64,000 nt of DNA from Candidatus Desulfopertinax cowenii (GTDB lineage Bacteria; Bacillota; Desulfotomaculia; Desulfotomaculales; Desulforudaceae): assembly GCA_001899445.1 (NCBI GenBank), contig MPOA01000003.1, positions 124,001 through 188,000 of the forward strand. The letters are read 5' to 3'. The notes under the pieces were generated by a model, which saw only the letters and a program-made list of their open reading frames with translations, did not search any database and was not told the origin of the DNA. The position numbers and the translations under genes were made by a program. The first letter of the stretch is position 1; each line of letters begins with the position of its first letter. Positions 1-64,000 of the stretch are shown here, piece by piece.

Positions 1-354
1 GGCGCGGTGCTGGGCAACCAGGCCGTCCTGCTGAAAGGGGTCAACAACGACCCCCACGTGATGAAAAAGCTCAACCACGAGCTGCTGCGGGTGCGGGTGC
101 GGCCCTACTACCTCTTCCACGCCAAGGCCGTGCGCGGTACCAGCCATTTCATCACCTCGGTGGACGAGGGACTGGCGATTATGGAAAAACTGCGCGGTTA
201 CACTTCCGGTTTGGCGGTGCCGACCTACATCATCAACGCGCCCGGGGGTTACGGCAAGACGCCGGTACTGCCCCCCTACGTCCTGGAGCACAGCCCGGAC
301 AAACTGATCCTGCGCACCTGGGAAAACCGGATCATTCCTTATCCTAACGGTTGA
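1..354 (+). CDS. kamA: Lysine 2,3-aminomutase, C-terminal end (5' partial)
   Basis: The reading frame is open from base 1 and stops at 352-354, so only the last 117 residues are seen. The sequence has the family's C-terminal signature: NQAVLLKGVND-type strand, a PYYLFHAK segment and a YIINAPGGYGKTP motif. This matches the radical-SAM, PLP-dependent lysine 2,3-aminomutase family, which moves an amino group from C2 to C3 of lysine (or of a related amino acid such as glutamate). The CxxxCxxC cluster site lies upstream of the window. Substrate cannot be fixed from this piece. Confidence 0.88.
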   Translation, partial: GAVLGNQAVLLKGVNNDPHVMKKLNHELLRVRVRPYYLFHAKAVRGTSHFITSVDEGLAIMEKLRGYTSGLAVPTYIINAPGGYGKTPVLPPYVLEHSPDKLILRTWENRIIPYPNG

Positions 355-462
355 TAACCGCTGAACCCCGCCCGGCGCAGGTTTCATGGCGCGCTCCCGC
401 CAATTCATGCCGCTTTCCCGTACTAGGTCCCGGTTGGGACCGCATAGGATTACCAAAAGCGG

Positions 463-807
463 ATGGAGGGCGGGGCGGTGGACGGACTCTGGCCCAAACT
501 GGTCCTGATTTTTTTTACCGCCTGCGGCATGATCCTGGGCGCTTCGATTCTCGGCGCGCTGGGGGCCTCCCTGGTTCGGGAGCCCCCGGTGACCGTCATG
601 CTGCGCATTGCCCAGGAAGTGAAGATCTGGGCGATCGCGGCTGCCATCGGCTCCAGTTTTTACATTTTTGAGGCCTTCGAATCGGGCATCTTCCGGGGCG
701 AGGTGTCCGCGGTAATCAGGCAGCTGTGCTACGTGTTAAGCAGCCTGGCGGGGGCGCAGCTGGCCTACGTACTGATCCTGGCGCTTACCGGCGGTGGCCG
801 CGAGTGA
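463..807 (+). CDS. ytrH: Sporulation membrane protein YtrH
   Basis: A protein of 114 residues with several hydrophobic stretches (about residues 10-32, 54-70 and 85-108), matching the YtrH family. YtrH is a small membrane protein made in the mother cell during sporulation and needed for efficient spore formation in Bacillus subtilis. The stop overlaps the start of the next gene (GTGA at 804-807), and that gene is its usual partner ytrI. This is direct evidence that the organism belongs to the endospore formers. Confidence 0.85.
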   Translation: MEGGAVDGLWPKLVLIFFTACGMILGASILGALGASLVREPPVTVMLRIAQEVKIWAIAAAIGSSFYIFEAFESGIFRGEVSAVIRQLCYVLSSLAGAQLAYVLILALTGGGRE

Positions 808-1295
808 AACGGGCCCTGCGGGTGCTGGGCCTCCTGCTGCTGGGTGCCCTGCTCGGGGCCAGCGCCATGTCGGTGCACACCGGCCGGCAGATCGAGCAGT
901 TGATGTACTCGGTACGCGTGCTGAACGAAGAACTGGCGGCAGCGCGGCAGGAAGCGGACGAACTCCGAGCCAGCCTCTCCTCCGAGCGGCAGCAGGTGAT
1001 AACCGGGATCAAGGTGGATATCGGCTTCGCCGACGACCTAACCGCCCACGAGGAACGGGAAACGCGACTGGCCATCGAAAAGAAGGTCAAGGAGTGGCTG
1101 GAGCCGCTTTACGGAGAGGAACTGAACAAGCTGAACCCCCGGCTGGTGCCCCGGATCATCGACGGCCGGGACGTCAAGGTGGAACACAAGCGGTTCCGGC
1201 TCACCACCCGGATCGTGTTCATCGGGGAGGAGGTCCTCGTCTTCGTGGAGGCCGCCATCCCGCCGCCCGGGGAACGCGAACAAACCCGCCCATAA
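804..1295 (+). CDS. ytrI: Sporulation protein YtrI-like, membrane-anchored
   Basis: Starts at GTG 804, overlapping the ytrH stop by translational coupling; an ORF extending upstream to 726 would overlap ytrH deeply and is not favoured. The 163-residue product has an N-terminal membrane anchor (about residues 6-25), a short coiled coil rich in Glu, Ala and Arg (about 30-68), and a soluble C-terminal domain. Position next to ytrH and this layout identify it as the YtrI-type partner. Exact biochemical role is unknown in the family. Confidence 0.75.
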   Translation: MKRALRVLGLLLLGALLGASAMSVHTGRQIEQLMYSVRVLNEELAAARQEADELRASLSSERQQVITGIKVDIGFADDLTAHEERETRLAIEKKVKEWLEPLYGEELNKLNPRLVPRIIDGRDVKVEHKRFRLTTRIVFIGEEVLVFVEAAIPPPGEREQTRP

Positions 1296-1320
1296 AACCC
1301 TCCCATTCCGGTTAACCTAA

Positions 1321-1390
1321 AAAAGGGGACAGGCTACTTTTTTAGCACTCTAAAAGGTAGTCTGCCAAAAAACATGCCTGTCCCCTTTTC
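1321..1390. repeat. Imperfect inverted repeat with GGGGACAGGC / GCCTGTCCCC arms
   Basis: The arm AAAAGGGGACAGGC starts at 1321 and its reverse complement GCCTGTCCCCTTTT ends near 1390; a variant of the inner TAGTCTGC motif recurs at about 1358-1420. The arms can fold into a long hairpin between ytrI and the HTH gene. Repeats of this look are common in Firmicute genomes and resemble REP-type elements mobilised by IS200/RAYT transposases, but no transposase is adjacent. I saw only this copy in the window. Confidence 0.6.
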
Positions 1391-1451
1391 TGGCAGTCTA
1401 AGGGGGAGTCTGCTAAAAAGTAGTCTCTTTATTTGGGGGGAGCTGAGAAGG

Positions 1452-3240
<1,789 letters not shown>

Positions 3241-3278
3241 TGAGCCGGACCGAACCGGCACCGTTGGCAAACAGTTTA

Positions 3279-3316
3279 CAAAAACCCCCCGCCTTGGCGC
3301 GCGGGGTTTTGGTTTT
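3279..3316 (+). terminator. Rho-independent terminator after guaB
   Basis: AAAACCCCCCGC pairs with GCGCGGGGTTTT around a TTGG loop, followed by a T-rich stretch. Confidence 0.8.
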
Positions 3317-3431
3317 GTAGAACGGTGTAAGAAAAAATTTTGAAGAAATTACCTTCTCCCGCAAGGGTTTGGGACCCCGAACGCGGAAGTAATTGTAAGG
3401 ACCTGGCAGTCATAGCAAAAGGAGGGAGAAG

Positions 3432-4853
3432 GTGAGTATCGAGGCGAACGGCACGCTCCATTCCCTGACGGACGTGCTGAAGCGGACCCTGTACTTCTTT
3501 GAGGCCATGTCGGCCAAGGAACTGGCGCCTTACGTCCGGCGCAAGATGTTGCAGGATTATTCCCTGACCCAGGTGGAAGAGAAGGTGTTTCTCTGCCTGC
3601 GGCAGCACAGCTGCTTCACCCAGGGCGAGGACAAGCTGTGGCGGTTGAATCTCCAGGGCCACCCGGAAAACGACCGGTTTTACCACCTGCTGCTCAAGCG
3701 CCAGGAACCCTCGAACCTGTGGGAGGTAGCCAGCACGGGCGGGAACAAAAGCGGGAATAAGAAAAAGAAGCTGAAGCGGATGATCGTCGAGGAGGCCAAC
3801 CTGATCCAGGACGGGCGGTTCATCCAGCTCAGCGACGGCACCTGGGGCCTGACCGAATGGGACACTGACACCGGCAACTACCCCCTGAAACACCTGATCA
3901 TCAAGGCCTTCCGCCTGCATCCCGGAGGGCTGTCCCTGCCCCAGGTCGTGAGCGTGGTGAACAAGTGGCGGCTGACCACCGAAACCGCGGTGGAAGCGAT
4001 CCTCCGGAAGTTCCCCTACTTCGAACTCCAGGGCAACAGCCTGTGGAGTTACAACCAGGCCGCCCACCGGGTTTACGACGACGTGATGAAGAAATACCTG
4101 GGCCTCCTGCGGGACCAGAAAAAGCGCTGGCAGTGGGAACGGGAACAGTGGCAGCGGAAGTACCAGCAGGTCCAGACCCAGCTGCAGGAACTGTCTGCGG
4201 CGCAGAAAGAGGCCGCGGCCGCCGTGGCGGCCCACGCCATCGTGCGGGACCAGCGCGACCACCTGGCCACCCAGTTGTCCGAAAAAGACCTGCTGCTGTC
4301 CCTGCGGAAAAAGGAAATCCTGTATTACCAGGAACAGGTGCGGAAGCTGGAATCCAAGGCCAACAGCATTCTCTACCAGTGCCGCCTGTGGGTGCAGCGC
4401 GCCCGGTCGGGCCAGGAGGAGCTGGCGCGCCTGCGAGAGACGCTGGAGGCGACCCGGAACAACCTGGAGGGGATGTTCACCAAGCTCCAGCAGTACCGGG
4501 AAACCAACCGGGAGCAAAAAGCCCGCCTCGCCCAGTTGAAGGAGGAACACAGCACCCGGGTGGCCGAACTGCAGGGCGAGATCATCGAACTCAAGGTGCG
4601 GCTGGACAAGGAGAAATTCGCGGCCAACCGCCGGGAAAAGGCGCTGCACGAGGAAATCGAACGGCTGCAGGGCGACCTGAAGGACGCCCTGGAAGCCGGG
4701 GAAGACCTGCAGCGTTCGGTGCGGTTCCTGCAGGACGAAGTGGCCCGGACCCGGGGTGAATACCGCCGGCTCCAGCGGGTTACGCACCATCCCCTGGTGC
4801 GCCTGGCCGCCCGGATTCTGGCGCTGGTGGAGCGGCTGCGTCCCAGTATTTAG
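3432..4853 (+). CDS. Winged-helix plus long coiled-coil protein of unknown function
   Basis: Starts at GTG 3432 with AGGAGGGAG just upstream. The 473-residue product has two parts. Residues about 10-205 contain two regions resembling HARE-HTH/RpoE-like winged helices, with segments such as LPQVVSVVNKWRLTTETAVEAI. Residues about 215-455 form a nearly unbroken coiled coil rich in Gln, Glu, Arg and Leu. No membrane segment or catalytic motif is visible. It converges on the radical SAM gene, overlapping it by 4 bases. The layout suggests a DNA- or chromosome-associated structural or regulatory protein, but this is inference only. Confidence 0.7.
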   Translation: MSIEANGTLHSLTDVLKRTLYFFEAMSAKELAPYVRRKMLQDYSLTQVEEKVFLCLRQHSCFTQGEDKLWRLNLQGHPENDRFYHLLLKRQEPSNLWEVASTGGNKSGNKKKKLKRMIVEEANLIQDGRFIQLSDGTWGLTEWDTDTGNYPLKHLIIKAFRLHPGGLSLPQVVSVVNKWRLTTETAVEAILRKFPYFELQGNSLWSYNQAAHRVYDDVMKKYLGLLRDQKKRWQWEREQWQRKYQQVQTQLQELSAAQKEAAAAVAAHAIVRDQRDHLATQLSEKDLLLSLRKKEILYYQEQVRKLESKANSILYQCRLWVQRARSGQEELARLRETLEATRNNLEGMFTKLQQYRETNREQKARLAQLKEEHSTRVAELQGEIIELKVRLDKEKFAANRREKALHEEIERLQGDLKDALEAGEDLQRSVRFLQDEVARTRGEYRRLQRVTHHPLVRLAARILALVERLRPSI

Positions 4854-5758
4854 GTGTACACCCTTAAACCCCGGTCGCGGGCCAGCTGGATCGCCGCGCG
4901 CAGTTCCTCCTTGGTGGACCGCCGGTCCAGCGGCGGGAAACGCCGCGCCCGGTAGGCCGGGTAATACTGGCCCATGATGTTAAGGAAACAGTTCGGAGAA
5001 ATCTCCGCGGCCAGGAAATCGACCAGCGCGGCGGTGCCGGCCAGTCCTCCGGGCAGTACCAGGTGGCGCACCAAGAGGCCCCGGGTGGCGATGCCCCGGC
5101 GGTCGGTCACGAGATCCCCCACCTGCCGCTGCATCTCCCGGAGGGCGGCCCGGACCACCGCGGGGTAGTCCTCGACCCCCGACAACCGCCGGGCGACCTC
5201 GGGGTCCATATACTTCACGTCCGGCATGTAGATGTCCACGATCCCGTCCAGGAGCTTGAGCGTCTCCTGGGAATCGTACCCCCCGGTGTTGTACACCAGC
5301 GGCACCCCGAGCCCCCGGCGGGCGGCCAGGTACAGCGCCGCCAGGATTTGGGGCACGTAGTGGGTGGGGCTGACAAAGTTGATGTTGTGGCAGCCGCGTT
5401 TTTGCAGGGCCAGCATAATGTCGGCCAGTTCCCGCCCGGTCACCACGTCGCCGCCGCCCTCCCAGCTGATGTCGTAGTTTTGGCAGAACACGCACTTTAG
5501 GTTGCAGTAGGTCAGGAAGATGGTTCCCGAACCGTGTTCCCCCACCAGGGGCGCCTCCTCGCCGAAATGCGGGCCATACCCGGAAATCAGGACCCGCCGC
5601 CCCGCCCGGCAGACGCCGGTTTCGTCCAGCAGCCGGTTGACCGCGCACCTCCGGCCGCACAGCTCGCAACGCTTCAGCTGCCGGTAGGCCTCCCCCGCGC
5701 GCCGGCGCAACGCTTCCAGCCCCAGTTTGCGGTAAGCCGGAACAAAGCCCTCCGCCAC
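4850..5758 (-). CDS. Radical SAM protein of the PflA-like (COG1313) type
   Basis: A 302-residue protein on the minus strand. An N-terminal region has CELCGRRC and a later Cys, typical of this family, and the radical SAM cluster motif is CNLKCVFCQNYDISW (CxxxCxxC). Family members are annotated as pyruvate formate-lyase activating enzyme homologs, but a glycyl-radical partner is not adjacent here, so the substrate is unknown. The YNTGGYDS and DVKYMDPE segments are family hallmarks. Its 3' end overlaps the convergent coiled-coil gene. Confidence 0.85.
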   Translation of the reverse strand: MAEGFVPAYRKLGLEALRRRAGEAYRQLKRCELCGRRCAVNRLLDETGVCRAGRRVLISGYGPHFGEEAPLVGEHGSGTIFLTYCNLKCVFCQNYDISWEGGGDVVTGRELADIMLALQKRGCHNINFVSPTHYVPQILAALYLAARRGLGVPLVYNTGGYDSQETLKLLDGIVDIYMPDVKYMDPEVARRLSGVEDYPAVVRAALREMQRQVGDLVTDRRGIATRGLLVRHLVLPGGLAGTAALVDFLAAEISPNCFLNIMGQYYPAYRARRFPPLDRRSTKEELRAAIQLARDRGLRVYT

Positions 5759-5796
5759 CGTATCACGCTCCCGACCCTCGGGCTATTGTTCTTTTT

Positions 5797-5824
5797 ATTA
5801 TACTGTTAAGCCCGGGGGAACAAA
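5797..5824 (-). promoter_or_regulatory. Promoter for the radical SAM gene
   Basis: Reading the minus strand, TTTGTT (5819-5824) and a perfect TATAAT (5797-5802) are 16 bp apart, about 40 bases before the start codon. Confidence 0.55.
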
Positions 5825-5903
5825 CGGGAGCCGATCGAAATGGGAAGAGGAAAATCAGAAATTCCGGAGAATTTTTATATAGGCGAAAGAGAGGAGCTTT
5901 AAA

Positions 5904-7199
5904 GTGCGGGGCAGAATCATCAAAGTCGGCCTGCTGGGCCTCGGCACGGTGGGCGGAGGCGTTTACCGGGTGTTGCAGAGTAACCGGGAGCTGATTGCGG
6001 GCCGAGTCGGCGCCCGGATCGAGATTTCGCGGGTCCTGGTGCGGGACGTGCGCAAGGACCGGGGAGTGCCCTTGCCGCCGGGGATCCTGACCACCGATCC
6101 GGAGGAGATTCTGAACAGTCCGGAAATCGAGATCGTGGTCGAGGTCATGGGCGGCACCGGCGCGGCCCTCGACCACGTCCGCACGGCCCTGGCCCGGGGC
6201 AAGAGCGTGGTCACCGCCAACAAGGACATGCTGGCCGTGCACGGGAAAGAACTGTTCCAACTGGCCCAGGAAAAGGGCAGTGACCTGCTGTTCGAGGCCA
6301 GCGTGGCCGGAGGCATTCCCATCATCCGGGTGTTGAAACAATGCCTGGCCGCGAACCGGATCCAGCAGGTCATGGGCATCTTGAACGGCACCACCAACTA
6401 CATGCTGACCCGGATGACCAACGCGGGCCGCGATTTCCAGGACGTGCTCCGGGAAGCGCAGGCGCTCGGCTATGCCGAGGCCGACCCCACCAACGACGTG
6501 GAAGGGTACGACGCGGCCCGCAAGACAGCCATCCTGGCCTCCATCGCCTTTAATACCCGCATCTCTTTCCAGGACGTGTACGTGGAAGGGATTTCTAGAA
6601 TCACCACTGAAGATATCACCTACGCTACCGAGTTGGGGTACGTAATCAAGCTCTTGGGCATCGCCAAGGACACCCCGGAAGGCATCGAGGTCCGGACCCA
6701 TCCGGCGCTGTTGCCGCAGAGCCATCCCCTGGCCGCGGTCAGCGACTCCTTCAACGCCGTGTTCGTCCGGGGTGATGCGGTCGGGGACACCATGTTCTAC
6801 GGCCGGGGGGCCGGGGACCTGCCGACGGCCAGCGCGGTGGTGGCGGACATCATGGACGCCGCCCGGAACATCGTGCACCGGGCCCCGGGGATCATCAGCT
6901 GCACCTGTTTCGAGGAGCGGCCCCTCAAGCCCATGGGGCAGGTGCGGAGCAGGAACTACCTGCGCCTGCGGGTGATCGACCAGCCCGGGGTGCTGGCCCA
7001 GATCGCCAAGGTCTTCGGCGACCACCAGGTGAGCCTGGCGGCCGTGACCCAGAGGGACACCCGGGGCGACCGGGCGGAACTGGTGCTGATCACCCACGAG
7101 GTCGCCGAGCAGAACCTGCGGGACGCCCTGGCCGAACTCGGGGAACTGGAAGTGGTGGAGGAAATCTGCAACGTGCTGCGCGTGGAGGACGACGGTTGA
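5904..7199 (+). CDS. hom: Homoserine dehydrogenase with ACT domain
   Basis: A 431-residue enzyme of the long, ACT-containing class. It reduces aspartate semialdehyde to homoserine, the branch point for threonine and methionine. Seen in order: the Rossmann motif GLLGLGTVGGGVY near the N-terminus, the VTANKDMLA segment, the substrate domain with GILNGTTNYMLT, EADPTNDVEGYDAARK and GRGAGDLPTASAV, and a C-terminal ACT domain (about residues 350-430) that usually gives feedback control by threonine. GTG 5904 follows GAGGAGC. It is 39 bases upstream of lysC, so the two are probably co-transcribed. No riboswitch is visible in the leader. Confidence 0.95.
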   Translation: MRGRIIKVGLLGLGTVGGGVYRVLQSNRELIAGRVGARIEISRVLVRDVRKDRGVPLPPGILTTDPEEILNSPEIEIVVEVMGGTGAALDHVRTALARGKSVVTANKDMLAVHGKELFQLAQEKGSDLLFEASVAGGIPIIRVLKQCLAANRIQQVMGILNGTTNYMLTRMTNAGRDFQDVLREAQALGYAEADPTNDVEGYDAARKTAILASIAFNTRISFQDVYVEGISRITTEDITYATELGYVIKLLGIAKDTPEGIEVRTHPALLPQSHPLAAVSDSFNAVFVRGDAVGDTMFYGRGAGDLPTASAVVADIMDAARNIVHRAPGIISCTCFEERPLKPMGQVRSRNYLRLRVIDQPGVLAQIAKVFGDHQVSLAAVTQRDTRGDRAELVLITHEVAEQNLRDALAELGELEVVEEICNVLRVEDDG

Positions 7200-7238
7200 T
7201 GAAGCCAATTTAATTGCTTGCCAAGACGGAGGTAGAGC

Positions 7239-8456
7239 ATGCTGATTGTCCAAAAGTTTGGCGGCAGTTCGGTGGCCAACCCCCAGCGGATCGCCCGGGT
7301 CGCCGAACGGGTGAAAAACACGGTGGCCGACGGTCACCGGGTGGTGGTGGTAGTCTCGGCCATGGGAGACACCACCGATGATTTGCTGGCGCTGGCCGGC
7401 CGGGTGAGCCCGAACCCCTCCCCCCGGGAGCTGGACATGCTGCTGGCCACCGGGGAGCAGGTATCCAGCGCCCTGTTGTGCATGGCGCTCGAAGCACGGG
7501 GCTGCGCCGCCGTTTCCCTGACCGGAGGGCAAGCCGGGATTCGTACCGATGGGATCCATTCCAAGGGGAAGATTACAGAAATAGACCCGACCCGGGTGCG
7601 CGCCGAACTGGAGCGGGGACGGGTCGTGGTGGTGGCCGGTTTCCAGGGGGTGTCCCCCGCCGGAGAGATCACCACCCTGGGACGGGGCGGCTCGGACACC
7701 ACGGCGGTCGCGCTGGCCGCCGCCCTGAAGGCCGGGAACTGCGAAATCTATACCGACGTGGACGGGGTGTACACCGCCGATCCGCGCCTGGTGCCCGAGG
7801 CGCGCAAGCTGGACACCATCTCCTACGACGAGATGCTGGAACTGGCGAGCCTGGGCGCGGTGGTGCTGCACCCGCGGGCCGTGGAGCTGGCCAAGCTGTA
7901 CGCCGTACCGCTGGTGGTCCGGTCGAGCTTCCATAACGGCCCCGGGACGTTGATCAAGGAGGGCGGAGAAATGGAACAAGCGGCAGCGGTCAGCGGGGTG
8001 GCGCACGACGCCAACGTGGCCAAGATCGGGCTTTTTGACGTGGAGGACCAGCCGGGCGTTGCCGCCCGCATTTTCCAGGAGCTGGCCCGGGAGAGCATCA
8101 ACGTGGACATGATCATCCAGGGCGCCATGCGGGGCGGCCGCAACGACATCGCCTTCACCGTGAGCCGGGACGATCTGCCCCGGGCGCTTGAAGCCGTGCG
8201 CCGGATCCAGGACCAGGTGGGGGCCAAGGGCATCACCTACGACGAGGGACTGGCCAAGATCTCCATCGTCGGGGCCGGGATGGTCAGCTATCCCGGCGTG
8301 GCGGCGGCCATGTTCGAAGCGCTGGCCGAGGCGGGGATCAACATCGCCATGATCAGCACCTCCGAAATCAAGGTGTCCTGCGCAATCCGGCGGGAGGAGG
8401 CCGAGCGGGCGGTGCGGGTCCTATACCGGAAATTCGAACTAGGCGGGGACGCCTGA
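7239..8456 (+). CDS. lysC: Aspartate kinase
   Basis: A 405-residue monofunctional aspartokinase, catalysing the first step of the aspartate amino acid pathway (phosphorylation of aspartate). The N-terminal [10 protein letters not shown] motif, the kinase motif [16 protein letters not shown] and the DGVYTADPR segment are intact, followed by two ACT domains (about residues 265-400) that normally bind lysine or threonine. ATG 7239 follows GGAGGTAGAGC. An in-frame internal ATG at 7970 could start a separate regulatory beta subunit, as in Bacillus LysC, but the sequence does not prove this. Confidence 0.95.
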
Positions 8457-8758
8457 CGGCGACCGCGCCGGTCACGTTCCCCCGGTAACTTGTTACCGGG
8501 ACCAAGGTCACCGCAAAAGAACCAATCTCACGGGTTATTATCGCGCAAAAATGATAAATACGGGGCAGGTTTGTCCCCCGGGGCCGCTGCTTTCACGGTG
8601 GGAGGCGTGGACCGGCTTCGGGTAAACAGAATGTTGACGATCTGGCCTATATCTGGTATATTAGTTATCTGAAAGTTACCTAAAGAGGAAGGGAGTTTTG
8701 GGGCTATTTAGTTCCCTGAGTCACAAACTTAAAAACTTTTTAGGAGGGGAAAATCCTT
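8457..8758. other. lysC-sat intergenic region with a perfect palindrome
   Basis: About 300 bases. CCCGGTAAC at 8481-8489 pairs with GTTACCGGG at 8492-8500. There is no T-run, so this may be an operator or an imperfect terminator of hom-lysC. The second half carries the sat promoter and ribosome binding site. The short frame at 8490-8672 has no start site or family resemblance and is not called. Confidence 0.5.
8635..8663 (+). promoter_or_regulatory. Sigma-A type promoter of sat
   Basis: TTGACG (8635-8640), 17 bp spacer, TATATT (8658-8663), about 95 bases before the sat start. Confidence 0.7.
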
Positions 8759-10027
8759 ATGGCGCTTCCAAATCCACACGGTCCCGAAAAAAAACTGATA
8801 CCCCTGTTCCTGGAGGGCCAGGCAAGGGAAGAAGAAATCGCCCGCGCGGCAAGTCTCCCCAAGGTTTACATGACTTCCAAGGAAACATCCGACATTCTGA
8901 TGCTCGGCATGGGGGCCTTCACGCCGCTGAAGGGCTTCATGAACAAGGCCGAGTGGCAGGGCTGTGTATTCGACCTGAAGCTCCCTGACGGTACCATGTG
9001 GCCGATGCCGGTTACCGTTTCCATCAGCGCGAGCGAACTGCAGGCCGCCGGAATCAAGGAGGGCACCGAGGTTGCCCTGCACGACCGCGAGTCCGGGGAA
9101 TTGTACGCGACCATGCTGGTCGAGGAAATCTACCAGATCGACAAGGAAGCCGAGTGCCGCGAAGTTTATAAGACCCTCGACGCCGAAGGACACCCGGGCG
9201 TGGCCAAGACCATGGCGCAGGGCGAGTACAACCTGGGCGGCCCGGTCAAGGCCCTGAACGAAGGCAAGTACAAGGAGAAATATCCGAAGTACTACATGTA
9301 TCCGGCCCAGTCGCGGGCGCTGTTCGAGGAAAAGGGCTGGTCTAACGTCGTCGCCTTCCAGACCCGCAACCCCATGCACCGGTCCCACGAGTACCTGGTG
9401 AAGTTCGCCCTGGAAAGCGGCTTTGTGGACGGCGCGTTCATCCACGCCATCGTCGGCGCCCTCAAGAAGGGCGACATCCCCGGCGAAACCCGCGTCAAGT
9501 GCTACGAGGCACTGATCGAGCACTACTTCCCGCCGGAAGTCATCGCGCTGGGCGTTTACCCGATGGAGATGCGCTACGGCGGCCCGCGGGAGGCCCTGCT
9601 GCACGCCGTCTTCCGTCAGAACTTCGGCTGCCGGTACCTGATCATCGGCCGCGACCACGCCGGCGTCGGCGACTACTACGGCCCGTTCGACGCCCAGAAA
9701 ATCTTCGACGAACTGTGGCCGGGCGCCCTGGAACTCGGCCCCATGAAGATCAACTGGACTTTCTACTGCTACAAGTGCGAGAGCATGGCCTCTCTGATGA
9801 CCTGCCCGCACGGCAAGGAAGACCGGGTCGTCGTGTCCGGCACCCAGTTCCGCCGGGCAATGCAGGAAGGCCAGGAGCTGCCGAAGGAATTCGGCCGTCC
9901 GGAGATCTTGGAGATCCTCAAGGAATACTACAAAACCGCCGAAAAGGTCGAGATCAAGAAGGGCGCGTACGAGGACATCACCCCCGAGATGCTGGCCAAG
10001 ATCAAGCAGGGCAATAACAATAAGTAA
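8759..10027 (+). CDS. sat: Sulfate adenylyltransferase (ATP sulfurylase)
   Basis: A 422-residue homo-oligomeric ATP sulfurylase that activates sulfate to adenosine phosphosulfate, the entry step of dissimilatory sulfate reduction. The nucleotide-binding motif QTRNPMHRSHE is at residues 201-211 and the GRDHAGVGDYYGP motif follows; a Cys-rich CYKCESMASLMTCPHG segment near residue 340 is typical of the prokaryotic metal-binding form. AGGAGGGG lies 9 bases upstream of ATG 8759. The gene stands alone: aprAB, qmoABC and dsrAB are not in the window. Own promoter and a strong terminator suggest high, independent expression. Confidence 0.95.
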   Translation: MALPNPHGPEKKLIPLFLEGQAREEEIARAASLPKVYMTSKETSDILMLGMGAFTPLKGFMNKAEWQGCVFDLKLPDGTMWPMPVTVSISASELQAAGIKEGTEVALHDRESGELYATMLVEEIYQIDKEAECREVYKTLDAEGHPGVAKTMAQGEYNLGGPVKALNEGKYKEKYPKYYMYPAQSRALFEEKGWSNVVAFQTRNPMHRSHEYLVKFALESGFVDGAFIHAIVGALKKGDIPGETRVKCYEALIEHYFPPEVIALGVYPMEMRYGGPREALLHAVFRQNFGCRYLIIGRDHAGVGDYYGPFDAQKIFDELWPGALELGPMKINWTFYCYKCESMASLMTCPHGKEDRVVVSGTQFRRAMQEGQELPKEFGRPEILEILKEYYKTAEKVEIKKGAYEDITPEMLAKIKQGNNNK

Positions 10028-10061
10028 AGTAAGTGCTTTGGGATCCGAACGATAGCTGATC

Positions 10062-10098
10062 GACTCACCTCCAGGGGGCCCTGGAGGTGAGTCTTTTT
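10062..10098 (+). terminator. Strong Rho-independent terminator after sat
   Basis: A 13-bp perfect stem (GACTCACCTCCAG / CTGGAGGTGAGTC) with a 6-base loop, followed by TTTTT. Confidence 0.9.
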
Positions 10099-10105
10099 GC
10101 TAAAC

Positions 10106-10134
10106 TTGACGGCTCCACGGCAATGGTTTAGAAT
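10106..10134 (+). promoter_or_regulatory. Promoter of tRNA-Pro
   Basis: TTGACG (10106-10111), 17 bp, TAGAAT (10129-10134), 26 bases before the tRNA. Confidence 0.7.
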
Positions 10135-10160
10135 AAAAAATGTTACATTCTCCAACATGG

Positions 10161-10238
10161 CGGGGCGTAGCTCAGCTTGGCTAGAGCGCTACCTTGGGGT
10201 GGTAGAGGTCGCAGGTTCAAATCCTGTCGCTCCGACCA
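10161..10238 (+). tRNA. tRNA-Pro (anticodon GGG)
   Basis: A full cloverleaf: acceptor arms CGGGGCG / CGCTCCG, discriminator A and an encoded CCA end. The anticodon stem CTACC/GGTAG encloses the loop TTGGGGT, giving anticodon GGG, which reads proline codons CCC and CCU. The T-arm has GGTTCAAATCC. It has its own promoter and terminator. Confidence 0.93.
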
Positions 10239-10247
10239 GTAAAAAAT

Positions 10248-10281
10248 CGCGAAGCCAGAAACGACATGGCTTCGCGTTTTT
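10248..10281 (+). terminator. Terminator after tRNA-Pro
   Basis: CGCGAAGCCA pairs with TGGCTTCGCG, followed directly by TTTTT. Confidence 0.85.
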
Positions 10282-10327
10282 ATCTTCCGCTCAAGGCCGG
10301 GGGCAAATAGCGGTCGGAGGCCGGGGG

Positions 10328-10948
10328 TCAGGCCCTCCGGCCGGCATGCGCACCGGGCTCCGGTTGCAAAAAGGGCCAGGCGATCATTGCCGCCGCCAGC
10401 GCCTTGGTCAGGTCGCCGGGGATAAAAGGAATGGTGCCCATCCCCAGCAGCTTGATGGGTTCGGTGACCCCGGTAAACAGGGAAAGAACCACCAGGCCCG
10501 GCCCGTGAATCAGGACGAAATTGGCCGCCAGCATCACCACCGCCAGTCCCGTAAGGGTACGCGCCCAGGCGAAGGTCCGCACCGCGTAACCCACCGCCAT
10601 GGCGGCCAGGACAAAGCCCGCCAGGTACCCGCCGGTAGGCCCGGCCAGCACGGCCAAGCCGCCGCTTAAGCCGGCAAACCAGGGGAGCCCCGCGGCCCCG
10701 ACCGCCAGGTAAAAACCGGCACTGAAACCGCCCCAGCTCCGGCCCAGCAGCACCCCGGCCAGCAGCAGGGCAAAAGTCTGCCCGGTAATCGGTACCGGGG
10801 TCCAGGGTAAAGGCACCCGGATCTGGGCGGTGATCCCAATCAGCACCGCGAAACCGACGGCCAGCAAAAGCTTCTGGGCGAAAGGCAACTCCTCGCACCG
10901 CCGGAAGGTTCTGCTGGCCGCCCGGCGCAAAGGCCAAACAACCTGCAC
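10328..10948 (-). CDS. bioY: Biotin transporter, BioY substrate-binding component
   Basis: A 206-residue membrane protein with about six hydrophobic helices and the BioY signatures VPLPWTPVPITGQTF and LAGPTGGYLAGF. BioY is the S-component of an ECF-type biotin uptake system and captures biotin at the membrane. No ecfA/ecfT genes are next to it, so it either uses a shared energising module or works alone, as some BioY proteins do. A BirA-type operator overlaps its promoter, so it should be repressed when biotin is plentiful. Confidence 0.93.
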   Translation of the reverse strand: MQVVWPLRRAASRTFRRCEELPFAQKLLLAVGFAVLIGITAQIRVPLPWTPVPITGQTFALLLAGVLLGRSWGGFSAGFYLAVGAAGLPWFAGLSGGLAVLAGPTGGYLAGFVLAAMAVGYAVRTFAWARTLTGLAVVMLAANFVLIHGPGLVVLSLFTGVTEPIKLLGMGTIPFIPGDLTKALAAAMIAWPFLQPEPGAHAGRRA

Positions 10949-10981
10949 TCAAAACCCCTCCCCTTAAGTTATTTAATGACC

Positions 10982-11010
10982 AGTATAGATCCGGTTGGCG
11001 CAATTGTCAA
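10982..11010 (-). promoter_or_regulatory. bioY promoter
   Basis: On the minus strand, TTGACA (11005-11010), 17 bp, TATACT (10982-10987): a near-consensus sigma-A promoter. Confidence 0.8.
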
Positions 11011-11036
11011 CCATTACTGGGCCAACTGGTTGACAA
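11004..11036. promoter_or_regulatory. BirA (biotin repressor) operator
   Basis: A perfect dyad TTGTCAACC (11004-11012) - 15 bp - GGTTGACAA (11028-11036). The known BirA site has TTGTTAACC-type arms with about 15 bp between them. One arm contains the -35 box of bioY, so bound BirA-biotinyl-AMP would block RNA polymerase. Confidence 0.85.
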
Positions 11037-11082
11037 TAACCTGGGGCGCAAGACGGCATATGCGCCACCAGGGGAAAAGGCG

Positions 11083-11304
11083 TTGATCAGCAGTTATGTG
11101 GTTGATGCCTCAATAGCCTTGTCCTGGATCCTGCCGGGAGAAGATACCCAGCGGACACTGCCGCTGCGTGACCGCACTATGGAAAACCCGCGGATAGAAG
11201 TACTAGTGCCGCCGACCTTCTGGCCATTCTCGCCCGTACCGACCGGACCTCCCCGCGCCAGATCGCCCCGGGCGCCGGTCTTTCCGTCGGCACCGTCAAC
11301 CCGG
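11083..11304 (+). pseudogene. Chimeric relic: VapC (PIN) N-terminus joined to a winged-helix regulator fragment
   Basis: From TTG 11083 the frame reads a PIN-domain start (YVVDASIALSWILPGED, then a VLVPPTFWP segment) typical of VapC toxins, about 48 residues. At about 11222 this joins DNA that matches, for some 80 bases with few differences, the sequence at 15012-15092 inside the winged-helix gene, but in another reading frame. The frame then runs on into the Wzz-type gene. Both pieces are broken. This is a recombination scar and not part of the Wzz protein. Confidence 0.75.
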
Positions 11305-11373
11305 CAGGATATTTCTGGACAGGTGTCGAATATTAATGAAGGTGAAGTAAGAGCGCCACAGGAGGGACAAAAA

Positions 11374-12672
11374 GTGACCGAAAAACCGGTTCAGGATGAC
11401 CCCCGCCGCCCCGACGACGAAATCGACCTGCGCGAGCTTGTGGAAGTGCTCGTGCGTCGCAAGTGGATCGTGGCCTTGATCACCGTGCTCGCCGTGGGGA
11501 CGGCTGCGGTATACAGCTTCTTCCTGGCGTCCCCCCGCTACGAGGCCTCCACGGTGCTGCTCGTCAACCGGCCCGAATTGGGCGCGGAAGCCCCAGGAGA
11601 CCAGGCGGTGCGTACCTTCCTGGGCCCGATGTCTCCGGAAACCTTCCGCGAGCAGGTCACCAACCCAGTCGTGCTGCAGGGGGTGATCGACCGGCTGGCG
11701 CTCGACCCGCGGGAGTTTGACGTCGCGCGGCTGAAGAGGATGGTCAGCGCAGAGCTCATCAAGGACACGAACCTGCTGCGGATCACCGTCAGCGGCGCCG
11801 ACCCCGCGCTGATAACCCGGATCGCCAACGCCGTGGCCGATGAGTTTGTCGTCTTTTTTAACCAACTTACCCGAGAACATATCGCCAAGTCGGCCAACCT
11901 TGTCCGGGTCCAACTGGACACCGAAGCGGAAAAACTGGCCGAGGCGGTCGATGACTACCGGCACTTCCTGGCCCAGCCCCGCGGGGTCCGCGAGCTGGAA
12001 CAGGAGGTCGCCTCCAGGCTGGAACTGCTCACCCGTTTCCGGACCCGGACCGTGGAAAACCAGATCGCGCTCGCGAGTTCCCTGGCCCGCCTGGAGGAAA
12101 CCGAGCGGCAACTGGCCGAAACCCCGGTCACCCTGGAGACCCGCAAGGCCCTGGCCGACGACCCTCTGTTGTTTTCCGTCGCCGGCGAATACTCGGGGTC
12201 CGGCGCAAAAGACTTGGCCCCCCTCAAGATGAGCAGCGAAGAACTGAATCCCGTTTACCTGAACCTGGCCCAGCAGGCGGCCACCCTCCGGCTGCGGGTG
12301 GCCGAACTGCAGACCGAACAAAAGGAACTGCAGCGCCAGATCGCGGCAGCCGAAGAAGAACTCAAGGGGCTGCAGGCCGAACTGGCCGCCAAGCAGATGA
12401 CCGAAGAGCAACTGGCCCATAAGATGGAGCTCCTGCGGGCCAATTACCAGGCCTTTGTGGACCAGTTTGAGGCCTCCCGGATCGCCCAGTCGCTGCGGCT
12501 GGGTGAGACCAGCATCGTCGTGGCGACCCCCGCCTGGGAGCCGACCGTGCCGGTGGCCCCGAACAAGAAGTTGAACCTGGCCCTGGCCGCGGTGCTCGGA
12601 GTGATGGTGGGCGTTTTCGCCGCCTTCGGCAGCGAGTTTTTCCGGCGCGATCGGCCGGATAGTGAACCGTAA
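11374..12672 (+). CDS. Wzz-type polysaccharide chain length / co-polymerase protein
   Basis: A 432-residue protein starting at GTG 11374 with GGAGGG 7 bases upstream. It has the Wzz layout: DLRELVEVLVRRKW leading into a first membrane helix (about residues 30-50), a long periplasmic part with strong coiled coil (about 170-365), and a second helix near the C-terminus (about 400-425) preceded by the Pro-rich VPVAPNKK motif. It probably sets chain length or couples polymerisation to export of a surface polysaccharide. There is no C-terminal tyrosine kinase domain, and no BY-kinase gene is adjacent. First gene of the glycan island. Confidence 0.88.
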   Translation: MTEKPVQDDPRRPDDEIDLRELVEVLVRRKWIVALITVLAVGTAAVYSFFLASPRYEASTVLLVNRPELGAEAPGDQAVRTFLGPMSPETFREQVTNPVVLQGVIDRLALDPREFDVARLKRMVSAELIKDTNLLRITVSGADPALITRIANAVADEFVVFFNQLTREHIAKSANLVRVQLDTEAEKLAEAVDDYRHFLAQPRGVRELEQEVASRLELLTRFRTRTVENQIALASSLARLEETERQLAETPVTLETRKALADDPLLFSVAGEYSGSGAKDLAPLKMSSEELNPVYLNLAQQAATLRLRVAELQTEQKELQRQIAAAEEELKGLQAELAAKQMTEEQLAHKMELLRANYQAFVDQFEASRIAQSLRLGETSIVVATPAWEPTVPVAPNKKLNLALAAVLGVMVGVFAAFGSEFFRRDRPDSEP

Positions 12673-12724
12673 ACAGCCCGCCGGGCCCGCGAAACACTTA
12701 GGAAAGGCAGGCGATTTCAGCCCG

Positions 12725-12940
12725 ATGTTTTTCGGCTTTGGCCTGGGGCGTAAGACGGTAAAGGAGCTGCGCAAAAACCAGGGGCTCACGGCGAAGGAAC
12801 TGGCCGAAGCGCTCAAACTGGATACGGTCGAAATCCTGAAAGTTGATAACCTGAAGGTGAAAGATCTGCCGGAACCGCTGCGGACAAAGCTTATGCCGGT
12901 GCTCCGGGGCGAGCACCTGGACAAAATACCCTGGCTTTAG
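12725..12940 (+). CDS. Small XRE-like helix-turn-helix protein
   Basis: A 71-residue product starting at ATG 12725 (MFFGFGLGRKTV). Residues about 12-40 (ELRKNQGLTAKELAEALKLD) fit a Cro/XRE helix-turn-helix; the remainder (PEPLRTKLMPVL) resembles the conserved tail of small chromosomal XRE-like proteins. It lies between the Wzz-type gene and the first NusG paralog. No sensor domain; role unknown. Confidence 0.6.
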   Translation: MFFGFGLGRKTVKELRKNQGLTAKELAEALKLDTVEILKVDNLKVKDLPEPLRTKLMPVLRGEHLDKIPWL

Positions 12941-13054
12941 ACTTCCCGGCTCTCCTTCCCGCGCGGCCTTGAGCCGGAAGGCCCGGCCGGGTGGGGGCTT
13001 TGCGCCGGAATGCCGGCGGGTGTATTCAATGACGCCGCGAGATGAGCTAAACGC

Positions 13055-13597
13055 ATGTTCTGGTTTGCGGTCCACACCAAACCGAAAAGCGAAGACTTCG
13101 CCGCCCTGCAACTGGCGCAGAAAGGATTCGAGGTCTTCCTGCCCAAGATCGAGGTGACCCGCAAAAGGGGCACCAAGCGGTTCGCCCTGGTCGTGCCCCT
13201 CTTCCCGGGCTACCTGTTTATCCGGCTGGCGCCCGCCCTGCCGGCCGTCAGGCAGGTGAACTGGACCCCCGGCGTGAAGTACCTGCTCTGCGCCGGTGAG
13301 ACCCCGGTGCCGGTGCCCGAGGAGGCCATCGACCTGATCCGGCAGCGCACCGGCCCCCGGGGGCATATCACCCCGGGAGCCCAAGCGCAGTTTCCCCCGG
13401 GCACCCGGGTGGCGGTGCGCTTCGGCCCCTTCGCCGGCCTGGTGGGCGTGGTCGAACGCCCCGTCCCGGGCCGAAGCCGCATCCGGGTTCTTTTGGACCT
13501 GCTCCAGCGGCAGACCCCGCTCGAACTCGACCCCGTCGACCTGGACCGGCTGGCCGGGGCCCCGGGGAAGCAAACCCGCGCCAAGGTTCGGAGGTAG
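13055..13597 (+). CDS. NusG-paralog transcription antiterminator (RfaH/LoaP/UpxY type), copy 1
   Basis: A 180-residue protein. The N-terminal NGN domain has FAVHTKPKSEDFAA, the FLPK segment and PLFPGYLFI; the C-terminal KOW domain has FGPFAGLVGVVE. These specialised NusG paralogs bind elongating RNA polymerase and let it read through terminators in long operons, usually polysaccharide or natural-product clusters. It lies just upstream of the glycan island and is about 60% identical by eye to the paralog at 15579. The true housekeeping nusG would sit with secE and rplK and is not here. Confidence 0.88.
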   Translation: MFWFAVHTKPKSEDFAALQLAQKGFEVFLPKIEVTRKRGTKRFALVVPLFPGYLFIRLAPALPAVRQVNWTPGVKYLLCAGETPVPVPEEAIDLIRQRTGPRGHITPGAQAQFPPGTRVAVRFGPFAGLVGVVERPVPGRSRIRVLLDLLQRQTPLELDPVDLDRLAGAPGKQTRAKVRR

Positions 13598-13631
13598 CTA
13601 TTACAGCCGGCAATGGACAGGTACAAACGCC

Positions 13632-13752
13632 TAAATCGCTTCAGGGGGATCGCTTTTGTCAGAAAAAGGGATCTTCCCCGGCGGAGCTGTGCGCTTCTTG
13701 GCTGGTAATTGGTGCCATCCCGCGGCACCTGTGGGTCCACCTGGTGTGCAGC
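13632..13752 (+). repeat. Direct repeat A, copy downstream of NusG paralog 1
   Basis: About 120 bases, matching 16156-16273 in the same orientation with roughly ten differences. It lies 34 bases after the stop of NusG paralog 1. It contains a GC-rich dyad around GCACCTGTGGGTCCACCTGG. In the other copy the central T is a C, which keeps pairing possible. Function unknown: leader RNA element or mobile-element scar. Confidence 0.7.
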
Positions 13753-13768
13753 CATCCGGTTTGTGGCC

Positions 13769-14090
13769 GCCGCGTCGTGCTTGAAGCCGCCGCCATCGGT
13801 GAGTATCTTGATTTTCAGCCTGTGCGCCAATTCTGCACCGCGGCCAAATTGAAGAGGTTGTAGCATGGTTGATCAGGACTTCATTCGGCGGAAAACCGAT
13901 CGGCTGGTTGAGTATATCGCGGATCTGGAGGAGCAGCGGCATATCTCCACCAAATCTGCACACGCCAGAAGACTACAAAGACATCATGGTCGTTCTCACC
14001 GAGGCCGGAATCCTACCGCAAGAAAAACTGGGCAAGTTCAAGAAAATGGCGCAGTTCCGCAGCGTAATCGTTCATGACCCGGTCTGGACG
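13769..14090 (+). pseudogene. Relic of an MNT-HEPN toxin-antitoxin pair
   Basis: 13769-13863 encodes the last 31 residues of the MNT nucleotidyltransferase, nearly identical to the end of the intact protein at 16353-16769. ATG 13865 then starts a DUF86/HEPN protein (MVDQDFIRRKTDRLVEYIADLEE). After about 27 residues there is a deletion and frameshift; the HEPN continues in another frame (TPEDYKDIMVVLTEAGILPQE, then QFRSVIVHD with an Rx4H motif) and degenerates after 14070. 13769-13896 is also an inverted repeat of 16320-16448. No functional product is expected. Confidence 0.75.
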
Positions 14091-14433
14091 CCACCAGGGA
14101 AAGGACCTTATCTTCAATTCCTTCAGGTATCTCCGGCACGTTTGCACGGAAATAATTCCAGAAACAGAACATTGCGCTGGCATGCCCAGTCGATCTCCGA
14201 AGATGACTGCACCCGACAGTAGAGGCCGGACTTGTCCGCATACTCTTCGCCCGGAGGACAACGCCACCGCCCCTCTTCTTTTTGGTATGTTTTGTTTCGG
14301 TTCTGGTTCGGCGCTGCTAATCCGCAATAGTGATGGCTCACTTTGATCGCGTTTGGGGTATAATGTTGGTAAACGGATGTTCGAAAAAAGCCTAGAAACT
14401 TGCGAGGCAGGCAAAGAAAAAGGAGGTGCCTCA

Positions 14434-14634
14434 ATGCTTGACGTAGCTGAAATCAAGGCAGCGATAGAAAAACTTCCTGAGAAAGACTTTTTTCAGTTAA
14501 GGAAGTGGTTTTGGGAGAAGGACTGGCAAAAATGGGATCAGCAAATCGCAATGGACTCAGGGGCACAAAAACTTGATTTTCTAATCAGGGAAGCCCTTGA
14601 CGAAAAAGATAAGGGGCAACTCGAGGAACTATAA
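14434..14634 (+). CDS. Small antitoxin-like protein
   Basis: A 66-residue acidic protein starting at ATG 14434 with AGGAGGTG 5 bases upstream. The sequence (VAEIKAAIEKLPEKDFFQLRKWFWEKDW, here abbreviated) resembles short antitoxins paired with ParE/RelE-like toxins. A TATAAT box lies at 14359-14364. The stop overlaps the start of the following toxin fragment (TAATG), the usual coupled arrangement. Confidence 0.6.
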   Translation: MLDVAEIKAAIEKLPEKDFFQLRKWFWEKDWQKWDQQIAMDSGAQKLDFLIREALDEKDKGQLEEL

Positions 14635-14756
14635 TGCATCGGACAACCACTCGCTTTCGGAAGTGTCTTGAGGGACTTCCAATGCCTATACAGGAACTAT
14701 CTAAACAGTGTTTTCAATTGCTCAAGGACAATCCGCGAATACGAACGAATGATTAG
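14634..14756 (+). pseudogene. Truncated RelE/ParE-like toxin fragment
   Basis: A 40-residue frame starting at ATG 14634 and overlapping the antitoxin stop. It reads TTTRFRKCLEGLPMPIQEL and then QLLKDNPRIR, which fits the N-terminal half of RelE-family toxins. The usual C-terminal strand with the catalytic Arg/Tyr is missing because of the early stop at 14754. The toxin is probably dead and the antitoxin an orphan. Confidence 0.6.
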
Positions 14757-14918
14757 AGAAAGGGACTGACTGAAGTGAAAATGTATACCCGTGAACTCGT
14801 GACTGCTGCGTTCATGGGCTTTTTGGTTTTCTGCGTAACTGCGGCGAACACGACAAAACCTTGAAGCGCTACTGACTTGTGCCTCAATCCGCCAGGTTCT
14901 GCCGTTTCTCGCCGTGTA

Positions 14919-14947
14919 TTGACAAGCCTTCCAGTTTCCCCTATAGT
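14919..14947 (+). promoter_or_regulatory. Promoter of the winged-helix / NusG-paralog 2 operon
   Basis: Consensus TTGACA (14919-14924), 17 bp, TATAGT (14942-14947), about 35-45 bases before the gene. No protein gene lies between 14757 and 14978. Confidence 0.75.
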
Positions 14948-14978
14948 AATTACCAGTTGAACGTTTAATTGCTGAACG

Positions 14979-15554
14979 GTGGTTACGCGCGTGCAAAGCG
15001 AGTACCAGATCTTAGCCATTCTCGCCCGCACCGACCGGACCTCCCAGCGCCAGATCGCCACGGGCACCGGTCTCTCCGTGGGCACCGTCAACCTCCTGCT
15101 CAAAAAAATGGTCCGCAAGGGCCTGGTGAAGCTCGAGCGGGTGAACGGCCGCACCCTGCGGTACGTGCTCACGCCCCAGGGCATGGCCGAAAAGACCCGG
15201 CTGGCCTACCAGTACCTGAAGGTGTCCTACCGGCGAATCGTCCGCGTAAGTCAGGCCCTGGAACGGGCGGTGGCCCGGCAGGCGCTCCTTACCGGCACGC
15301 CCCCGCGCCTGGTCTTCTACGGCCCGCCGGACGAAATCCTGGAGATGCTCAAGCTCGCCGCCGCCAGCCTGAACCTGCCATACATAGTTGTTTCCCCGGG
15401 CGGATTTACCGCCGACGACCCCGCACGCAAACAAGCCGGGGGCGGGACAGGGCGGCGACTGACCGGGGACTGTTTGGTGATCACCTGGGACGGTGCGGAT
15501 GCCGAAGCGGTTCCGGCCGAAATCCCCCGGGTGAACATCCTGGACGTGCTGTAA
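14979..15554 (+). CDS. Winged-helix (MarR-like) regulator with a C-terminal unknown domain
   Basis: A 191-residue protein from GTG 14979 (GTG 14991 is an alternative start). Residues about 8-75 form a MarR/ROK-like winged helix (LARTDRTSQRQIATGTGLSV, then GLVKLERVNGRTLRYVLTPQG). Residues about 105-190 look like a small alpha/beta domain (RLVFYGPPDEILEMLKLAA, PYIVVSPGGF) of unknown role. It is 24 bases upstream of NusG paralog 2 and shares a strong promoter with it, so the pair probably controls the glycan genes. A fragment of a sister gene survives at 11222-11304. Confidence 0.75.
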   Translation: MVTRVQSEYQILAILARTDRTSQRQIATGTGLSVGTVNLLLKKMVRKGLVKLERVNGRTLRYVLTPQGMAEKTRLAYQYLKVSYRRIVRVSQALERAVARQALLTGTPPRLVFYGPPDEILEMLKLAAASLNLPYIVVSPGGFTADDPARKQAGGGTGRRLTGDCLVITWDGADAEAVPAEIPRVNILDVL

Positions 15555-15578
15555 TAAACCTAAGCAAAGGGTGATTCG

Positions 15579-16094
15579 GTGCAGTGGTTTGCGGTGAATA
15601 CCAAGCCCAAGAACGAAGACCTGGCCGTGGCTCATCTCGAAGCCAAAGGCGTCGAGGTTTTCCTGCCCAAGATCCCGGTCCGCCGCAAACGGGGCTCTAA
15701 AAAGGTATCCCTGATGGAACCCTTGTTCCCGGGCTACCTCTTCGTACACATTGCACCGGTCACAAAACTGGTGAACCAGGTGAATTGGACTCCGGGGGTG
15801 CGGCGCCTGCTCTGCGCCGGCGACACCCCGGTGCCGGTGCCCGACGCGGCCATCGACCTGATCCGGCAGCGCGTCGGCCCCCGCGACCACCAGACCCCCA
15901 AGCCGGAGAGGGAGTTCCCGACCGGCAGCCGGGTCGCCATCCGGCACGGTCCGTTCGCCGGCCTCGTCGGCATCATCGAAAAGCCGGTCTCCGGCCGCGG
16001 CCGGGTGCGCGTGCTGCTGGAACTGCTCCAGCGGCAGATGACCGTCGAGGTTGACGCCGTCGACCTGGATCGCTTGGGCCTGGCGGGGAGCTGA
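15579..16094 (+). CDS. NusG-paralog transcription antiterminator (RfaH/LoaP/UpxY type), copy 2
   Basis: A 171-residue protein with the NGN domain (FAVNTKPKNEDLAV, FLPKIPVRRKRG, PLFPGYLFV, QVNWTPGVRRLL) and the KOW domain (IRHGPFAGLVGIIEKP). Close paralog of the protein at 13055. It is the last protein gene before the flippase and the rest of the glycan operon, the position expected for an operon-specific antiterminator. GTG 15579 follows AAAGGGTGA. Together with the winged-helix gene it forms a regulatory head for the cluster. Confidence 0.88.
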   Translation: MQWFAVNTKPKNEDLAVAHLEAKGVEVFLPKIPVRRKRGSKKVSLMEPLFPGYLFVHIAPVTKLVNQVNWTPGVRRLLCAGDTPVPVPDAAIDLIRQRVGPRDHQTPKPEREFPTGSRVAIRHGPFAGLVGIIEKPVSGRGRVRVLLELLQRQMTVEVDAVDLDRLGLAGS

Positions 16095-16155
16095 CCGCCG
16101 CCGAGCGCTCCGGGTTTAACTCATTGAACTGAGTTGATGATGACCGGCAAAGCCA

Positions 16156-16273
16156 TAAACCGCTTCAGGGGGATCTTTTGGCAGAAAAAGGGATCTTCGC
16201 CAGCGGAGCTGTGCGCTTCTTGGCTGGTAATTGATGCCATCCCGCGGCACCTGTGGGCCCACCTGGTGTGCAG
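16156..16273 (+). repeat. Direct repeat B, copy downstream of NusG paralog 2
   Basis: The second copy of the ~120-base element described at 13632-13752, here 61 bases after the stop of NusG paralog 2. The inner dyad reads GCACCTGTGGGCCCACCTGG. It is joined at its 3' side directly to a piece of the HEPN gene. Confidence 0.7.
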
Positions 16274-16351
16274 CATCATGGTCGTCCTCACCGAGGCCGG
16301 AATCCTGCCGCAAGAAAATGTTTTCCGCCGAATGAAGTCCTGATCAACCAT
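16274..16351. pseudogene. Scrambled HEPN toxin fragments, partly inverted
   Basis: On the minus strand, ATG at 16351 starts MVDQDFIRRKT, the HEPN N-terminus, 1 base after the MNT stop. After 11 residues the match ends at about 16320. The plus strand at 16274-16318 then encodes IMVVLTEAGILPQE, a later part of the same HEPN gene in the opposite orientation. So the middle of the toxin gene has been inverted relative to its start and the rest is lost. Confidence 0.7.
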
Positions 16352-16448
16352 GCTACAACCTCTTCAATTTGGCCGCGGTGCAGAATTGGCGCACAGGCTG
16401 AAAATCAAGATACTCACCGATGGCGGCGGCTTCAAGCACGACACGGCG
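16320..16448. repeat. Inverted repeat of 13769-13896
   Basis: About 128 bases, the reverse complement of 13769-13896 with few differences. It spans the end of the MNT gene and the HEPN start. Recombination between these arms could flip the 2.5 kb holding the antitoxin, winged-helix regulator and NusG paralog 2. Confidence 0.7.
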
Positions 16449-16769
16449 TGGGGGGTCTTTATCGACGATTACCTTGCCGTACTTCCGGATCTGGTACCGC
16501 AACAACACCGGGGCCGTTTCGAAGTCCACCAGCTGCACAGTTTTGTGGACCAGGTCTCCCAGCGCCATTTCCAGCTCGAGGCGCCGGTCGAACCGGGCCA
16601 ACTTATCCCCCGCTTCGGGGGTGAAGATCACGGCGACGTCGACGTCACTTTGGGCCCACATGCGGCCACGGGCGACCGAGCCGAAGACATAGGCGGCGGC
16701 CACGTCCGGCTGTTGCGCCAGATACTCCCGGGTGGTGCTGATAATCTGTTCCGGGGTCACCGCTTTCAC
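16353..16769 (-). CDS. MNT-domain nucleotidyltransferase antitoxin (MntA type)
   Basis: A complete 138-residue protein with the minimal nucleotidyltransferase motif GSVARGRMWAQSDVDVAV (GSx~10DxD), followed by a third acidic residue in QLVDFETA. Such proteins are antitoxins that AMPylate and silence a HEPN RNase encoded next to them. Here the HEPN gene downstream is destroyed, so this is an orphan. It is on the strand opposite to the surrounding glycan genes. Confidence 0.8.
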   Translation of the reverse strand: MKAVTPEQIISTTREYLAQQPDVAAAYVFGSVARGRMWAQSDVDVAVIFTPEAGDKLARFDRRLELEMALGDLVHKTVQLVDFETAPVLLRYQIRKYGKVIVDKDPPRRVVLEAAAIGEYLDFQPVRQFCTAAKLKRL

Positions 16770-16895
16770 CTCGCCATAAGGACCGAGTCGGTTTATACTG
16801 ATATTAGATCTATGGGGCCTGCCAGGGACTAACCGCCGTCGGGCGCTCCCGGTGGTTAGCGGCCGTAATTGGATCAGAAAGTTGGGAGGTTACTG

Positions 16896-18191
16896 TTGCT
16901 ACTGCGGGACCGACTGCGCAAACACAGGTTTTTATCCGATGTGCTACTTGTAGCTGGGGGTACCGCCATAGGGCAGGGTATCGTAGTTTTGGCGACCCCC
17001 GTTTTGACCAGGCTTTACAGCCCATCCGACTTTGGTCTGCTCGGCATATATACATCAATTCTGTCGATTCTGGTGGTTATAGCTTCGCTTCGGTTCGAAT
17101 TGGCCATTCCCCTTCCGGAAAAAGACGAAACTGCGGCAAATCTACTCCTTTTAGCCTTCTTGGCTTTGCTGGTGGTTGGTTTTTTGGCAGGTGTGACGGT
17201 TTGGCAGTTTGGGGACGTTATCACAGGAGTAATAAATGCGCCGAACTTGGATAAGTATCTGTGGTTAATTCCTGTGGGTCTAGTTGCAGCGGGGGCTTAC
17301 CAGATTCTAAACTACTGGGCCGTGCGGAAAAAGGCGTTCTCTCGCATTGCTCAGACCAAGATTAACCAGGGAATGGCGATGGCAAGCGCACAGATTGGGC
17401 TTGGAGTTCTAAAGTTGGGACCTTTAGGGTTGCTAACTGGGCATTTGTTTGGTCAAGCGGGCGGCACTACCACTCTAGCGCTAGTAGCCTGGAGAGAAGA
17501 TGCAAAAATCATCAAAACCGCTACCCTTCAGGGCATATGTGAGGCGGCGAATCGCTACCGACGCTTCCCCTTATTGTCCAGCGGTTCCGGATTGTTCAAC
17601 AGTGCCGGCTTACATTTGCCGCTGTTGCTAATAGCTGGCTTTTATGGACCGCAGGTCGCCGGATGGTTTATGCTGGGCCAAAAAGTGATTGGCACCCCCA
17701 TGTCCCTAATCGGCAGAGCTGTGGCCCAGGTCTACCTTGGCGAAGGCGCAAGGTTGGCCAGGGAAGACCCTTTAGCTTTTCGGCAACTCTTTTTATCCGT
17801 GGCAGGGAAACTGCTGGCATACGGTCTTGTTCCCATAGTATTACTGGCAGTAGGGGGGCCTTTCTTTTTCGGCCTGGTCTTTGGAGACAGCTGGCTGGAG
17901 GCGGGAAGATATGTCCAGCTCTTGGCACTAATGTTCTTGGTGCAGTTTGTGGTTGTTCCGCTTTCCCAGACGCTTAACATATTGGAAAAACAGGACTGGC
18001 AGTTGGCTTGGGATGCAGGCAGACTTATTCTAGTATCGGGTGGAATTGGCCTTGTTGCCGGACTCGGATATTCGGCCTGGGTGGCTGTATTGACCTACAG
18101 CCTGACCATGCTGGTGTGTTATATATTACTTTTCTTCCTGGGGCATTTGGCTATTGCCCGGCACATAAGGCTCAAAAAGTTAGTCTTCTAA
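16896..18191 (+). CDS. Polysaccharide flippase (Wzx / MATE-like, MOP superfamily)
   Basis: A polytopic membrane protein of about 430 residues with some 12 hydrophobic helices. The N-terminal LLVAGGTAIGQGIVVLATPV and LYSPSDFGLLGIYTSIL segments are typical of Wzx/O-antigen flippases, which move lipid-linked repeat units across the membrane. TTG 16896 is preferred because GGGAGG lies 7 bases upstream; a TTG at 16869 would add nine residues. First structural gene of the main glycan operon. Confidence 0.85.
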   Translation: MLLRDRLRKHRFLSDVLLVAGGTAIGQGIVVLATPVLTRLYSPSDFGLLGIYTSILSILVVIASLRFELAIPLPEKDETAANLLLLAFLALLVVGFLAGVTVWQFGDVITGVINAPNLDKYLWLIPVGLVAAGAYQILNYWAVRKKAFSRIAQTKINQGMAMASAQIGLGVLKLGPLGLLTGHLFGQAGGTTTLALVAWREDAKIIKTATLQGICEAANRYRRFPLLSSGSGLFNSAGLHLPLLLIAGFYGPQVAGWFMLGQKVIGTPMSLIGRAVAQVYLGEGARLAREDPLAFRQLFLSVAGKLLAYGLVPIVLLAVGGPFFFGLVFGDSWLEAGRYVQLLALMFLVQFVVVPLSQTLNILEKQDWQLAWDAGRLILVSGGIGLVAGLGYSAWVAVLTYSLTMLVCYILLFFLGHLAIARHIRLKKLVF

Positions 18192-18225
18192 CCGGTGGGA
18201 CTTTTGTTTTTCAGGAGACAGACCG

Positions 18226-19365
18226 ATGAAGGTAGTTGATCAAAAGTACGCCATACCCTCTTTCAATCTCACCCGCCAAAACGAGGGCCTGGCGGAGAAA
18301 ATCCTTGGGAGTCTTAGTAAGATAATAGCGCAAGGATCTTTCATCCTTGGAGAAAATGTCAAAATACTGGAAGAAGAAATCGCGGCGTACTGTGGTACCC
18401 GGTTCGCCGTCGGCGTGGCCAGCGGCAGTGATGCCCTGTACCTTTCCCTGCTGGCCTGCGGGGTTGGACCGGGGGACGAGGTGATCACCACCCCGTTCAC
18501 CTTCTTCGCCACCGCCGGGGCGATAGCCAGAGCAGGGGCCACGCCGGTGTTCGTGGACATTGACCCCGAAACGTGGAACATCGATCCCGCCCGCGTTGAA
18601 GAAAAGATCACCGCCCGCACCCGTGCCGTGATCCCGGTGCACCTGTACGGCTGTCCCGCCGACATGGACCCCATCCTGGTGCTGGCCGCCAAACACGGGC
18701 TGAAGGTGATCGAGGACGCGGCCCAGGCCCTGGGCACCGCGTACAAAGGGAAACGGGTCGGTGCCCTGGGTGAGGCCGGGTGCTTCAGCTTTTTCCCCAC
18801 CAAGAACCTGGGGGCCTTCGGCGACGGCGGCATGGTGGTCACCAGCGACCCGGAAATCGCCGACCGGGTGCGCCTCCTGCGCGTCCACGGAGCGCGGCCC
18901 AAGTATTACCATCACCTGTTGGGCTGCAACAGCCGGCTGGACGAGCTGCAGGCCGCCGTCCTGCGGGTCAAGCTGCCCCACCTGGACGGCTGGAACCAAC
19001 GGCGGCGGGAGATCGCGGCGCGCTACGGGCACCTCCTGCAGTCTGTCGCGGACGCGGTCGGGGACGACCTCAGACTTCCCACCGCGCCGGATTATGCCTA
19101 CCACGTTTATCACCAGTACACAGTGCAGACGCCCCGGCGGTACGAACTGCGGGCGTTCTTGCAGGAGCACGGCGTGGGCACGGCCGTTTACTATCCGCTG
19201 CCGCTGCATCTGCAGCCGGTATTCGCCCCCCTGGGCTACCGGGATGGGGACTTTCCGGCGGCCGAAGCGGCCGCCCGCGAGGTGTTGTCCCTGCCGATGT
19301 TTCCTGAGTTGACTGATGCCGAAGTGCAATACGTAGCCGCGACAGTGACCGAATTTTGGGCCTGA
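18226..19365 (+). CDS. DegT/DnrJ/EryC1 sugar aminotransferase (WbpE-like)
   Basis: A 379-residue PLP enzyme. ASGSDALYLSLLACG, GDEVITTPFTF, IEDAAQALG and the PLP lysine K193 in FFPTKNLGAFGDGG are all present, matching the WbpE/WlbC branch. That branch transaminates the 3-keto group of UDP-GlcNAcA in UDP-ManNAc3NAcA synthesis, using glutamate. The WbpA, WbpB/WbpD and WbpI homologs in the same operon support this role. ATG 18226 follows AGGAGACAGACC. Other sugar amino groups remain possible. Confidence 0.88.
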   Translation: MKVVDQKYAIPSFNLTRQNEGLAEKILGSLSKIIAQGSFILGENVKILEEEIAAYCGTRFAVGVASGSDALYLSLLACGVGPGDEVITTPFTFFATAGAIARAGATPVFVDIDPETWNIDPARVEEKITARTRAVIPVHLYGCPADMDPILVLAAKHGLKVIEDAAQALGTAYKGKRVGALGEAGCFSFFPTKNLGAFGDGGMVVTSDPEIADRVRLLRVHGARPKYYHHLLGCNSRLDELQAAVLRVKLPHLDGWNQRRREIAARYGHLLQSVADAVGDDLRLPTAPDYAYHVYHQYTVQTPRRYELRAFLQEHGVGTAVYYPLPLHLQPVFAPLGYRDGDFPAAEAAAREVLSLPMFPELTDAEVQYVAATVTEFWA

Positions 19366-19394
19366 AATACAACCAGCAAGAGGGGGAGCCCGCG

Positions 19395-20073
19395 ATGACT
19401 ACCGTAGGACTAATTACTTATCATTTTCCGCACCTGAAAACTGAACAGGTTTTACAGAAACTTTTGAAAAAAAAGAAAAAGTATGCTTACAACAATGTAT
19501 GCTTTACCGTTTAAATCCCGAAAACAGCGGGGGGGGCTATTTAAACATCGACCTGACCAGTCGGAGGCGGTAGCTCCACAGGTTTTAGCGGAAAAGCATT
19601 CAATACCATACATAATTTGCAGCAATGATCGCGAGATTGATGATACATGTGATATTTACTTGATTCTAGGAGCAGGCATTCTTTCGGCAGATTGTGTATC
19701 AGGCAGGAGAATAATCAATTGTCATCCCGGAATAATCCCTGCGTGCCGTGGCCTTGACTCCTTCAAGTGGGCGATACTGGAAATGAAACCATTGGGAGTT
19801 ACTTTACACTACATTGATGAACAAGTTGATGCCGGAGAGGTAATCTCGGTGATTCCCACTGAGGTATATCTTACAGACAGCCTGATCACCTTGGCGCGCC
19901 GGCATTACGAGAATGAAATAGATTGCCTTAGCCGTTGGGATGAGTTTCTGGCCGCCCCTGAAAATGACTTTAAAAGCATTGAGGCCGAGGAGCCCAGGAT
20001 GAGAATGCCGCTTGACAAAGAAAGAGAACTGGTAAGAATATTTCCCGCCTATACAGAAAGGTACGGAGTTTAG
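19395..20073 (+). pseudogene. Formyltransferase-family gene with a frameshift in an A8 run
   Basis: ATG 19395 starts TTVGLITYHFPHLKTEQVLQ, which stops early at about 19512. The rest of the protein (from about 19482: ALPFKSRKQRGG, FKHRPDQSEAVAPQVLAEKH, NCHPGIIPACRGLDSFKWAI, GVTLHYIDEQVDAGEVI) lies one frame over and ends at 20073. The switch must occur in the run AAAAAAAAGAAAAA at 19467-19480, because the second frame has a stop at 19465. The second half has the Asn-His-Asp formyltransferase site. Either a true mutation, a sequence error, or a slippery run that restores the frame in some transcripts. Confidence 0.75.
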
Positions 20074-20148
20074 AAGTTTAAATCAGCAAAAACCCCAGGA
20101 TCTGTTTGCGCGCGAAAAGTGCCGCAGTCATTAAGGAAGAGGGTCTGA

Positions 20149-21498
20149 ATGGCGGAAGGGATATCGTTCCACAAATTGATGGTCAGGCAAGTGGTGGAAG
20201 AACTCAAGGAGAAAATCCACAACCGCACCGCCCGGGTCGGGGTGGTCGGGCTGGGCTACGTGGGGCTCCCCTTCGCGGTGGAAAAGGCCAAGGTGGGCTT
20301 CCACGTCACCGGCATCGAGCAGAACCCGCGGCGGGCGCGCATGATCAACGCCGGCGAGAATTACATTGCCGACGTGAAGGACGAAGAGCTGCGGGAACTG
20401 GTGGCCGGCGGGCGGCTGCGCGCCGAAGAGGGCTTCGACGCGGTTGGGGCGCTGGACGTGATCGTCATCTGCGTGCCCACCCCGCTGGACAAAAACCTCG
20501 CCCCGGACCTGCGGTACGTGGTCAACGTGACCCGCGAGATCGCCCGGCGCCTGCGCCGCGGTCAGTTGATCTCGCTGGAATCCACGACCTATCCGGGCAC
20601 TACTGAGGAAGTGATGCTGCCCATCCTGGAAGAATCGGGCCTAAAGGCCGAACAGGACTTCTTCCTCTGCCATTCGCCCGAGCGGGTGGACCCGGGCAAC
20701 AAGCGTTACACCACCAGGAACACCAGCAAGGTGGTGGGCGGCGTCGGTCCGGCCTCCCTGGAGGCGGCCACCGCCTTTTACACCCAGACCATTGAACACC
20801 TGGTGCCAGTTTCCAGCGCCCGCGCTGCCGAACTGGTCAAGGTTTTTGAAAACACCTTTCGGGCGGTCAACATTGCCCTGGTCAACGAACTCGCTCTACT
20901 ATGTGACAAGATGGGCCTCAGCGTGTGGGAGGTCTTGGACGCTGCCTTTACCAAGCCCTTCGGCATCATGCCGTTTTACCCCGGGCCCGGTGTGGGCGGA
21001 CACTGCATCCCCATCGACCCGCATTACTTAGAGTGGAAGGCGCGGGAGTACAACTTCACCACGCGCTTCATCGGCCTAGCGGGCGAGGTCAACCGGCGGA
21101 TGCCGGAGTTTGTCCGGGAAAAGGTGCGGCGGGCTCTCAACGAGATGGGCCTGGCCCCGTCCCGGGCGCAGGTTCTCCTGCTGGGCATGGCCTACAAGAA
21201 GGATCTGGCCGACCACCGGGGTTCCCCGGCGGTGCACGTAGCCGAACTGCTGCTTGAGGACGGGGTGGAATTGCTCTATCACGATCCGTACATTGACCAT
21301 ATCGAGATCTCCGGCAGGTCATTTCAATCCGTGGCGCTCACGGCCGAATTGCTACGGGATGTAGACTTGGTCGTGATCACCACCGACCATTCCGGGATCG
21401 ACTACCCATGGTTGGTGGAACACGCGGGAAAAATACTGGACACCCGCAACGCCACCCGCGGGGTAGCGCACCGGGAGGGAAAGGTGGTGCTGCTGTGA
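20149..21498 (+). CDS. wbpA: UDP-N-acetylglucosamine 6-dehydrogenase (WbpA-like nucleotide sugar dehydrogenase)
   Basis: A 449-residue member of the UDP-glucose/GDP-mannose dehydrogenase family. It oxidises C6 of a UDP-HexNAc to the uronic acid with two NAD+. Visible: the Rossmann motif GVVGLGYVGLPFA, the ICVPTPLD segment, KVFENTFRAVNIALVNELA, and catalytic C286 in PGVGGHCIPIDP. Closest in pattern to WbpA/WbpO rather than UDP-glucose dehydrogenases. Its stop overlaps the next gene (TGATG at 21496-21500). This is the first committed step of the proposed UDP-ManNAc3NAcA route. Confidence 0.9.
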   Translation: MAEGISFHKLMVRQVVEELKEKIHNRTARVGVVGLGYVGLPFAVEKAKVGFHVTGIEQNPRRARMINAGENYIADVKDEELRELVAGGRLRAEEGFDAVGALDVIVICVPTPLDKNLAPDLRYVVNVTREIARRLRRGQLISLESTTYPGTTEEVMLPILEESGLKAEQDFFLCHSPERVDPGNKRYTTRNTSKVVGGVGPASLEAATAFYTQTIEHLVPVSSARAAELVKVFENTFRAVNIALVNELALLCDKMGLSVWEVLDAAFTKPFGIMPFYPGPGVGGHCIPIDPHYLEWKAREYNFTTRFIGLAGEVNRRMPEFVREKVRRALNEMGLAPSRAQVLLLGMAYKKDLADHRGSPAVHVAELLLEDGVELLYHDPYIDHIEISGRSFQSVALTAELLRDVDLVVITTDHSGIDYPWLVEHAGKILDTRNATRGVAHREGKVVLL

Positions 21499-22997
21499 TG
21501 AATACCCCCAGCGTGGCGGTGTTCGGGGCCGGCAACTGGGGTAAGAACCACGTCCGGGTTTTCCACCGCCTCGGCGCGCTGGCCGCAGTGGTAGAGACTG
21601 ACGCCGGGCGCCGTGCCGAAATCGCGAAGCAATACCCCGGCGTTTCCGTTTACGACGATCCCGGGCCGGTGCTGGCCGACGCCGCTGTCGACGCGGTGGT
21701 CATCGCCACCCCGGCGCCGACCCACTACACATTGGCCCGGGAGGCGCTGCTTGCCGGCAAGGACGTCCTGGTGGAAAAGCCCATGACCCTGTCCGTCCGG
21801 GAGGCGGAGGAGTTGGTGTCCACCGCCGCGGACCGCGACCGGGTGCTGATGGTGGGCCATCTCCTGCTGTACAAGCCCGCGGTGCAGAAGCTCATCGCTT
21901 GTGTGCGGCAGGGGCTGATCGGAGAACTGCGATGCGTGGAAATGCGGCGCCGTAAATTGGGACGGGTGCGGAAAGAAGAAAACGTTCTCTGGAGTTTCGC
22001 CCCGCACGATATCGCTGTGCTGCTGCACCTGGTTGAGGCCCCGCCGGCCAATATCGAGGCTACGGGCTTGGCCGCATTGCAGTCCGGCATTGAGGACGAC
22101 GTGCGGCTGAACCTGGCGTTCGCCAGCGGGGTGCGGGCGCACCTGCACGTCTCGTGGCTCTGGCCGGAAGACGAGCGCCAAACGGTGGTCATCGGCTCTA
22201 AGGGCGCCCTCAGCTACAACGAACACGAGGATAAGCTGTGGCTTTACGATAAGGGGATAAGCGACGACTTGACCGTCTGGGACAAGGGCAAACGCGAGAT
22301 GCCGGTGGACCAAGGGGATGCCCTAGAGACCGAGGTCCGGCATTTTTTGGACTGCGTGCAAAGGAGAGCGGCGCCGCTAACCGACGGGAAGACGGGACTG
22401 GAAGTGGTACGCGTCCTGGTGCGGGCGGGGGACAAGAAAGACTATTTTGTGCACGAATCGGCCTATGTGGACGAACCGGTGAAAATCGGGGCCGGGACAA
22501 AAATCTGGCATTTCAGCCACGTCATGGCCGGAGCCGAAATCGGAGAGAACTGCACGTTGGGCCAAAACGTCTTCGTCGGCCGCAACGTCAAGATCGGCAA
22601 CAACGTCAAGATCCAGAACAACGTCAGCGTTTACGAAGGCGTGACCCTGGAAGACGACGTTTTCTGCGGCCCAAGCGTGGTGTTTACCAACGTCAAGACA
22701 CCCAGGAGCGCTTTCCCGCGCAACACTTCGCAAGACTTCATTCCGACCCTGGTGAAACAAGGGGCCAGCATCGGCGCCAATGCCACCATTGTATGCGGGG
22801 TGACCATCGGCCGCCACGCTCTGGTGGGTGCGGGCGCGGTGGTGACCAAGGATGTACCGGGCCACGCCCTAGTTTACGGAAATCCGGGCGATGTCAAAGG
22901 CTGGGTTTGTCAGTGTGGAGCAAAAAGAAAAGGTAATGATTTGGCGAAGGTGTGTGGTCACTGTGAAAAAAAACAAACCGAGAGGAATAAAGCTTAG
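21498..22997 (+). CDS. Fused oxidoreductase / N-acetyltransferase (WbpB/WlbA + WbpD/WlbB)
   Basis: A 499-residue two-domain protein. Residues 1 to about 315 are a Gfo/Idh/MocA oxidoreductase (AVFGAGNWGKNHVRVF, VIATPAPTHY, LVEKPMTLSVREAE), the type that oxidises C3 of UDP-GlcNAcA. Residues about 315-485 are a left-handed beta-helix acetyltransferase (NVFVGRNVKIGNNVKIQNNV, VVTKDVPGHALVYGNP), the type that acetylates the 3-amino group. A Cys-rich tail (CQCGAK, CGHC) ends it. Fusing steps two and four of one pathway fits their shared substrates. Start ATG 21498 is coupled to the wbpA stop; a longer frame from 21408 is rejected. Confidence 0.9.
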   Translation: MNTPSVAVFGAGNWGKNHVRVFHRLGALAAVVETDAGRRAEIAKQYPGVSVYDDPGPVLADAAVDAVVIATPAPTHYTLAREALLAGKDVLVEKPMTLSVREAEELVSTAADRDRVLMVGHLLLYKPAVQKLIACVRQGLIGELRCVEMRRRKLGRVRKEENVLWSFAPHDIAVLLHLVEAPPANIEATGLAALQSGIEDDVRLNLAFASGVRAHLHVSWLWPEDERQTVVIGSKGALSYNEHEDKLWLYDKGISDDLTVWDKGKREMPVDQGDALETEVRHFLDCVQRRAAPLTDGKTGLEVVRVLVRAGDKKDYFVHESAYVDEPVKIGAGTKIWHFSHVMAGAEIGENCTLGQNVFVGRNVKIGNNVKIQNNVSVYEGVTLEDDVFCGPSVVFTNVKTPRSAFPRNTSQDFIPTLVKQGASIGANATIVCGVTIGRHALVGAGAVVTKDVPGHALVYGNPGDVKGWVCQCGAKRKGNDLAKVCGHCEKKQTERNKA

Positions 22998-24465
22998 GGC
23001 TGCACCAATTGTCTTATCGTTTGTGATTCTTGGGCTATTGGTAGGTGCAGTGTCCTACCAAAGTATGCCAGTTGCTTTGGATTTGGATGTTGACGAAAGC
23101 AAGGATACTTCTGCTGATATGGTCGTGCCAGCTGTACCGTCCGAGTCCGAGTCCGAGTCCGTGGCCGTGGCTGTGGATGATAAAAACAATGAAGAGGAAC
23201 CGTTGCCGGGACAGCTAGAACGTGACCTCTGGGCGCAAACTGTTCACCGGTACTTGCAAGAAGATCTGTGGAATGACCAGAATGCTTATGACGCGGGGCA
23301 CTATCTTATGGTTCCAGTGCATGCTGCTTTTGAGCTGGATGAGGATGCTTGGCAAAGAGCATTCGCGGCGCATTTCGCACGATTCTTGCACGCAATTGAT
23401 TTGCAGAAAGAGGCCTTAACAGCAGGTAGATTGGCCAGGCTTCAATACCTATATCTTGCAAGCCGCTTTGCAGTGGCAGCCGAAAAAACCGGTAAAGGCT
23501 ATCTGGTGTCACCGGACCTAGTTTATTTTCTCTATGATGAAATACACAGACTGTGGGCTGTGGAGCCAGCTTGGCAATGGGCGAGGGACCCGTTCGAGGG
23601 TGGAATCAGGGAACGCCTTACCTGGAAATTGGAAACCGATGGCACAAAGCTGGCGCGCAGCTACTACCGGGCAATCATTGACGAAGAACTGTTTCTTATC
23701 GCCATTGCGGCTGACTTGCGCGCTTACGAACGACTAACCAAATCTGAGCACCGCTATTCGGCTACAATTGATGAGGTGCTTAACACGGCCAGGACTATCT
23801 TATTGCAGGAGGTTGTGCCACAGACTGGCGGGGGCTGGCTTTTTCAGCCCGGAGTTTGGACTGACCACCCCGATTATGCTTACGCAGGCAACGCCGACAA
23901 GTATCCGGAAATAAAACCTGCACCCGTGGTGGGAATTGCCCAAGATTCGTCACATAGTCACCGTTTCCCCCTTTGGTTAACAAGCCTTTCCGATGCTTAT
24001 GACGATGATTCTTTGGAGAAGGAATTTTACGTTTCATTGAAACAAGGATTGGAGAGGCAATTTTTCAATAAAGTGTTGGTCATGCCGACACCCGATTTTC
24101 CCGCCGTACGTTTGACAAATTTCATGGATGGCAGCAACGGAGTTTACCGGTGGGGATATCAAACGCAAGGAGAAGGAGCGGGATACGGCCCCTACGAGTT
24201 GTCGGGCACCTTCATTTTGGGTTGGTGGTCTTTCTTGGGTAGTCAGCGCATTGCTGATGTCTACAGAGAATTGTCAGCACAGTTTCCGCTGCCAGAGAAG
24301 GTAATTGATGTGTACGTAGGTCCAAATACGCTACGGGAGAGACATGAGTTAGTGTCAAACCCGGAGAGTTATCACAATGGGTTCAGGGAGCTTCTGGTTA
24401 TTTTGGCAGCTGATCTTGCAGAATTAGAGAAGATAAGGATGAGCACTGAACGTGAAGCGCCCTAA
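22963..24465 (+). CDS. Membrane-anchored extracytoplasmic protein of unknown function
   Basis: About 500 residues. A basic N-terminus (VKKNKPRGIKLR) precedes one membrane helix (LSFVILGLLVGAV), then a low-complexity acidic linker with SESESES, then a largely helical domain of about 380 residues rich in Trp and Tyr. I do not recognise the family; the helical, aromatic-rich pattern could suit a glycan-processing (alpha/alpha)6 barrel, but no motif proves it. The start is uncertain: GTG 22963 is chosen, with ATG 22936 as an alternative; both overlap the gene upstream. Base composition is more AT-rich than neighbours, as is the next gene. Confidence 0.6.
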   Translation: MKKNKPRGIKLRAAPIVLSFVILGLLVGAVSYQSMPVALDLDVDESKDTSADMVVPAVPSESESESVAVAVDDKNNEEEPLPGQLERDLWAQTVHRYLQEDLWNDQNAYDAGHYLMVPVHAAFELDEDAWQRAFAAHFARFLHAIDLQKEALTAGRLARLQYLYLASRFAVAAEKTGKGYLVSPDLVYFLYDEIHRLWAVEPAWQWARDPFEGGIRERLTWKLETDGTKLARSYYRAIIDEELFLIAIAADLRAYERLTKSEHRYSATIDEVLNTARTILLQEVVPQTGGGWLFQPGVWTDHPDYAYAGNADKYPEIKPAPVVGIAQDSSHSHRFPLWLTSLSDAYDDDSLEKEFYVSLKQGLERQFFNKVLVMPTPDFPAVRLTNFMDGSNGVYRWGYQTQGEGAGYGPYELSGTFILGWWSFLGSQRIADVYRELSAQFPLPEKVIDVYVGPNTLRERHELVSNPESYHNGFRELLVILAADLAELEKIRMSTEREAP

Positions 24466-25798
24466 TCTTTTTATCTTGACCCGGCAGGCGTTATACGGAA
24501 GATTGCTCTTCATGTTGGGATTACTTGTGTTCAAGTGTGTCCTTGACCTGGGATACATACACTTCGTATCACCACTTTTTGGTTATGCCGTTTTTCTTTA
24601 TAATCCCAATGTTTGGAAAGTACTAGAATCCTATCTCGTACTTGTTCTTTTTGCTCTCATCCTGCCATTTAGGATAAGGAAACCCTCCGAGTTCTTTGTT
24701 GTTTTCCTTTTCCTATTTGTAGCTGTTCCATTGTTATCGATTTACGGTTTAAAGGACGAAGCGAGAGAATACCTGTACATGGTATTATCGTCGTTTTTAG
24801 TTCTGTATATTATTATCCATTTCCCAAAAATCCGGATCCGTAAGCCGCCAAAAGGGAGACTGCTGGCCATTGCATTGAGTCTGGGTGTGCTTATTGTCGT
24901 GTTTGTCTGGATAACGGTTCGAGGGGGATTCAGTTACCTGAACTTTGACTTGCTTCGTGTATACGAGTTTCGCACAGAAGTTGCAGCGATAGTCTTTCCC
25001 GGTCTTATGTCATACGTGAAGATATGGTATGCAAAGGTGATAAACATTGTTTTACTCGTTTATTTCTTATGGAAGCGTTATTATGTAGCTCTTGCGGTGA
25101 TTATGATTTGCCAGGTTGTCTATTTTGGAGTTACTGCTCACAAAGCCTTTCTGTTTTACCCTCTTCTAGTCCTATTTGCATACTTTTTTGTGCAGTGGCG
25201 CTATGTGGTGCATGCACTGGTATATGGTCTAGCAGCTCTGTCGGGTGTTGTATTGCTCTTCTACTGGGTAGGGGGAGAAACACTTCCGGCTTCGCTGCTA
25301 TTACGCAGAGTATTTTTTGTAACTGCGAATAATCATTTTACTTATTATCACTTTTTTTCCGAATCGGGTTTTATCTATATGTCTAATAACGCACTATCAT
25401 TTTTGTCAAGTTACCCCTATGAATACCCAGTTCCGAGGATAATTAGCCTTTTCCAATATGGTCATGCTGATACTTGGGTTAATACGGGTTTTTTGGCTAC
25501 TTCGTATATGCACTTTGGATTTGTCGGTATGCTGGTCTTTTCTGTTGTGGCAGGTCTGATTTTTAAGCTTATTGACGGTCTTACTAGTGAACGTGTACCA
25601 CTATGGGTGGGTGTGGCCATAATGATTGTTCCCGTGTTTAGTTTAACAAGTGCTGACTTACCGACCACTATTGTTAGTCATGGGTTGGGATTGGCTTTAC
25701 TGTTTCTGTGGTTGCTTGGTGGGCGTGGTACACTTATCTTTGGAAGCCTGAGTACGCCTAGAGTGCGTCACAACTCAACGGCTTGTCTTATTAGATAG
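24452..25798 (+). CDS. Wzy-like polysaccharide polymerase (membrane protein)
   Basis: A 448-residue protein with about 11-12 hydrophobic helices and one larger loop (about residues 290-330) between late helices, the usual plan of O-antigen/EPS polymerases. Sequence conservation in this family is weak, so the call rests on topology and on its place between flippase, glycosyltransferases and sugar genes. GTG 24452 overlaps the previous gene by 14 bases. AT-rich like its upstream neighbour, as is common for wzy genes acquired by transfer. Confidence 0.7.
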   Translation: MKRPNLFILTRQALYGRLLFMLGLLVFKCVLDLGYIHFVSPLFGYAVFLYNPNVWKVLESYLVLVLFALILPFRIRKPSEFFVVFLFLFVAVPLLSIYGLKDEAREYLYMVLSSFLVLYIIIHFPKIRIRKPPKGRLLAIALSLGVLIVVFVWITVRGGFSYLNFDLLRVYEFRTEVAAIVFPGLMSYVKIWYAKVINIVLLVYFLWKRYYVALAVIMICQVVYFGVTAHKAFLFYPLLVLFAYFFVQWRYVVHALVYGLAALSGVVLLFYWVGGETLPASLLLRRVFFVTANNHFTYYHFFSESGFIYMSNNALSFLSSYPYEYPVPRIISLFQYGHADTWVNTGFLATSYMHFGFVGMLVFSVVAGLIFKLIDGLTSERVPLWVGVAIMIVPVFSLTSADLPTTIVSHGLGLALLFLWLLGGRGTLIFGSLSTPRVRHNSTACLIR

Positions 25799-25812
25799 GG
25801 AGAGCAATTACG

Positions 25813-26922
25813 TTGCACACGATTGTTCACATAACTTCGGTACACCCGCTGTTTGACACGCGCATCTATTATAAAGAGTGTAGCACGCTCGCCCGGGCAG
25901 GTTACAAAACCACTCTTGTTGTACCCTACGAAGAGGTTCCAGGGAAAGGTATGATCACGATCCGCATCGTTCCGAAGCCTCGCAGCAGGTTGGGGCGTTT
26001 CACCCAAACTGCTTGGCAGGCGTACCGGATTGCCTTACGGGAAAACGCCCAAGTTTATCATTTTCACGATCCGGAATTGATCGGGATAGGGCTTTCCCTT
26101 AAATTGCGTGGGAAAAAGGTTATCTACGATGTTCACGAGGACTTGCCCAGGCAGATCCTTAGCAAGCATTGGGTTCCCAAGTGGTTACGGCGGATCACGG
26201 CCTGGTGTGCCGAGTTTGTAGAAATGGTAGGCGCGCGCTTCTTTGATCGGATAGTGGCTGCAACCCCGACGATTGCCCGTCGTTTTCCGCCGGGTAAGAC
26301 CGTGGTGGTACAAAACTTTCCCAGGCTTAAGGAACTAATAGTCGACAATCCCACCCCTTACACCCACCGCCCGCCCATCGTGGCTTACGTTGGCGGCATT
26401 GCCAGGATACGGGGCATCGACGAGATGGTCCGGGCGATAGGCCTTCTTCCCGACACGGAGGGGGCGCGGCTGGTGCTGGCGGGGTCTTTCAATCCGCCGG
26501 AATTAGAGGGGGACTTAAGGCGCCGGACGGAGTGGGAGCGGGTGGACTTTTTGGGGTGGCAGTCGAGAGAAGGCATCAGGAGACTCTTATCGAAAGCTAG
26601 GGTAGGCCTTGTTACACTTCACCCAATACCCAATTATCTGGATAGCTACCCCGTTAAGCTGTTTGAGTACATGTCTGTCGGGATCCCCGTGGTTGCTTCA
26701 GACTTTCCGCTCTGGCGCGAAATTGTGGAGGGGGCTGGGTGCGGGTTACTGGTAGACCCATTAAATCCCACAGAGATCGCGAATGCGATTCTGTGGCTCC
26801 TGGAGCATCCGGCCGAAGCCCAGGCTATGGGAGAACGGGGCCGGGAAGCCGTGCGCGTGCGGTACAACTGGTCAATTGAAGCGCAAAAGTTACTGCAGAT
26901 GTATAGGGAGTTGACACTGTGA
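25813..26922 (+). CDS. Glycosyltransferase family 4
   Basis: A 369-residue GT-B glycosyltransferase starting at TTG 25813 after GGGAGAG. N-terminal ITSVHPLFDTRIYYKEC and YHFHDPELIGIGLSLK (acceptor side), C-terminal VAYVGGIARIRGIDEM and the donor-binding loop KLFEYMSVGIPVVASDFPLWREIV with a downstream E. It probably adds one sugar to the lipid-linked repeat unit on the cytoplasmic face of the membrane. Sugar specificity cannot be read. Its stop overlaps the epimerase start by 4 bases. Confidence 0.88.
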   Translation: MHTIVHITSVHPLFDTRIYYKECSTLARAGYKTTLVVPYEEVPGKGMITIRIVPKPRSRLGRFTQTAWQAYRIALRENAQVYHFHDPELIGIGLSLKLRGKKVIYDVHEDLPRQILSKHWVPKWLRRITAWCAEFVEMVGARFFDRIVAATPTIARRFPPGKTVVVQNFPRLKELIVDNPTPYTHRPPIVAYVGGIARIRGIDEMVRAIGLLPDTEGARLVLAGSFNPPELEGDLRRRTEWERVDFLGWQSREGIRRLLSKARVGLVTLHPIPNYLDSYPVKLFEYMSVGIPVVASDFPLWREIVEGAGCGLLVDPLNPTEIANAILWLLEHPAEAQAMGERGREAVRVRYNWSIEAQKLLQMYRELTL

Positions 26923-28013
26923 GGTTGGTTACGGTTGTAGGCGCTCGGCCACAATTCATCAAGGCGGCCGCAGTTTCGCGGGTGTTGCGGGCCACGGCCG
27001 GTGTGGGAGAAGTGTTGGTTCACACGGGCCAGCACTACGATGACAGCATGTCCGCCGTTTTCTTCGATGAACTTGAGATTCCGTCGCCGGATTACCACCT
27101 AGGGGTCGGTTCCGGGAGCCATGGGTTTCAGACTGGGCGTATGCTGGAAGCCGTGGAGCAGGTGTTACTTCAGGAAAAACCGGACTGGGTTTTGGTTTAC
27201 GGCGACACCAACTCGACTTTGGCTGGGGCGCTGGCGGCGGTTAAGTTGCACATTCCGGTGGCGCACGTGGAGGCGGGCCTACGGTCCTTCAACCGGCGGA
27301 TGCCGGAGGAGATCAACCGGGTGTTGACCGATCATGCCTCCGAGATATTGTTCGCGCCAACGGAGGCGGCGGTGGAAAACCTGCGCCGCGAGGACATTCC
27401 GGCAAGCCGAATAAAGCTGGTCGGAGACGTGATGTATGACGCTGCCCTTTTCTACGTGGCAAAGGCCGAAAAGGAAAGCCGCATTCTGGAGGAACTGCGG
27501 CTTGTCCGGCAGCGGTATATATTGGCTACCGTGCACCGGGCGGAGAATACCGATGACTCGGACCGCCTGCGAGCGATATTTGGGGGACTCATTCAGGTGG
27601 CCGCTGACATCCCGGTAGTGCTACCGGTCCATCCTCGCACCCGGCATGCGCTTGAAAGAGAAAACCTATTGCGTGGTGCGAGCCGGTACTTTCACCTGAT
27701 CGATCCGGTGGGTTACCTTGACATGGTGATGCTAGAGAAACATGCCCGGCTGATAGCCACCGACTCCGGCGGGGTGCAGAAGGAAGCCTTCTTCTATCGC
27801 GTGCCTTGCGTGACCCTGCGGGACGAAACCGAGTGGGTGGAACTCGTTGACCTCGGTTGGAACAGGGTTGTCCCGCCGCAGGACGAGCGGGATGTGGCGG
27901 AGGCATTGCATTCGTGGCTAAACCATCCGGGCGGACGGGATGCCGATCCCTACGGCCGCGGTGACGCCGCCGAAAAGATTGCGGAATGCCTTGTGGGAGG
28001 CGCAGGTCCTTGA
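26919..28013 (+). CDS. UDP-N-acetylglucosamine 2-epimerase family (WecB / WbpI-like)
   Basis: A 364-residue non-hydrolysing 2-epimerase. Signatures: VVGARPQFIKAAAVSR, HTGQHYDDSMS, VYGDTNSTLAGALAA, HVEAGLRSFNRRMPEEINR, THRAENTDD-type and TDSGGVQKEAFF. It inverts C2 of a UDP-HexNAc. WecB acts on UDP-GlcNAc, while WbpI acts on UDP-GlcNAc3NAcA to give UDP-ManNAc3NAcA. The presence of WbpA, B, D and E homologs in the operon favours the WbpI role. GTG 26919 overlaps the previous stop. Confidence 0.88.
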   Translation: MRLVTVVGARPQFIKAAAVSRVLRATAGVGEVLVHTGQHYDDSMSAVFFDELEIPSPDYHLGVGSGSHGFQTGRMLEAVEQVLLQEKPDWVLVYGDTNSTLAGALAAVKLHIPVAHVEAGLRSFNRRMPEEINRVLTDHASEILFAPTEAAVENLRREDIPASRIKLVGDVMYDAALFYVAKAEKESRILEELRLVRQRYILATVHRAENTDDSDRLRAIFGGLIQVAADIPVVLPVHPRTRHALERENLLRGASRYFHLIDPVGYLDMVMLEKHARLIATDSGGVQKEAFFYRVPCVTLRDETEWVELVDLGWNRVVPPQDERDVAEALHSWLNHPGGRDADPYGRGDAAEKIAECLVGGAGP

Positions 28014-29221
28014 TAATCTGGATGATAAACCACTACGCCGAACCTTATGGCCGCCACCATAACCTAGCCGGCGAGTTGGCCCGCCGGGGGCACCAGGTGA
28101 TCATCTTTGCTTCCAGCTTCGATCACAGGACCCGTCAGGAGAACCGCCTGGCACCCGGGAAAAGGATGAAGCGCGAGGACATTGATGGTGTTCCGTACGT
28201 ATGGCTGCGAACACCGCCTTATCCAGGCAACACGTCCGCGCGGGTTTGGAATATGGCCGTTTTTGCGGGGCGCATCTGGGGAGCGGGGAAGGTAGAGGGG
28301 CTTGAACGCCCGGATCTGATCATTGGATCGAGCCCCCATCTATTTGCTGCACTGGCGGCGCAGCGCCTCGCCGGCAGGTTTCGGGTACCGTTTGTTTTTG
28401 AGGTGCGTGACCTTTGGCCCCAGAGCCTCGTGGATTTGGGTAATGTGTCGGCGCGGCATCCGGTGGTGCGAGGCTTGGAAAAGATAGAAAGGTATCTCTA
28501 CCGTCGTGCGGCACGGATCATCTCCCTGCTTCCCGGGGCGGTGGACCATATGGCGGAAAAGGGTGCCGATCGGGAGAGAGTAGTCTGGATTCCCAATGGA
28601 ATTAACACTGATTTGGTGCCGCCACCGGAACCACCACGCAATGATGGAGCGTTTACCGTGATGTACGCGGGAGCCCACGGGTTGGCGAATGCGTTGGACT
28701 CTGTGTTGGATGCCGCTGCAGTATTGCGGCAGGAAGACCTGGACCGAAGAATCCTGATACGGTTCATTGGCGACGGACCGGAAAAGTCGAGGCTGCAGGA
28801 AGTGGCTACACAAAGGGAATTGAACAATGTACGTTTTGATGATCCTATGCCACGGAATAGAATCTATGATTTGTTACGTGAGGCTGATGCATTTGTTATG
28901 CCGTTAAAGTACTCGCCGGTCTTTAGGTGGGGTGTAAGTCCCAATAAGCTGTTTGATTACCTGGCTACCGCACGTCCCGTTATCTTCAGCGTTAACTCGC
29001 CCAATAATCCGGTTGAAGAAGCACAGGCGGGCATCACTGTTCCCCCGGAGAACCCGCTTACCTTAGCCCAGGCCATAAAAGAATTATTCTACATGTCTCA
29101 AGAAGAGCGCTGGGAAATGGGTTTGCGCGGCAGGGAATACGTAGAAAAGCACCATAGTTTCTCACGTTTGGCGGACAAGCTTGAAAAGGTCCTTGCCGAC
29201 GCAGTGCGAGAAAGTGTGTAA
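28010..29221 (+). CDS. Glycosyltransferase family 4 (WbuB-like)
   Basis: A 403-residue GT-B enzyme. TTG 28010 is chosen because GGGAGG lies 9 bases upstream and it overlaps the epimerase stop (TTGA); a frame starting at 27986 is less likely. Signatures: WMINHYAEPYGRHHNLAGEL, VFEVRDLWPQSLVDLG, WIPNGINTDL and PNKLFDYLATARPVIFS. The family commonly transfers N-acetylated amino sugars such as L-FucNAc in surface polysaccharides. The actual donor is unknown. End of the first tightly linked operon segment. Confidence 0.88.
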   Translation: MIIWMINHYAEPYGRHHNLAGELARRGHQVIIFASSFDHRTRQENRLAPGKRMKREDIDGVPYVWLRTPPYPGNTSARVWNMAVFAGRIWGAGKVEGLERPDLIIGSSPHLFAALAAQRLAGRFRVPFVFEVRDLWPQSLVDLGNVSARHPVVRGLEKIERYLYRRAARIISLLPGAVDHMAEKGADRERVVWIPNGINTDLVPPPEPPRNDGAFTVMYAGAHGLANALDSVLDAAAVLRQEDLDRRILIRFIGDGPEKSRLQEVATQRELNNVRFDDPMPRNRIYDLLREADAFVMPLKYSPVFRWGVSPNKLFDYLATARPVIFSVNSPNNPVEEAQAGITVPPENPLTLAQAIKELFYMSQEERWEMGLRGREYVEKHHSFSRLADKLEKVLADAVRESV

Positions 29222-29276
29222 ATAGGGCTTATTTTCCTACCACAGCTACTAGTCTACTGTTCGAGCTGACTCAGGC

Positions 29277-30774
29277 GTGAAAATCGCCACCATTCTGGAC
29301 CAGATCGACCTGGGCAGTGTTGCTCTCCCCGAGTTTCAACGGGGATATGTCTGGAACCGGGACCAGGTGCGCAGCCTGATGCAGTCCCTTTATCGCCGGT
29401 ATCCCATTGGCAGCCTGCTGGTATGGGTTACCGGGTCGGAAAGTGCCACTGCCAGGGGTGATCATGCCCCGGCGCCGGGAGTGGTTAAGCTTCTGCTCGA
29501 CGGCCAGCAGCGGATGACTTCGTTGTACGGCATTATCAGGGGCAAGCCTTTCCCCGGTTCTTTGACGGCAACCCCCAGGCCTTTACGGGGCTGTATTTTC
29601 ATCTGGAGGACGAAATCTTCGAGTTTTACATGCCCTCGAAAATGAAGGACAACCCCCTCTGGATTAACGTTACGGAGTTGATGCAAACTGGGGTAGGCAA
29701 GTTTATCGGGCGGCTGTTTGCGATCCCGGAACTGGCGCCCCGGATGGAGACGTATATCCAACGCCTGACCACTATTGAAGGAATTAAGAACATCGATTTG
29801 CACGTGGAAGAGGTGACGGGTGAGGACAAAACGGTTGACGTGGTGGTGGACATCTTCAACCGGGTGAACAGCGGGGGCACCAAGCTCTCCAAGGGTGACC
29901 TGGCTTTGGCAAAGATTTGCGCCGAGTGGCCCCAGGCGGCAGCCTGGAGGTGCGCCCGGAAGACTTTGCCGGGTGGAGTTTGGGGGCCAGGTTTTACCCC
30001 CTGCTCTACCTGTTGACCAGAGTGTCCAGTTCCCTGGACTGGGGCAGCGGGGTGCCTCTTTCGGCCAATATGCTGGGCCGACTCAACGCCCTGCAGGTGC
30101 ACCACATTTTCCCGAAAAAACTTCTCTACGACTACGGTTACCAAAAGGCGGAGGTCAACGCCATTGCGAACTACTGTTTTCTGACCCAGGCGGCCAACCT
30201 GTCCATCAGCGACAAAAGGCCGGAAATTTACCTTGAAGAGGTGGAAGCAAGGTATCCGGGGGCGCTGGCTTCCCAGTGGGTTCCCCAGGATCCGGATCTT
30301 TGGAAGCTGGAAAACTATAAAGAGTTTTTGGCCGAGCGGCGGCGCCTTTTGGCTGCGGCGGCCAACCGCTTCCTGGAAGAACTCTACCAGGGGTCAGCCG
30401 CTGCTCCGGTGGTCCTCGATTACTCTACGGAGCTTCCCGCGGCGGTCGGGGAAGCGGGCGCGCCCCTGTCCGCGGAAATGGACGACGAGGTGCAGGCCTT
30501 GCTGGAGCGGGTCCGGGCGCACGGCTTACCGAAACCGGAGCTGAACTATGAGGTGTGCCGCCCGACCGGGGAGGTGCTGACCGTGGTGGACTTGGCCTGG
30601 CCTGCCGGGGTCCAGGAAGGTTTTAGCCAGCCGGTGGCCTTGATCTTGCCGGGGGACCAAGACCAAATTAACATATTAAACCAGGCCGGCTACCGCTTTT
30701 TTACGAGGGTAAAAGACCTGCGGACCTATCTGGAAACGTTGTTGGATTTAAGGGTGGAAACGCAAGCCGTTTGA
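29277..30774 (+). pseudogene. Decayed DUF262/DUF1524 (GmrSD-like) modification-dependent nuclease gene
   Basis: Three frames in a row carry one gene. From GTG 29277: LPEFQRGYVWNRDQVRSLMQ and LLLDGQQRMTSLYGII, the ParB-like NTPase motifs of DUF262 (GmrS). From about 29560 in a second frame: FFDGNPQAF to FNRVNSGGTKLSKGDLALAK. From about 29930 in a third frame: the DUF1524 HNH part with LQVHHIFPKKLL and LTQAANLSISDKRP. One small frameshift lies near 29555. The second break near 29930 also lacks much of the middle of the protein. Such enzymes cut modified phage DNA. Here it is inactive. Confidence 0.8.
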
Positions 30775-30847
30775 CGGAGATGGAGTTGGGGGAAACAAGG
30801 AAACGGTTCTTTTGCTTCCCGGGGTTGTCAGGCCGGGGGAGGGAAAG

Positions 30848-31486
30848 ATGCGCTCTGTAGTTTTAAAACGGGGCATGGATTTGGTGGGGGCCGCGTTAGG
30901 TCTGGTGCTGTTCGCTCCGGTGCTGCTGGGGGTGGCCGTGGTGATCCGGCTAACCATGGGCGCACCGGTGCTGTTTCGCCAGGTGCGGCCGGGGCTGCAC
31001 GGCAGGCCCTTTACGATGTATAAATTTCGCACTATGTTGGACCTGCGGGACGAACAGGGGGAGCTTTTGCCGGACGGGCTGCGCCTGACGCCGGTGGGAC
31101 GGTTTTTGCGGAAGACGAGTTTGGATGAACTGCCGGAACTGTTCAACGTGCTAAAGGGAGAGATGAGTCTGGTGGGGCCGCGGCCTCTGCTGATGGAATA
31201 CTTGGATCGTTATACACCGGAGCAGGCCCGGCGGCATGAGGTGAAGCCGGGGATCACCGGCTGGGCGCAGGTGAACGGGCGTAACGCCATCACCTGGGAG
31301 GAGAAGTTCAAGTTGGATGTGTGGTACGTGAACAATTGGTCCATTTGGCTAGATCTGAAGGTTATAGGAATGACGATGGTCAAGGTACTCAAAGGGGAGG
31401 GTATCTCACAACCGGGATACGCTACGGTTGAGTTCTTTCAAGGTACGAATGAATCAAGGCGGCAAACACTTTCAAAGGGGAGCTAA
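30848..31486 (+). CDS. Undecaprenyl-phosphate sugar phosphotransferase (PglC/WcaJ catalytic domain)
   Basis: A 212-residue monotopic phosphoglycosyl transferase starting at ATG 30848 after GGGGGAGGG. One N-terminal hydrophobic hairpin, then MYKFRTM, TSLDELPELFNVLKGEMSLV, GPRPLL, KPGITGWAQVNGRN and FKLDVWYVNNWS. It moves a sugar-phosphate from UDP-sugar to undecaprenyl phosphate and so starts a repeat unit. The short form and the nearby PglF and aminotransferase genes suggest a di-amino-sugar or a formylated amino sugar as first sugar. A second, large transferase is at 44352. Confidence 0.9.
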   Translation: MRSVVLKRGMDLVGAALGLVLFAPVLLGVAVVIRLTMGAPVLFRQVRPGLHGRPFTMYKFRTMLDLRDEQGELLPDGLRLTPVGRFLRKTSLDELPELFNVLKGEMSLVGPRPLLMEYLDRYTPEQARRHEVKPGITGWAQVNGRNAITWEEKFKLDVWYVNNWSIWLDLKVIGMTMVKVLKGEGISQPGYATVEFFQGTNESRRQTLSKGS

Positions 31487-31490
31487 CGGA

Positions 31491-32261
31491 GTGGGGAACA
31501 CAAGAATTGTATACGCTGCCAATAGAAAGATCGGAGTGCAGGTGCTGAGGCTGTTACGCAACGCCAACTGTATACCGGTGGCTCTACTTCTACCGGGAGA
31601 TTCTGAAGGGGATAGTAACAACCAGATGCTTGCGCTAACACCAGGAGTTCCGGTGTTGAAAGATAAGGCATTCCGGACACCGGAAGGAAAGGTGTTACTG
31701 GCTTCGTTAAGACCAGACTACATTCTATCTGTTCACTTTCCGTACATTATTCCGCGGGAAGTACTGGAGATCCCCCGGATAGGCACTCTAAACTTGCATC
31801 CGGCCTATCTGCCGTTCAACCGGGGTTGGCACACCCCGAGCTGGGCTATCTTGGAGCAAACGCCTTATGGTGCTACCCTACACTGGATAGATGTTGAGGG
31901 AATTGATAGTGGAGACGTTGCGTTACGGAAAGAACTATCTGTTCTCCCTGATGATACAGCCCACACCCTTTACCAGCGGGTTCTAGCGCTAGAAGAAGAG
32001 CTAATGCGCGAAGCTCTTCCCCTACTGTTGGAACACCGGTTGCCTCGCATTCCGCAGGAAGATGGTGGTACAATGCACCGGAAGGCTGATCTTAAAGCAA
32101 TGCAAAGACTGGATTTGGACCGGAAAGAAAAAGTCGGAGATGTACTAAAGAGGCTCCGGGCGCTAACCACCAACAACTGGAAGGAATCTGCCTACTTTGA
32201 GCTAGACGGGGTGCGTTACCAGGTACGGGTAGAGATTAGGTCGGATACAACAGAAGTCTGA
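31491..32261 (+). CDS. Sugar N-formyltransferase (formyl-THF dependent family)
   Basis: A 256-residue protein from GTG 31491 with AAAGGGGAGC just upstream. The formyltransferase core is intact: N101 and H103 in LNLHPAYLPFNRG, and D139 in WIDVEGIDSGDV, the catalytic Asn-His-Asp set. The family transfers formyl from N10-formyl-tetrahydrofolate to an amino group. Placement between a phosphoglycosyl transferase and an aminotransferase points to N-formylation of a UDP-amino sugar and not of Met-tRNA. It has no C-terminal OB-fold as in Fmt. Confidence 0.82.
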   Translation: MGNTRIVYAANRKIGVQVLRLLRNANCIPVALLLPGDSEGDSNNQMLALTPGVPVLKDKAFRTPEGKVLLASLRPDYILSVHFPYIIPREVLEIPRIGTLNLHPAYLPFNRGWHTPSWAILEQTPYGATLHWIDVEGIDSGDVALRKELSVLPDDTAHTLYQRVLALEEELMREALPLLLEHRLPRIPQEDGGTMHRKADLKAMQRLDLDRKEKVGDVLKRLRALTTNNWKESAYFELDGVRYQVRVEIRSDTTEV

Positions 32262-32288
32262 GTGTGGGAAGCGGGTTTTGGGGACTAG

Positions 32289-33512
32289 GTGGTGATTGAT
32301 GAGGTGCCATCTCTTATTGTCTACGGGGGAAAACCTATACGTAACACGCCCTTTGCCCCCTGGCCCTACTTCGAGGACGATGAGGTTGAGGCCGCGGCGG
32401 CGGTGCTGCGCTCCGGGCGGGTGAACTACTGGACCGGGGAAGAGGGGCGGCAGTTCGAGCGGGAATTTGCCGCCTTTACTGGTTGTGCGTATGCTGTGGC
32501 AGTGGTCAACGGGACGGTGGCGCTGGAGTTGGCCCTGCACGCCCTGGGTGTTGGCCCCGGGGACGAAGTGATCGTTCCCAGCCGGACCTTTATCGCCTCG
32601 GCCAGTTGCGCGGTGATGCGCGGGGTTACGCCGGTGGTGGCCGACGTGGACCCGGTGAGCCAGAATCTGACCGCCGAGACGGTGGCGGCGGCGCTGACGC
32701 CCCGGACCAAGGCCGTCATTGCGGTGCACCTGGCCGGCTGGCCGTGTGAAATGGATTCCATTCTGGAGTTGGCGCGAAAGAAGGGCCTTTTCGTAATCGA
32801 GGACTGCGCCCAGGCGCACGGGGCGACTTACAAGGGGCGGCCGGTGGGATCCTTCGGGGACGCAGCGGCCTTTTCGTTTTGCCAGGACAAGATCATGACC
32901 ACCGGCGGCGAGGGCGGGATGCTGATCACCAACCGCCGGGAGGTCTGGGAGCGCGCCTGGAGCTATAAGGACCACGGGAAGAGTTACGAGGCAGTTTACC
33001 ACCGGGAACACCCGCCGGGTTTCCGCTGGCTGCACGAGTCTTTCGGCACCAACTGGCGGATGACCGAGATGCAGGCGGCCATCGGGCGGGTGCAGTTACG
33101 AAAGCTGCCTGGGTGGGTGGCGAAGAGGCGGCGGAACGCGGCCATCCTGACGGAGCGCTTTTCCCGGTTGCCGGCTCTGCGGGTGACCGTGCCCCCGGAG
33201 GAAGTGGATCACGCGTACTACAAGTACTACGCTTTTGTTCGGCCGGAGGCGTTGAAGGACGGCTGGGACCGCGACCGGGTGATGCTGGCGGTTCAGGCCG
33301 AGGGTATCCCGTGCTTTGTCGGCAGTTGCAGCGAGATCTACCGGGAGGAGGCCTTCCGCCGGGAAGGGTTGGGGCCCGCGGAGCCCCTACCCGTGGCGCG
33401 GGAACTGGGCGAGACCGCCCTGATGTTTTTGGTGCACCCGACGCTTTCGGAAGTGGACATGGAAGAGACCGCCCGGGCGGTGGAGAAGGTACTGCGGGCG
33501 GCAACCCGGTAG
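32289..33512 (+). CDS. DegT/DnrJ/EryC1 sugar aminotransferase
   Basis: A 407-residue PLP enzyme: VVNGTVALELALHALG, GDEVIVPSRTF, IEDCAQAHGATYKG, and PLP lysine K201 in FCQDKIMTTGGEGG. This is a different branch from the gene at 18226. With the PglF-type dehydratase that follows, it could aminate the 4-keto sugar made from UDP-GlcNAc, giving the substrate for the formyltransferase upstream. Two GTG codons in a row make the exact start uncertain by one residue. Confidence 0.85.
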   Translation: MVIDEVPSLIVYGGKPIRNTPFAPWPYFEDDEVEAAAAVLRSGRVNYWTGEEGRQFEREFAAFTGCAYAVAVVNGTVALELALHALGVGPGDEVIVPSRTFIASASCAVMRGVTPVVADVDPVSQNLTAETVAAALTPRTKAVIAVHLAGWPCEMDSILELARKKGLFVIEDCAQAHGATYKGRPVGSFGDAAAFSFCQDKIMTTGGEGGMLITNRREVWERAWSYKDHGKSYEAVYHREHPPGFRWLHESFGTNWRMTEMQAAIGRVQLRKLPGWVAKRRRNAAILTERFSRLPALRVTVPPEEVDHAYYKYYAFVRPEALKDGWDRDRVMLAVQAEGIPCFVGSCSEIYREEAFRREGLGPAEPLPVARELGETALMFLVHPTLSEVDMEETARAVEKVLRAATR

Positions 33513-33718
33513 GGTGTTATAACCTTCTGCTGCCGTTTGGCTTTTGTATCCAGGTGCCTGCAAGGATTTGCATGAACTGATAAAAATCTACTTAACTAGC
33601 AGGATGAGCTGGTCCCAAGTCGAATTTAAGGAGTGAAACGGAGCCGGTGGCCACGGTATATCTATCCTTACGGTGGCTGGTGACAGTTTAAGCACGGTGA
33701 CAGTTGGACGTAAGCGTA

Positions 33719-33740
33719 CCGGGCTCCAAGCCCGGTTTTT
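33719..33740 (+). terminator. Rho-independent terminator inside the glycan cluster
   Basis: CCGGGCT - CCA - AGCCCGG followed by TTTTT, 52 bases before the pglF-like start and about 200 bases after the aminotransferase. The rest of 33513-33792 holds no gene I can support. A terminator here splits the cluster unless antitermination occurs. Confidence 0.8.
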
Positions 33741-33792
33741 GTGTAGGCAATGGGATGGCGCGGCGGGGATGGTTTTGGTACGGAGGTGAGAT

Positions 33793-35502
33793 TTGTTGAG
33801 CCGGGGTTTGCGGATGGGACTCTTGGCGGCCGTCGACGCGGTGCTGGTATCGGTGAGTCTGGTGCTTGCCTTTGTGCTGCGCCTGTACGGAGAGCCCATC
33901 CGTCCGGAGTATGTGGCGCTTCTGTATTACCTGCTGCCCCTGAATGCGGCGGCGATGCTGGGCAGCATGTATGTGTTTCGTCTTTACCGCCGGGTCTGGC
34001 GTTACGCCAGCATCGGCGAGATGCTGGCGATTGTGAAGGCGCTGACCCTGGGGACGCTGGTGGTCATGGCCTTGGTGTATATTCTGGCTTACCCGCTGCC
34101 CCGGAGTATCATGGTGATTGCCTGGCCGATCAACGTCATGCTGGTCGGCGGTTTGCGCTTGGGCTGGCGGATGTTCCTTGAGCGGCGCAAAGAGAATAAC
34201 GGCGGGGTTTGGCGCCGCAACGTGCTCATTGTGGGTGCGGGGGACGCGGGAGCGCTGGTGGCCCGGGAGTTGAAGAACGCCGGCAAGGGGCAGGTGCCCG
34301 TCGGCTTTGTGGACGATGATCCGCAGAAACAGGGGATGTGCATCCTGGACATTCCGGTGCTGGGCACGCGGGAGGACATCCCGGAGATCGTGGCCGAACG
34401 GCGGGTGCGGGAGATTGTCATCGCCATGCCTTCGGCGCCGCACGAGGCCGTCCGGGATATCATCCGCATCTGCCGGCGGACAAGTGCCGAACTCCGGATT
34501 CTACCGGCCATTGTCCGTTTCTTGGACAAACAGGTGACACTGGCCGACCTGCAAACGGTAAAGGCCGAGGATCTGCTGTCCCGGGAGCCGGTGCAGGTCA
34601 ACCTGGACGAAATGGCCGCATACCTGCAGGGCCGGGTGGTGCTCGTCACCGGCGCGGGCGGTTCCATTGGTTCCGAGCTGTGCCGCCAGTGCGCACGGTT
34701 TGGGGTGAAGCGGCTGGTGCTGCTGGATCACGCGGAGAACGGAGTTTACCAGGTGTGGAACGAACTCCGGAGGCACTTTCCGGAGGCGCTGCTAGACGTG
34801 GCCATCGCCGACATCCGCGACCGGGCGAAGATTGAGGACGTGTGGGCGGCACACCGGCCGCAGGTGGTCTTTCACGCGGCGGCGCACAAGCACGTGCCCC
34901 TGATGGAGAAGCACCCGGACGAGGCGGTGCGCACGAATGTATTCGGGACGCGTAACGTGGCGGAAGCGGCCGACCGGTACCACGCGGAAGTGTTTGTTTT
35001 GATTTCCACGGATAAGGCGGTGCATCCGACCAGCGTGATGGGGGCCACGAAGCGGCTGGCCGAGTTGGTGGTGCAGCATCTGAACGGGATCAGCGCGACC
35101 CGGTTCGCGGCTGTACGGTTCGGGAACGTGCTGGAGAGCGACGGGAGCGTCATTCCGCTGTTCAAGGAGCAGATCGCCAGGGGCGGTCCGGTGACCGTGA
35201 CCGATCCGGAGATGACCCGGTATTTCATGACTATTCCGGAGGCGGTGCAGCTGGTGGTCCAGGCCGGGGCGCTGGCCGAGGGCGGCGAGCTGTTCGTGCT
35301 GGATATGGGTAAGCCGGTGAAGATTATCGACATGGCCCGCGAACTGGTCCGGATGGCCGGGATGGAGCCGGACCGGGATATCGAGATTAAGGTGATCGGT
35401 GCCCGCCCCGGGGAGAAGCTATACGAGGAACTGCTCACGGCCGCGAGGAGGGCACCAGCGCCACCAAGCACCGGCGGATCTTCACGGCGCGGCCGGCCAT
35501 AG
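33793..35502 (+). CDS. UDP-GlcNAc 4,6-dehydratase, PglF/CapD long form, frameshifted near its end
   Basis: Starts at TTG 33793 (or 33796) after GGAGGTGAG. Four N-terminal membrane helices (about residues 8-120) lead to a first Rossmann-like domain (VLIVGAGDAGALVARELK) and a catalytic SDR domain (VLVTGAGGSIGSELCRQ, HAAAHKHVPLME, ISTDKAVHPTSVMGATKR). It removes water from UDP-GlcNAc to give the 4-keto-6-deoxy sugar. Near 35450, after GEKLYEELLT, the frame shifts and the product ends in 17 unrelated residues; the true tail is in the next entry. The catalytic domain itself is complete. Confidence 0.85.
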   Translation: MLSRGLRMGLLAAVDAVLVSVSLVLAFVLRLYGEPIRPEYVALLYYLLPLNAAAMLGSMYVFRLYRRVWRYASIGEMLAIVKALTLGTLVVMALVYILAYPLPRSIMVIAWPINVMLVGGLRLGWRMFLERRKENNGGVWRRNVLIVGAGDAGALVARELKNAGKGQVPVGFVDDDPQKQGMCILDIPVLGTREDIPEIVAERRVREIVIAMPSAPHEAVRDIIRICRRTSAELRILPAIVRFLDKQVTLADLQTVKAEDLLSREPVQVNLDEMAAYLQGRVVLVTGAGGSIGSELCRQCARFGVKRLVLLDHAENGVYQVWNELRRHFPEALLDVAIADIRDRAKIEDVWAAHRPQVVFHAAAHKHVPLMEKHPDEAVRTNVFGTRNVAEAADRYHAEVFVLISTDKAVHPTSVMGATKRLAELVVQHLNGISATRFAAVRFGNVLESDGSVIPLFKEQIARGGPVTVTDPEMTRYFMTIPEAVQLVVQAGALAEGGELFVLDMGKPVKIIDMARELVRMAGMEPDRDIEIKVIGARPGEKLYEELLTAARRAPAPPSTGGSSRRGRP

Positions 35503-35690
35503 TGGATGCGAGCGTGCTGGAAAGGGAACTGTACTACCTGGAACGGCGCGGCATCCACTGCACGCGGGAAGAGGTGTTCGCCGCGCTGGACCGGATTCTG
35601 CCGCTGGAGCGGAAGAAAAGACAGGCGCTAGGCGAGAAGGCTGTCGGCCGCATTCGGGGCGGTGAAGCAGCTCCGGGCACGGGCAGGTGA
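35448..35690 (+). pseudogene. Out-of-frame C-terminal tail of the PglF-like protein
   Basis: In the frame one base off, the sequence continues as EEGTSATKHRRIFTARPA and VLERELYYLERRGI, the normal CapD/PglF C-terminus, about 80 residues long, stopping at 35690. One base lost or two gained at about 35448-35455 explains it. Confidence 0.75.
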
Positions 35691-36014
35691 GAGTGTCTGA
35701 CCAGCCGCCATAGCCCAAAGGTTGTTACGCGTAAGGACCTTTATGTGTAACAGTGTGGTACTCACACGCCTTGGTGTGGTCGTCCGGCTACGGCTGGTGT
35801 GTTTAGATAGGCGTAGTGACGCAGTTGGCCGATAATAGCAATACCGTAGTCCCGGCCGGTCAGCTGGTTGTTAGTTGTTCCGACGTAGGCTGACAGCGGG
35901 TCCGGGGGGCGCGTGGCGCTGTATCGGCCTACGCTACGCGAGGGGTTTCCAGAAGGGGGCGGCCGCTGGACACTTCCACATTGGCGGTACACTTGAGCCA
36001 AGAGGGGAAAGATC
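35691..36014. other. Intergenic region before darT
   Basis: 324 bases. I see no convincing gene, terminator or repeat. A minus-strand frame of 79 codons (35762-36001) has no family resemblance or ribosome binding site and is not called. Confidence 0.4.
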
Positions 36015-36619
36015 TTGAAGCGCGAGGATTTGGAGGAGTTGCATTACCTCACGGCTGTTGAGAATGTTCCTTCCATCATACGGAACGGCATTTTGTCCCA
36101 TCGTCGGGCTGGAAAGGTGCGTCATGTTTCCGTAGCTATGGCGGAAGTCCAGGAGAAACGGGCGAGAAAAGTGGTGCCGGGCGGACTGCCGTTACACGAA
36201 TATGTCAACTTGTATTTACACGCCCGTAACCCTATGCTGTATTATCTATCGAGTCGGTACACCGATCTTTGTGTGTTGCGAATTGCACCAGCCGTGTTGG
36301 ATTTGCCCGGCGCAGTGATTGCTGATCGCAATGCTTCCAGTAACTGGGCGGTTTTTTACCCGTCTCCGGAAGGTTTGTCTTATCTGGACGGAGAAATTGT
36401 TTTTGCCGAGCGTTGGACACATCCGGAAGATCAAATTCGCGAGTGGGAGCATAAGTCAATCATGCAGAACTTCTGGTGCCGGAACGTGTTGATTCTAACT
36501 ATCTAATTGGGGTGTATGTACCAGATCGAAAGCTCTGGAATGTGCTTCAGGCAATGGGGGTACCTTTGGTAGTGGAGGTTAATGCCCACATGTTTTTCAG
36601 GCCAGATAGGAGGGGGTAG
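36015..36619 (+). pseudogene. darT: DarT toxin gene (ssDNA thymidine ADP-ribosyltransferase), frameshifted
   Basis: From TTG 36015 the frame gives HYLTAVENVPSIIRNGILSH, NLYLHARNPMLYYLSSR and REWEHKSIMQ, all typical of DarT (DUF4433). At about 36467 it shifts; the natural continuation, one frame off, is ELLVPERVDSNYLIGVYVPD and VNAHMFFRPDRRG, ending at 36619, three bases before the darG start. The expected join would be SIMQAELLVPERV, so the break falls directly before the conserved catalytic Glu. The actual product ends after 12 foreign residues (36506) and should be inactive. Confidence 0.82.
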
Positions 36620-36621
36620 CC

Positions 36622-37743
36622 GTGGTCAAGGTGTTGGTTGGCGATTTGTTTCAATCAAAGGCCCAGACCCTGGTGAATACGGTGAACTGTGTGGGCGTTA
36701 TGGGTAAAGGAGTGGCGCTTGAGTTCAAGAAGCGCTTTCCGGATATGTATCAGGATTATCTGGCACGCTGTGCACGTAATGAGGTCAAGTTGGGCCGTCC
36801 GTACCTGTACAAGTCCTTGTTTCCGCCCTGGATATTGGTTTTCCCCACTAAGGATCATTGGCGGTCCGTTTCAAGGTTGGAAGACATTAAGCGCGGGCTG
36901 GAATACTTGTTGGCTCACTACAAGGAATGGGGGGTCACTTCGCTGGCCGTGCCCCCGTTGGGCTGTGGTCACGGCCAACTTGAATGGCGTGTTGTTGGCC
37001 CAACTTTGTACCGCTATTTAAGGCGGTTGGACATACCGGTGGAATTATATGCACCTCACGGTACGCCCCGGGCGGAAATGCAGCCCGAATTTCTCGACCG
37101 TGATTCTAACGGAGAAGCTTTGTCGGCCACGATGTCCGGTAGGTCCCGGATCGAACCGGCATGGGTAGCTTTGGTAGAAATATTGAGCCGAATTGAGGAA
37201 CAGCCGTATCACTGGCCCGTTAGCCGTACTACCTTTCAAAAGATTGCTTTTGTGGCCACGGAGGAGGGTCTTCCCACCGGCTTGCGCTATCAGCGGGGTA
37301 GTTACGGTCCCTATGCACCGGAACTGAAAAAACTGCTGGCCGGATTGACAAATAACAGTTTGATTCGGGAAGAGCGTCTCGGTCGGATGTTAGCTGTAAA
37401 AGTTGGTCCTACATTTAAGGATGCGCGCCGGGCCTATAAGGCTGATATTGAACAGTGGGAGCCGATTATAAGAAAGACAGCCGATCTCTTCATGAGGATG
37501 CGGACTAATCAAGCCGAGATTACCGCCACCGTTATGTATGCGGCTGGTGAACTGGCGGCGGCCAAAAAGCACCGTCCAACCGAATCTGAGGTACTAGAAG
37601 CGGTGATGCAGTGGAAGCAACGCCGCCGTCCACCGATGAATGAGCGTGAAGTGGCGGACGTTATTCGCAACTTGGCGGCCTTGAATTGGTTGCAGGTTGA
37701 ACCCAGCAACGATATGCCTATATCGGAGGATGCCTGGATGTGA
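36622..37743 (+). CDS. darG: DarG antitoxin (macrodomain DNA ADP-ribosyl glycohydrolase)
   Basis: A 373-residue protein. The N-terminal macrodomain (about residues 1-155) has VGDLFQSKAQTLVNTVNCVG, MGKGVALEFKKRFP and VPPLGCGHGQLEW. The C-terminal half (about 170-370) is the DarG-type domain that binds the toxin. DarG removes ADP-ribose from thymidine in DNA and blocks DarT. It is intact while its toxin is broken, which is the viable order of decay. GTG 36622 follows AGGAGGGGG. Confidence 0.9.
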   Translation: MVKVLVGDLFQSKAQTLVNTVNCVGVMGKGVALEFKKRFPDMYQDYLARCARNEVKLGRPYLYKSLFPPWILVFPTKDHWRSVSRLEDIKRGLEYLLAHYKEWGVTSLAVPPLGCGHGQLEWRVVGPTLYRYLRRLDIPVELYAPHGTPRAEMQPEFLDRDSNGEALSATMSGRSRIEPAWVALVEILSRIEEQPYHWPVSRTTFQKIAFVATEEGLPTGLRYQRGSYGPYAPELKKLLAGLTNNSLIREERLGRMLAVKVGPTFKDARRAYKADIEQWEPIIRKTADLFMRMRTNQAEITATVMYAAGELAAAKKHRPTESEVLEAVMQWKQRRRPPMNEREVADVIRNLAALNWLQVEPSNDMPISEDAWM

Positions 37744-37900
37744 GGCTTGTTTCCACGGCGTTAGCCGAGGCGACGAGGGGTTTTGCAGGGCCGGTGAGTA
37801 TGGGGTTTCGGGAATTGATGGACGGGATGATGGCGTAGGGTTGTTCAAAGCATGTGCGTTGCATTTCCAGAAATTGTGTTATAATGGTGCCGTCGGAAAA
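37744..37900. other. Rearrangement boundary with a promoter-like box
   Basis: Between the darG stop and the broken end of the SWIM gene. TGTTATAAT ends at 37885 on the plus strand, an extended -10, with TTGCAT 15 bp upstream. It points into the antisense strand of the SWIM gene, where no plus-strand gene is seen. It may be left over from a deleted gene. Confidence 0.35.
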
Positions 37901-39561
37901 AGGTGCGGGACCAGAATGATGGAGGATCTTTTTGTGGCGAAGATTTCCTCCAGGGGCCGCGGCGGCGCCAGCGGGTCGTGGCGGTTTTCGACGTCGATGA
38001 AGACCTGCAGGCGCACTTTGCGGCGCGGCCGCGGGTCGATTTCCAGCCGGATGACCGGGGCGAATTCGCCGGCCTGCAGGCTCAGGGGCGAAAGCCAGTC
38101 GGAGACGGCCCGGGCGGTCTGTCTTTCCGCGAAGCCGTCCGGCGTGTGGGGCGCGCCGCGAAAGAAGGCGGCCGCCACCTTGTCGGCCGCGTCCACGCCG
38201 GCGAAGGCGTGGACCAGGTGGCTCAAAAAGAGGGAGATTACCTTGGTGGCCCCCGCGCGCCCCGGCAGGACGCTTTGGTCCGCCCGGCGGAAGATGAAGA
38301 AGGCGGGCATCAGGGCGGCCAGGTGATCCAGGGCCGCCAGGACCCCGGGCGCCTGGGGGAGCGGTACATAGTCCACCCAGAAGCGGCCGTCCCGGCCGGT
38401 CCGCACCGCGGGGACGTAGGTGCCGGACTGGGCCAGGGCGACGGCCGCCGCCGCGCTCAAAAACCGGCCGACGGACGGGGGAGCGGTGTCGGCATCGGAA
38501 AGGGAAAGCGGCAGGCGCAGGAAAAGGTCCAGCACGGGCCTGACGGGCAGGAGACGGCCTTTGCGACGGCGCAAGGAGATGGGCGCGCCCCGGCCGGCGC
38601 CGGCGGCTGCGGCGACCGCGGGAACGGTCAGCATGCGGACGGTACCCCCAAGGTTGTCCGGGAGGTCGGTGCCGGGCACGGCGAAAAAGGCGGCTTCCTC
38701 CAAGGGGTGGGCCTCCCGCTTCGCCGGATGGAGGAGATACCATTCCGGGTGGTCCAGAACGGATGGCAGCGTGCCGTCTCCGTTTTCGCCGGCGGACAAC
38801 TCCAGGTGTTCCAGGGCGGATGCCACGTTGTGGTAGACCTGGCGGAGAATCTTCTTGAAGTTTCCGTAGGGATAAAACAGGGGCGCCTCGGTCAGGAGGT
38901 CGAAGAAAGCTTCCCTTTCCTCCCGCCGCGCCAGGGCGGGCAGCAGTTCGGTTAAGGCGGCGGCCGCGGCGGGCGCGGCCGTCCCGGGCCCGGGGGCGGC
39001 ACAGGGCGGTACGGCGGCGCAGGGAACGAAAGGATCGGTCTCACGCGCGGCGGCGTCGAAGGCGGCAAATCCCACCCCGGCCAGGAGTTCCTCCTCCGGA
39101 AGGCCGCGGAGTTTAAACAGCAGGAACGGATTCTGGTCTATCTCGTTGGCCAGGAGGTAGTAGACGGCAGCCAGGTGTTTGCACGGGTTGGCCCAGTCCG
39201 GGCAGGAACAACGCGCCTGAAGGTCGTCCCAGGAGGCCGGAAGCAGGGAAAGGCCATGTCCGGCCAGCAGGTCGAGCATTTCCGCGGGCAGTTTGCCCAA
39301 AGCGAGTTCGGCGGCCAGGGCCGGGTCTTCCGCAACGGCGGCCTTGAGGCGGGAGATCTCGGCCCGGGTGAACGGACGCAGGCGGATGGTAACCTCGTAG
39401 GGGCGGCGGCGGGTCCCCTGGACGGCGGCGCGGACGGTTTCTTCCTCGATGGCGATTTCCAGCACCCGGCCGGTGGCGGCGTAGTGGCGGCCGCGCGGTA
39501 GCCGGTTGGTGTAAGCGTTCTTGTTTGTTGCATTGTACTGCATGTTGTCCGGGGCGGGCAA
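37879..39561 (-). CDS. SWIM zinc-finger protein, probably truncated at the C-terminus
   Basis: A protein of up to 560 residues (TTG 39561; ATG 39543 is an alternative start). The SWIM motif is C118-x-C120...C127-x-H129 in CSCPDWANPCKHLAAVYY. The family usually lies beside, and works with, an SNF2-type helicase; both are of unknown but DNA-related role. The family sequence normally continues after LEEIFATKRSS; here 12 unrelated residues follow and the frame stops at the darG side. The helicase partner is absent. Probably cut by the event that brought in the island, so function is doubtful. Confidence 0.75.
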   Translation of the reverse strand: MPAPDNMQYNATNKNAYTNRLPRGRHYAATGRVLEIAIEEETVRAAVQGTRRRPYEVTIRLRPFTRAEISRLKAAVAEDPALAAELALGKLPAEMLDLLAGHGLSLLPASWDDLQARCSCPDWANPCKHLAAVYYLLANEIDQNPFLLFKLRGLPEEELLAGVGFAAFDAAARETDPFVPCAAVPPCAAPGPGTAAPAAAAALTELLPALARREEREAFFDLLTEAPLFYPYGNFKKILRQVYHNVASALEHLELSAGENGDGTLPSVLDHPEWYLLHPAKREAHPLEEAAFFAVPGTDLPDNLGGTVRMLTVPAVAAAAGAGRGAPISLRRRKGRLLPVRPVLDLFLRLPLSLSDADTAPPSVGRFLSAAAAVALAQSGTYVPAVRTGRDGRFWVDYVPLPQAPGVLAALDHLAALMPAFFIFRRADQSVLPGRAGATKVISLFLSHLVHAFAGVDAADKVAAAFFRGAPHTPDGFAERQTARAVSDWLSPLSLQAGEFAPVIRLEIDPRPRRKVRLQVFIDVENRHDPLAPPRPLEEIFATKRSSIILVPHLFPTAPL

Positions 39562-39676
39562 GGACAGGCGGCCACGTCAGCATATCGCCCGAAGGATTCC
39601 AGTCCCGGATACCGGTTAGTGACCGGCTTGGGGCGGAAGCCGCCCGCACGGGCAGCACGCCAGCGGCCTTGATCTC

Positions 39677-41140
39677 TTACTGCCCTTGGCCGAGGCTGTA
39701 ACCGCGTTTTCCATTCACCAGGTAAAGGTTTTCAAGTTTGATCCATTGGAGGTTGTTTTGTTCCAGGCGGGCCAATAGCTGGCGGATGGCGGCGGGCGTG
39801 GGCGGCGCACCGCCGTCGGGGGCCTGGAAGCGGCAACGCCAGTGATCGGTGCAGAAAGTCCCGGAAAAACCTCCCGGATAGACTTTCTGGCCGCGATTGG
39901 TGATCATCACCAGGCGGAATTCCGGTCCGGCGAGGGGTTCGAGTTTGCGGCCCAGTTCAGCTCCGGAAAGCTGGCCTTCGTGGAGGAAAATGTCGACGCC
40001 GTCAAGCTGCATGGCGGCGTTGCGGACCGCGGTGAGTTGCGGCGGTTTGAAACCGAAGCCGGCCTGGCGGTAGTCGATCGCGGGCAAACGCTCGGGTTTT
40101 TGTCCCAGGCGGGAGACGACGGCTTTGGCGAATTCGCGGGTGCCGACCTCGGTGTAACCGGCCAGGCCCGCCGCTTTCGCTTTGCGCACCAAGTCGTAGG
40201 TCCACACCCGGTCCTCCAGGGTTTTGAGCCAGGCATTGTGGATGCGCGTCGCCGCCTCGGCCTGTCCGATGTGCACCAGCAGCATCACGCCGCTGAGCAG
40301 CAGGCCGGAGGGGTTGGCCAGATTTTGACCCGCATAGCGCGGGGCGGAACCGTGAATCGCTTCGAACATCGCGTGGTTATCCCCGATGTTGGCGCTGGGG
40401 GCGAAACCCACCGACCCGGCGATCTGGGCGGTCATGTCCGAGACCAAGTCGCCGTAAAGATTCGGCACCACCACCACGTCGAAATTACCCGGGGTGTCGG
40501 CCAGCTTGGCGATCCCGATGTCTATGATCCAGTGCTCACTTTCCAGGTCCGGGTATTCGGGTGCTATTTCGTCGAAAACCCGGTGAAAGAGGCCGTCGGT
40601 AAGCTTCATGATATTGTCCTTGGTCATGCAGGTGACCTTTTTGCGCCCGTAGGCGCGGGCGTATTCGAAAGCATACCGCACGATCCGCTCGCATCCCGGC
40701 CGCGAGATCAATTTCAGGCATTGGACGACTTCGGGCGTCTGCTGGTGTTCGATGCCGGCGTAAAGGTCCTCTTCGTTTTCGCGGATGACAACCACATCCA
40801 TGCCCGGGTGTTTGGACGGGACAACCGGGTCGTAACTGATCGCCGGCCGCACGTTGGCGTAAAGGCTCAGGGTTTTGCGAATGGTGACGTTCAGGCTTTT
40901 GTAGCCGCTTCCTTGCGGGGTGGTGATCGGTGCTTTGTAAAAAACCCGGTGGTTGGTTATTATTTCCCAGGTTTCCGCGGTGATGCCGGCCGTGTAGCCG
41001 GCGCGGTAAACCTTTTCGCCGATTTCGACAAACACCGGCTCAATGGCGGCGCCTCCTTCCAATAAAACGTGGAGGGAGGCCTCCATAATCTCCGGACCGA
41101 TACCATCTCCTCTGGCGACGGGTACAGTTTCTTTGCGCAT
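39677..41140 (-). CDS. icd: NADP-type isocitrate dehydrogenase, long form
   Basis: A 487-residue member of the isocitrate/isopropylmalate dehydrogenase family. GDGIGPEIMEAS, YKSLNVTIRKTL, VIRENEEDLYAGIEH, NLYGDLVSDMTAQIAGSVG and EAIHGSAPRYAG are present. The extra 150-residue C-terminal domain is like that of the Thermus-type enzyme. It oxidises isocitrate to 2-oxoglutarate, feeding glutamate synthesis in this lifestyle. Substrate choice between isocitrate and homologs is judged from SLNVTIRK and overall length. Single gene on the minus strand. Confidence 0.88.
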   Translation of the reverse strand: MRKETVPVARGDGIGPEIMEASLHVLLEGGAAIEPVFVEIGEKVYRAGYTAGITAETWEIITNHRVFYKAPITTPQGSGYKSLNVTIRKTLSLYANVRPAISYDPVVPSKHPGMDVVVIRENEEDLYAGIEHQQTPEVVQCLKLISRPGCERIVRYAFEYARAYGRKKVTCMTKDNIMKLTDGLFHRVFDEIAPEYPDLESEHWIIDIGIAKLADTPGNFDVVVVPNLYGDLVSDMTAQIAGSVGFAPSANIGDNHAMFEAIHGSAPRYAGQNLANPSGLLLSGVMLLVHIGQAEAATRIHNAWLKTLEDRVWTYDLVRKAKAAGLAGYTEVGTREFAKAVVSRLGQKPERLPAIDYRQAGFGFKPPQLTAVRNAAMQLDGVDIFLHEGQLSGAELGRKLEPLAGPEFRLVMITNRGQKVYPGGFSGTFCTDHWRCRFQAPDGGAPPTPAAIRQLLARLEQNNLQWIKLENLYLVNGKRGYSLGQGQ

Positions 41141-41440
41141 CTCTGCCTTAGGTCTCCTTCGGATGGTGAGTTTTGAATTGTCGGATTCCGCATCTCAATT
41201 CTGCCACATGGGGGCCAGGCGCGTCAACATAGCTAGGTAGCTCTTGCGCCAGCCGTTTCTAGAAAAACTAGACCAGAGCACAAAAATTTTGCATTTCCTG
41301 GTAAAAAACTGACCCGGAAGTGATACAATAAATCCAGAATAAATTTCAAAGGAATCCGAAACGAAAGGAGTAGAGTCCTGGTTGAAGGGGGGTTAAACCG
41401 TTTGCCGAATGCGGTTCCCCCTTGCGCCAGGAGCAGATCG
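41141..41440. other. Intergenic region between icd and the HEPN/MNT pair
   Basis: AT-richer than its surroundings. GATACAAT at 41322-41329 could be a -10 for the HEPN/MNT pair, but there is no clear -35. No gene seen. Confidence 0.4.
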
Positions 41441-41839
41441 ATGCCGGAGCGGAGTAAAGACTGGATGAAGCAAGCAAAAAGGGATTTGGAATCTGCGGCG
41501 AAAATGATGGAAAACGAAGTCTTTGAGTGGGCTTGCTTCGTTTGCCAACAAGCCGCAGAAAAAGCGGTTAAGGCTGTTCTCCAAAAAATGAACGCGGTCG
41601 CGTGGGGCCATTCGGTATTCGAGCTGCTCCGGGTCCTTTCGAAAAAGACCGCCGTGAGTAGCGAGCTTTTGAATTGCGCCAAAACTTTGGATAAGTTCTA
41701 TATCCCCACCCGGTATCCCAACGGGTTTGAATCGGGGAGTCCCTTTGAGTATTTTACGAGGGGGGATGCTGAAAATGCCCTCTTTTGTGGTCGAAGAGTC
41801 GTTGAATTCTGTGAAGGTGTTTTGGCTCAAGCAGGATGA
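41441..41839 (+). CDS. HEPN-domain protein (toxin of a HEPN/MNT module)
   Basis: A 132-residue helical protein starting at ATG 41441 after AGGAG. The HEPN (pfam05168-type) pattern is clear: KDWMKQAKRDLESAAKM, FVCQQAAEKAVKAVLQK, WGHSVFELL, and DKFYIPTRYPNGF. HEPN proteins are often RNases or partners of nucleotidyltransferases. The MNT gene overlaps its 3' end. Both are complete, unlike the two broken MNT/HEPN loci in the glycan island; this is also a different HEPN subfamily. Confidence 0.82.
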   Translation: MPERSKDWMKQAKRDLESAAKMMENEVFEWACFVCQQAAEKAVKAVLQKMNAVAWGHSVFELLRVLSKKTAVSSELLNCAKTLDKFYIPTRYPNGFESGSPFEYFTRGDAENALFCGRRVVEFCEGVLAQAG

Positions 41840-42143
41840 ACTGTTGGCTGAGCTGCAAAAAATCGCAGAGCGGATCGGAAAAGAAGACGAGAACGTGAAA
41901 AAGATTATTCTTTTCGGATCCCTGGCCGAAAAGAGGGGTGTGCCGGGGAGTGATGCTGATTTGCTGATCCTGCTCGAAAAAGATGACCGGCCATTCATGG
42001 AAAGAATCGTGGAGTGGACCGGGAAGTTTACCTTGGATTTTCCGATTGAGGTTTTCCCTTTTGCGGTGCCAGAAGCAAGTAACCCGATCGTCCTGGCGGC
42101 CGTAGAGAAGGGAATCGTATTATTTGAAAGGCGGAACGGTTAG
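41775..42143 (+). CDS. MNT-domain nucleotidyltransferase (partner of the HEPN protein)
   Basis: A 122-residue protein. ATG 41775 is chosen since GAGGGGGG lies 9 bases upstream; ATG 41766 is an alternative. The catalytic motif is ILFGSLAEKRGVPGSDADLL (GSx~10DxD) with a later acidic residue in IEVFPF. It overlaps the HEPN gene by 65 bases, so the two must be translated together. Expected to modify or control the HEPN protein, as MntA does for HepT. Which partner is toxic is not settled by sequence. Confidence 0.8.
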   Translation: MPSFVVEESLNSVKVFWLKQDELLAELQKIAERIGKEDENVKKIILFGSLAEKRGVPGSDADLLILLEKDDRPFMERIVEWTGKFTLDFPIEVFPFAVPEASNPIVLAAVEKGIVLFERRNG

Positions 42144-42172
42144 TCAAGGATATGCGCTGGCGAGCAGGGGCG

Positions 42173-42202
42173 CGGGCGGCAGCCCGCGCGGACTGCCGCC
42201 CG
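42173..42202. terminator. Hairpin between convergent genes
   Basis: CGGGCGGCAG pairs with CTGCCGCCCG with a 10-base loop, followed by TTT on the plus strand. Probably ends the HEPN/MNT transcript; the T-run is short. Confidence 0.45.
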
Positions 42203-42251
42203 TTTCCCCGTCATAAGGTTCCCAAGCCGGCCAGCTTGAGCCCGGCCGGCG

Positions 42252-42779
42252 CTAGCTCCCGCCGCTGATCCAGGCCTCGAACCCTTGCGCCCGCAAGCGC
42301 GCGGCCAGCGCCTCGGCCCGGGCCCGGTCGGCGAAGGCCCCCACCTGCACCCGGTAGCGGGGCGCGGGGTCGGGGCCAAGCGCGGCCCGGACCGCCGCCA
42401 GGTCCAGGTGCCGGCCCGGGCAGACGGTGGCCGCCCCGGGCACCTCCCGGTGCCCGAGCACGTTGGCCGGCGGGATCCGGTACTCCCGCACCAGCCGCCG
42501 CAGGAGGCCCTGCAGGGCGGCCGTTTGCGCCGGCAAGGGCGGGCGTTCCTCCAGGTTTCCGAGCAGGGCGATGCCCAGCGCTTTATGGTTCATCCCCCCG
42601 GCCAGGCAGTGCGCCCCGCGCATCGACGGCGGCCGGCCGGGGACCACCACCCCGTCCCGCTCGATCAGGTAGTGGTAGCCCACGTCCCGCCAGCCCAGGC
42701 GGCGATGGTAGTCGCGCACTTGCCGGGCATTCTTCTGCTCGGCGCCGGTATGATGAATGACGATGTGCGTCCACTTCAC
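42252..42779 (-). CDS. N-acetylmuramoyl-L-alanine amidase with SPOR domain
   Basis: A 175-residue enzyme. The Amidase_2/PGRP zinc site is IHHTGAEQ, the later VLGHREVP and CPG segments (His, His, Cys). It cleaves the bond between MurNAc and the stem peptide. The last 35 residues (YRVQVGAFADRARAEALAA) form a SPOR-type peptidoglycan-binding domain. There is no signal peptide. It ends a four- or five-gene minus-strand cassette (YvrJ, DUF2922, DUF1659), a known arrangement in Firmicutes, perhaps derived from a phage lysis module. Confidence 0.88.
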   Translation of the reverse strand: MKWTHIVIHHTGAEQKNARQVRDYHRRLGWRDVGYHYLIERDGVVVPGRPPSMRGAHCLAGGMNHKALGIALLGNLEERPPLPAQTAALQGLLRRLVREYRIPPANVLGHREVPGAATVCPGRHLDLAAVRAALGPDPAPRYRVQVGAFADRARAEALAARLRAQGFEAWISGGS

Positions 42780-42979
42780 CGGGCCTCACCGTCCACGAGG
42801 CGCCGGGCCTCGGCCACGTTCACCCCGCCCTGCCGGGCGACCACCACGGTTAAAAGCGCGACCGATTTCTGCAGCTCCCGGATCAGGGGCTCCAGGCGCA
42901 CCAGGAGGTAGGCGGCCACCACCATGGGGAAACCGTAGTTGCCGAAAGCGGCGAACAGCTCTTCCACGGCGCTTCTCAC
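42776..42979 (-). CDS. YvrJ-family small membrane protein
   Basis: A 67-residue protein with the YvrJ pattern NYGFPMVVAAYLLVRLEPLI: one membrane helix followed by a charged tail. It overlaps the amidase start by 4 bases. Size and partner suggest a holin-like role, which is inference. Confidence 0.75.
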   Translation of the reverse strand: MRSAVEELFAAFGNYGFPMVVAAYLLVRLEPLIRELQKSVALLTVVVARQGGVNVAEARRLVDGEAR

Positions 42980-43036
42980 CTCCGTTTTAACAATAAAGGG
43001 GGAGGGGAAGCACCCCTCCCCCGGGGGGGCGGACCC

Positions 43037-43264
43037 TTACGCCCCGAATTCGTAGGTGGTGACTTCGCGGCTCACCAGGCGGGCGTCCACCAGGCCGACC
43101 AGGTCCCCGCCGGTCGAGGTAAAGACGTTCTCGGCCAGGATGGTCTGCATGGCCGCCTCGATCTCGGCGGCGGTCAGGTCCTCCCGGGGGTCGGCCACCC
43201 GGATGGTGACCGTCCGGCCCGCCTGGTTGGCGAAGCGGAGTTCCAGGGTGCGCGTCACGTCCAT
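43037..43264 (-). CDS. DUF2922-family protein
   Basis: A 75-residue protein (TLELRFANQAGRTVTIRVAD, then a LTAAEIEAAMQTIL helix and NVFTS) that fits DUF2922. Function of the family is unknown. It has an AGGTGAG-type site before the start. Middle gene of the DUF1659-DUF2922-YvrJ-amidase cassette. Confidence 0.8.
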   Translation of the reverse strand: MDVTRTLELRFANQAGRTVTIRVADPREDLTAAEIEAAMQTILAENVFTSTGGDLVGLVDARLVSREVTTYEFGA

Positions 43265-43324
43265 TACGAGCTCACCTCCGTTTTGGGAGACGGCGGCGGT
43301 GGGCCGCCGGGGGAGAGGCCGCTC

Positions 43325-43549
43325 TTAGACCTCGATCAGTTCACTGGTCAGTTGCCGCTCGATCGCAGCCAGGGTGTGCACCTGCAGGCCGGCCATGGCC
43401 TGGGCGGCGTTGTACACGCCCTGGTCCGGGGCGGCGGGTTTGACCTTGGACCAGCGCCGCGCCCGCAAGATCGGGTTACCCTCGGCGTCGGTGCCGGTGA
43501 CGAACCGGGCGACGAGCACGCTGGCCAGCGGGACCGCTTGTACGGCCAT
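43325..43549 (-). CDS. DUF1659-family protein
   Basis: A 74-residue protein with the DUF1659 pattern (GNPILRARRWSKVKPAA, then ALAAIERQL-like helix). Function unknown. It has GGAGGTGATT upstream of its ATG. First well-supported gene of the cassette. Confidence 0.8.
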   Translation of the reverse strand: MAVQAVPLASVLVARFVTGTDAEGNPILRARRWSKVKPAAPDQGVYNAAQAMAGLQVHTLAAIERQLTSELIEV

Positions 43550-43674
43550 CCGGAATCACCTCCTCAAAGACACCCCCGGCCGGTCGGAGAGCGCAGGCCC
43601 GGGGGGGCTTAAACGGGCGGCCGGTGGAGACCGCCCGGGGAAAGGGGTACCGGGGCGGGTAACGCGCCCAAAAG

Positions 43675-43941
43675 TCAGCCGGGGGAGATCCGGCGCCTCC
43701 TTTCCCGGTGGGCGCAGGCCCGGCGGAGCAGCTCCCGCCGGACGGTGTCCGGGCGGGTACCCGCCAGGCGGCAGCACACGGCGAACAGCGGCGTGTCCAG
43801 GAAGCGCCGGGCGCTTAAGTAAGCGCCGCGGTACGGGCCGCGGGCGCCGCGGCCAAGATCCTGGCCCGCGCTGCGGAGCAGGGCTTGCGCCAGGGAGGCG
43901 TATCCTGGCGAAGACGTTTGCGCCCCGGATGGTCTGCCCAA
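43675..43941 (-). CDS. Hypothetical small protein
   Basis: An 88-residue frame upstream of the DUF1659 gene on the same strand. YRGAYLSARRFLDTPLFAVC and a basic C-terminus are the only notable parts. Very GC-rich and overlapped by other open frames, so real translation is uncertain. I do not recognise a family. Confidence 0.4.
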   Translation of the reverse strand: MGRPSGAQTSSPGYASLAQALLRSAGQDLGRGARGPYRGAYLSARRFLDTPLFAVCCRLAGTRPDTVRRELLRRACAHRERRRRISPG

Positions 43942-43957
43942 GGTTTTTCACCCCCAC

Positions 43958-44351
43958 CTCCAGCGAACGGGACCGGGGCAGCGGGGTTAACGCGGCCGGG
44001 GTCTGCTATATACAGGCACCTGGCGGCTGCCGCCCGCCGCTGTCCGGTCCTATCTATAGGATACCGGGTCCGGCGCCGGGGTCAACAGGGGGAAATTCTT
44101 GTCCCGGCGAAATAGCTCCGGCGGCCGGGGCGAGAGGGCGCGGTATCTGTAAATATCAGTAGGAGTCTGGGGCTTGACCGGCGGCCGGGGCTTGGTATTC
44201 CTGCAGGATTGTGCCTGGTGGGGAAGGAATTTGGCGACCGGCGGGCGAAATAAAACCTGGGTGGTGGCTATTTCGGCCAGTTCAGACAAAGATTCCCGAA
44301 TCCGGTCGAAGTTAATTTGGCTGGCGTTGCGGTACGGTGGAGGTGTGCGGC
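43958..44351. other. Divergent intergenic region
   Basis: 394 bases between the amidase cassette and the sugar-phosphate transferase. On the minus strand TTGACC (44080-44085), 16 bp, TATCCT (44058-44063) may drive the cassette. I see no gene and no clear plus-strand promoter. Confidence 0.4.
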
Positions 44352-45785
44352 TTGCAAGCAAACCAGGGGCAGAGGAATGATCACCGGGGCGGTACGGGGG
44401 CGACCGGCGAACATCGGGGACCGCGAGCGGTCCCGAGGTTTCTCGTGGCCGCCGGTGACGTGGTACTGGTGCTGAACGGATTTTACTTGGCTTTCGTGGT
44501 CCGCTTCGGGGTCGATATCCCGCCGACTAACTGGAATGCTTTCCTGGACCTTGCTCCCTGGTTGGCCGGGGGTACGCTCCTAGTACTTGCGGGGCTGGGG
44601 CTGTACGACCGCCGGCTGAACGGTTTTGTGCCCACCTTGCGCGAGCTGTTGACCGGGGTCGTCCTCGTTGGCTTGGCCACGGCGGCGGCGAGCTACTGGT
44701 TTCGGGAACCTGCCTTTCCGCGGAGCATTATTCTGATCGGCGGTGCGATTCAGCTGGTGCTTCTGGTTGGCTGGCGCTGGCTGGTCTGGCGGGTCGACTG
44801 CCGCCTGCACGGGCAACGGCGGCTGCTGGTTCTGGGAAGCGAACAGGAGGTCCTGGCTTTCCTCGGCAAGTTGTGGGGGTTGCCCAGCGGGACGTTCCGC
44901 ATCGTGGACGTGCTGCCGCCGGAGAAAGCGGACAAGCTTCCGGCCCGGCTGGGGGAGGCAGACGCCACGGTGGTGATGCCTTCTGTGTTCCCGGAGGCCC
45001 GGCGGAAGGTGGTGGCGGCCAGCCTGGAGGCGGGGCGGGAAGTCTACCTAGTGCCCAGTGAGTACGAAGTGCTGCTGAACAGTGCCCGGGTGAGCCAGAT
45101 TGACGATCTGCCGGTACTGCAGCTAGAGCAGTTCCAGCTTTCCTGGTTCCAGGCGCTGGGCAAGCGGGTAATGGACGTGAGCGTGGCGCTGGTCGGGTTG
45201 CTTGCCGGCGGGCCGGTGCTGGCTTTGCTGGCGTTCCTGATCGCCGCTACCTCGCCGGGGCCACCGTTCTACCTGCAGGAGCGGGTGGGCCAGAACGGCC
45301 GTGTTTTTCGGCTGTACAAGCTGCGCACCATGGTGGTCGATGCCGAGCGGCACACCGGGCCGGTGCTGGCTACGGCGGACGACCCGCGGGTGACTAGGGT
45401 GGGCCGCCTGCTGCGCGCCACGCGGTTGGACGAATTGCCGCAGCTCTTTAACGTGTTGCGGGGGGATATGAGCATCGTGGGACCGCGCCCGGAGCGGCCG
45501 GAATTCGTGGCCCAGTTCAAGGCGGAAAACCCGGCTTACCACTACCGGCACCTGGTCAAACCCGGCCTGACCGGTCTAGCCCAGATCCACGGGCGTTATG
45601 ACACTTCGGCGGAGGATAAGCTCCGTTTCGACCTCTACTATGTCCGCAACTATTCCCTATTGCTGGACCTGCAGATCCTGCTGCAGACCATCCCGGTGGT
45701 GTTGTCACCCGCGGCGGCACGCGGGCGGAAAGCGGATTTGACGCCGAAGACCATTGCCTTTCTGACCGATCGCCGGGCGGAATAG
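44352..45785 (+). CDS. Large polyprenyl-phosphate sugar-1-phosphate transferase (WbaP/WcaJ type)
   Basis: A protein of about 477 residues starting at TTG 44352 with GGAGG 8 bases upstream. Four to five N-terminal helices (about residues 30-145) and a CoA-binding-like middle domain precede the catalytic C-terminal domain: LYKLRTMVVDAERH, ATRLDELPQLFNVLRGDMSIV, GPRPERPEF, KPGLTGLAQIHGRY. It initiates polysaccharide synthesis on undecaprenyl phosphate. It stands apart from the main island, so the cell has two initiating enzymes of different size classes. Confidence 0.9.
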   Translation: MQANQGQRNDHRGGTGATGEHRGPRAVPRFLVAAGDVVLVLNGFYLAFVVRFGVDIPPTNWNAFLDLAPWLAGGTLLVLAGLGLYDRRLNGFVPTLRELLTGVVLVGLATAAASYWFREPAFPRSIILIGGAIQLVLLVGWRWLVWRVDCRLHGQRRLLVLGSEQEVLAFLGKLWGLPSGTFRIVDVLPPEKADKLPARLGEADATVVMPSVFPEARRKVVAASLEAGREVYLVPSEYEVLLNSARVSQIDDLPVLQLEQFQLSWFQALGKRVMDVSVALVGLLAGGPVLALLAFLIAATSPGPPFYLQERVGQNGRVFRLYKLRTMVVDAERHTGPVLATADDPRVTRVGRLLRATRLDELPQLFNVLRGDMSIVGPRPERPEFVAQFKAENPAYHYRHLVKPGLTGLAQIHGRYDTSAEDKLRFDLYYVRNYSLLLDLQILLQTIPVVLSPAAARGRKADLTPKTIAFLTDRRAE

Positions 45786-45833
45786 GCGCGGAACCCTAAT
45801 GAACCAAGCGGATGCCTTGTGGATTGCAATAGG

Positions 45834-47111
45834 TTAGGGTAGGCCCGCAAGCACGGGTATGGTTGCGTTGGCGTTTGGAATCACGGCCGCCTGCGGATTG
45901 GCAGGCAGCCTGGACTGGATGGCGGAAATAGCCGCGTCTATACGGTCCGTTTTTCGAACCATCAGCCTGGCTGCCGTTTCCGCAGAAATGCCGTCGGACA
46001 CGAGGAAGACCGTGTCCGCTTTCTCCAAGGAGCGGCACCACTGGAAGGCTTTATGGACGCCGATTCGGAAGTCGCGGTTCTTGAAATACTCGATCACCTC
46101 GCCGGGACTTTTGTGTCGCTTCATTGTTCTGAGGAATTTGTGGCTGCCCACCCCTTCCGGACACTCGGCCAGCAGAACGATATATCCTTTTTCCTTGACC
46201 ACGCGCGCCGCGTTTGCCAATCCCTTTTGGGTCTGGTACAGATCAAGATCCTTGGGGAAGCCTCCGGGAGAAGCAATGACAACGTCCACCTGCACTTGTA
46301 CCGGCACCATAAAGACCTGGCGGGCGGTTTTCACACCCTCCCGGTGGGCTTTTCGGAAATCCCCGGCGACCGCCCTGACGATTTGCTTGTCTTTATTGAG
46401 GACCACGTTGAGGAGGAAGTCCACTCCGGCAATTTCACCGGCCTCGTCAATGTCTTCCCGCGCCGGATTCCCGTCCAGCCTGCCGGCCTGCGCCCGCTCG
46501 TCCAGCAGCATGGAATGATTGGCCTGAATCAGTTCTTCGGATCCCAGCCCGATCGCCACCGCCTTAGCTCCCCCGGAGAATCCGACTATCTGGTGGGGCT
46601 CAATCATTCCGGTTAGAATTTTCAAGTCCGCCGCGAGGTAATGCCGGTTTATTTTTACGGGCGTACCCCTGCGGGTCAGGCCGCAGTACACCAGCAAGTC
46701 ACGGTCCAGGGCGTTGTGACTAACGATGTTTGTCTTTTCCGCCAGTTCTTCGCCGACGAGCCGGATGAAGTCCTCTCTGCCGCATGCCCTGTGCAGTCCC
46801 GTAGCCACGATCAGGGTGATGTCTTGGGGCTTGATCCCCATTCCTTCCAGCCGGGCGATAATCGGAGGCAAGATGACCTTGTTGGGTACCGGTCTGGTCA
46901 AGTCACTTACCACGACCGCAGCCGTTTTGGCGCCCGCAAATGCCTCTAATTTACGGCCACCGATGGGGTTGTTCAGACTCCGCTCGATCTCGGCCGACGG
47001 ATCGGGTACCCCCGGCACATCTTCCGGCTGGATCAGCGTAACGCTCCAACCGTCAGGAGCTTGCCACTTCACCGTACGTTTTCCAAAGGGGATGTTGATC
47101 TGCGGCTGCAT
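45834..47111 (-). CDS. LarA-family (DUF2088) nickel-pincer 2-hydroxyacid racemase/epimerase
   Basis: A 425-residue LarA-family protein (ATG 47111; GTG 47129 would add six residues). The LarA active-site set is present at matching spacing: H107 in TGLHRACG, H173 in EPHQIVGFSGGAKAV, K183 in that same motif, and H199 in ELIQANHS. In lactate racemase the Lys holds the pincer cofactor and the His residues bind nickel or act as acid/base. Known LarA homologs racemise lactate, malate and other 2-hydroxyacids. Divergent from the ComC-SuyAB operon, so the likely substrate is a 2-hydroxyacid used there; sulfolactate is proposed. Confidence 0.85.
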   Translation of the reverse strand: MQPQINIPFGKRTVKWQAPDGWSVTLIQPEDVPGVPDPSAEIERSLNNPIGGRKLEAFAGAKTAAVVVSDLTRPVPNKVILPPIIARLEGMGIKPQDITLIVATGLHRACGREDFIRLVGEELAEKTNIVSHNALDRDLLVYCGLTRRGTPVKINRHYLAADLKILTGMIEPHQIVGFSGGAKAVAIGLGSEELIQANHSMLLDERAQAGRLDGNPAREDIDEAGEIAGVDFLLNVVLNKDKQIVRAVAGDFRKAHREGVKTARQVFMVPVQVQVDVVIASPGGFPKDLDLYQTQKGLANAARVVKEKGYIVLLAECPEGVGSHKFLRTMKRHKSPGEVIEYFKNRDFRIGVHKAFQWCRSLEKADTVFLVSDGISAETAARLMVRKTDRIDAAISAIQSRLPANPQAAVIPNANATIPVLAGLP

Positions 47112-47144
47112 AAGCCCACCAACCCTCACCGGGCAAAAGGTTCC

Positions 47145-47852
47145 TTAAACTATCCTTTGTTGTTTCAGTGATTGCAGCACGCTGTTCAGGTGCGTTTTCA
47201 TGGCCTCTCTGGCCTCGCCGGGGTTTTGGGCGGCGATGGCCCTATAGATTTGCTGGTGCTCTTCTGCAGACTGTTGCGCCCGCTTGGGGATTGCCAGGGT
47301 TCGCTGATTGCTTACCATCAATATGTCCAGCATGCTGCGCATCAGGCGGGCAATGATGTGGTTGCCGGAGGCTTTGGCTACGAGCAGGTGGAAGCTCCGG
47401 TCCGTATCTCCCAAGGCCGCTAGATCGCCGCTCTCCGTGACCAGGGCCAAATGGGAACTGACGTTTTTCGCGATCAGTTCGAGGTCGCTCTTACTCCGGC
47501 GTTCGGCCGCCCAGGCGGCGGCCGCGGTTTCAAGCTGCATGCGCACCTCGAAAAGGTTATTGATGGTGTCGCTTTGGTAACAAATCACCCTGGAAAGCTG
47601 TTGCCCGATGTAAGCGCTGTCTGGATGCGCCACGAAAATCCCCACACCGTGTTTTACCTCGAGGAAGCCCAGGCCTGTAAGAGTCTTCACTGCGTCGCGG
47701 ATCACCGTGCGGCTTACTCCGAACTTCGCAGACATCTCCCGTTCCGTGGGAAGCCGACTTCCGGGTTCGAGCTTGCCTTCTTCAACCAGCCTCCGTACGT
47801 ATTCCACCACTTCGTGGTGCAGACTGTCGTTGCGGCCAATGCGCTCAAACAT
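47145..47852 (-). CDS. GntR-family regulator, FCD (FadR) subfamily
   Basis: A 235-residue protein. The winged helix is residues about 10-75 (LVEEGKLEPGSRLPTEREMS, KFGVSRTVIRDAVKTL), followed by an FCD ligand domain (about 90-220) with FEVRMQLETAAAAWAAERRS, D and H residues for a metal site (DRSFHLLVAKASGN, EEHQQIYRAI). FCD regulators respond to small organic acids. It is 33 bases upstream of the LarA-family gene on the same strand and divergent from comC-suyAB, so it probably controls both. Confidence 0.9.
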   Translation of the reverse strand: MFERIGRNDSLHHEVVEYVRRLVEEGKLEPGSRLPTEREMSAKFGVSRTVIRDAVKTLTGLGFLEVKHGVGIFVAHPDSAYIGQQLSRVICYQSDTINNLFEVRMQLETAAAAWAAERRSKSDLELIAKNVSSHLALVTESGDLAALGDTDRSFHLLVAKASGNHIIARLMRSMLDILMVSNQRTLAIPKRAQQSAEEHQQIYRAIAAQNPGEAREAMKTHLNSVLQSLKQQRIV

Positions 47853-48178
47853 TCAACCAAGCCCTCCCTGGAGCTGGAGCTCGCGCGCATAAACGCGCAT
47901 ACAATCGAGATGTGTTTGAAGTACGTTATAATTCTACCGGCCCGTTGCGTCCATTACAAGTCCGGCCGGGTCTTTATTGCGGCTACCCCTAAAAAACTGC
48001 GTTCAGGGAACAAAAGGGTATTGACACTAAATAGGGTGACATATAGAATCGGATTAAAAGATAATACCACATACCTATTATAACAATGCTTTTCCAAAGC
48101 TGTCAATTTTACCGTCTTCTTTGGTCTTTTCAGGACGTAAAACCGTTAAGCGGTACGGGCAAAAGAGGTGTTCTTCCC
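47853..48178. other. Divergent control region of the sulfolactate unit
   Basis: 326 bases, AT-richer in the second half. It holds the promoter at 48021-48049. The pentamer TGACA occurs twice (48022, 48036), flanking the spacer. No FadR-type TGGTnnnACCA dyad is obvious. No gene is supported. Confidence 0.5.
48021..48049 (+). promoter_or_regulatory. Promoter of the comC-suyAB-tct operon
   Basis: Consensus TTGACA (48021-48026), 17 bp, TAGAAT (48044-48049), about 130 bases before the dehydrogenase start. Confidence 0.7.
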
Positions 48179-49237
48179 GTGGGACTTACGGTATCAGCCG
48201 CCGACTTGCATAAATTCTGCACTGACCTGCTTATTGGTGCCGGTGTTCCCTCTGCAGACGCCGGAACAGTAGCCGCCGTACTGGTGGACACCAGTCTTGA
48301 AGGGATTGACACGCACGGCGTCAGCCGCCTGCCCGCTTACTTGAGGTGCCTGCAAAAAGGACGTATCAAGGCTGCCCCGGAGATCAGGGTGATCCGCTCC
48401 GCTCCGGCCGTGGCCGTCGTGGACGGTGACAACGGTCTTGGCCAGTTGGTTGCCGTACAGGCGATGGAAAAAGCGATTGAACTGGCTGGCGAGTCGGGGG
48501 TGGGAGTGGTAGCCGTAAGGCGCAGCAATCATTTCGGGGCCGCGTCGTACTACTGCAAGATGGCGGCCGCTCGCGGGATGATCGGCTTGGCCTTCACCAA
48601 TTCCGCGCCCGGCATCCCGCCGTGGGGCGGCCGGAAACCCTATTTCGGCACCAACCCGATTTCATTTGCTTTCCCCGCTGTGGACGGGCCGATTGTGGTG
48701 GACATGTCGTCGAGCAGCGCGGCCCGGGGCAATATCATTCTGGCCGCCGGGGAAGGACGGTCTATTCCGGAGGGTTGGGCGATTGACGCCGACGGACGGC
48801 CTACCACTGACCCCCGGAAGGCGTTGGAAGGGGCGATGCTCCCGGTGGGCGGGCCGAAAGGTTACGCTTTAGCCCTGGCCGTAGAAATCCTGTGCGGGGT
48901 TGTCAGCGGTGCCGCTTACGGCCCGCGCGTCGGCTGGATGTACGACGAAGGCTTGCAGCCGACCGACGTGGGCCACTTTTTCACCGCTATTGATATTGCG
49001 CCCTTCATGTCTATGCCGGAATATCTTTCCCGGATTGGCGGGATGAAAACCGAAATAAAAGCAGTCCCGCTGGTGGAAGGGGCCGACCGCATTCTCCTGC
49101 CGGGCGAGCGCAGGCGAATGACGGCCGACCGGCGCAGGCAGGAGGGCATCCCCGTCCCGCCGTCCCTTATGAACGAGCTGAACGATTTGGCGGTTCGGCT
49201 CAACGTGGCGCAGTTCGGGGAAAAGGCAACCGTTTGA
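48179..49237 (+). CDS. Ldh2/MdhC-family 2-hydroxyacid dehydrogenase (ComC-like, putative sulfolactate dehydrogenase)
   Basis: A 352-residue NAD(P)-dependent dehydrogenase of the malate/L-sulfolactate family. GTG 48179 lies 8 bases after AAAGAGGTG; an ORF from 48086 includes leader sequence. Signatures: SLEGIDTHGVSRLPAYL, VGVVAVRRSNHFGAASYY, YFGTNPISFAFP and GGPKGYALALAVEIL. ComC oxidises (R)-sulfolactate to sulfopyruvate or the reverse. Position directly before suyAB supports sulfolactate, but malate or lactate cannot be excluded from sequence. Confidence 0.85.
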   Translation: MGLTVSAADLHKFCTDLLIGAGVPSADAGTVAAVLVDTSLEGIDTHGVSRLPAYLRCLQKGRIKAAPEIRVIRSAPAVAVVDGDNGLGQLVAVQAMEKAIELAGESGVGVVAVRRSNHFGAASYYCKMAAARGMIGLAFTNSAPGIPPWGGRKPYFGTNPISFAFPAVDGPIVVDMSSSSAARGNIILAAGEGRSIPEGWAIDADGRPTTDPRKALEGAMLPVGGPKGYALALAVEILCGVVSGAAYGPRVGWMYDEGLQPTDVGHFFTAIDIAPFMSMPEYLSRIGGMKTEIKAVPLVEGADRILLPGERRRMTADRRRQEGIPVPPSLMNELNDLAVRLNVAQFGEKATV

Positions 49238-49345
49238 GTCTGTACCGAAGGCAACAATACGGGGGGTGATAGCGTCAACAGTGGGTTGAGTGGTACTGGA
49301 AACTTCAGGGCTTGGAGGTCCCGGTTCATGGAAGGGGAGAGAACA

Positions 49346-49633
49346 GTGGCGAATTCCGCGAAATTCTGCGTGCACCACAAGAACGACACGGTCGGCGTAG
49401 CAGTAAGTGAAATCCTGGCCGGTGAAACCGTGGAAGGCTGGGTGATGGACAGTAGCGATACGCTTAAAATCACCGCCAGGGCCAACATACCCCTGGGACA
49501 CAAGATTGCCCTGGCCGATTTTGCCAAGGGAGACCAAGTCATCAAGTACAACGAACCAATCGGTTTCGCCGTGAGTGAGATCAAGATCGGCGAACACGTA
49601 CACATCCATAATTTGAGAAGTGCAAGGTGGTAA
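49346..49633 (+). CDS. suyA: (2R)-sulfolactate sulfo-lyase, small subunit SuyA
   Basis: A 95-residue SAF-domain protein. GTG 49346 follows AAGGGGAGA; frames starting further upstream lack a site. The sequence pattern ([20 protein letters not shown], then EHVHIHNL) is shared by SuyA and the N-terminal domain of altronate/D-galactarate dehydratases. The large subunit starts 5 bases later. SuyAB splits (R)-sulfolactate into pyruvate and sulfite in the cytoplasm. Altronate dehydratase is the alternative, but the partner protein matches SuyB better. Confidence 0.85.
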
Positions 49634-49638
49634 GAGAA

Positions 49639-50796
49639 GTGAAAATTCCGCGGTTTATGGGCTACCGACGTGGAAACGGCAAGGTGGGTGTCCGCAATCA
49701 CGTAGTGATCCTCCCCCTGGACGATCTCTCCAATGCCGCTTGCGAAGCGGTGGCCAACAACATCAAGGGATGTCTCGCCCTGCCGCACCATTACGGCAGG
49801 CTGCAATTCGGCGAGGACCTGGAGCTGTTCTTCCGGACGCTCATCGGGACCGGAAGCAACCCTAACGTCGCTGCCTGCGTGGTGATCGGCATTGAACCCG
49901 AATGGACCAACATTGTTGTCGAGGGGATCGCCAAGACCGGGAAACCCGTGGCCGACTTCCACATCGAAAGGCACGGCATCCTGAAGACGGTTGAAGCGGC
50001 TTCGCGAAAGGCCAGGGAGTATGTCCTGTACAGCTCCGAACTGCAGAGGGAGCCGTGCACCGTGGACGAACTGACGGTGTCAATAAAATGCGGTGAGTCC
50101 GATACCACCTCCGGTCTCGCGGCCAACCCCGCCGTGGGGAAAGTGGTGGACAGGCTGGTGAGCTTGAATGCCACGGTGATGTTCGGCGAAACTTCGGAGG
50201 TCACCGGTGCCGAGCTGCTGCTCAAGGACCGGGCCGCCACTCCCGAAGTCGGTGAGGCGTTCCACAAGATGTGGAGCAGTTACAACGATTTTATTCTCGG
50301 TCAGGGCGTTGACCTAATCGGGTCTCAGCCCACGAAGGGCAACATCGCTGGAGGACTGACCACCATCGAGGAAAAGGCGCTGGGCAACATTCAGAAAATC
50401 GGAACCAGCAGGTACGTGGGCGTGCTTGAGCCCGCGGAAGCACCCACCGGCAAGGGGTTGTGGTTTATGGACACCTCGTCGGCAGCCGCGGAAGCGGTGA
50501 CTCTGTGGGCGGCTGCCGGGGCGGTGATCCACCTTTTCCCCACCGGACAGGGCAACATCGTCGGCAACCCCATTGTTCCGGTGATCAAGCTGACCGCCAA
50601 CCCCGCAACCGCCAGCACCATGTCCGAACACATTGATGTCGACCTATCGGGTATGCTGCGCCGGGAAATCGATCTTGAAACTGCCGGGGACATGCTGATG
50701 GAGATGCTGCTGCGGGTTGCCAACGGCCGTTTTACAAGCGCCGAGGTCCTGGGTCAAAGGGAGTTTGTGATCACCAAGCTTTACCGCAGCGCGTAA
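49639..50796 (+). CDS. suyB: (2R)-sulfolactate sulfo-lyase, large subunit SuyB
   Basis: A 385-residue UxaA-family protein starting at GTG 49639, with AAGGTGG 8 bases upstream. Family motifs: [89 protein letters not shown] and [18 protein letters not shown]. These match SuyB as I remember it much more closely than altronate dehydratase. With SuyA it carries out a C-S lyase reaction giving pyruvate and sulfite. The sulfite can go to DsrAB in a sulfate reducer. Confidence 0.88.
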
Positions 50797-50897
50797 ACCG
50801 TCTGTCTTGTCAATACTTTTCGCCGCGTTTGCGGGACAAGTTTTGTGGCTTCAAAAGCCAGAATATTAAGAATGTTATTTAAGGGAGGGTGTTTAGA

Positions 50898-51884
50898 ATG
50901 AGAAAAGCGTTCGGGATCCTGGCGGTTGCGGTGTTTGTCCTTACCTTGGCTGTCGGCTGCGGGCAGCAGGGCCAGGAGTCAACGGCGCCCAAAGTAGACT
51001 ATCCTACCAAACCAATCACCTACATGATTCCGTTTAACCCGGGCGGCCAGTCCGACCTGGAAGCGCGCCGCCAGCAACCGTTGCTGGAAGAATTCCTCGG
51101 CCAGAAAGTCATCATCACCTATAAGGCGGGCGGCGGTGGGGCCGTAGGCTGGTCTGAACTGGTGAACAAGAAACCTGACGGTTACTTCATCAGCGGGATC
51201 AACATCCCCCATATCATCCTACAGCCACTGTTCCGGGAGGACGCTGGCTACAAGACCGAGCAGATCAAGCCGGTAGCCATCTTCCAGGCCACGCCGATCG
51301 GTCTTGCCGTGTCGAAGGACAGCCCCTATGACAGCCTGGAGGAGTTCATCGCCGCCGGCAAAGAAAAACCCGGCAGCATCACCATCGGTGGTTCAGGTAC
51401 CTACTCCGGGCACCACCTGGCCACGCTCCAGCTCGAAAAACTGAGCGGCGCGAAATTCGAGTACGTGCCCTTCACAGGGGCCGCCCCGCAGTTGCAGGCC
51501 TTCCTGGGCGGCCACGTGGAGGCAATATTCGGTAACTCCAACGACCTGGTGCAGCACCAGGACAAGATGAAGATCCTGGCGATCGGTTCCCAGGAACGCT
51601 TCACGGCTCTGCCAGACGTGCCGACCTTCATCGAACTCGGTTACGACATGACGGCCAGTATCGACCGCGGCGTCGGTGTACCCCCGGGCACCGATGACGA
51701 AATCGTAAAGATCCTGGAAGAGGCCTTCATGCGGATCGCCAATAACGAGGCTGTCCAGGAACAGATGGTCGCGGAAGGCTTTGAGCCCAGGGCAATGAAC
51801 GCGGCCGAGTCCCTGGAATACATTCAGGCCAAGACCGTTGAATACACCGCCGTCATGGAAGAACTGCGGGCCGCCGGACAATAA
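50898..51884 (+). CDS. TctC-type solute-binding lipoprotein
   Basis: A 328-residue protein starting at ATG 50898 with GGGAGGGTG upstream. The lipoprotein signal ends in TLAVGC with the lipid Cys at about residue 21. The mature part is a TctC/BUG fold: YPTKPITYMIPFNPGGQSDL, KAGGGGAVGWSELVNKKPDG, GGSGTYSGHHLATLQL. It captures a carboxylated solute outside the membrane for the TctAB permease that follows. In other bacteria tripartite tricarboxylate-type carriers sit with suyAB and are assigned to sulfolactate uptake; the same is inferred here. Confidence 0.88.
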   Translation: MRKAFGILAVAVFVLTLAVGCGQQGQESTAPKVDYPTKPITYMIPFNPGGQSDLEARRQQPLLEEFLGQKVIITYKAGGGGAVGWSELVNKKPDGYFISGINIPHIILQPLFREDAGYKTEQIKPVAIFQATPIGLAVSKDSPYDSLEEFIAAGKEKPGSITIGGSGTYSGHHLATLQLEKLSGAKFEYVPFTGAAPQLQAFLGGHVEAIFGNSNDLVQHQDKMKILAIGSQERFTALPDVPTFIELGYDMTASIDRGVGVPPGTDDEIVKILEEAFMRIANNEAVQEQMVAEGFEPRAMNAAESLEYIQAKTVEYTAVMEELRAAGQ

Positions 51885-51907
51885 GCAATAATGTGCCGGC
51901 CCCAGCC

Positions 51908-51939
51908 GGGCTTTCCGGGCCGCCCGCCCCGGAAAGCCC
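51908..51939 (+). other. Intercistronic stem-loop between tctC and tctA
   Basis: GGGCTTTCCGGG (51908-51919) pairs perfectly with CCCGGAAAGCCC (51928-51939), 8-base loop, no T-run. It sits 23 bases after the binding-protein stop. Such hairpins often protect the 3' end of the binding-protein message so that more of it is made than of the permease. Confidence 0.7.
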
Positions 51940-51976
51940 GGGGCGGGCGGCGATTATTCAAGAAGGGGCGACGGCC

Positions 51977-53500
51977 ATGAGCGAACATCTAATGGTCGCC
52001 TTGGGGAATGTTTTTGATCCGGTCAACTTCCTTTTCTTGGCTGTGGGAGTGGCCGCAGGAATTATCGTGGGTGCCCTTCCGGGACTGACCGCCACTATGG
52101 CCCTGGCGCTGCTGGTTCCCTTTACCTTCACGATGGAGCCCGGCATGGCGCTGATGGTACTGGGCGGAGTGTACGTAGGCGCGATTTACGGCGGGTGCAT
52201 CGCGGCGATCCTGATCAACACGCCGGGCACGCCGTCCGCCATTGCCACTACTTTTGACGGTTATCCCCTGACCAAAAAAGGAAAGGCCGAACACGCCTTG
52301 GTAACTGCGGCATTCAGTTCCGGAATAGGCGGCATATTCGGCGCCATCGTCTTGTTGTTGTTGACACCGCTCCTGGCGGAAGTGGCCCTCAAATTCGGGC
52401 CGCCCGAGTATTTCTGGCTGGCGGTCTTCGGCCTGACCATCATCGCTACCCTGTCTACCGGTTCGATGCTGAAGGGGCTGATGGGTGGGGCTTTCGGAGT
52501 ATTGCTGAGCACCATCGGCATCGCCCCGATTGGCGGCGACATGCGTTTCACTTTCGGGTTTCACCAACTGCAAGCCGGTGTGGAGTTGATCGTGGCCCTG
52601 ATTGGCTTTTTCTGTATCCCGGAAGTCCTGCTCATGGTGGAAAGGAAGTTCAACCGGTACGGTAGCGTTACGTACAAGCCCCAAAAAGGCGTGGCGAAGT
52701 CGGTGATCCTGGAACTGCTCAGGAAACCGGTGCTGCTCCTGCGCTCTTCGGTCATCGGTTGTTTTGTAGGCATCGTGCCCGGGGCCGGCGGCAATATCGC
52801 CGCCCTGGTTTCCTATAACGAGGCGGTACGCTTTGCGAAAAACAAGAGTAAATTCGGCACGGGCACCATCGACGGCGTGGCCGCGGCGGAAGCAGCCAAC
52901 AATTCCGAAGTGGGCGGGTCACTGGTGCCGCTGCTCTCTCTTGGGATTCCCGGGGCCGCGCCAGCGGCAGTAATCCTGGGCGCCTTGATGTTGCAGGGCC
53001 TGCGGCCAGGGCCGGAGCTGTTTTCCGTCTTCGGTGGCATTACCTACACGTTTCTGATCTCTCTTATTTTTGCCAATGTTGTCATGTTTGTGCTGGGTTT
53101 TTACGGCTCCCGACACATCGCCCGGCTGATCAACCTGTCGCCCAACCTGCTGGCGCCGATGATCGTGTTCCTCACGGTGATCGGATCCTTCGCGATTCGA
53201 AACAATATGCTCGATGTGAGCATCATGGTTTTCTTCGGATTGGTAGGTTATTTAACTAAAAAGATGGGCTTTCACCCCGGACCCATTTGCCTGGGATTGA
53301 TCCTCGGACCTATATTGGAGAACGGACTGGTGCAGTCTATGCTCCTGGGCAAGGCGACGGGCAGCATGTTCCACGTATTTTTCACCAGGCCGATTTCGAT
53401 GGTGTTGATCGTGCTCAGCCTAGTGTCGGTAACCCTGCCAGCCATTGCCAGCCTGCGGGCCTGGAACCAGGAACGTAAGGGAGGTGTCTCCACTGCTTAA
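51977..53500 (+). CDS. TctA-type large permease subunit
   Basis: A 507-residue membrane protein starting at ATG 51977 after AAGGGGCG; the longer frame from 51893 reads through the stem-loop. About 12 helices and the TctA signatures GALPGLTATMALALLVPFTF, YGGCIAAILINTPGTPSAIA, GIVPGAGGNIAALVSYN and LGIPGAAPAAVILGALM. It is the main transmembrane subunit of the tripartite uptake system, driven by an ion gradient. Confidence 0.93.
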   Translation: MSEHLMVALGNVFDPVNFLFLAVGVAAGIIVGALPGLTATMALALLVPFTFTMEPGMALMVLGGVYVGAIYGGCIAAILINTPGTPSAIATTFDGYPLTKKGKAEHALVTAAFSSGIGGIFGAIVLLLLTPLLAEVALKFGPPEYFWLAVFGLTIIATLSTGSMLKGLMGGAFGVLLSTIGIAPIGGDMRFTFGFHQLQAGVELIVALIGFFCIPEVLLMVERKFNRYGSVTYKPQKGVAKSVILELLRKPVLLLRSSVIGCFVGIVPGAGGNIAALVSYNEAVRFAKNKSKFGTGTIDGVAAAEAANNSEVGGSLVPLLSLGIPGAAPAAVILGALMLQGLRPGPELFSVFGGITYTFLISLIFANVVMFVLGFYGSRHIARLINLSPNLLAPMIVFLTVIGSFAIRNNMLDVSIMVFFGLVGYLTKKMGFHPGPICLGLILGPILENGLVQSMLLGKATGSMFHVFFTRPISMVLIVLSLVSVTLPAIASLRAWNQERKGGVSTA

Positions 53501-53939
53501 TAGCACGTTCCTTTCCGCGCTGGTGTTTTTGTTCGTGGCTGTCGGAGTCTGGTACATGAGTAGTTCCTACTCCGAAATGGGGCGGCTCGTACCACAAGTA
53601 GCCGCCGCCGCCCTGGCCGTTTTCAGCGTCATCCAACTGGTGGTCGCGGTAGTACAAAGAAAAGAGGAAAGGCCCTTTGCTGGGGTTGTCGTCAAGCGCT
53701 TATTGGTACTGGCAGCCGGCACTGTCGCCTATATAGTCCTGATACTATACCTCGGCTTCCTTTTCGCCAGCTTTCTTTTCCTGATGTTTTTCTTCTGGTT
53801 CCTCAGCCTTGGTCAGGAAGAGCGGCCCGGCGTACTGCGGATGTTGCTGCTCGCCGTGGGGATCAGCCTCGGATTTTTTCTTCTGTTCAACAACGTATTC
53901 CTGGTACCCTTGCCTCAAGGTTTATGGTTTGGGGGTTAA
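53484..53939 (+). CDS. TctB-type small permease subunit
   Basis: About 150 residues with four hydrophobic helices (about 8-26, 40-60, 75-115, 125-145), the TctB plan. It overlaps the tctA stop. The start is unclear: GTG 53484 lacks a well-spaced site, whereas CTG 53493 is 6 bases after GGGAGGTG. Last gene of the operon; no terminator is evident just after it. Confidence 0.8.
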   Translation: MSPLLNSTFLSALVFLFVAVGVWYMSSSYSEMGRLVPQVAAAALAVFSVIQLVVAVVQRKEERPFAGVVVKRLLVLAAGTVAYIVLILYLGFLFASFLFLMFFFWFLSLGQEERPGVLRMLLLAVGISLGFFLLFNNVFLVPLPQGLWFGG

Positions 53940-54269
53940 GCCTTTTCTTAATATCTCCTTGCTATTCGACAAAATACAGCAAAAGATGTCTTTATTCGCG
54001 GAAGGAGCCCGCGTGCTGGGCGCGGAAAATACAGGTGTCGCCCAGATATTGCCGAAACAGGAAACCAGCTTGCCTTTTTCCAGCTAACATGTCAAGCCAC
54101 CGCCACCAGTTGTATTCTAATGCGCTTGCAAACCTGCCGGGCACTCTGGAATCGCCCTAGGAAGTAGATAGTAATTGTTTACTCCCGCCATTTAGGAAGA
54201 AGTGGTCTGTTAGCGCGCTAAGCGGGTAAGTAACAATATGGGGCATAAAAACGACGGAGGTTTGCGGTC
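53940..54269. other. Intergenic region before the CRISPR-Cas locus
   Basis: 330 bases. No gene, CRISPR repeat unit or clear terminator is seen. No convincing promoter for cas6 either. Confidence 0.45.
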
Positions 54270-55037
54270 GTGCAACTGACACTGGTTTTGGGGGCCGCCG
54301 GACCGGTTAGCCTGTCCGTACACTACGCCGGCCTGGTGCAGGGGCTGCTTTACCGGGTGATGGAAAACCCGGCGCTGAAGAGCTACCTGCACGAGCAGGG
54401 TTTCGCCTACGAGAACAGGCGCTTTAAGCTTTTCACCTTCTCCCGGCTGATGAGCGGGGTGGTGCGTTACGACCGCAACACGGGGAACCTCCTCCTGAAG
54501 CCCCCACTCTACCTGGTTATTTGCTCCCCGGTTTCCTTCATCCTGCAGGAGATCGGCACCGGCCTTTTGCGGCGGGGGTGGCTGCGCCTGGGCCCGGCCC
54601 GCCTGGAGGTGCGGGAGATGTATATCGCCGCGCTGCGGGTGGCCCAAAGTACCGTTCGGGTGCGCATGCTCTCCCCCCTGGTCGTCTACAGCACCCTGTT
54701 AACCGCAAGCGGCCGCAAATTCACCTATTATTACTCGCCGTTCGAGCCGCGCTTTTCCGAACTGGTGCGCGAAAACCTGGCTAAAAAACATGCTCTTATC
54801 CACGGCCGTCCGGCACTCGCGGACGGCTTTGCCATCCGGCCGGTGGGCGTTACCGAGAAAGACCACAAGATCACCCGCTACAAAGATACCATCATCAAGG
54901 GGTGGATGGGGGAGTACGAACTTGCCGGTGATCCGGATCTGCTGCAGGTCGCCCTGGACGCCGGGCTGGGCAGCAAGAACTCCCAGGGCCACGGCTGTTG
55001 TACGCTCGTGCAGCGGGGAGGAAAAGATCCGTTTTAA
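54270..55037 (+). CDS. cas6: CRISPR pre-crRNA endoribonuclease Cas6
   Basis: A 255-residue RAMP protein. The N-terminal ferredoxin-like fold includes GLLYRVM; the C-terminal Gly-rich loop GLGSKNSQGHGCCTLV is the Cas6 hallmark. Cas6 cuts the repeat in the pre-crRNA to release individual crRNAs. GTG 54270 follows GGAGGTTTGCGG. It is the first gene of the type III-B locus, although the repeats it would cut are not within the window. Confidence 0.92.
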   Translation: MQLTLVLGAAGPVSLSVHYAGLVQGLLYRVMENPALKSYLHEQGFAYENRRFKLFTFSRLMSGVVRYDRNTGNLLLKPPLYLVICSPVSFILQEIGTGLLRRGWLRLGPARLEVREMYIAALRVAQSTVRVRMLSPLVVYSTLLTASGRKFTYYYSPFEPRFSELVRENLAKKHALIHGRPALADGFAIRPVGVTEKDHKITRYKDTIIKGWMGEYELAGDPDLLQVALDAGLGSKNSQGHGCCTLVQRGGKDPF

Positions 55038-55082
55038 CTAACGGGCGGGCAAACGGGCTGATGAGCGAACAAGGGTGTAAGT

Positions 55083-55976
55083 ATGGAGCGGATGACCAAC
55101 AAGCGGTGCGGTGCGGAGATTCTGGTGGCCACCTTGGGCGTGGAGCCCCAGGTGGTGACCATCACCCTGGACCGGCTTTTGGCCGCCGGCCGGACCATCG
55201 GCGAGGTAGCCGTGGTGCACACCCTGGACGCCGGCGTCCGGGAGGCGCTGGCGGTGGTCGCGGCCGAGTTCGGGAGGGGCTTTTATCCCGGCGTGCGGCT
55301 GCGGGCCGTTCCCGTGACCGGGGCCCGCGGGGCGGTCACGGATTTCCACGGGGAAGAGTGCCTGCGGGCGCTGCTGGGCACCCTGTACGGGGAAGTGCGC
55401 CGGGCGCGCCAACAAGGCGTGACGGTGCACCTTGGCGTCTCCGGCGGCCGGAAGGTGATGGGCATTATCGGGATGGTGGTGGCACAACTGCTTTTTGGGC
55501 CGGAGGACCGCGTCTGGCACCTGGTCACCGCTGGCTGGCACCCGGGGGTCCGGCGTCGGCTGCACCTGACGCCGGCCGACCGAGCCTGGCTGGTGCCGGT
55601 GCCGGTCCTGCGCTGGGCCGAGGCTGGCACCCTGATGCGGACGGTGGCCGAACTAGACGACCCGGCGGAGGTGGTGGCCTGGTACGAGCGGCTCACCCGC
55701 GCCGCCGCGGCCCGGCGCCGCGCCGAGTTCGTCCGCCGCTGGCTCACGCCGGCCGAGCGGAAGGTGGCCCGCCTGGCCTGCCGCGGCCTGGACAACGCGG
55801 CCATCGCCGCGGCGCTCGGCAAACGGGAGCAAACGGTGGCCAACCAGCTCCGGGAGGTGTACGCCAAACTGCGGGAGTGGCTGGGCTACCCGGAGGCGAA
55901 CGTGGGCCGCAGCGCGCTCATCGCCGAATTCGCGCCTTATTTTGCCGGCGCGGGGGAGGAGAGAGCGGGAAGGTGA
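55083..55976 (+). CDS. CARF-like domain fused to a LuxR-type HTH: candidate cyclic-oligoadenylate-responsive regulator
   Basis: A 297-residue protein. Residues about 12-170 form a Rossmann-like CARF/Csx14-like (NE0113) domain: ILVATLGVEPQVVTITLDRL, VAVVHT, and the ligand-loop motif VHLGVSGGRKVMGIIGMV at about 115-132. Residues about 221-285 are a LuxR/GerE helix-turn-helix (LTPAERKVARLACRGLDNAA, IAAALGKREQTVANQL). No nuclease motif is visible. CARF domains bind cyclic oligoadenylates made by Cas10, so the fusion suggests a signal-controlled transcription factor. Some NE0113 relatives may be ring nucleases; that alternative stands. Confidence 0.8.
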   Translation: MERMTNKRCGAEILVATLGVEPQVVTITLDRLLAAGRTIGEVAVVHTLDAGVREALAVVAAEFGRGFYPGVRLRAVPVTGARGAVTDFHGEECLRALLGTLYGEVRRARQQGVTVHLGVSGGRKVMGIIGMVVAQLLFGPEDRVWHLVTAGWHPGVRRRLHLTPADRAWLVPVPVLRWAEAGTLMRTVAELDDPAEVVAWYERLTRAAAARRRAEFVRRWLTPAERKVARLACRGLDNAAIAAALGKREQTVANQLREVYAKLREWLGYPEANVGRSALIAEFAPYFAGAGEERAGR

Positions 55977-55983
55977 GAAAGCC

Positions 55984-56271
55984 TTGATTCTGTTGAATTT
56001 TTCGCATCCGTTTACCGCCGTGCAGTTGCGGCAATTGGAGGCGCTTACCGGGAAGAAGATCGAGCGGGTCATCGAGATCAACGCCCAAATCGATCCGCAG
56101 CAGCGGATCGCCCCGCAGGTGCCGCACAGACCTAAGGTCCAGCACCTCAACGCCGCGCCGTTCCCGGGTGGGTCATTCACGACGGTGCCCCCACCGGCGA
56201 ACGAATGGAAATGCGCGTCTGTTTTTGAGGGAGGAGGTTGGAGAAAAAGCTTATGGGCCAGGATTACCTGA
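55984..56271 (+). pseudogene. Truncated Csx15-like CRISPR accessory gene
   Basis: From TTG 55984, 8 bases after the CARF-HTH stop, the frame reads LLNFSHPFTAVQLRQLEALT and GKKIERVIEINAQID, the typical Csx15 N-terminus. After about 40 residues the resemblance ends; the following 50 residues are Pro-rich and unlike the family, and the frame overlaps the cmr2 start. The Csx15 C-terminal half is missing, so the gene is probably a remnant. Confidence 0.6.
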
Positions 56272-58076
56272 TTATCTTTCATATCGGGCCGGTTCAGGAC
56301 TTCATCGCTACGGCGCGACGCAGCCGCGACCTGTGGTTCGGCTCGTGGTTGCTGAGCGAGTTGGCAAAGAAGGCGGCGCTGGAAGTTGTGCATCAGAACG
56401 GCGGCAGGCCTGAGAGTTTAGTCTTTCCGGCGCCAAAGGATCCTGCCGAGTTGCAACCGGGGACACCCTTCAATGTGCCCAACCGCATTGTGGCGGTCGT
56501 GAAGCGGACTCCGGACGGGTTGGTCGAATTGGCGGAGGAGGTCTGGCGAGCTGTTTTCGCGCACCTCAACAAACTCTGCGACGGCGCCTTCGCTGAAATC
56601 AAGGGCGAGTTTGACCGCACCGCGGCGTGGCGCCAGGTCGAGGATTTCCTCGAGTTCTTCTGGGCGGCCCATCCCTTGGGCGACAACTACGAAAAGACGC
56701 GCGCCCTGGTCGAGGCTTTGCTGAACACCCGGAAGGCAACGCACGACTTTGCGCCCGTTTGCTGGGAGAGTGAGGCGCCCAAGTGTTCGCTCGACGGGTG
56801 CCGGGAGTCGGTCATTCCCGAACGCGCTTACCGTCAATCGACCAAAAAAGAAAACGAACTTCACACCAAGTACGGTGTAAGGCCCGGCGAGCGACTGTGC
56901 GGGGTATGTCTGCTGAAGCGGCACGGCCAGCGGGGAAAAGAAGAGCGTTTTTTCAGTACCTCTCACGTCGCTGCCCTTCCTTTGCTGGAAAGGCTCACTG
57001 AAAAACATCGCCCGCTCGTTGAGGCGTACATTACAAAGCTGAAGGAACTCGATATTATGCGGGACGCCCTTGGCACGGTTGGGGAATCTCATCCGGTGTT
57101 CGAGCGGCACGACGGTTATTTGTTGTTTTCGGAGCGCCTTCATGAATACCTCCCCGAAAACCGGCTGCCTCAAGCCAAGGAGACGCTACGCCACTTTCTG
57201 AAGCAAGCCTTTGGTGGGAAAGAGCCGCTTCCTTATTATGTTCTTTTGCTGGCAGACGGCGATCATCTGGGCCGGGTGATTGATGCGCAGAAGACGCCTG
57301 GCGCCCACCGCGCGCTTTCCCGGGCGCAGAGCATTTTCGCGCAAGAGGCGCGGGATATCGTTCGGGAGCACCGCGGTTCACTGATCTATTCCGGCGGTGA
57401 TGATGTCCTGGCGCTAGTGCCTCTGCACAAGGTGCTGGCCTGTGCCCGTTGCTTGGCCGAAACCTTCCGCCGGCGACTGGCAAACTTCAAGGCGGACGAC
57501 GGCCGCACTTCGCCGACGCTGTCCGCCGGCATTGTAATCGCCCACCATCTTGATCCTTTAGCCGATGCTTTGGAACTGGCGCGGGCGACCGAGAAGGCGG
57601 CGAAATCGGTATCGGGCAAGAACGCGCTGGCGGTAACGCTCAGCAAACGAAGCGGGGCGGCGCGGACCGTTAAAGGTGCCTGGGGCACACTAGACCGGTG
57701 GTTGGAATGGTTCACTGATCTACACCGGGCCGAGGCTATACCTGATGCTGCCGCCTATGAATTGCGAGACCTTGCCAGGATGCTTGCGGTACCGGATGGT
57801 GTCCCAGACGAGGGGTTGAAGGCCAGACTTCAGGAAGCAGCGCGCTTGGAGGCTATCCGCATCTTGCGGCGCAAGAAAGCTAAACGGGGTGCAGAGCCAA
57901 TTGCGAAGCCAGTATTAGAGGAGCTGGAAAAGCGACTGGCAGAAGGTGAGTTTTCGTTTGAAAAGCTTAACCAGCTGGCAGACGAGCTCGTTATTGCGCA
58001 TGAATTCGCTGTGGCAATGGACCTTGCTGGTGAGCGCATGTTGGCAACATCAAACGGGGAGGTGAGGCCAAAGTGA
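56253..58076 (+). CDS. cmr2: Cas10 / Cmr2, type III-B, without HD domain
   Basis: A protein of 607 residues from ATG 56253 (TTG 56238 also possible). It starts directly with IIFHIGPVQDFIATARRSRD, the first cyclase-like segment, so the usual N-terminal HD nuclease is absent. A zinc site is suggested by CSLDGC and CGVC. The palm domain has LLADGDHLG and an intact GGDD at residues 381-384 (SLIYSGGDDVLALV), the site that makes cyclic oligoadenylates. Expected activity: signalling by cOA but no DNA cleavage. Its stop overlaps cmr3 by 4 bases. Confidence 0.93.
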   Translation: MGQDYLIIFHIGPVQDFIATARRSRDLWFGSWLLSELAKKAALEVVHQNGGRPESLVFPAPKDPAELQPGTPFNVPNRIVAVVKRTPDGLVELAEEVWRAVFAHLNKLCDGAFAEIKGEFDRTAAWRQVEDFLEFFWAAHPLGDNYEKTRALVEALLNTRKATHDFAPVCWESEAPKCSLDGCRESVIPERAYRQSTKKENELHTKYGVRPGERLCGVCLLKRHGQRGKEERFFSTSHVAALPLLERLTEKHRPLVEAYITKLKELDIMRDALGTVGESHPVFERHDGYLLFSERLHEYLPENRLPQAKETLRHFLKQAFGGKEPLPYYVLLLADGDHLGRVIDAQKTPGAHRALSRAQSIFAQEARDIVREHRGSLIYSGGDDVLALVPLHKVLACARCLAETFRRRLANFKADDGRTSPTLSAGIVIAHHLDPLADALELARATEKAAKSVSGKNALAVTLSKRSGAARTVKGAWGTLDRWLEWFTDLHRAEAIPDAAAYELRDLARMLAVPDGVPDEGLKARLQEAARLEAIRILRRKKAKRGAEPIAKPVLEELEKRLAEGEFSFEKLNQLADELVIAHEFAVAMDLAGERMLATSNGEVRPK

Positions 58077-59287
58077 GCGTCTGGATCATTGAACCCCGCG
58101 ATCCTTTGATTGTCAGGGATGGTCGTCCTTTCGGGCCGTTTCCTGGTGCGCGGGCGTTTTCCCTGAAGTTCCCGTTTCCGTCTACTGTGGCAGGGGGTGT
58201 CCGCACACGCGTCGGTCTGTACAAGTACGGCCGGTTTGGTCCTGATGTTATACAAGAAATTAAGCGCATTCGGGTGCGGGGGCCGTTGCTGGCGGAGTTG
58301 GAGACAACCGGCGAGGACGTTGCTGAGTGGCTGGTCCCGGCACCGGCCGATGCCCTGTTGCTCGATTTGGAGCCGGCTGATCCGGGCAGGGCGATGCTTA
58401 AACGGCTGGTGCCGCTGGAGCTGCCTTCAGGGGCAAAGACCGATCTGAGTACTATAGTCCTGGAGGAAGTAGCGCTGGTCGGGCTGCCGCAACGTGATCC
58501 CCGCAAGCCCTGCAAGGCAGCACCGGGCTTTTGGCGGTGGACTTTCTTTGAAAAATGGCTGGAGATGCCCGTTGATCAGGAGGTAACCTTTGCCGCCATG
58601 GGGCACGATGGCCCGGTTCCAGAAGTACGGATGCACGTGGGCATAAGACCCGAGACGCAAACGGCCGACGAAGAACGCGGGGCGCTGTTCCAGACCCGCG
58701 GCCTGGAGTTTGCCCGCTTGGCCGAACCCGGAAAGCTGAAATCCGCCCGCCGGCTGGGCCTGATCGTGGAGGCGGACACCACCGGCTTAAAGCCGGGCAT
58801 TGCGCCCCTCGGCGGAGAGCGGCGCCTGGTCTACTGGCGGTCGAGCCGCCAGGCGTTTCCCACCCTTTCCCCAGACTTGAAACAGAAGATCCTTGACCAG
58901 CGGCACTGCCGCCTTATCCTGCTGACCCCAGCCTGCTTCCTAGACGGCTGGAAACCGAGGTGGCTGCTTGACCGGCGGGAGGGCGTAAAACCAACCCTGC
59001 GGGCGGCGGCGGTTAAACGGCCGGCGGTGGTATCCGGCTGGAGTTTCGAGCATGGCAAACCCAAACCCACCCGCCGCCTGGCGCCGGCCGGCACCGTCTA
59101 CTTCCTGCGGCTGGAGGGCAAAGAGGCGGCCATAGCGCGGTGGCTCGAAGCCGTCTGGATGCAGGCCGTCAGCGACGGAGAGCAGGACCGCCGCGACGGT
59201 TTCGGCTTGGCCGTGCTGGGGGCCTGGGACGGTAAGTTACGCCCGATGGAGGTGGAAAAAGAGCATGCGCAAGCTGCCACGAGATGA
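58073..59287 (+). CDS. cmr3: Type III-B effector subunit Cmr3
   Basis: A 404-residue RAMP protein with the Cmr3 N-terminus (IEPRDPLIVRDGRPFG, FPFPSTVAGGVRTRVG) and a C-terminal Gly-rich segment. Cmr3 pairs with Cmr2 and grips the 5' handle of the crRNA. GTG 58073 overlaps the cmr2 stop, so the two are translationally coupled. Confidence 0.92.
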   Translation: MSVWIIEPRDPLIVRDGRPFGPFPGARAFSLKFPFPSTVAGGVRTRVGLYKYGRFGPDVIQEIKRIRVRGPLLAELETTGEDVAEWLVPAPADALLLDLEPADPGRAMLKRLVPLELPSGAKTDLSTIVLEEVALVGLPQRDPRKPCKAAPGFWRWTFFEKWLEMPVDQEVTFAAMGHDGPVPEVRMHVGIRPETQTADEERGALFQTRGLEFARLAEPGKLKSARRLGLIVEADTTGLKPGIAPLGGERRLVYWRSSRQAFPTLSPDLKQKILDQRHCRLILLTPACFLDGWKPRWLLDRREGVKPTLRAAAVKRPAVVSGWSFEHGKPKPTRRLAPAGTVYFLRLEGKEAAIARWLEAVWMQAVSDGEQDRRDGFGLAVLGAWDGKLRPMEVEKEHAQAATR

Positions 59288-59363
59288 AAGCAGGGCGGAA
59301 CTCGTCCCGCCGGCGGTCGAACCCCGCCTTGACCGGCGGTTGGCGGGTACCAAGGAGGTTTCA

Positions 59364-60560
59364 TTGATAACTCAAGTCCGCCACTACGAACTGATTACGC
59401 CGCTTTTCGGCGGCGGGGTGGACCCGGGCGAAGCCGACCCGTTAACGATTATCCGGGGCCCGGCAATCCGGGGTCAGTTGCGCTTCTGGTGGCGGGCTTG
59501 CCGGGGCGGGCAGTTCAACGGTGACTTGCGGATGATGAAAGAGGCGGAAGATGAACTTTGGGGAGCGGCCAGCACGGAAAAGGAACCACGCCCGTCCCTG
59601 GTGCAGATCAGACTGGAAATCGCCAACGGTGGACAGCACGTCCAGCCTTTTGAGAGTCGGACCCGACCTTCCCCGAATTGGAGGGACTTAGCTTACGCTA
59701 CCTTTCCTTTGCAAGATAAAAACCCTCCCGGCGAAGTAAGAACGGGAGTAAAATTTAAGCTCACCCTCACCTATCCCCAAAAGCGGAGGGCAGAAGTTGA
59801 AGCCGCCCTGTGGGCCTGGGAGACCTTCGGCGGTGTTGGTGCCCGTACCCGGCGCGGCTTCGGGGCATTGAAACTGCTTCGAATCGATGACAAGCCGGTA
59901 CCGTTACCCGGGGCTGCTGACGTAGTAACGCAGATCCGCGAAGGGCTGCAACGGCACGTGACTGCCGGGGAGTGGCCCGCCCAAGTACCCCATCTTGCGC
60001 CCGCGCTCACAATGAAGGTGACGCAAGGCCATCCGAACCCAAAGGCCGCCTGGACGTACTTGATCAAGCAGCTGAAAGCGTTCCGCCAGGCCCGTAATTC
60101 CGGCGTTTCGCCCCGGCAACCCGGGCGCAGCCGGTGGCCGGAACCGGACGCCATCCGAAAACTTACGGGTAACCGGGCCCCAAAGCACCGCCAGGCTCTG
60201 CTAAATATTGACAAGTTTCCGCGGGCGGCGTTCGGTTTGCCGATTGTGTTTCATTTCAAAGACGCTGGGGACCCGCAAGATACTATCCTGCAAGGAAAAG
60301 CTTGCGACCGCTTGGCCAGCCCACTTATTCTCCGCCCCCTGGCCTGCGCCGATAGCGCGGTTGGCTTGGCAGTGATTCTGGAAGGAACAGGTCTGATGGC
60401 ACTGCCCGGAGGCCTAGCACTCAAAGAAGCAAAAGGGGTAACGGGCAAGAGTTGGCCGGTGGAGGCTGGGCTCAGCAAAGTCGAAGCCAAGAAGATCGAG
60501 CCGCTCAACGGCAACCCCGCCCTTTTGGAAGCCTTTCTGGAATTTTTAAATTCTTCTTAA
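59364..60560 (+). CDS. cmr1: Type III-B effector subunit Cmr1
   Basis: A 398-residue RAMP protein. TTG 59364 is chosen because AAGGAGGTT lies just upstream and the product then begins at ITQVRHYELITPLFGGG, the normal Cmr1 start; a frame from 59265 would overlap cmr3. RGQLRFWWRA and the FGGVGARTRRGFGAL Gly-rich motif are present. Cmr1 caps the 3' end of the crRNA filament in type III-B complexes and marks this as the Cmr subtype. Confidence 0.92.
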   Translation: MITQVRHYELITPLFGGGVDPGEADPLTIIRGPAIRGQLRFWWRACRGGQFNGDLRMMKEAEDELWGAASTEKEPRPSLVQIRLEIANGGQHVQPFESRTRPSPNWRDLAYATFPLQDKNPPGEVRTGVKFKLTLTYPQKRRAEVEAALWAWETFGGVGARTRRGFGALKLLRIDDKPVPLPGAADVVTQIREGLQRHVTAGEWPAQVPHLAPALTMKVTQGHPNPKAAWTYLIKQLKAFRQARNSGVSPRQPGRSRWPEPDAIRKLTGNRAPKHRQALLNIDKFPRAAFGLPIVFHFKDAGDPQDTILQGKACDRLASPLILRPLACADSAVGLAVILEGTGLMALPGGLALKEAKGVTGKSWPVEAGLSKVEAKKIEPLNGNPALLEAFLEFLNSS

Positions 60561-60576
60561 GGAGGTTTGAGACGCA

Positions 60577-61452
60577 ATGAACGCCCGCTTGCTTTTCATT
60601 CACGCCTTCTCCCCCCTGCACGCCGGGACCGGACAGGCGGTGGGGGCGATCGACCTGCCGGTCGCCCGGGAGAAGGCCACCGGTCTGCCTTACCTTCCCG
60701 GTTCCTCCCTTAAAGGGGTGTTGCGGGAGGCCTGCCCCGATGAGGAATTGCGCAGATGCGTCTTCGGCCCGGAACCCAGCCACGCTAGCGACTACGCGGG
60801 CTCGGTGCAAATCTCAGACCAGCGGCTGTTGGTGCTGCCGGTCCGAAGCCTCAAAGGCACGTTCGCCTGGGTGACCGCCCCGTTTATTCTGCGCCGTTTC
60901 TTGCGGGACGCCGGCTGTGCCGCCGTTTCCGGCCTGCCAACGGCGGTGCCTTCTCCCGCGGGGGTGCGTTCCTGCCTGGTTCCGGGCAACGCGGAGGTCA
61001 TCGTGCACAACGGCCGGGTTATCCTGGAGGATCTCGACCTTGACGGCCAAGACGACGCCGGGACGCAGGCTTGGGCGGCTTGGATCGGCGGCCAGGTTTT
61101 CGCCGACGACCCGGATTGGCAGGCCGTTTTTACGGCGCGTTTCTGTGTCGTGCACGATGACGTCCTTGGTTTTCTATTGGAGACCGCTACCGAAATCACG
61201 GCGCGCATAAGGTTGCAGGAAGAGGCGAAAACGGTCCAAGAGGGCGGGCTCTGGTATGAAGAAGCACTTCCCGCGGAGACCGTACTCTCGGGGTTGATTG
61301 TGGCGACGCCCGTCATGGCGGAGGCGGATGAGGTATTCCGCACGCTGGCCGACCTGGTGGCTGGGCCGCTGCAGTTGGGTGGCAAGGCGACGGTCGGGCG
61401 AGGGCTTTGCCGGCTGCGGCTGACGGGGGGGGTTAGCCGTGCGGACACGTAG
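60577..61452 (+). CDS. cmr4: Type III-B backbone subunit and target RNase Cmr4
   Basis: A 291-residue Cas7-like protein with ATG 60577 after AAGGAGGTTTGAG. The catalytic loop GAIDLPVAREKATGLPYLPG keeps the conserved Asp used to cut target RNA at 6-base steps, and the Gly-rich GGKATVGRGLCRLRL motif closes the fold. It should form the helical backbone along the crRNA. The next gene starts within its last 14 bases. Confidence 0.93.
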   Translation: MNARLLFIHAFSPLHAGTGQAVGAIDLPVAREKATGLPYLPGSSLKGVLREACPDEELRRCVFGPEPSHASDYAGSVQISDQRLLVLPVRSLKGTFAWVTAPFILRRFLRDAGCAAVSGLPTAVPSPAGVRSCLVPGNAEVIVHNGRVILEDLDLDGQDDAGTQAWAAWIGGQVFADDPDWQAVFTARFCVVHDDVLGFLLETATEITARIRLQEEAKTVQEGGLWYEEALPAETVLSGLIVATPVMAEADEVFRTLADLVAGPLQLGGKATVGRGLCRLRLTGGVSRADT

Positions 61453-61801
61453 CCAGGAATATGCGGCACAAGTTTTTGCGCAGGTGGCAAAGGTGGGCGA
61501 AGATGAGCGCCGGAAGTACGGCTCCCTGGCCCACCGGCTGCCGGTGCTTGTGCGCACCGCCGGGTTGGCCCAGGCGCTAGCTTTCGTCGAGGCGCGGGGC
61601 AGCCAGGCGGGGGAGAAATTACTGGCGCACATCGCCGAAGTTGTTCAGGAAAAAGAACTGCTTAAGCGCAGCCGCGAGGCCGAACTTGAGGAATACATGG
61701 ATCTTACCCGTAAGGTGCTGGACGCCTTGGTCTGGTACAAACGGTTCGCCCAATCGGTACTGGGCGTGGAGGCGACCGCGGATAAGGGGGTGGACGGATG
61801 A
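61439..61801 (+). CDS. cmr5: Type III-B small subunit Cmr5
   Basis: A 120-residue, mostly helical protein (AAQVFAQVAKVGEDERRKYG, LPVLVRTAGLAQALAFVEAR) matching Cmr5, which lines the inner face of the complex. It overlaps cmr4 and cmr6 at both ends. Confidence 0.9.
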   Translation: MRTRSQEYAAQVFAQVAKVGEDERRKYGSLAHRLPVLVRTAGLAQALAFVEARGSQAGEKLLAHIAEVVQEKELLKRSREAELEEYMDLTRKVLDALVWYKRFAQSVLGVEATADKGVDG

Positions 61802-62766
61802 GCACGCGCCGGGCCTGCCTGACCAGCGTCGAAAAGACAGCGACAACCAACGCCGGCCTTTGGCTCGACCGGTTCATCCGCAACCAGGACCGGGAAGATA
61901 AGGGCAGCCGCCGCGATCTGGTCCGGGAGGCCGCAGAGATTCCGGGAGGAGAAACCTACGCCCGCTGGTTTGAGCGCTGGCGGCAGGTGCTGCGGGATTG
62001 CGGGGTCGAATGCCGGGAAGCCGAAGTTGCCGGGCGCATGGCCGTGGGGTTGGGCGCGGAGGGGGTACTGGAGACCGCGATTGCTTTGCACCGCACCTGC
62101 GGCGTGCCCTACATCCCCGGCAGCGCGCTGAAGGGGCTTGCCGCCGCCTTTGCCCGCCAGCATCTGGGCGAAGATTGGCAGCCGCACACCCCGGCCTACA
62201 AAATAGTCTTCGGGGATACCGCGGCCGCCGGATACGTCACTTTTTTTGACGCCCTGCCGCTGCCGGGCAAAAGGCTCTTATATCCTGATGTTCTTACGGT
62301 GCACCACCAAGAGTATTACAAGGGCACTGGTGCCCCGCCCGCTGATTGGGACAGTCCCAAGCCGGTCCCGTTTCTCGCGGCTACCGGTAAGTATTTAATT
62401 GCCTTGTCCGGCCCGGTGGAGTGGGTGCAAACGACTTTCGAGATTCTGTCCCACGCTCTTTGGCACCAGGGGATCGGCGCGAAAACGTCCAGTGGCTACG
62501 GGCGTTTGAAACTAGAAGCGAAGGCACCTGTTGATCCGCGAAAGGCACAGGTAGGTCAGCTGGTCGAACAAATCCGGGCTCTGAAACCTGCGGAGGTTGC
62601 GGGGCGGATCCACGCTTTTTACGAGCAGTGGCGCACGTTGGAGGGCGATCCCGGGTCCAAACGCCGCGTCGCGGAAGCCATCGTGGCCAAAGTCAAAGAA
62701 GCCGGGCGTGCGAAGCAGTCACGCAAGAGGGATTGGTACCAGGAGTTGCTTAAAAGCCTCCGGTAG
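61798..62766 (+). CDS. cmr6: Type III-B subunit Cmr6
   Basis: A 322-residue RAMP protein with the Cmr6 pattern (NAGLWLDRFIRNQDREDKG, YIPGSALKGLAAAFARQ, HQGIGAKTSSGYGRLKLE). Cmr6 sits at the 3' end of the backbone next to Cmr1. With it the full set Cmr1-Cmr6 is complete in one operon. Confidence 0.92.
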   Translation: MSTRRACLTSVEKTATTNAGLWLDRFIRNQDREDKGSRRDLVREAAEIPGGETYARWFERWRQVLRDCGVECREAEVAGRMAVGLGAEGVLETAIALHRTCGVPYIPGSALKGLAAAFARQHLGEDWQPHTPAYKIVFGDTAAAGYVTFFDALPLPGKRLLYPDVLTVHHQEYYKGTGAPPADWDSPKPVPFLAATGKYLIALSGPVEWVQTTFEILSHALWHQGIGAKTSSGYGRLKLEAKAPVDPRKAQVGQLVEQIRALKPAEVAGRIHAFYEQWRTLEGDPGSKRRVAEAIVAKVKEAGRAKQSRKRDWYQELLKSLR

Positions 62767-62883
62767 TTTTGGCGAAGCCGGGCCGATAACTTTTTAGCAA
62801 TTGGGCACTGCCCAGTCTTTGGCTGAAATGGTAGCAAATAAGAGGCGTGGCAGGCTGGAGTAATGAAGGAGGGAAATAAGCAC

Positions 62884-64000
62884 ATGGCCACCGTACTCGT
62901 GGTTTCGGTGGGCGGTTCCTGCGCCCCGGTGGTGAATGGCTGCCGGGAGTTTAAACCGGACTTCGTCTACTTCCTGTGCTCGGGGGGCAAATCGGCGAGC
63001 ACCGTGGTGGTGGACGGGGACGGGAATCCCTGCGGTGATCCCCGGACAGTTTCGTGTCCAGAATGCGGGAAGAGCATTCCTCTGGGTGACCCCAGAGGCC
63101 CTTCCATCACTCGCCAACTGGGGCTTAGTGCCGACCGGTACGAGAAGGTCTTGGTGGAAGACCCGGATGACCTGGAGGCGCTTTTCCGGGCGTTAGACGA
63201 GATCGACCGCCGCGTACGGAAGCGCTTTGCCGGGCAAAAAGTAGAGGTGATCGCCAACTATACCGGAGGGACCAAGACCATGTCGGTAGCGTTGGCCCTG
63301 ATGGCCGTGCTCCGCCGCTGGGATCTATCACTCAGCAAGGGGCCGCGCAAAGACCTCATCAAGGTGAAGAGCGGCGACATCCCGGTGCGAGTGGACCAGT
63401 CGCCCTTCGTCATCGACTATCACCTGGAGCGCATGCGCGAGCTTTTGAACCGCTACGATTACCGGGCGGCCGACGAGGTGCTGGGGGGGCTTATCCGGCG
63501 CAGCCCACAGACCGCCCGGGAGGAACTTTTGCGTTTGCGCCGCCTCTGCCGGGCCTTCAGTCTTTGGGATGCCTTCGACCATTCCGGCGCCTACGAAATT
63601 CTGGAGGGCAGCGGCGGTTCGTCACTTGAGCCCTACATCAAGGCGGCGGCCCGGCTTTCGCAGCCGGAAAAGTCCGGGGCCGCTTATGAGGCGGTGGTGG
63701 ATCTGCTTTACAACGCCGAGCGCCGGGCGGAGCAAGGGCGCTACGACGACGCGGTGGGGCGGCTTTACCGGGCCCTGGAACTTTTAGCCCAATTGCGGTT
63801 GCGGATGCCTTACGGCTTAGACACCGGCCGCATCGACGTCTCCGCCTTGCCGGAGGGCTTGCGGGCGAAATACGCCAGCCGGCAGGAGGGCGGCCGGCCG
63901 CTGCAATTGGCCCTCGTGCAGGCTTACCTGTTGTTGGACGATTTGGAAGACGGTCTGGGCCGGCTTTTCCGCCGGGAGGAAAAGCGGCTGTTAAACGCGC
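62884..64000 (+). CDS. CARF-domain protein, TIGR02710 (Csm6-clade) family, 3' partial
   Basis: ATG 62884 after GGAGGGAAATAAG; the frame is open to the window end (372 codons seen). The N-terminal CARF domain has VLVVSVGGSCAPVVNGCREF and the ligand motif VIANYTGGTKTMSVALALM at about residues 120-138. A CxxC pair (CPECG) sits in the first 60 residues. The later part is helical with AEQGRYDDAVGRLYRALELL, typical of TIGR02710 proteins. If a HEPN RNase site (Rx4-6H) exists it lies beyond the window. Likely the effector activated by the cOA made by Cmr2. Confidence 0.85.
   Translation, partial: MATVLVVSVGGSCAPVVNGCREFKPDFVYFLCSGGKSASTVVVDGDGNPCGDPRTVSCPECGKSIPLGDPRGPSITRQLGLSADRYEKVLVEDPDDLEALFRALDEIDRRVRKRFAGQKVEVIANYTGGTKTMSVALALMAVLRRWDLSLSKGPRKDLIKVKSGDIPVRVDQSPFVIDYHLERMRELLNRYDYRAADEVLGGLIRRSPQTAREELLRLRRLCRAFSLWDAFDHSGAYEILEGSGGSSLEPYIKAAARLSQPEKSGAAYEAVVDLLYNAERRAEQGRYDDAVGRLYRALELLAQLRLRMPYGLDTGRIDVSALPEGLRAKYASRQEGGRPLQLALVQAYLLLDDLEDGLGRLFRREEKRLLNA

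Follow-up and report, generated by a model that had tools for sequence, protein, structure and literature searches.

The window analysed here, a stretch of 64,000 nucleotides from Candidatus Desulfopertinax cowenii, carries on its forward strand a type III-B CRISPR locus with the gene order cas6-csx14-csx15-cas10/cmr2-cmr3-cmr1-cmr4-cmr5-cmr6, followed by a CARF-6H-HEPN RNase gene. The operon opens with cas6 (54270..55037), which was assigned by Pfam, NCBIfam and PADLOC, as were cmr3 (58073..59287), cmr1 (59265..60560), cmr4 (60577..61452), cmr5 (61439..61801) and cmr6 (61798..62766). Between cas6 and the latter lie csx14 (55083..55976), which encodes a CARF-LuxR protein of 297 residues and was identified by its open reading frame, Pfam, NCBIfam, PADLOC and an alignment of homologues, a remnant of csx15 (55984..56271; NF040560), and cas10/cmr2 (56238..58076; Pfam, NCBIfam and motif). 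Membership in type III-B is met by the presence of cmr1-6 together with a Cas10 with an intact cyclase motif (SGGDD, with GGDD at residues 386-389), confirming the original prediction of such a Cas10 two genes away from csx14; that prediction did not include the identity of the gene in between as a truncated csx15, the CARF-HEPN RNase gene at 62863, or the type I-B target described below. The RNase gene (Csm6/Csx1-like, 62863..64000) extends about 209 bp beyond the window end, and further on, on the same strand, are a type I-B operon and a CRISPR array with 48 repeats (L019:2219-14060; contig C3 188219 onward). On the 5' side of the locus (45834-53939), inspection by eye suggests genes for sugar-acid metabolism, a GntR-type regulator and a TctABC-like transporter, which appear ordinary and unrelated to the CRISPR locus.

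From sequence alone, the csx14 product had been described as a CARF-like N-terminal domain with an SGGRK loop, joined to a C-terminal LuxR/GerE domain and without a visible nuclease site, and all three points held. The CARF sensor domain (residues 12-205, 55116..55697 on the forward strand), delimited by Pfam Cas_NE0113, by mapping onto Sso2081 and by the predicted fold, contains motif I (G19-V20-E21, 55137-55145) and motif II (G121-G122-R123-K124, 55443-55454), and is followed by the LuxR/GerE-type HTH domain (residues 206-297, 55698..55973). In Pfam, residues 21-205 match Cas_NE0113 (PF09623), a CARF family, at 164.8 bits against a cut-off of 23, and residues 221-264 (55743-55874) match the GerE/LuxR HTH at 25.1 bits against 23.5. 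The top NCBIfam match is TIGR03642 (Csx14), with 85.1 bits for a curated cut-off of 90.35, which is passed by orthologues including that of the sister genome (92.5 bits), while the PADLOC CARF3 profile PDLC01851 matches with 393 bits and spans residues 12-288. The protein, though itself below the TIGR03642 cut-off, is placed in the family Csx14 (TIGR03642) or PADLOC CARF3 clade, with which it shares the CARF domain and its length over residues 12-288. No nuclease family in Pfam, NCBIfam or PADLOC matched any part of the protein, and a nuclease role for its C-terminal domain was rejected on these grounds. The Csa3 profile TIGR01884 did not match it either, and gave one weak match among 32 homologues; with an HTH of the LuxR type instead of a winged HTH, membership in Csa3 is not met.

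Among the checks suggested with the original prediction were a structure prediction and an HMM search for CARF/Csx14-LuxR fusions. In the AlphaFold2 model, computed without ligand, the N-terminal domain is Rossmann-like and the C-terminal domain helical, and Foldseek relates the whole model to the Crn1 ring nucleases and the CARF domain of Cad1. The isolated C-terminal domain retrieves almost only LuxR/NarL/GerE proteins, at a probability of about 1.0 and with E-values above 0.1, which are weak because the domain is short; the fold of the C-terminal 95 residues is itself confidently predicted (pLDDT 88). The HMM search found both domains (Cas_NE0113 and GerE) in 32/32 aligned homologues, a set made up of the query and 31 other proteins that are 44-87% identical to it, and in which T251, V252, N254 and Q255 of the recognition helix do not vary. 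Csx14 is hence a fusion of a CARF domain with a LuxR-type HTH, as shown by sequence and structure prediction.

The closest solved relatives of the CARF domain by sequence are the Crn1 ring nucleases Sso2081 and Sis0455 (E 1e-10), in agreement with the predicted fold. The roles of the cyclic tetraadenylate (cA4)-contacting residues of Sso2081 have been described, as has the requirement for Ser11, part of the motif I Gly-Thr-Ser, in cleavage (PMC10018336). Residues G9, D75, G104, R105 and K106 of Sso2081 correspond to G19, D87, G122, R123 and K124 of Csx14, all invariant in the 32 homologues, as is G121 of the SGGRK loop. Motif I, on the other hand, reads Gly-Val-Glu in place of Gly-Thr-Ser; its Val varies, and its Glu is invariant in 32/32. 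The protein therefore does not meet the Crn1 criterion of a Gly-Thr-Ser with catalytic Ser, and it scores 15.6 bits with the Crn1 model NF040581, for a cut-off of 125. As the cA4-contact residues are invariant and an equally invariant Glu occupies the position of the catalytic Ser11, we predict by the criterion of PMC10018336 that Csx14 binds cyclic oligoadenylate (cOA) without cleaving it, an inference from residues for which there are no ligand-binding or cleavage data. A 2025 survey lists Csx14 as a predicted ring nuclease and places it in Crn1 (PMC12409355); this is likely a mis-assignment.

A survey of 60 genomes, the majority from the same order, turned up true homologues of Csx14 in 11 (a twelfth listed genome had only an HTH match and was left out). 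In the GTDB contig set, 33 loci belong mostly to Bacillota, including Desulfofundulus, Pelotomaculum and Moorella; a few are from Anaerolineae and a single one is from Armatimonadota. Matches to the Csx14 profile occur in 28 of 398 genomes of the phylum, 12 of them above the TIGR03642 cut-off. Among these further matches in the phylum, every full-length, strong Csx14 carries the HTH; two longer, weakly related CARF proteins without it are of a different kind (e.g., that of L227, with TLGDSP). In one genome (G155, locus L228), csx14 is shortened to about 141 residues and the upstream element described below is still intact (31 bits), which suggests that the regulator was lost recently. The sister genome (L009/L029) starts with the same cas6-csx14-csx15 genes and continues with different type III effectors, namely long fused RAMP proteins and a short Cas10, so that between the two genomes the regulator module appears to have been kept while the effector module was swapped.

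The neighbour of csx14, Csx15, is a cA4 ring nuclease or sponge whose C-terminal His/Arg residues serve in cA4 binding (PMC13148439). Its gene lies within 250 bp of csx14 in 24/39 loci, and inside the fetched stretch in 31/39. In the window, the match to NF040560 (46 bits, cut-off 35) covers only profile positions 1-72 of 125, and the N-terminal part is retained while the conserved C-terminus, with the His/Arg region of full-length copies, is gone; the criterion for a full-length Csx15 is not met, and no second copy of csx15 was found elsewhere in this genome. In the sister genome, csx15 (L029:10900-11343) is frame-shifted near its start, possibly through an assembly error, and in most other csx14 loci it is intact. 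Decay may thus have occurred independently in these two genomes of the same genus. Csx15 is also seen in other contexts. One locus (L013:7831-8745, reverse strand) encodes a 304-residue protein with an N-terminal part that by eye looks like a Schlafen AlbA_2-type domain and a Csx15 C-terminal part (PADLOC, 202-300), and has a normal csx15 as well. In L047 (4106-7324) and L048 (4913-9494), a single operon, preceded by the DNA element described below, consists of csx15, a gene for a PAS-GGDEF protein and csx14; no cas10 was found in the fetched stretches of these two loci, and L048 encodes a second GGDEF protein downstream.

The element in question has the form TRGTA-N6-TACYA-N9-GTA, is followed at fixed spacing by a sigma70-like promoter, and in most loci precedes the csx14 operon. 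The pattern TRGTAN6TACY occurs in 25 of 35 regions upstream of this operon, whereas dinucleotide shuffles give 0.19 on average. When similar promoters were merged into 21 groups, the conserved columns were TRGTA, TACYA, the third half-site GTA at a fixed spacing and, after it, a CTNG box; a -10-like TAANNT lies at a fixed place in the 20 sites compared, which come from both promoter classes, 17 bp from a TTG-like hexamer at the CTNG box. Since the inverted repeat was first spotted by eye in these same upstream sequences, independent evidence comes from the leave-group-out scores, the controls without csx14, the second sites and the loci found later. Related promoters are not fully independent of each other. 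A leave-group-out weight matrix placed its top match before the operon in most csx14 loci, mostly at 14-48 bits, while the highest scores were 9.1 in 20 type III loci without csx14 and 12.1 in random 20-kb sequences. The element is present in 9/11 genomes with csx14 and in 0/20 type III loci without it (Fisher p 2.7e-6, relatedness ignored), and a strong site lies just upstream in 7 of 9 csx14 loci that were found later and not used in building the model. By comparison, then, a conserved element accompanies the presence of csx14, without there being DNA-binding data. It is missing from the loci of the most divergent homologues (G027, G056 and Chloroflexota), which lack the TRGTA/TACYA motif, and in csx14 loci where the start codon is near the site, the -10 cannot be distinguished from the Shine-Dalgarno sequence.

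In the window, the predicted operator before cas6 spans 54167..54211 on the forward strand, with the palindrome TAGTAATTGTTTACT at 54169-54183 and a degenerate third half-site. The match at 54169, 101 bp 5' of cas6, is the only one to TRGTAN6TACY in the window; a single match per 64 kb is unremarkable, as 28 of 100 shuffles have one, and it is the location that is remarkable. When this genome and its sister were left out of the training, a model of the palindrome core put the cas6 site first among 127,962 positions. With the 45-bp model, which includes the third half-site, it comes only fourth. Two regions had been named as candidates for DNA binding in the original prediction, and only one of them, 53940-54269, holds the site; none was found between cas6 and csx14 (55038-55082). 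An Rfam search for an RNA element in the leader gave no matches.

A second site lies at the junction of the type III and type I-B operons in all 8 genomes whose junction sequence was examined, and it was found with a matrix trained solely on sites before csx14 operons. The operon behind it is cas8-cas7-cas5-cas3-cas4-cas1-cas2. For the window genome this site is at contig C3 188221-188248, about 220 bp beyond the window end and right after the CARF-HEPN gene, and it is the sole match to the full pattern in the 1.78 Mb genome. Four other matches to the short palindrome in this genome lie in stretches whose best 45-bp scores are -8.7 to -18, and a wide regulon is not supported. Other loci carry the site before cas4-cas1-cas2 (L035, L046) or before csx15 where this is the first gene of the operon (L047, L048). 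Among 21 type I-B cas8 stretches from genomes without csx14, a weak version lies directly before cas8 in one (L184:286 in G058, a fragmented assembly), where csx14 may have been lost recently or may be on a missing contig; the highest score among these stretches, 13.5, seems due to chance. In this scoring, the stretches of G000, G013 and G027 did not include the junction and their low scores are no evidence, the former two being covered in the junction comparison.

These observations bear on the main proposal of the original prediction, that cOA controls transcription, possibly of the cas operon itself. It receives strong comparative support, because all 32 homologues retain the cOA-binding residues and lack the ring-nuclease motif, and an operator-like element precedes both operons; that Csx14 binds cOA and DNA, and in which direction it acts, is inferred. 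On balance we favour, with moderate confidence, Csx14 as a cOA-responsive one-component transcription factor that may couple type III detection to the type III, type I-B and spacer-acquisition genes. Phage RNA would activate Cas10 to synthesize cOA, most likely cA4, since it is cA4 that Csx15 acts on. Binding of the signal by the CARF dimer would reposition the HTH domains on the TRGTA/TACYA inverted repeat and the third half-site, from where Csx14 would bring RNA polymerase to a sigma70-type promoter whose -35 is weak, so that type III, type I-B and adaptation genes would be expressed more strongly; intact Csx15 would clear or sequester the signal. Activation is inferred because the element lies directly 5' of the weak -35, at fixed spacing to this box and to TAANNT, the two boxes being 17 bp apart. 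Against this scheme stand the poor third half-site of the cas6 site in the window and the lack of the motif in the most divergent homologues; moreover, Csa3 of S. solfataricus showed no direct effect of cOA on its binding to DNA (PMC8844856).

The most serious alternative, which we still consider unlikely, is that Csx14 represses the cas operons in uninfected cells through the same sites and is released by cOA. Inverted-repeat operators and autoregulation are also typical of repressors, and where the start codon is 60-80 bp from the site, an overlap with another promoter is possible; in both promoter classes, however, the element lies 5' of the -35-like box, itself 17 bp from TAANNT, and this is the usual position of an activator; LuxR/NarL-type HTH proteins are mostly activators. 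We regard as much less probable that Csx14 is a Crn1-type ring nuclease with a structural or autoinhibitory HTH, like that reported for the wHTH of Sis0811/Sso1393. Its nearest solved relatives are Crn1 enzymes, the 2025 survey counts it among them, and ring nucleases of the Sso1393 type do carry a wHTH (PMC10018336), but the replacement of the catalytic Ser by Glu in 32/32 homologues and the low NF040581 score speak against it, as do the dedicated ring nuclease or sponge, Csx15, that already adjoins csx14, and an HTH that retains its DNA-contacting residues and accompanies a conserved DNA element.

It is about as improbable that another regulator binds the element while Csx14 acts elsewhere. 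No data here show which protein binds it, and the genome in which csx14 was not detected (G058) keeps its weak version before the type I-B operon; yet the element follows csx14 across genomes (9/11 against 0/20), and the TAC inside its half-sites is the core of NarL/LuxR-type sites. Nor do we give much weight to the possibility that Csx14 regulates these operons in response to a ligand other than cOA. The related loci with csx14 and csx15 beside GGDEF proteins, and no cas10 in the fetched stretch, would fit it, but cas10 adjoins csx14 in nearly all other loci, the residues matching the cA4 contacts of Sso2081 are invariant, and Csx15 acts on cA4.

Regulation by Csx14 in response to cOA, the reading we prefer, can be compared with known systems. 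A 2014 paper on CARF domains predicted both Csa3 and the NE0113 proteins as transcription regulators (PMC4012209). Csa3, an archaeal CARF-wHTH transcription factor, likewise combines a CARF sensor with a DNA-binding domain and links type III signalling to type I and adaptation genes; it differs in its winged HTH of another fold, in its cA4-binding motif 1, and in being archaeal and encoded beside type I-A, whereas Csx14 has a LuxR HTH and is encoded inside the type III operon of bacteria. With Crn1 (Sso2081, Sis0455), the closest solved CARF proteins by sequence and predicted fold, Csx14 shares the cA4-contact residues but not the Gly-Thr-Ser cleavage motif, and it has the LuxR HTH in addition. 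CalpL/CalpT/CalpS also turn cA4 into a transcriptional response in bacteria; there, a sigma factor is released by the protease CalpL, while in Csx14 sensor and DNA binder are proposed to be one protein. We thus class Csx14 among the CARF-HTH regulators, as a protein that would work like Csa3 yet fails membership in both Csa3 and Crn1. In the papers searched, Csx14/CARF3 appears as a plain CARF protein or a predicted ring nuclease, without mention of the LuxR HTH, the loss of motif I or the operator, and we found no description of a CARF-LuxR protein or its operator; the search did not cover the 2020 CARF classification (10.1093/nar/gkaa635), which may mention an HTH. New here are the tripartite element before the csx14 operon and its second copy before the type I-B operon.

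A bolder reading, which we think could as easily fail as hold, is that Csx14 is a bacterial CARF-LuxR activator through which the detection of RNA by type III would induce the type III, type I-B and spacer-acquisition operons via a shared tripartite operator, with Csx15 as the signal clearer. If true, the seven loci in which Csx15 has been reported, oddly, together with 'Crn1' would hold Csx14-Csx15 pairs, which would explain the puzzle. How the type III alarm reaches other CRISPR systems is an open question in bacteria, and in archaea the best-studied CARF transcription factor is Csa3, whose dependence on cOA is unclear. The Csx14 family offers a defined sensor, a 45-bp DNA element and target operons in cultivated bacteria, among them Desulfofundulus and Pelotomaculum, and makes the connection directly testable.
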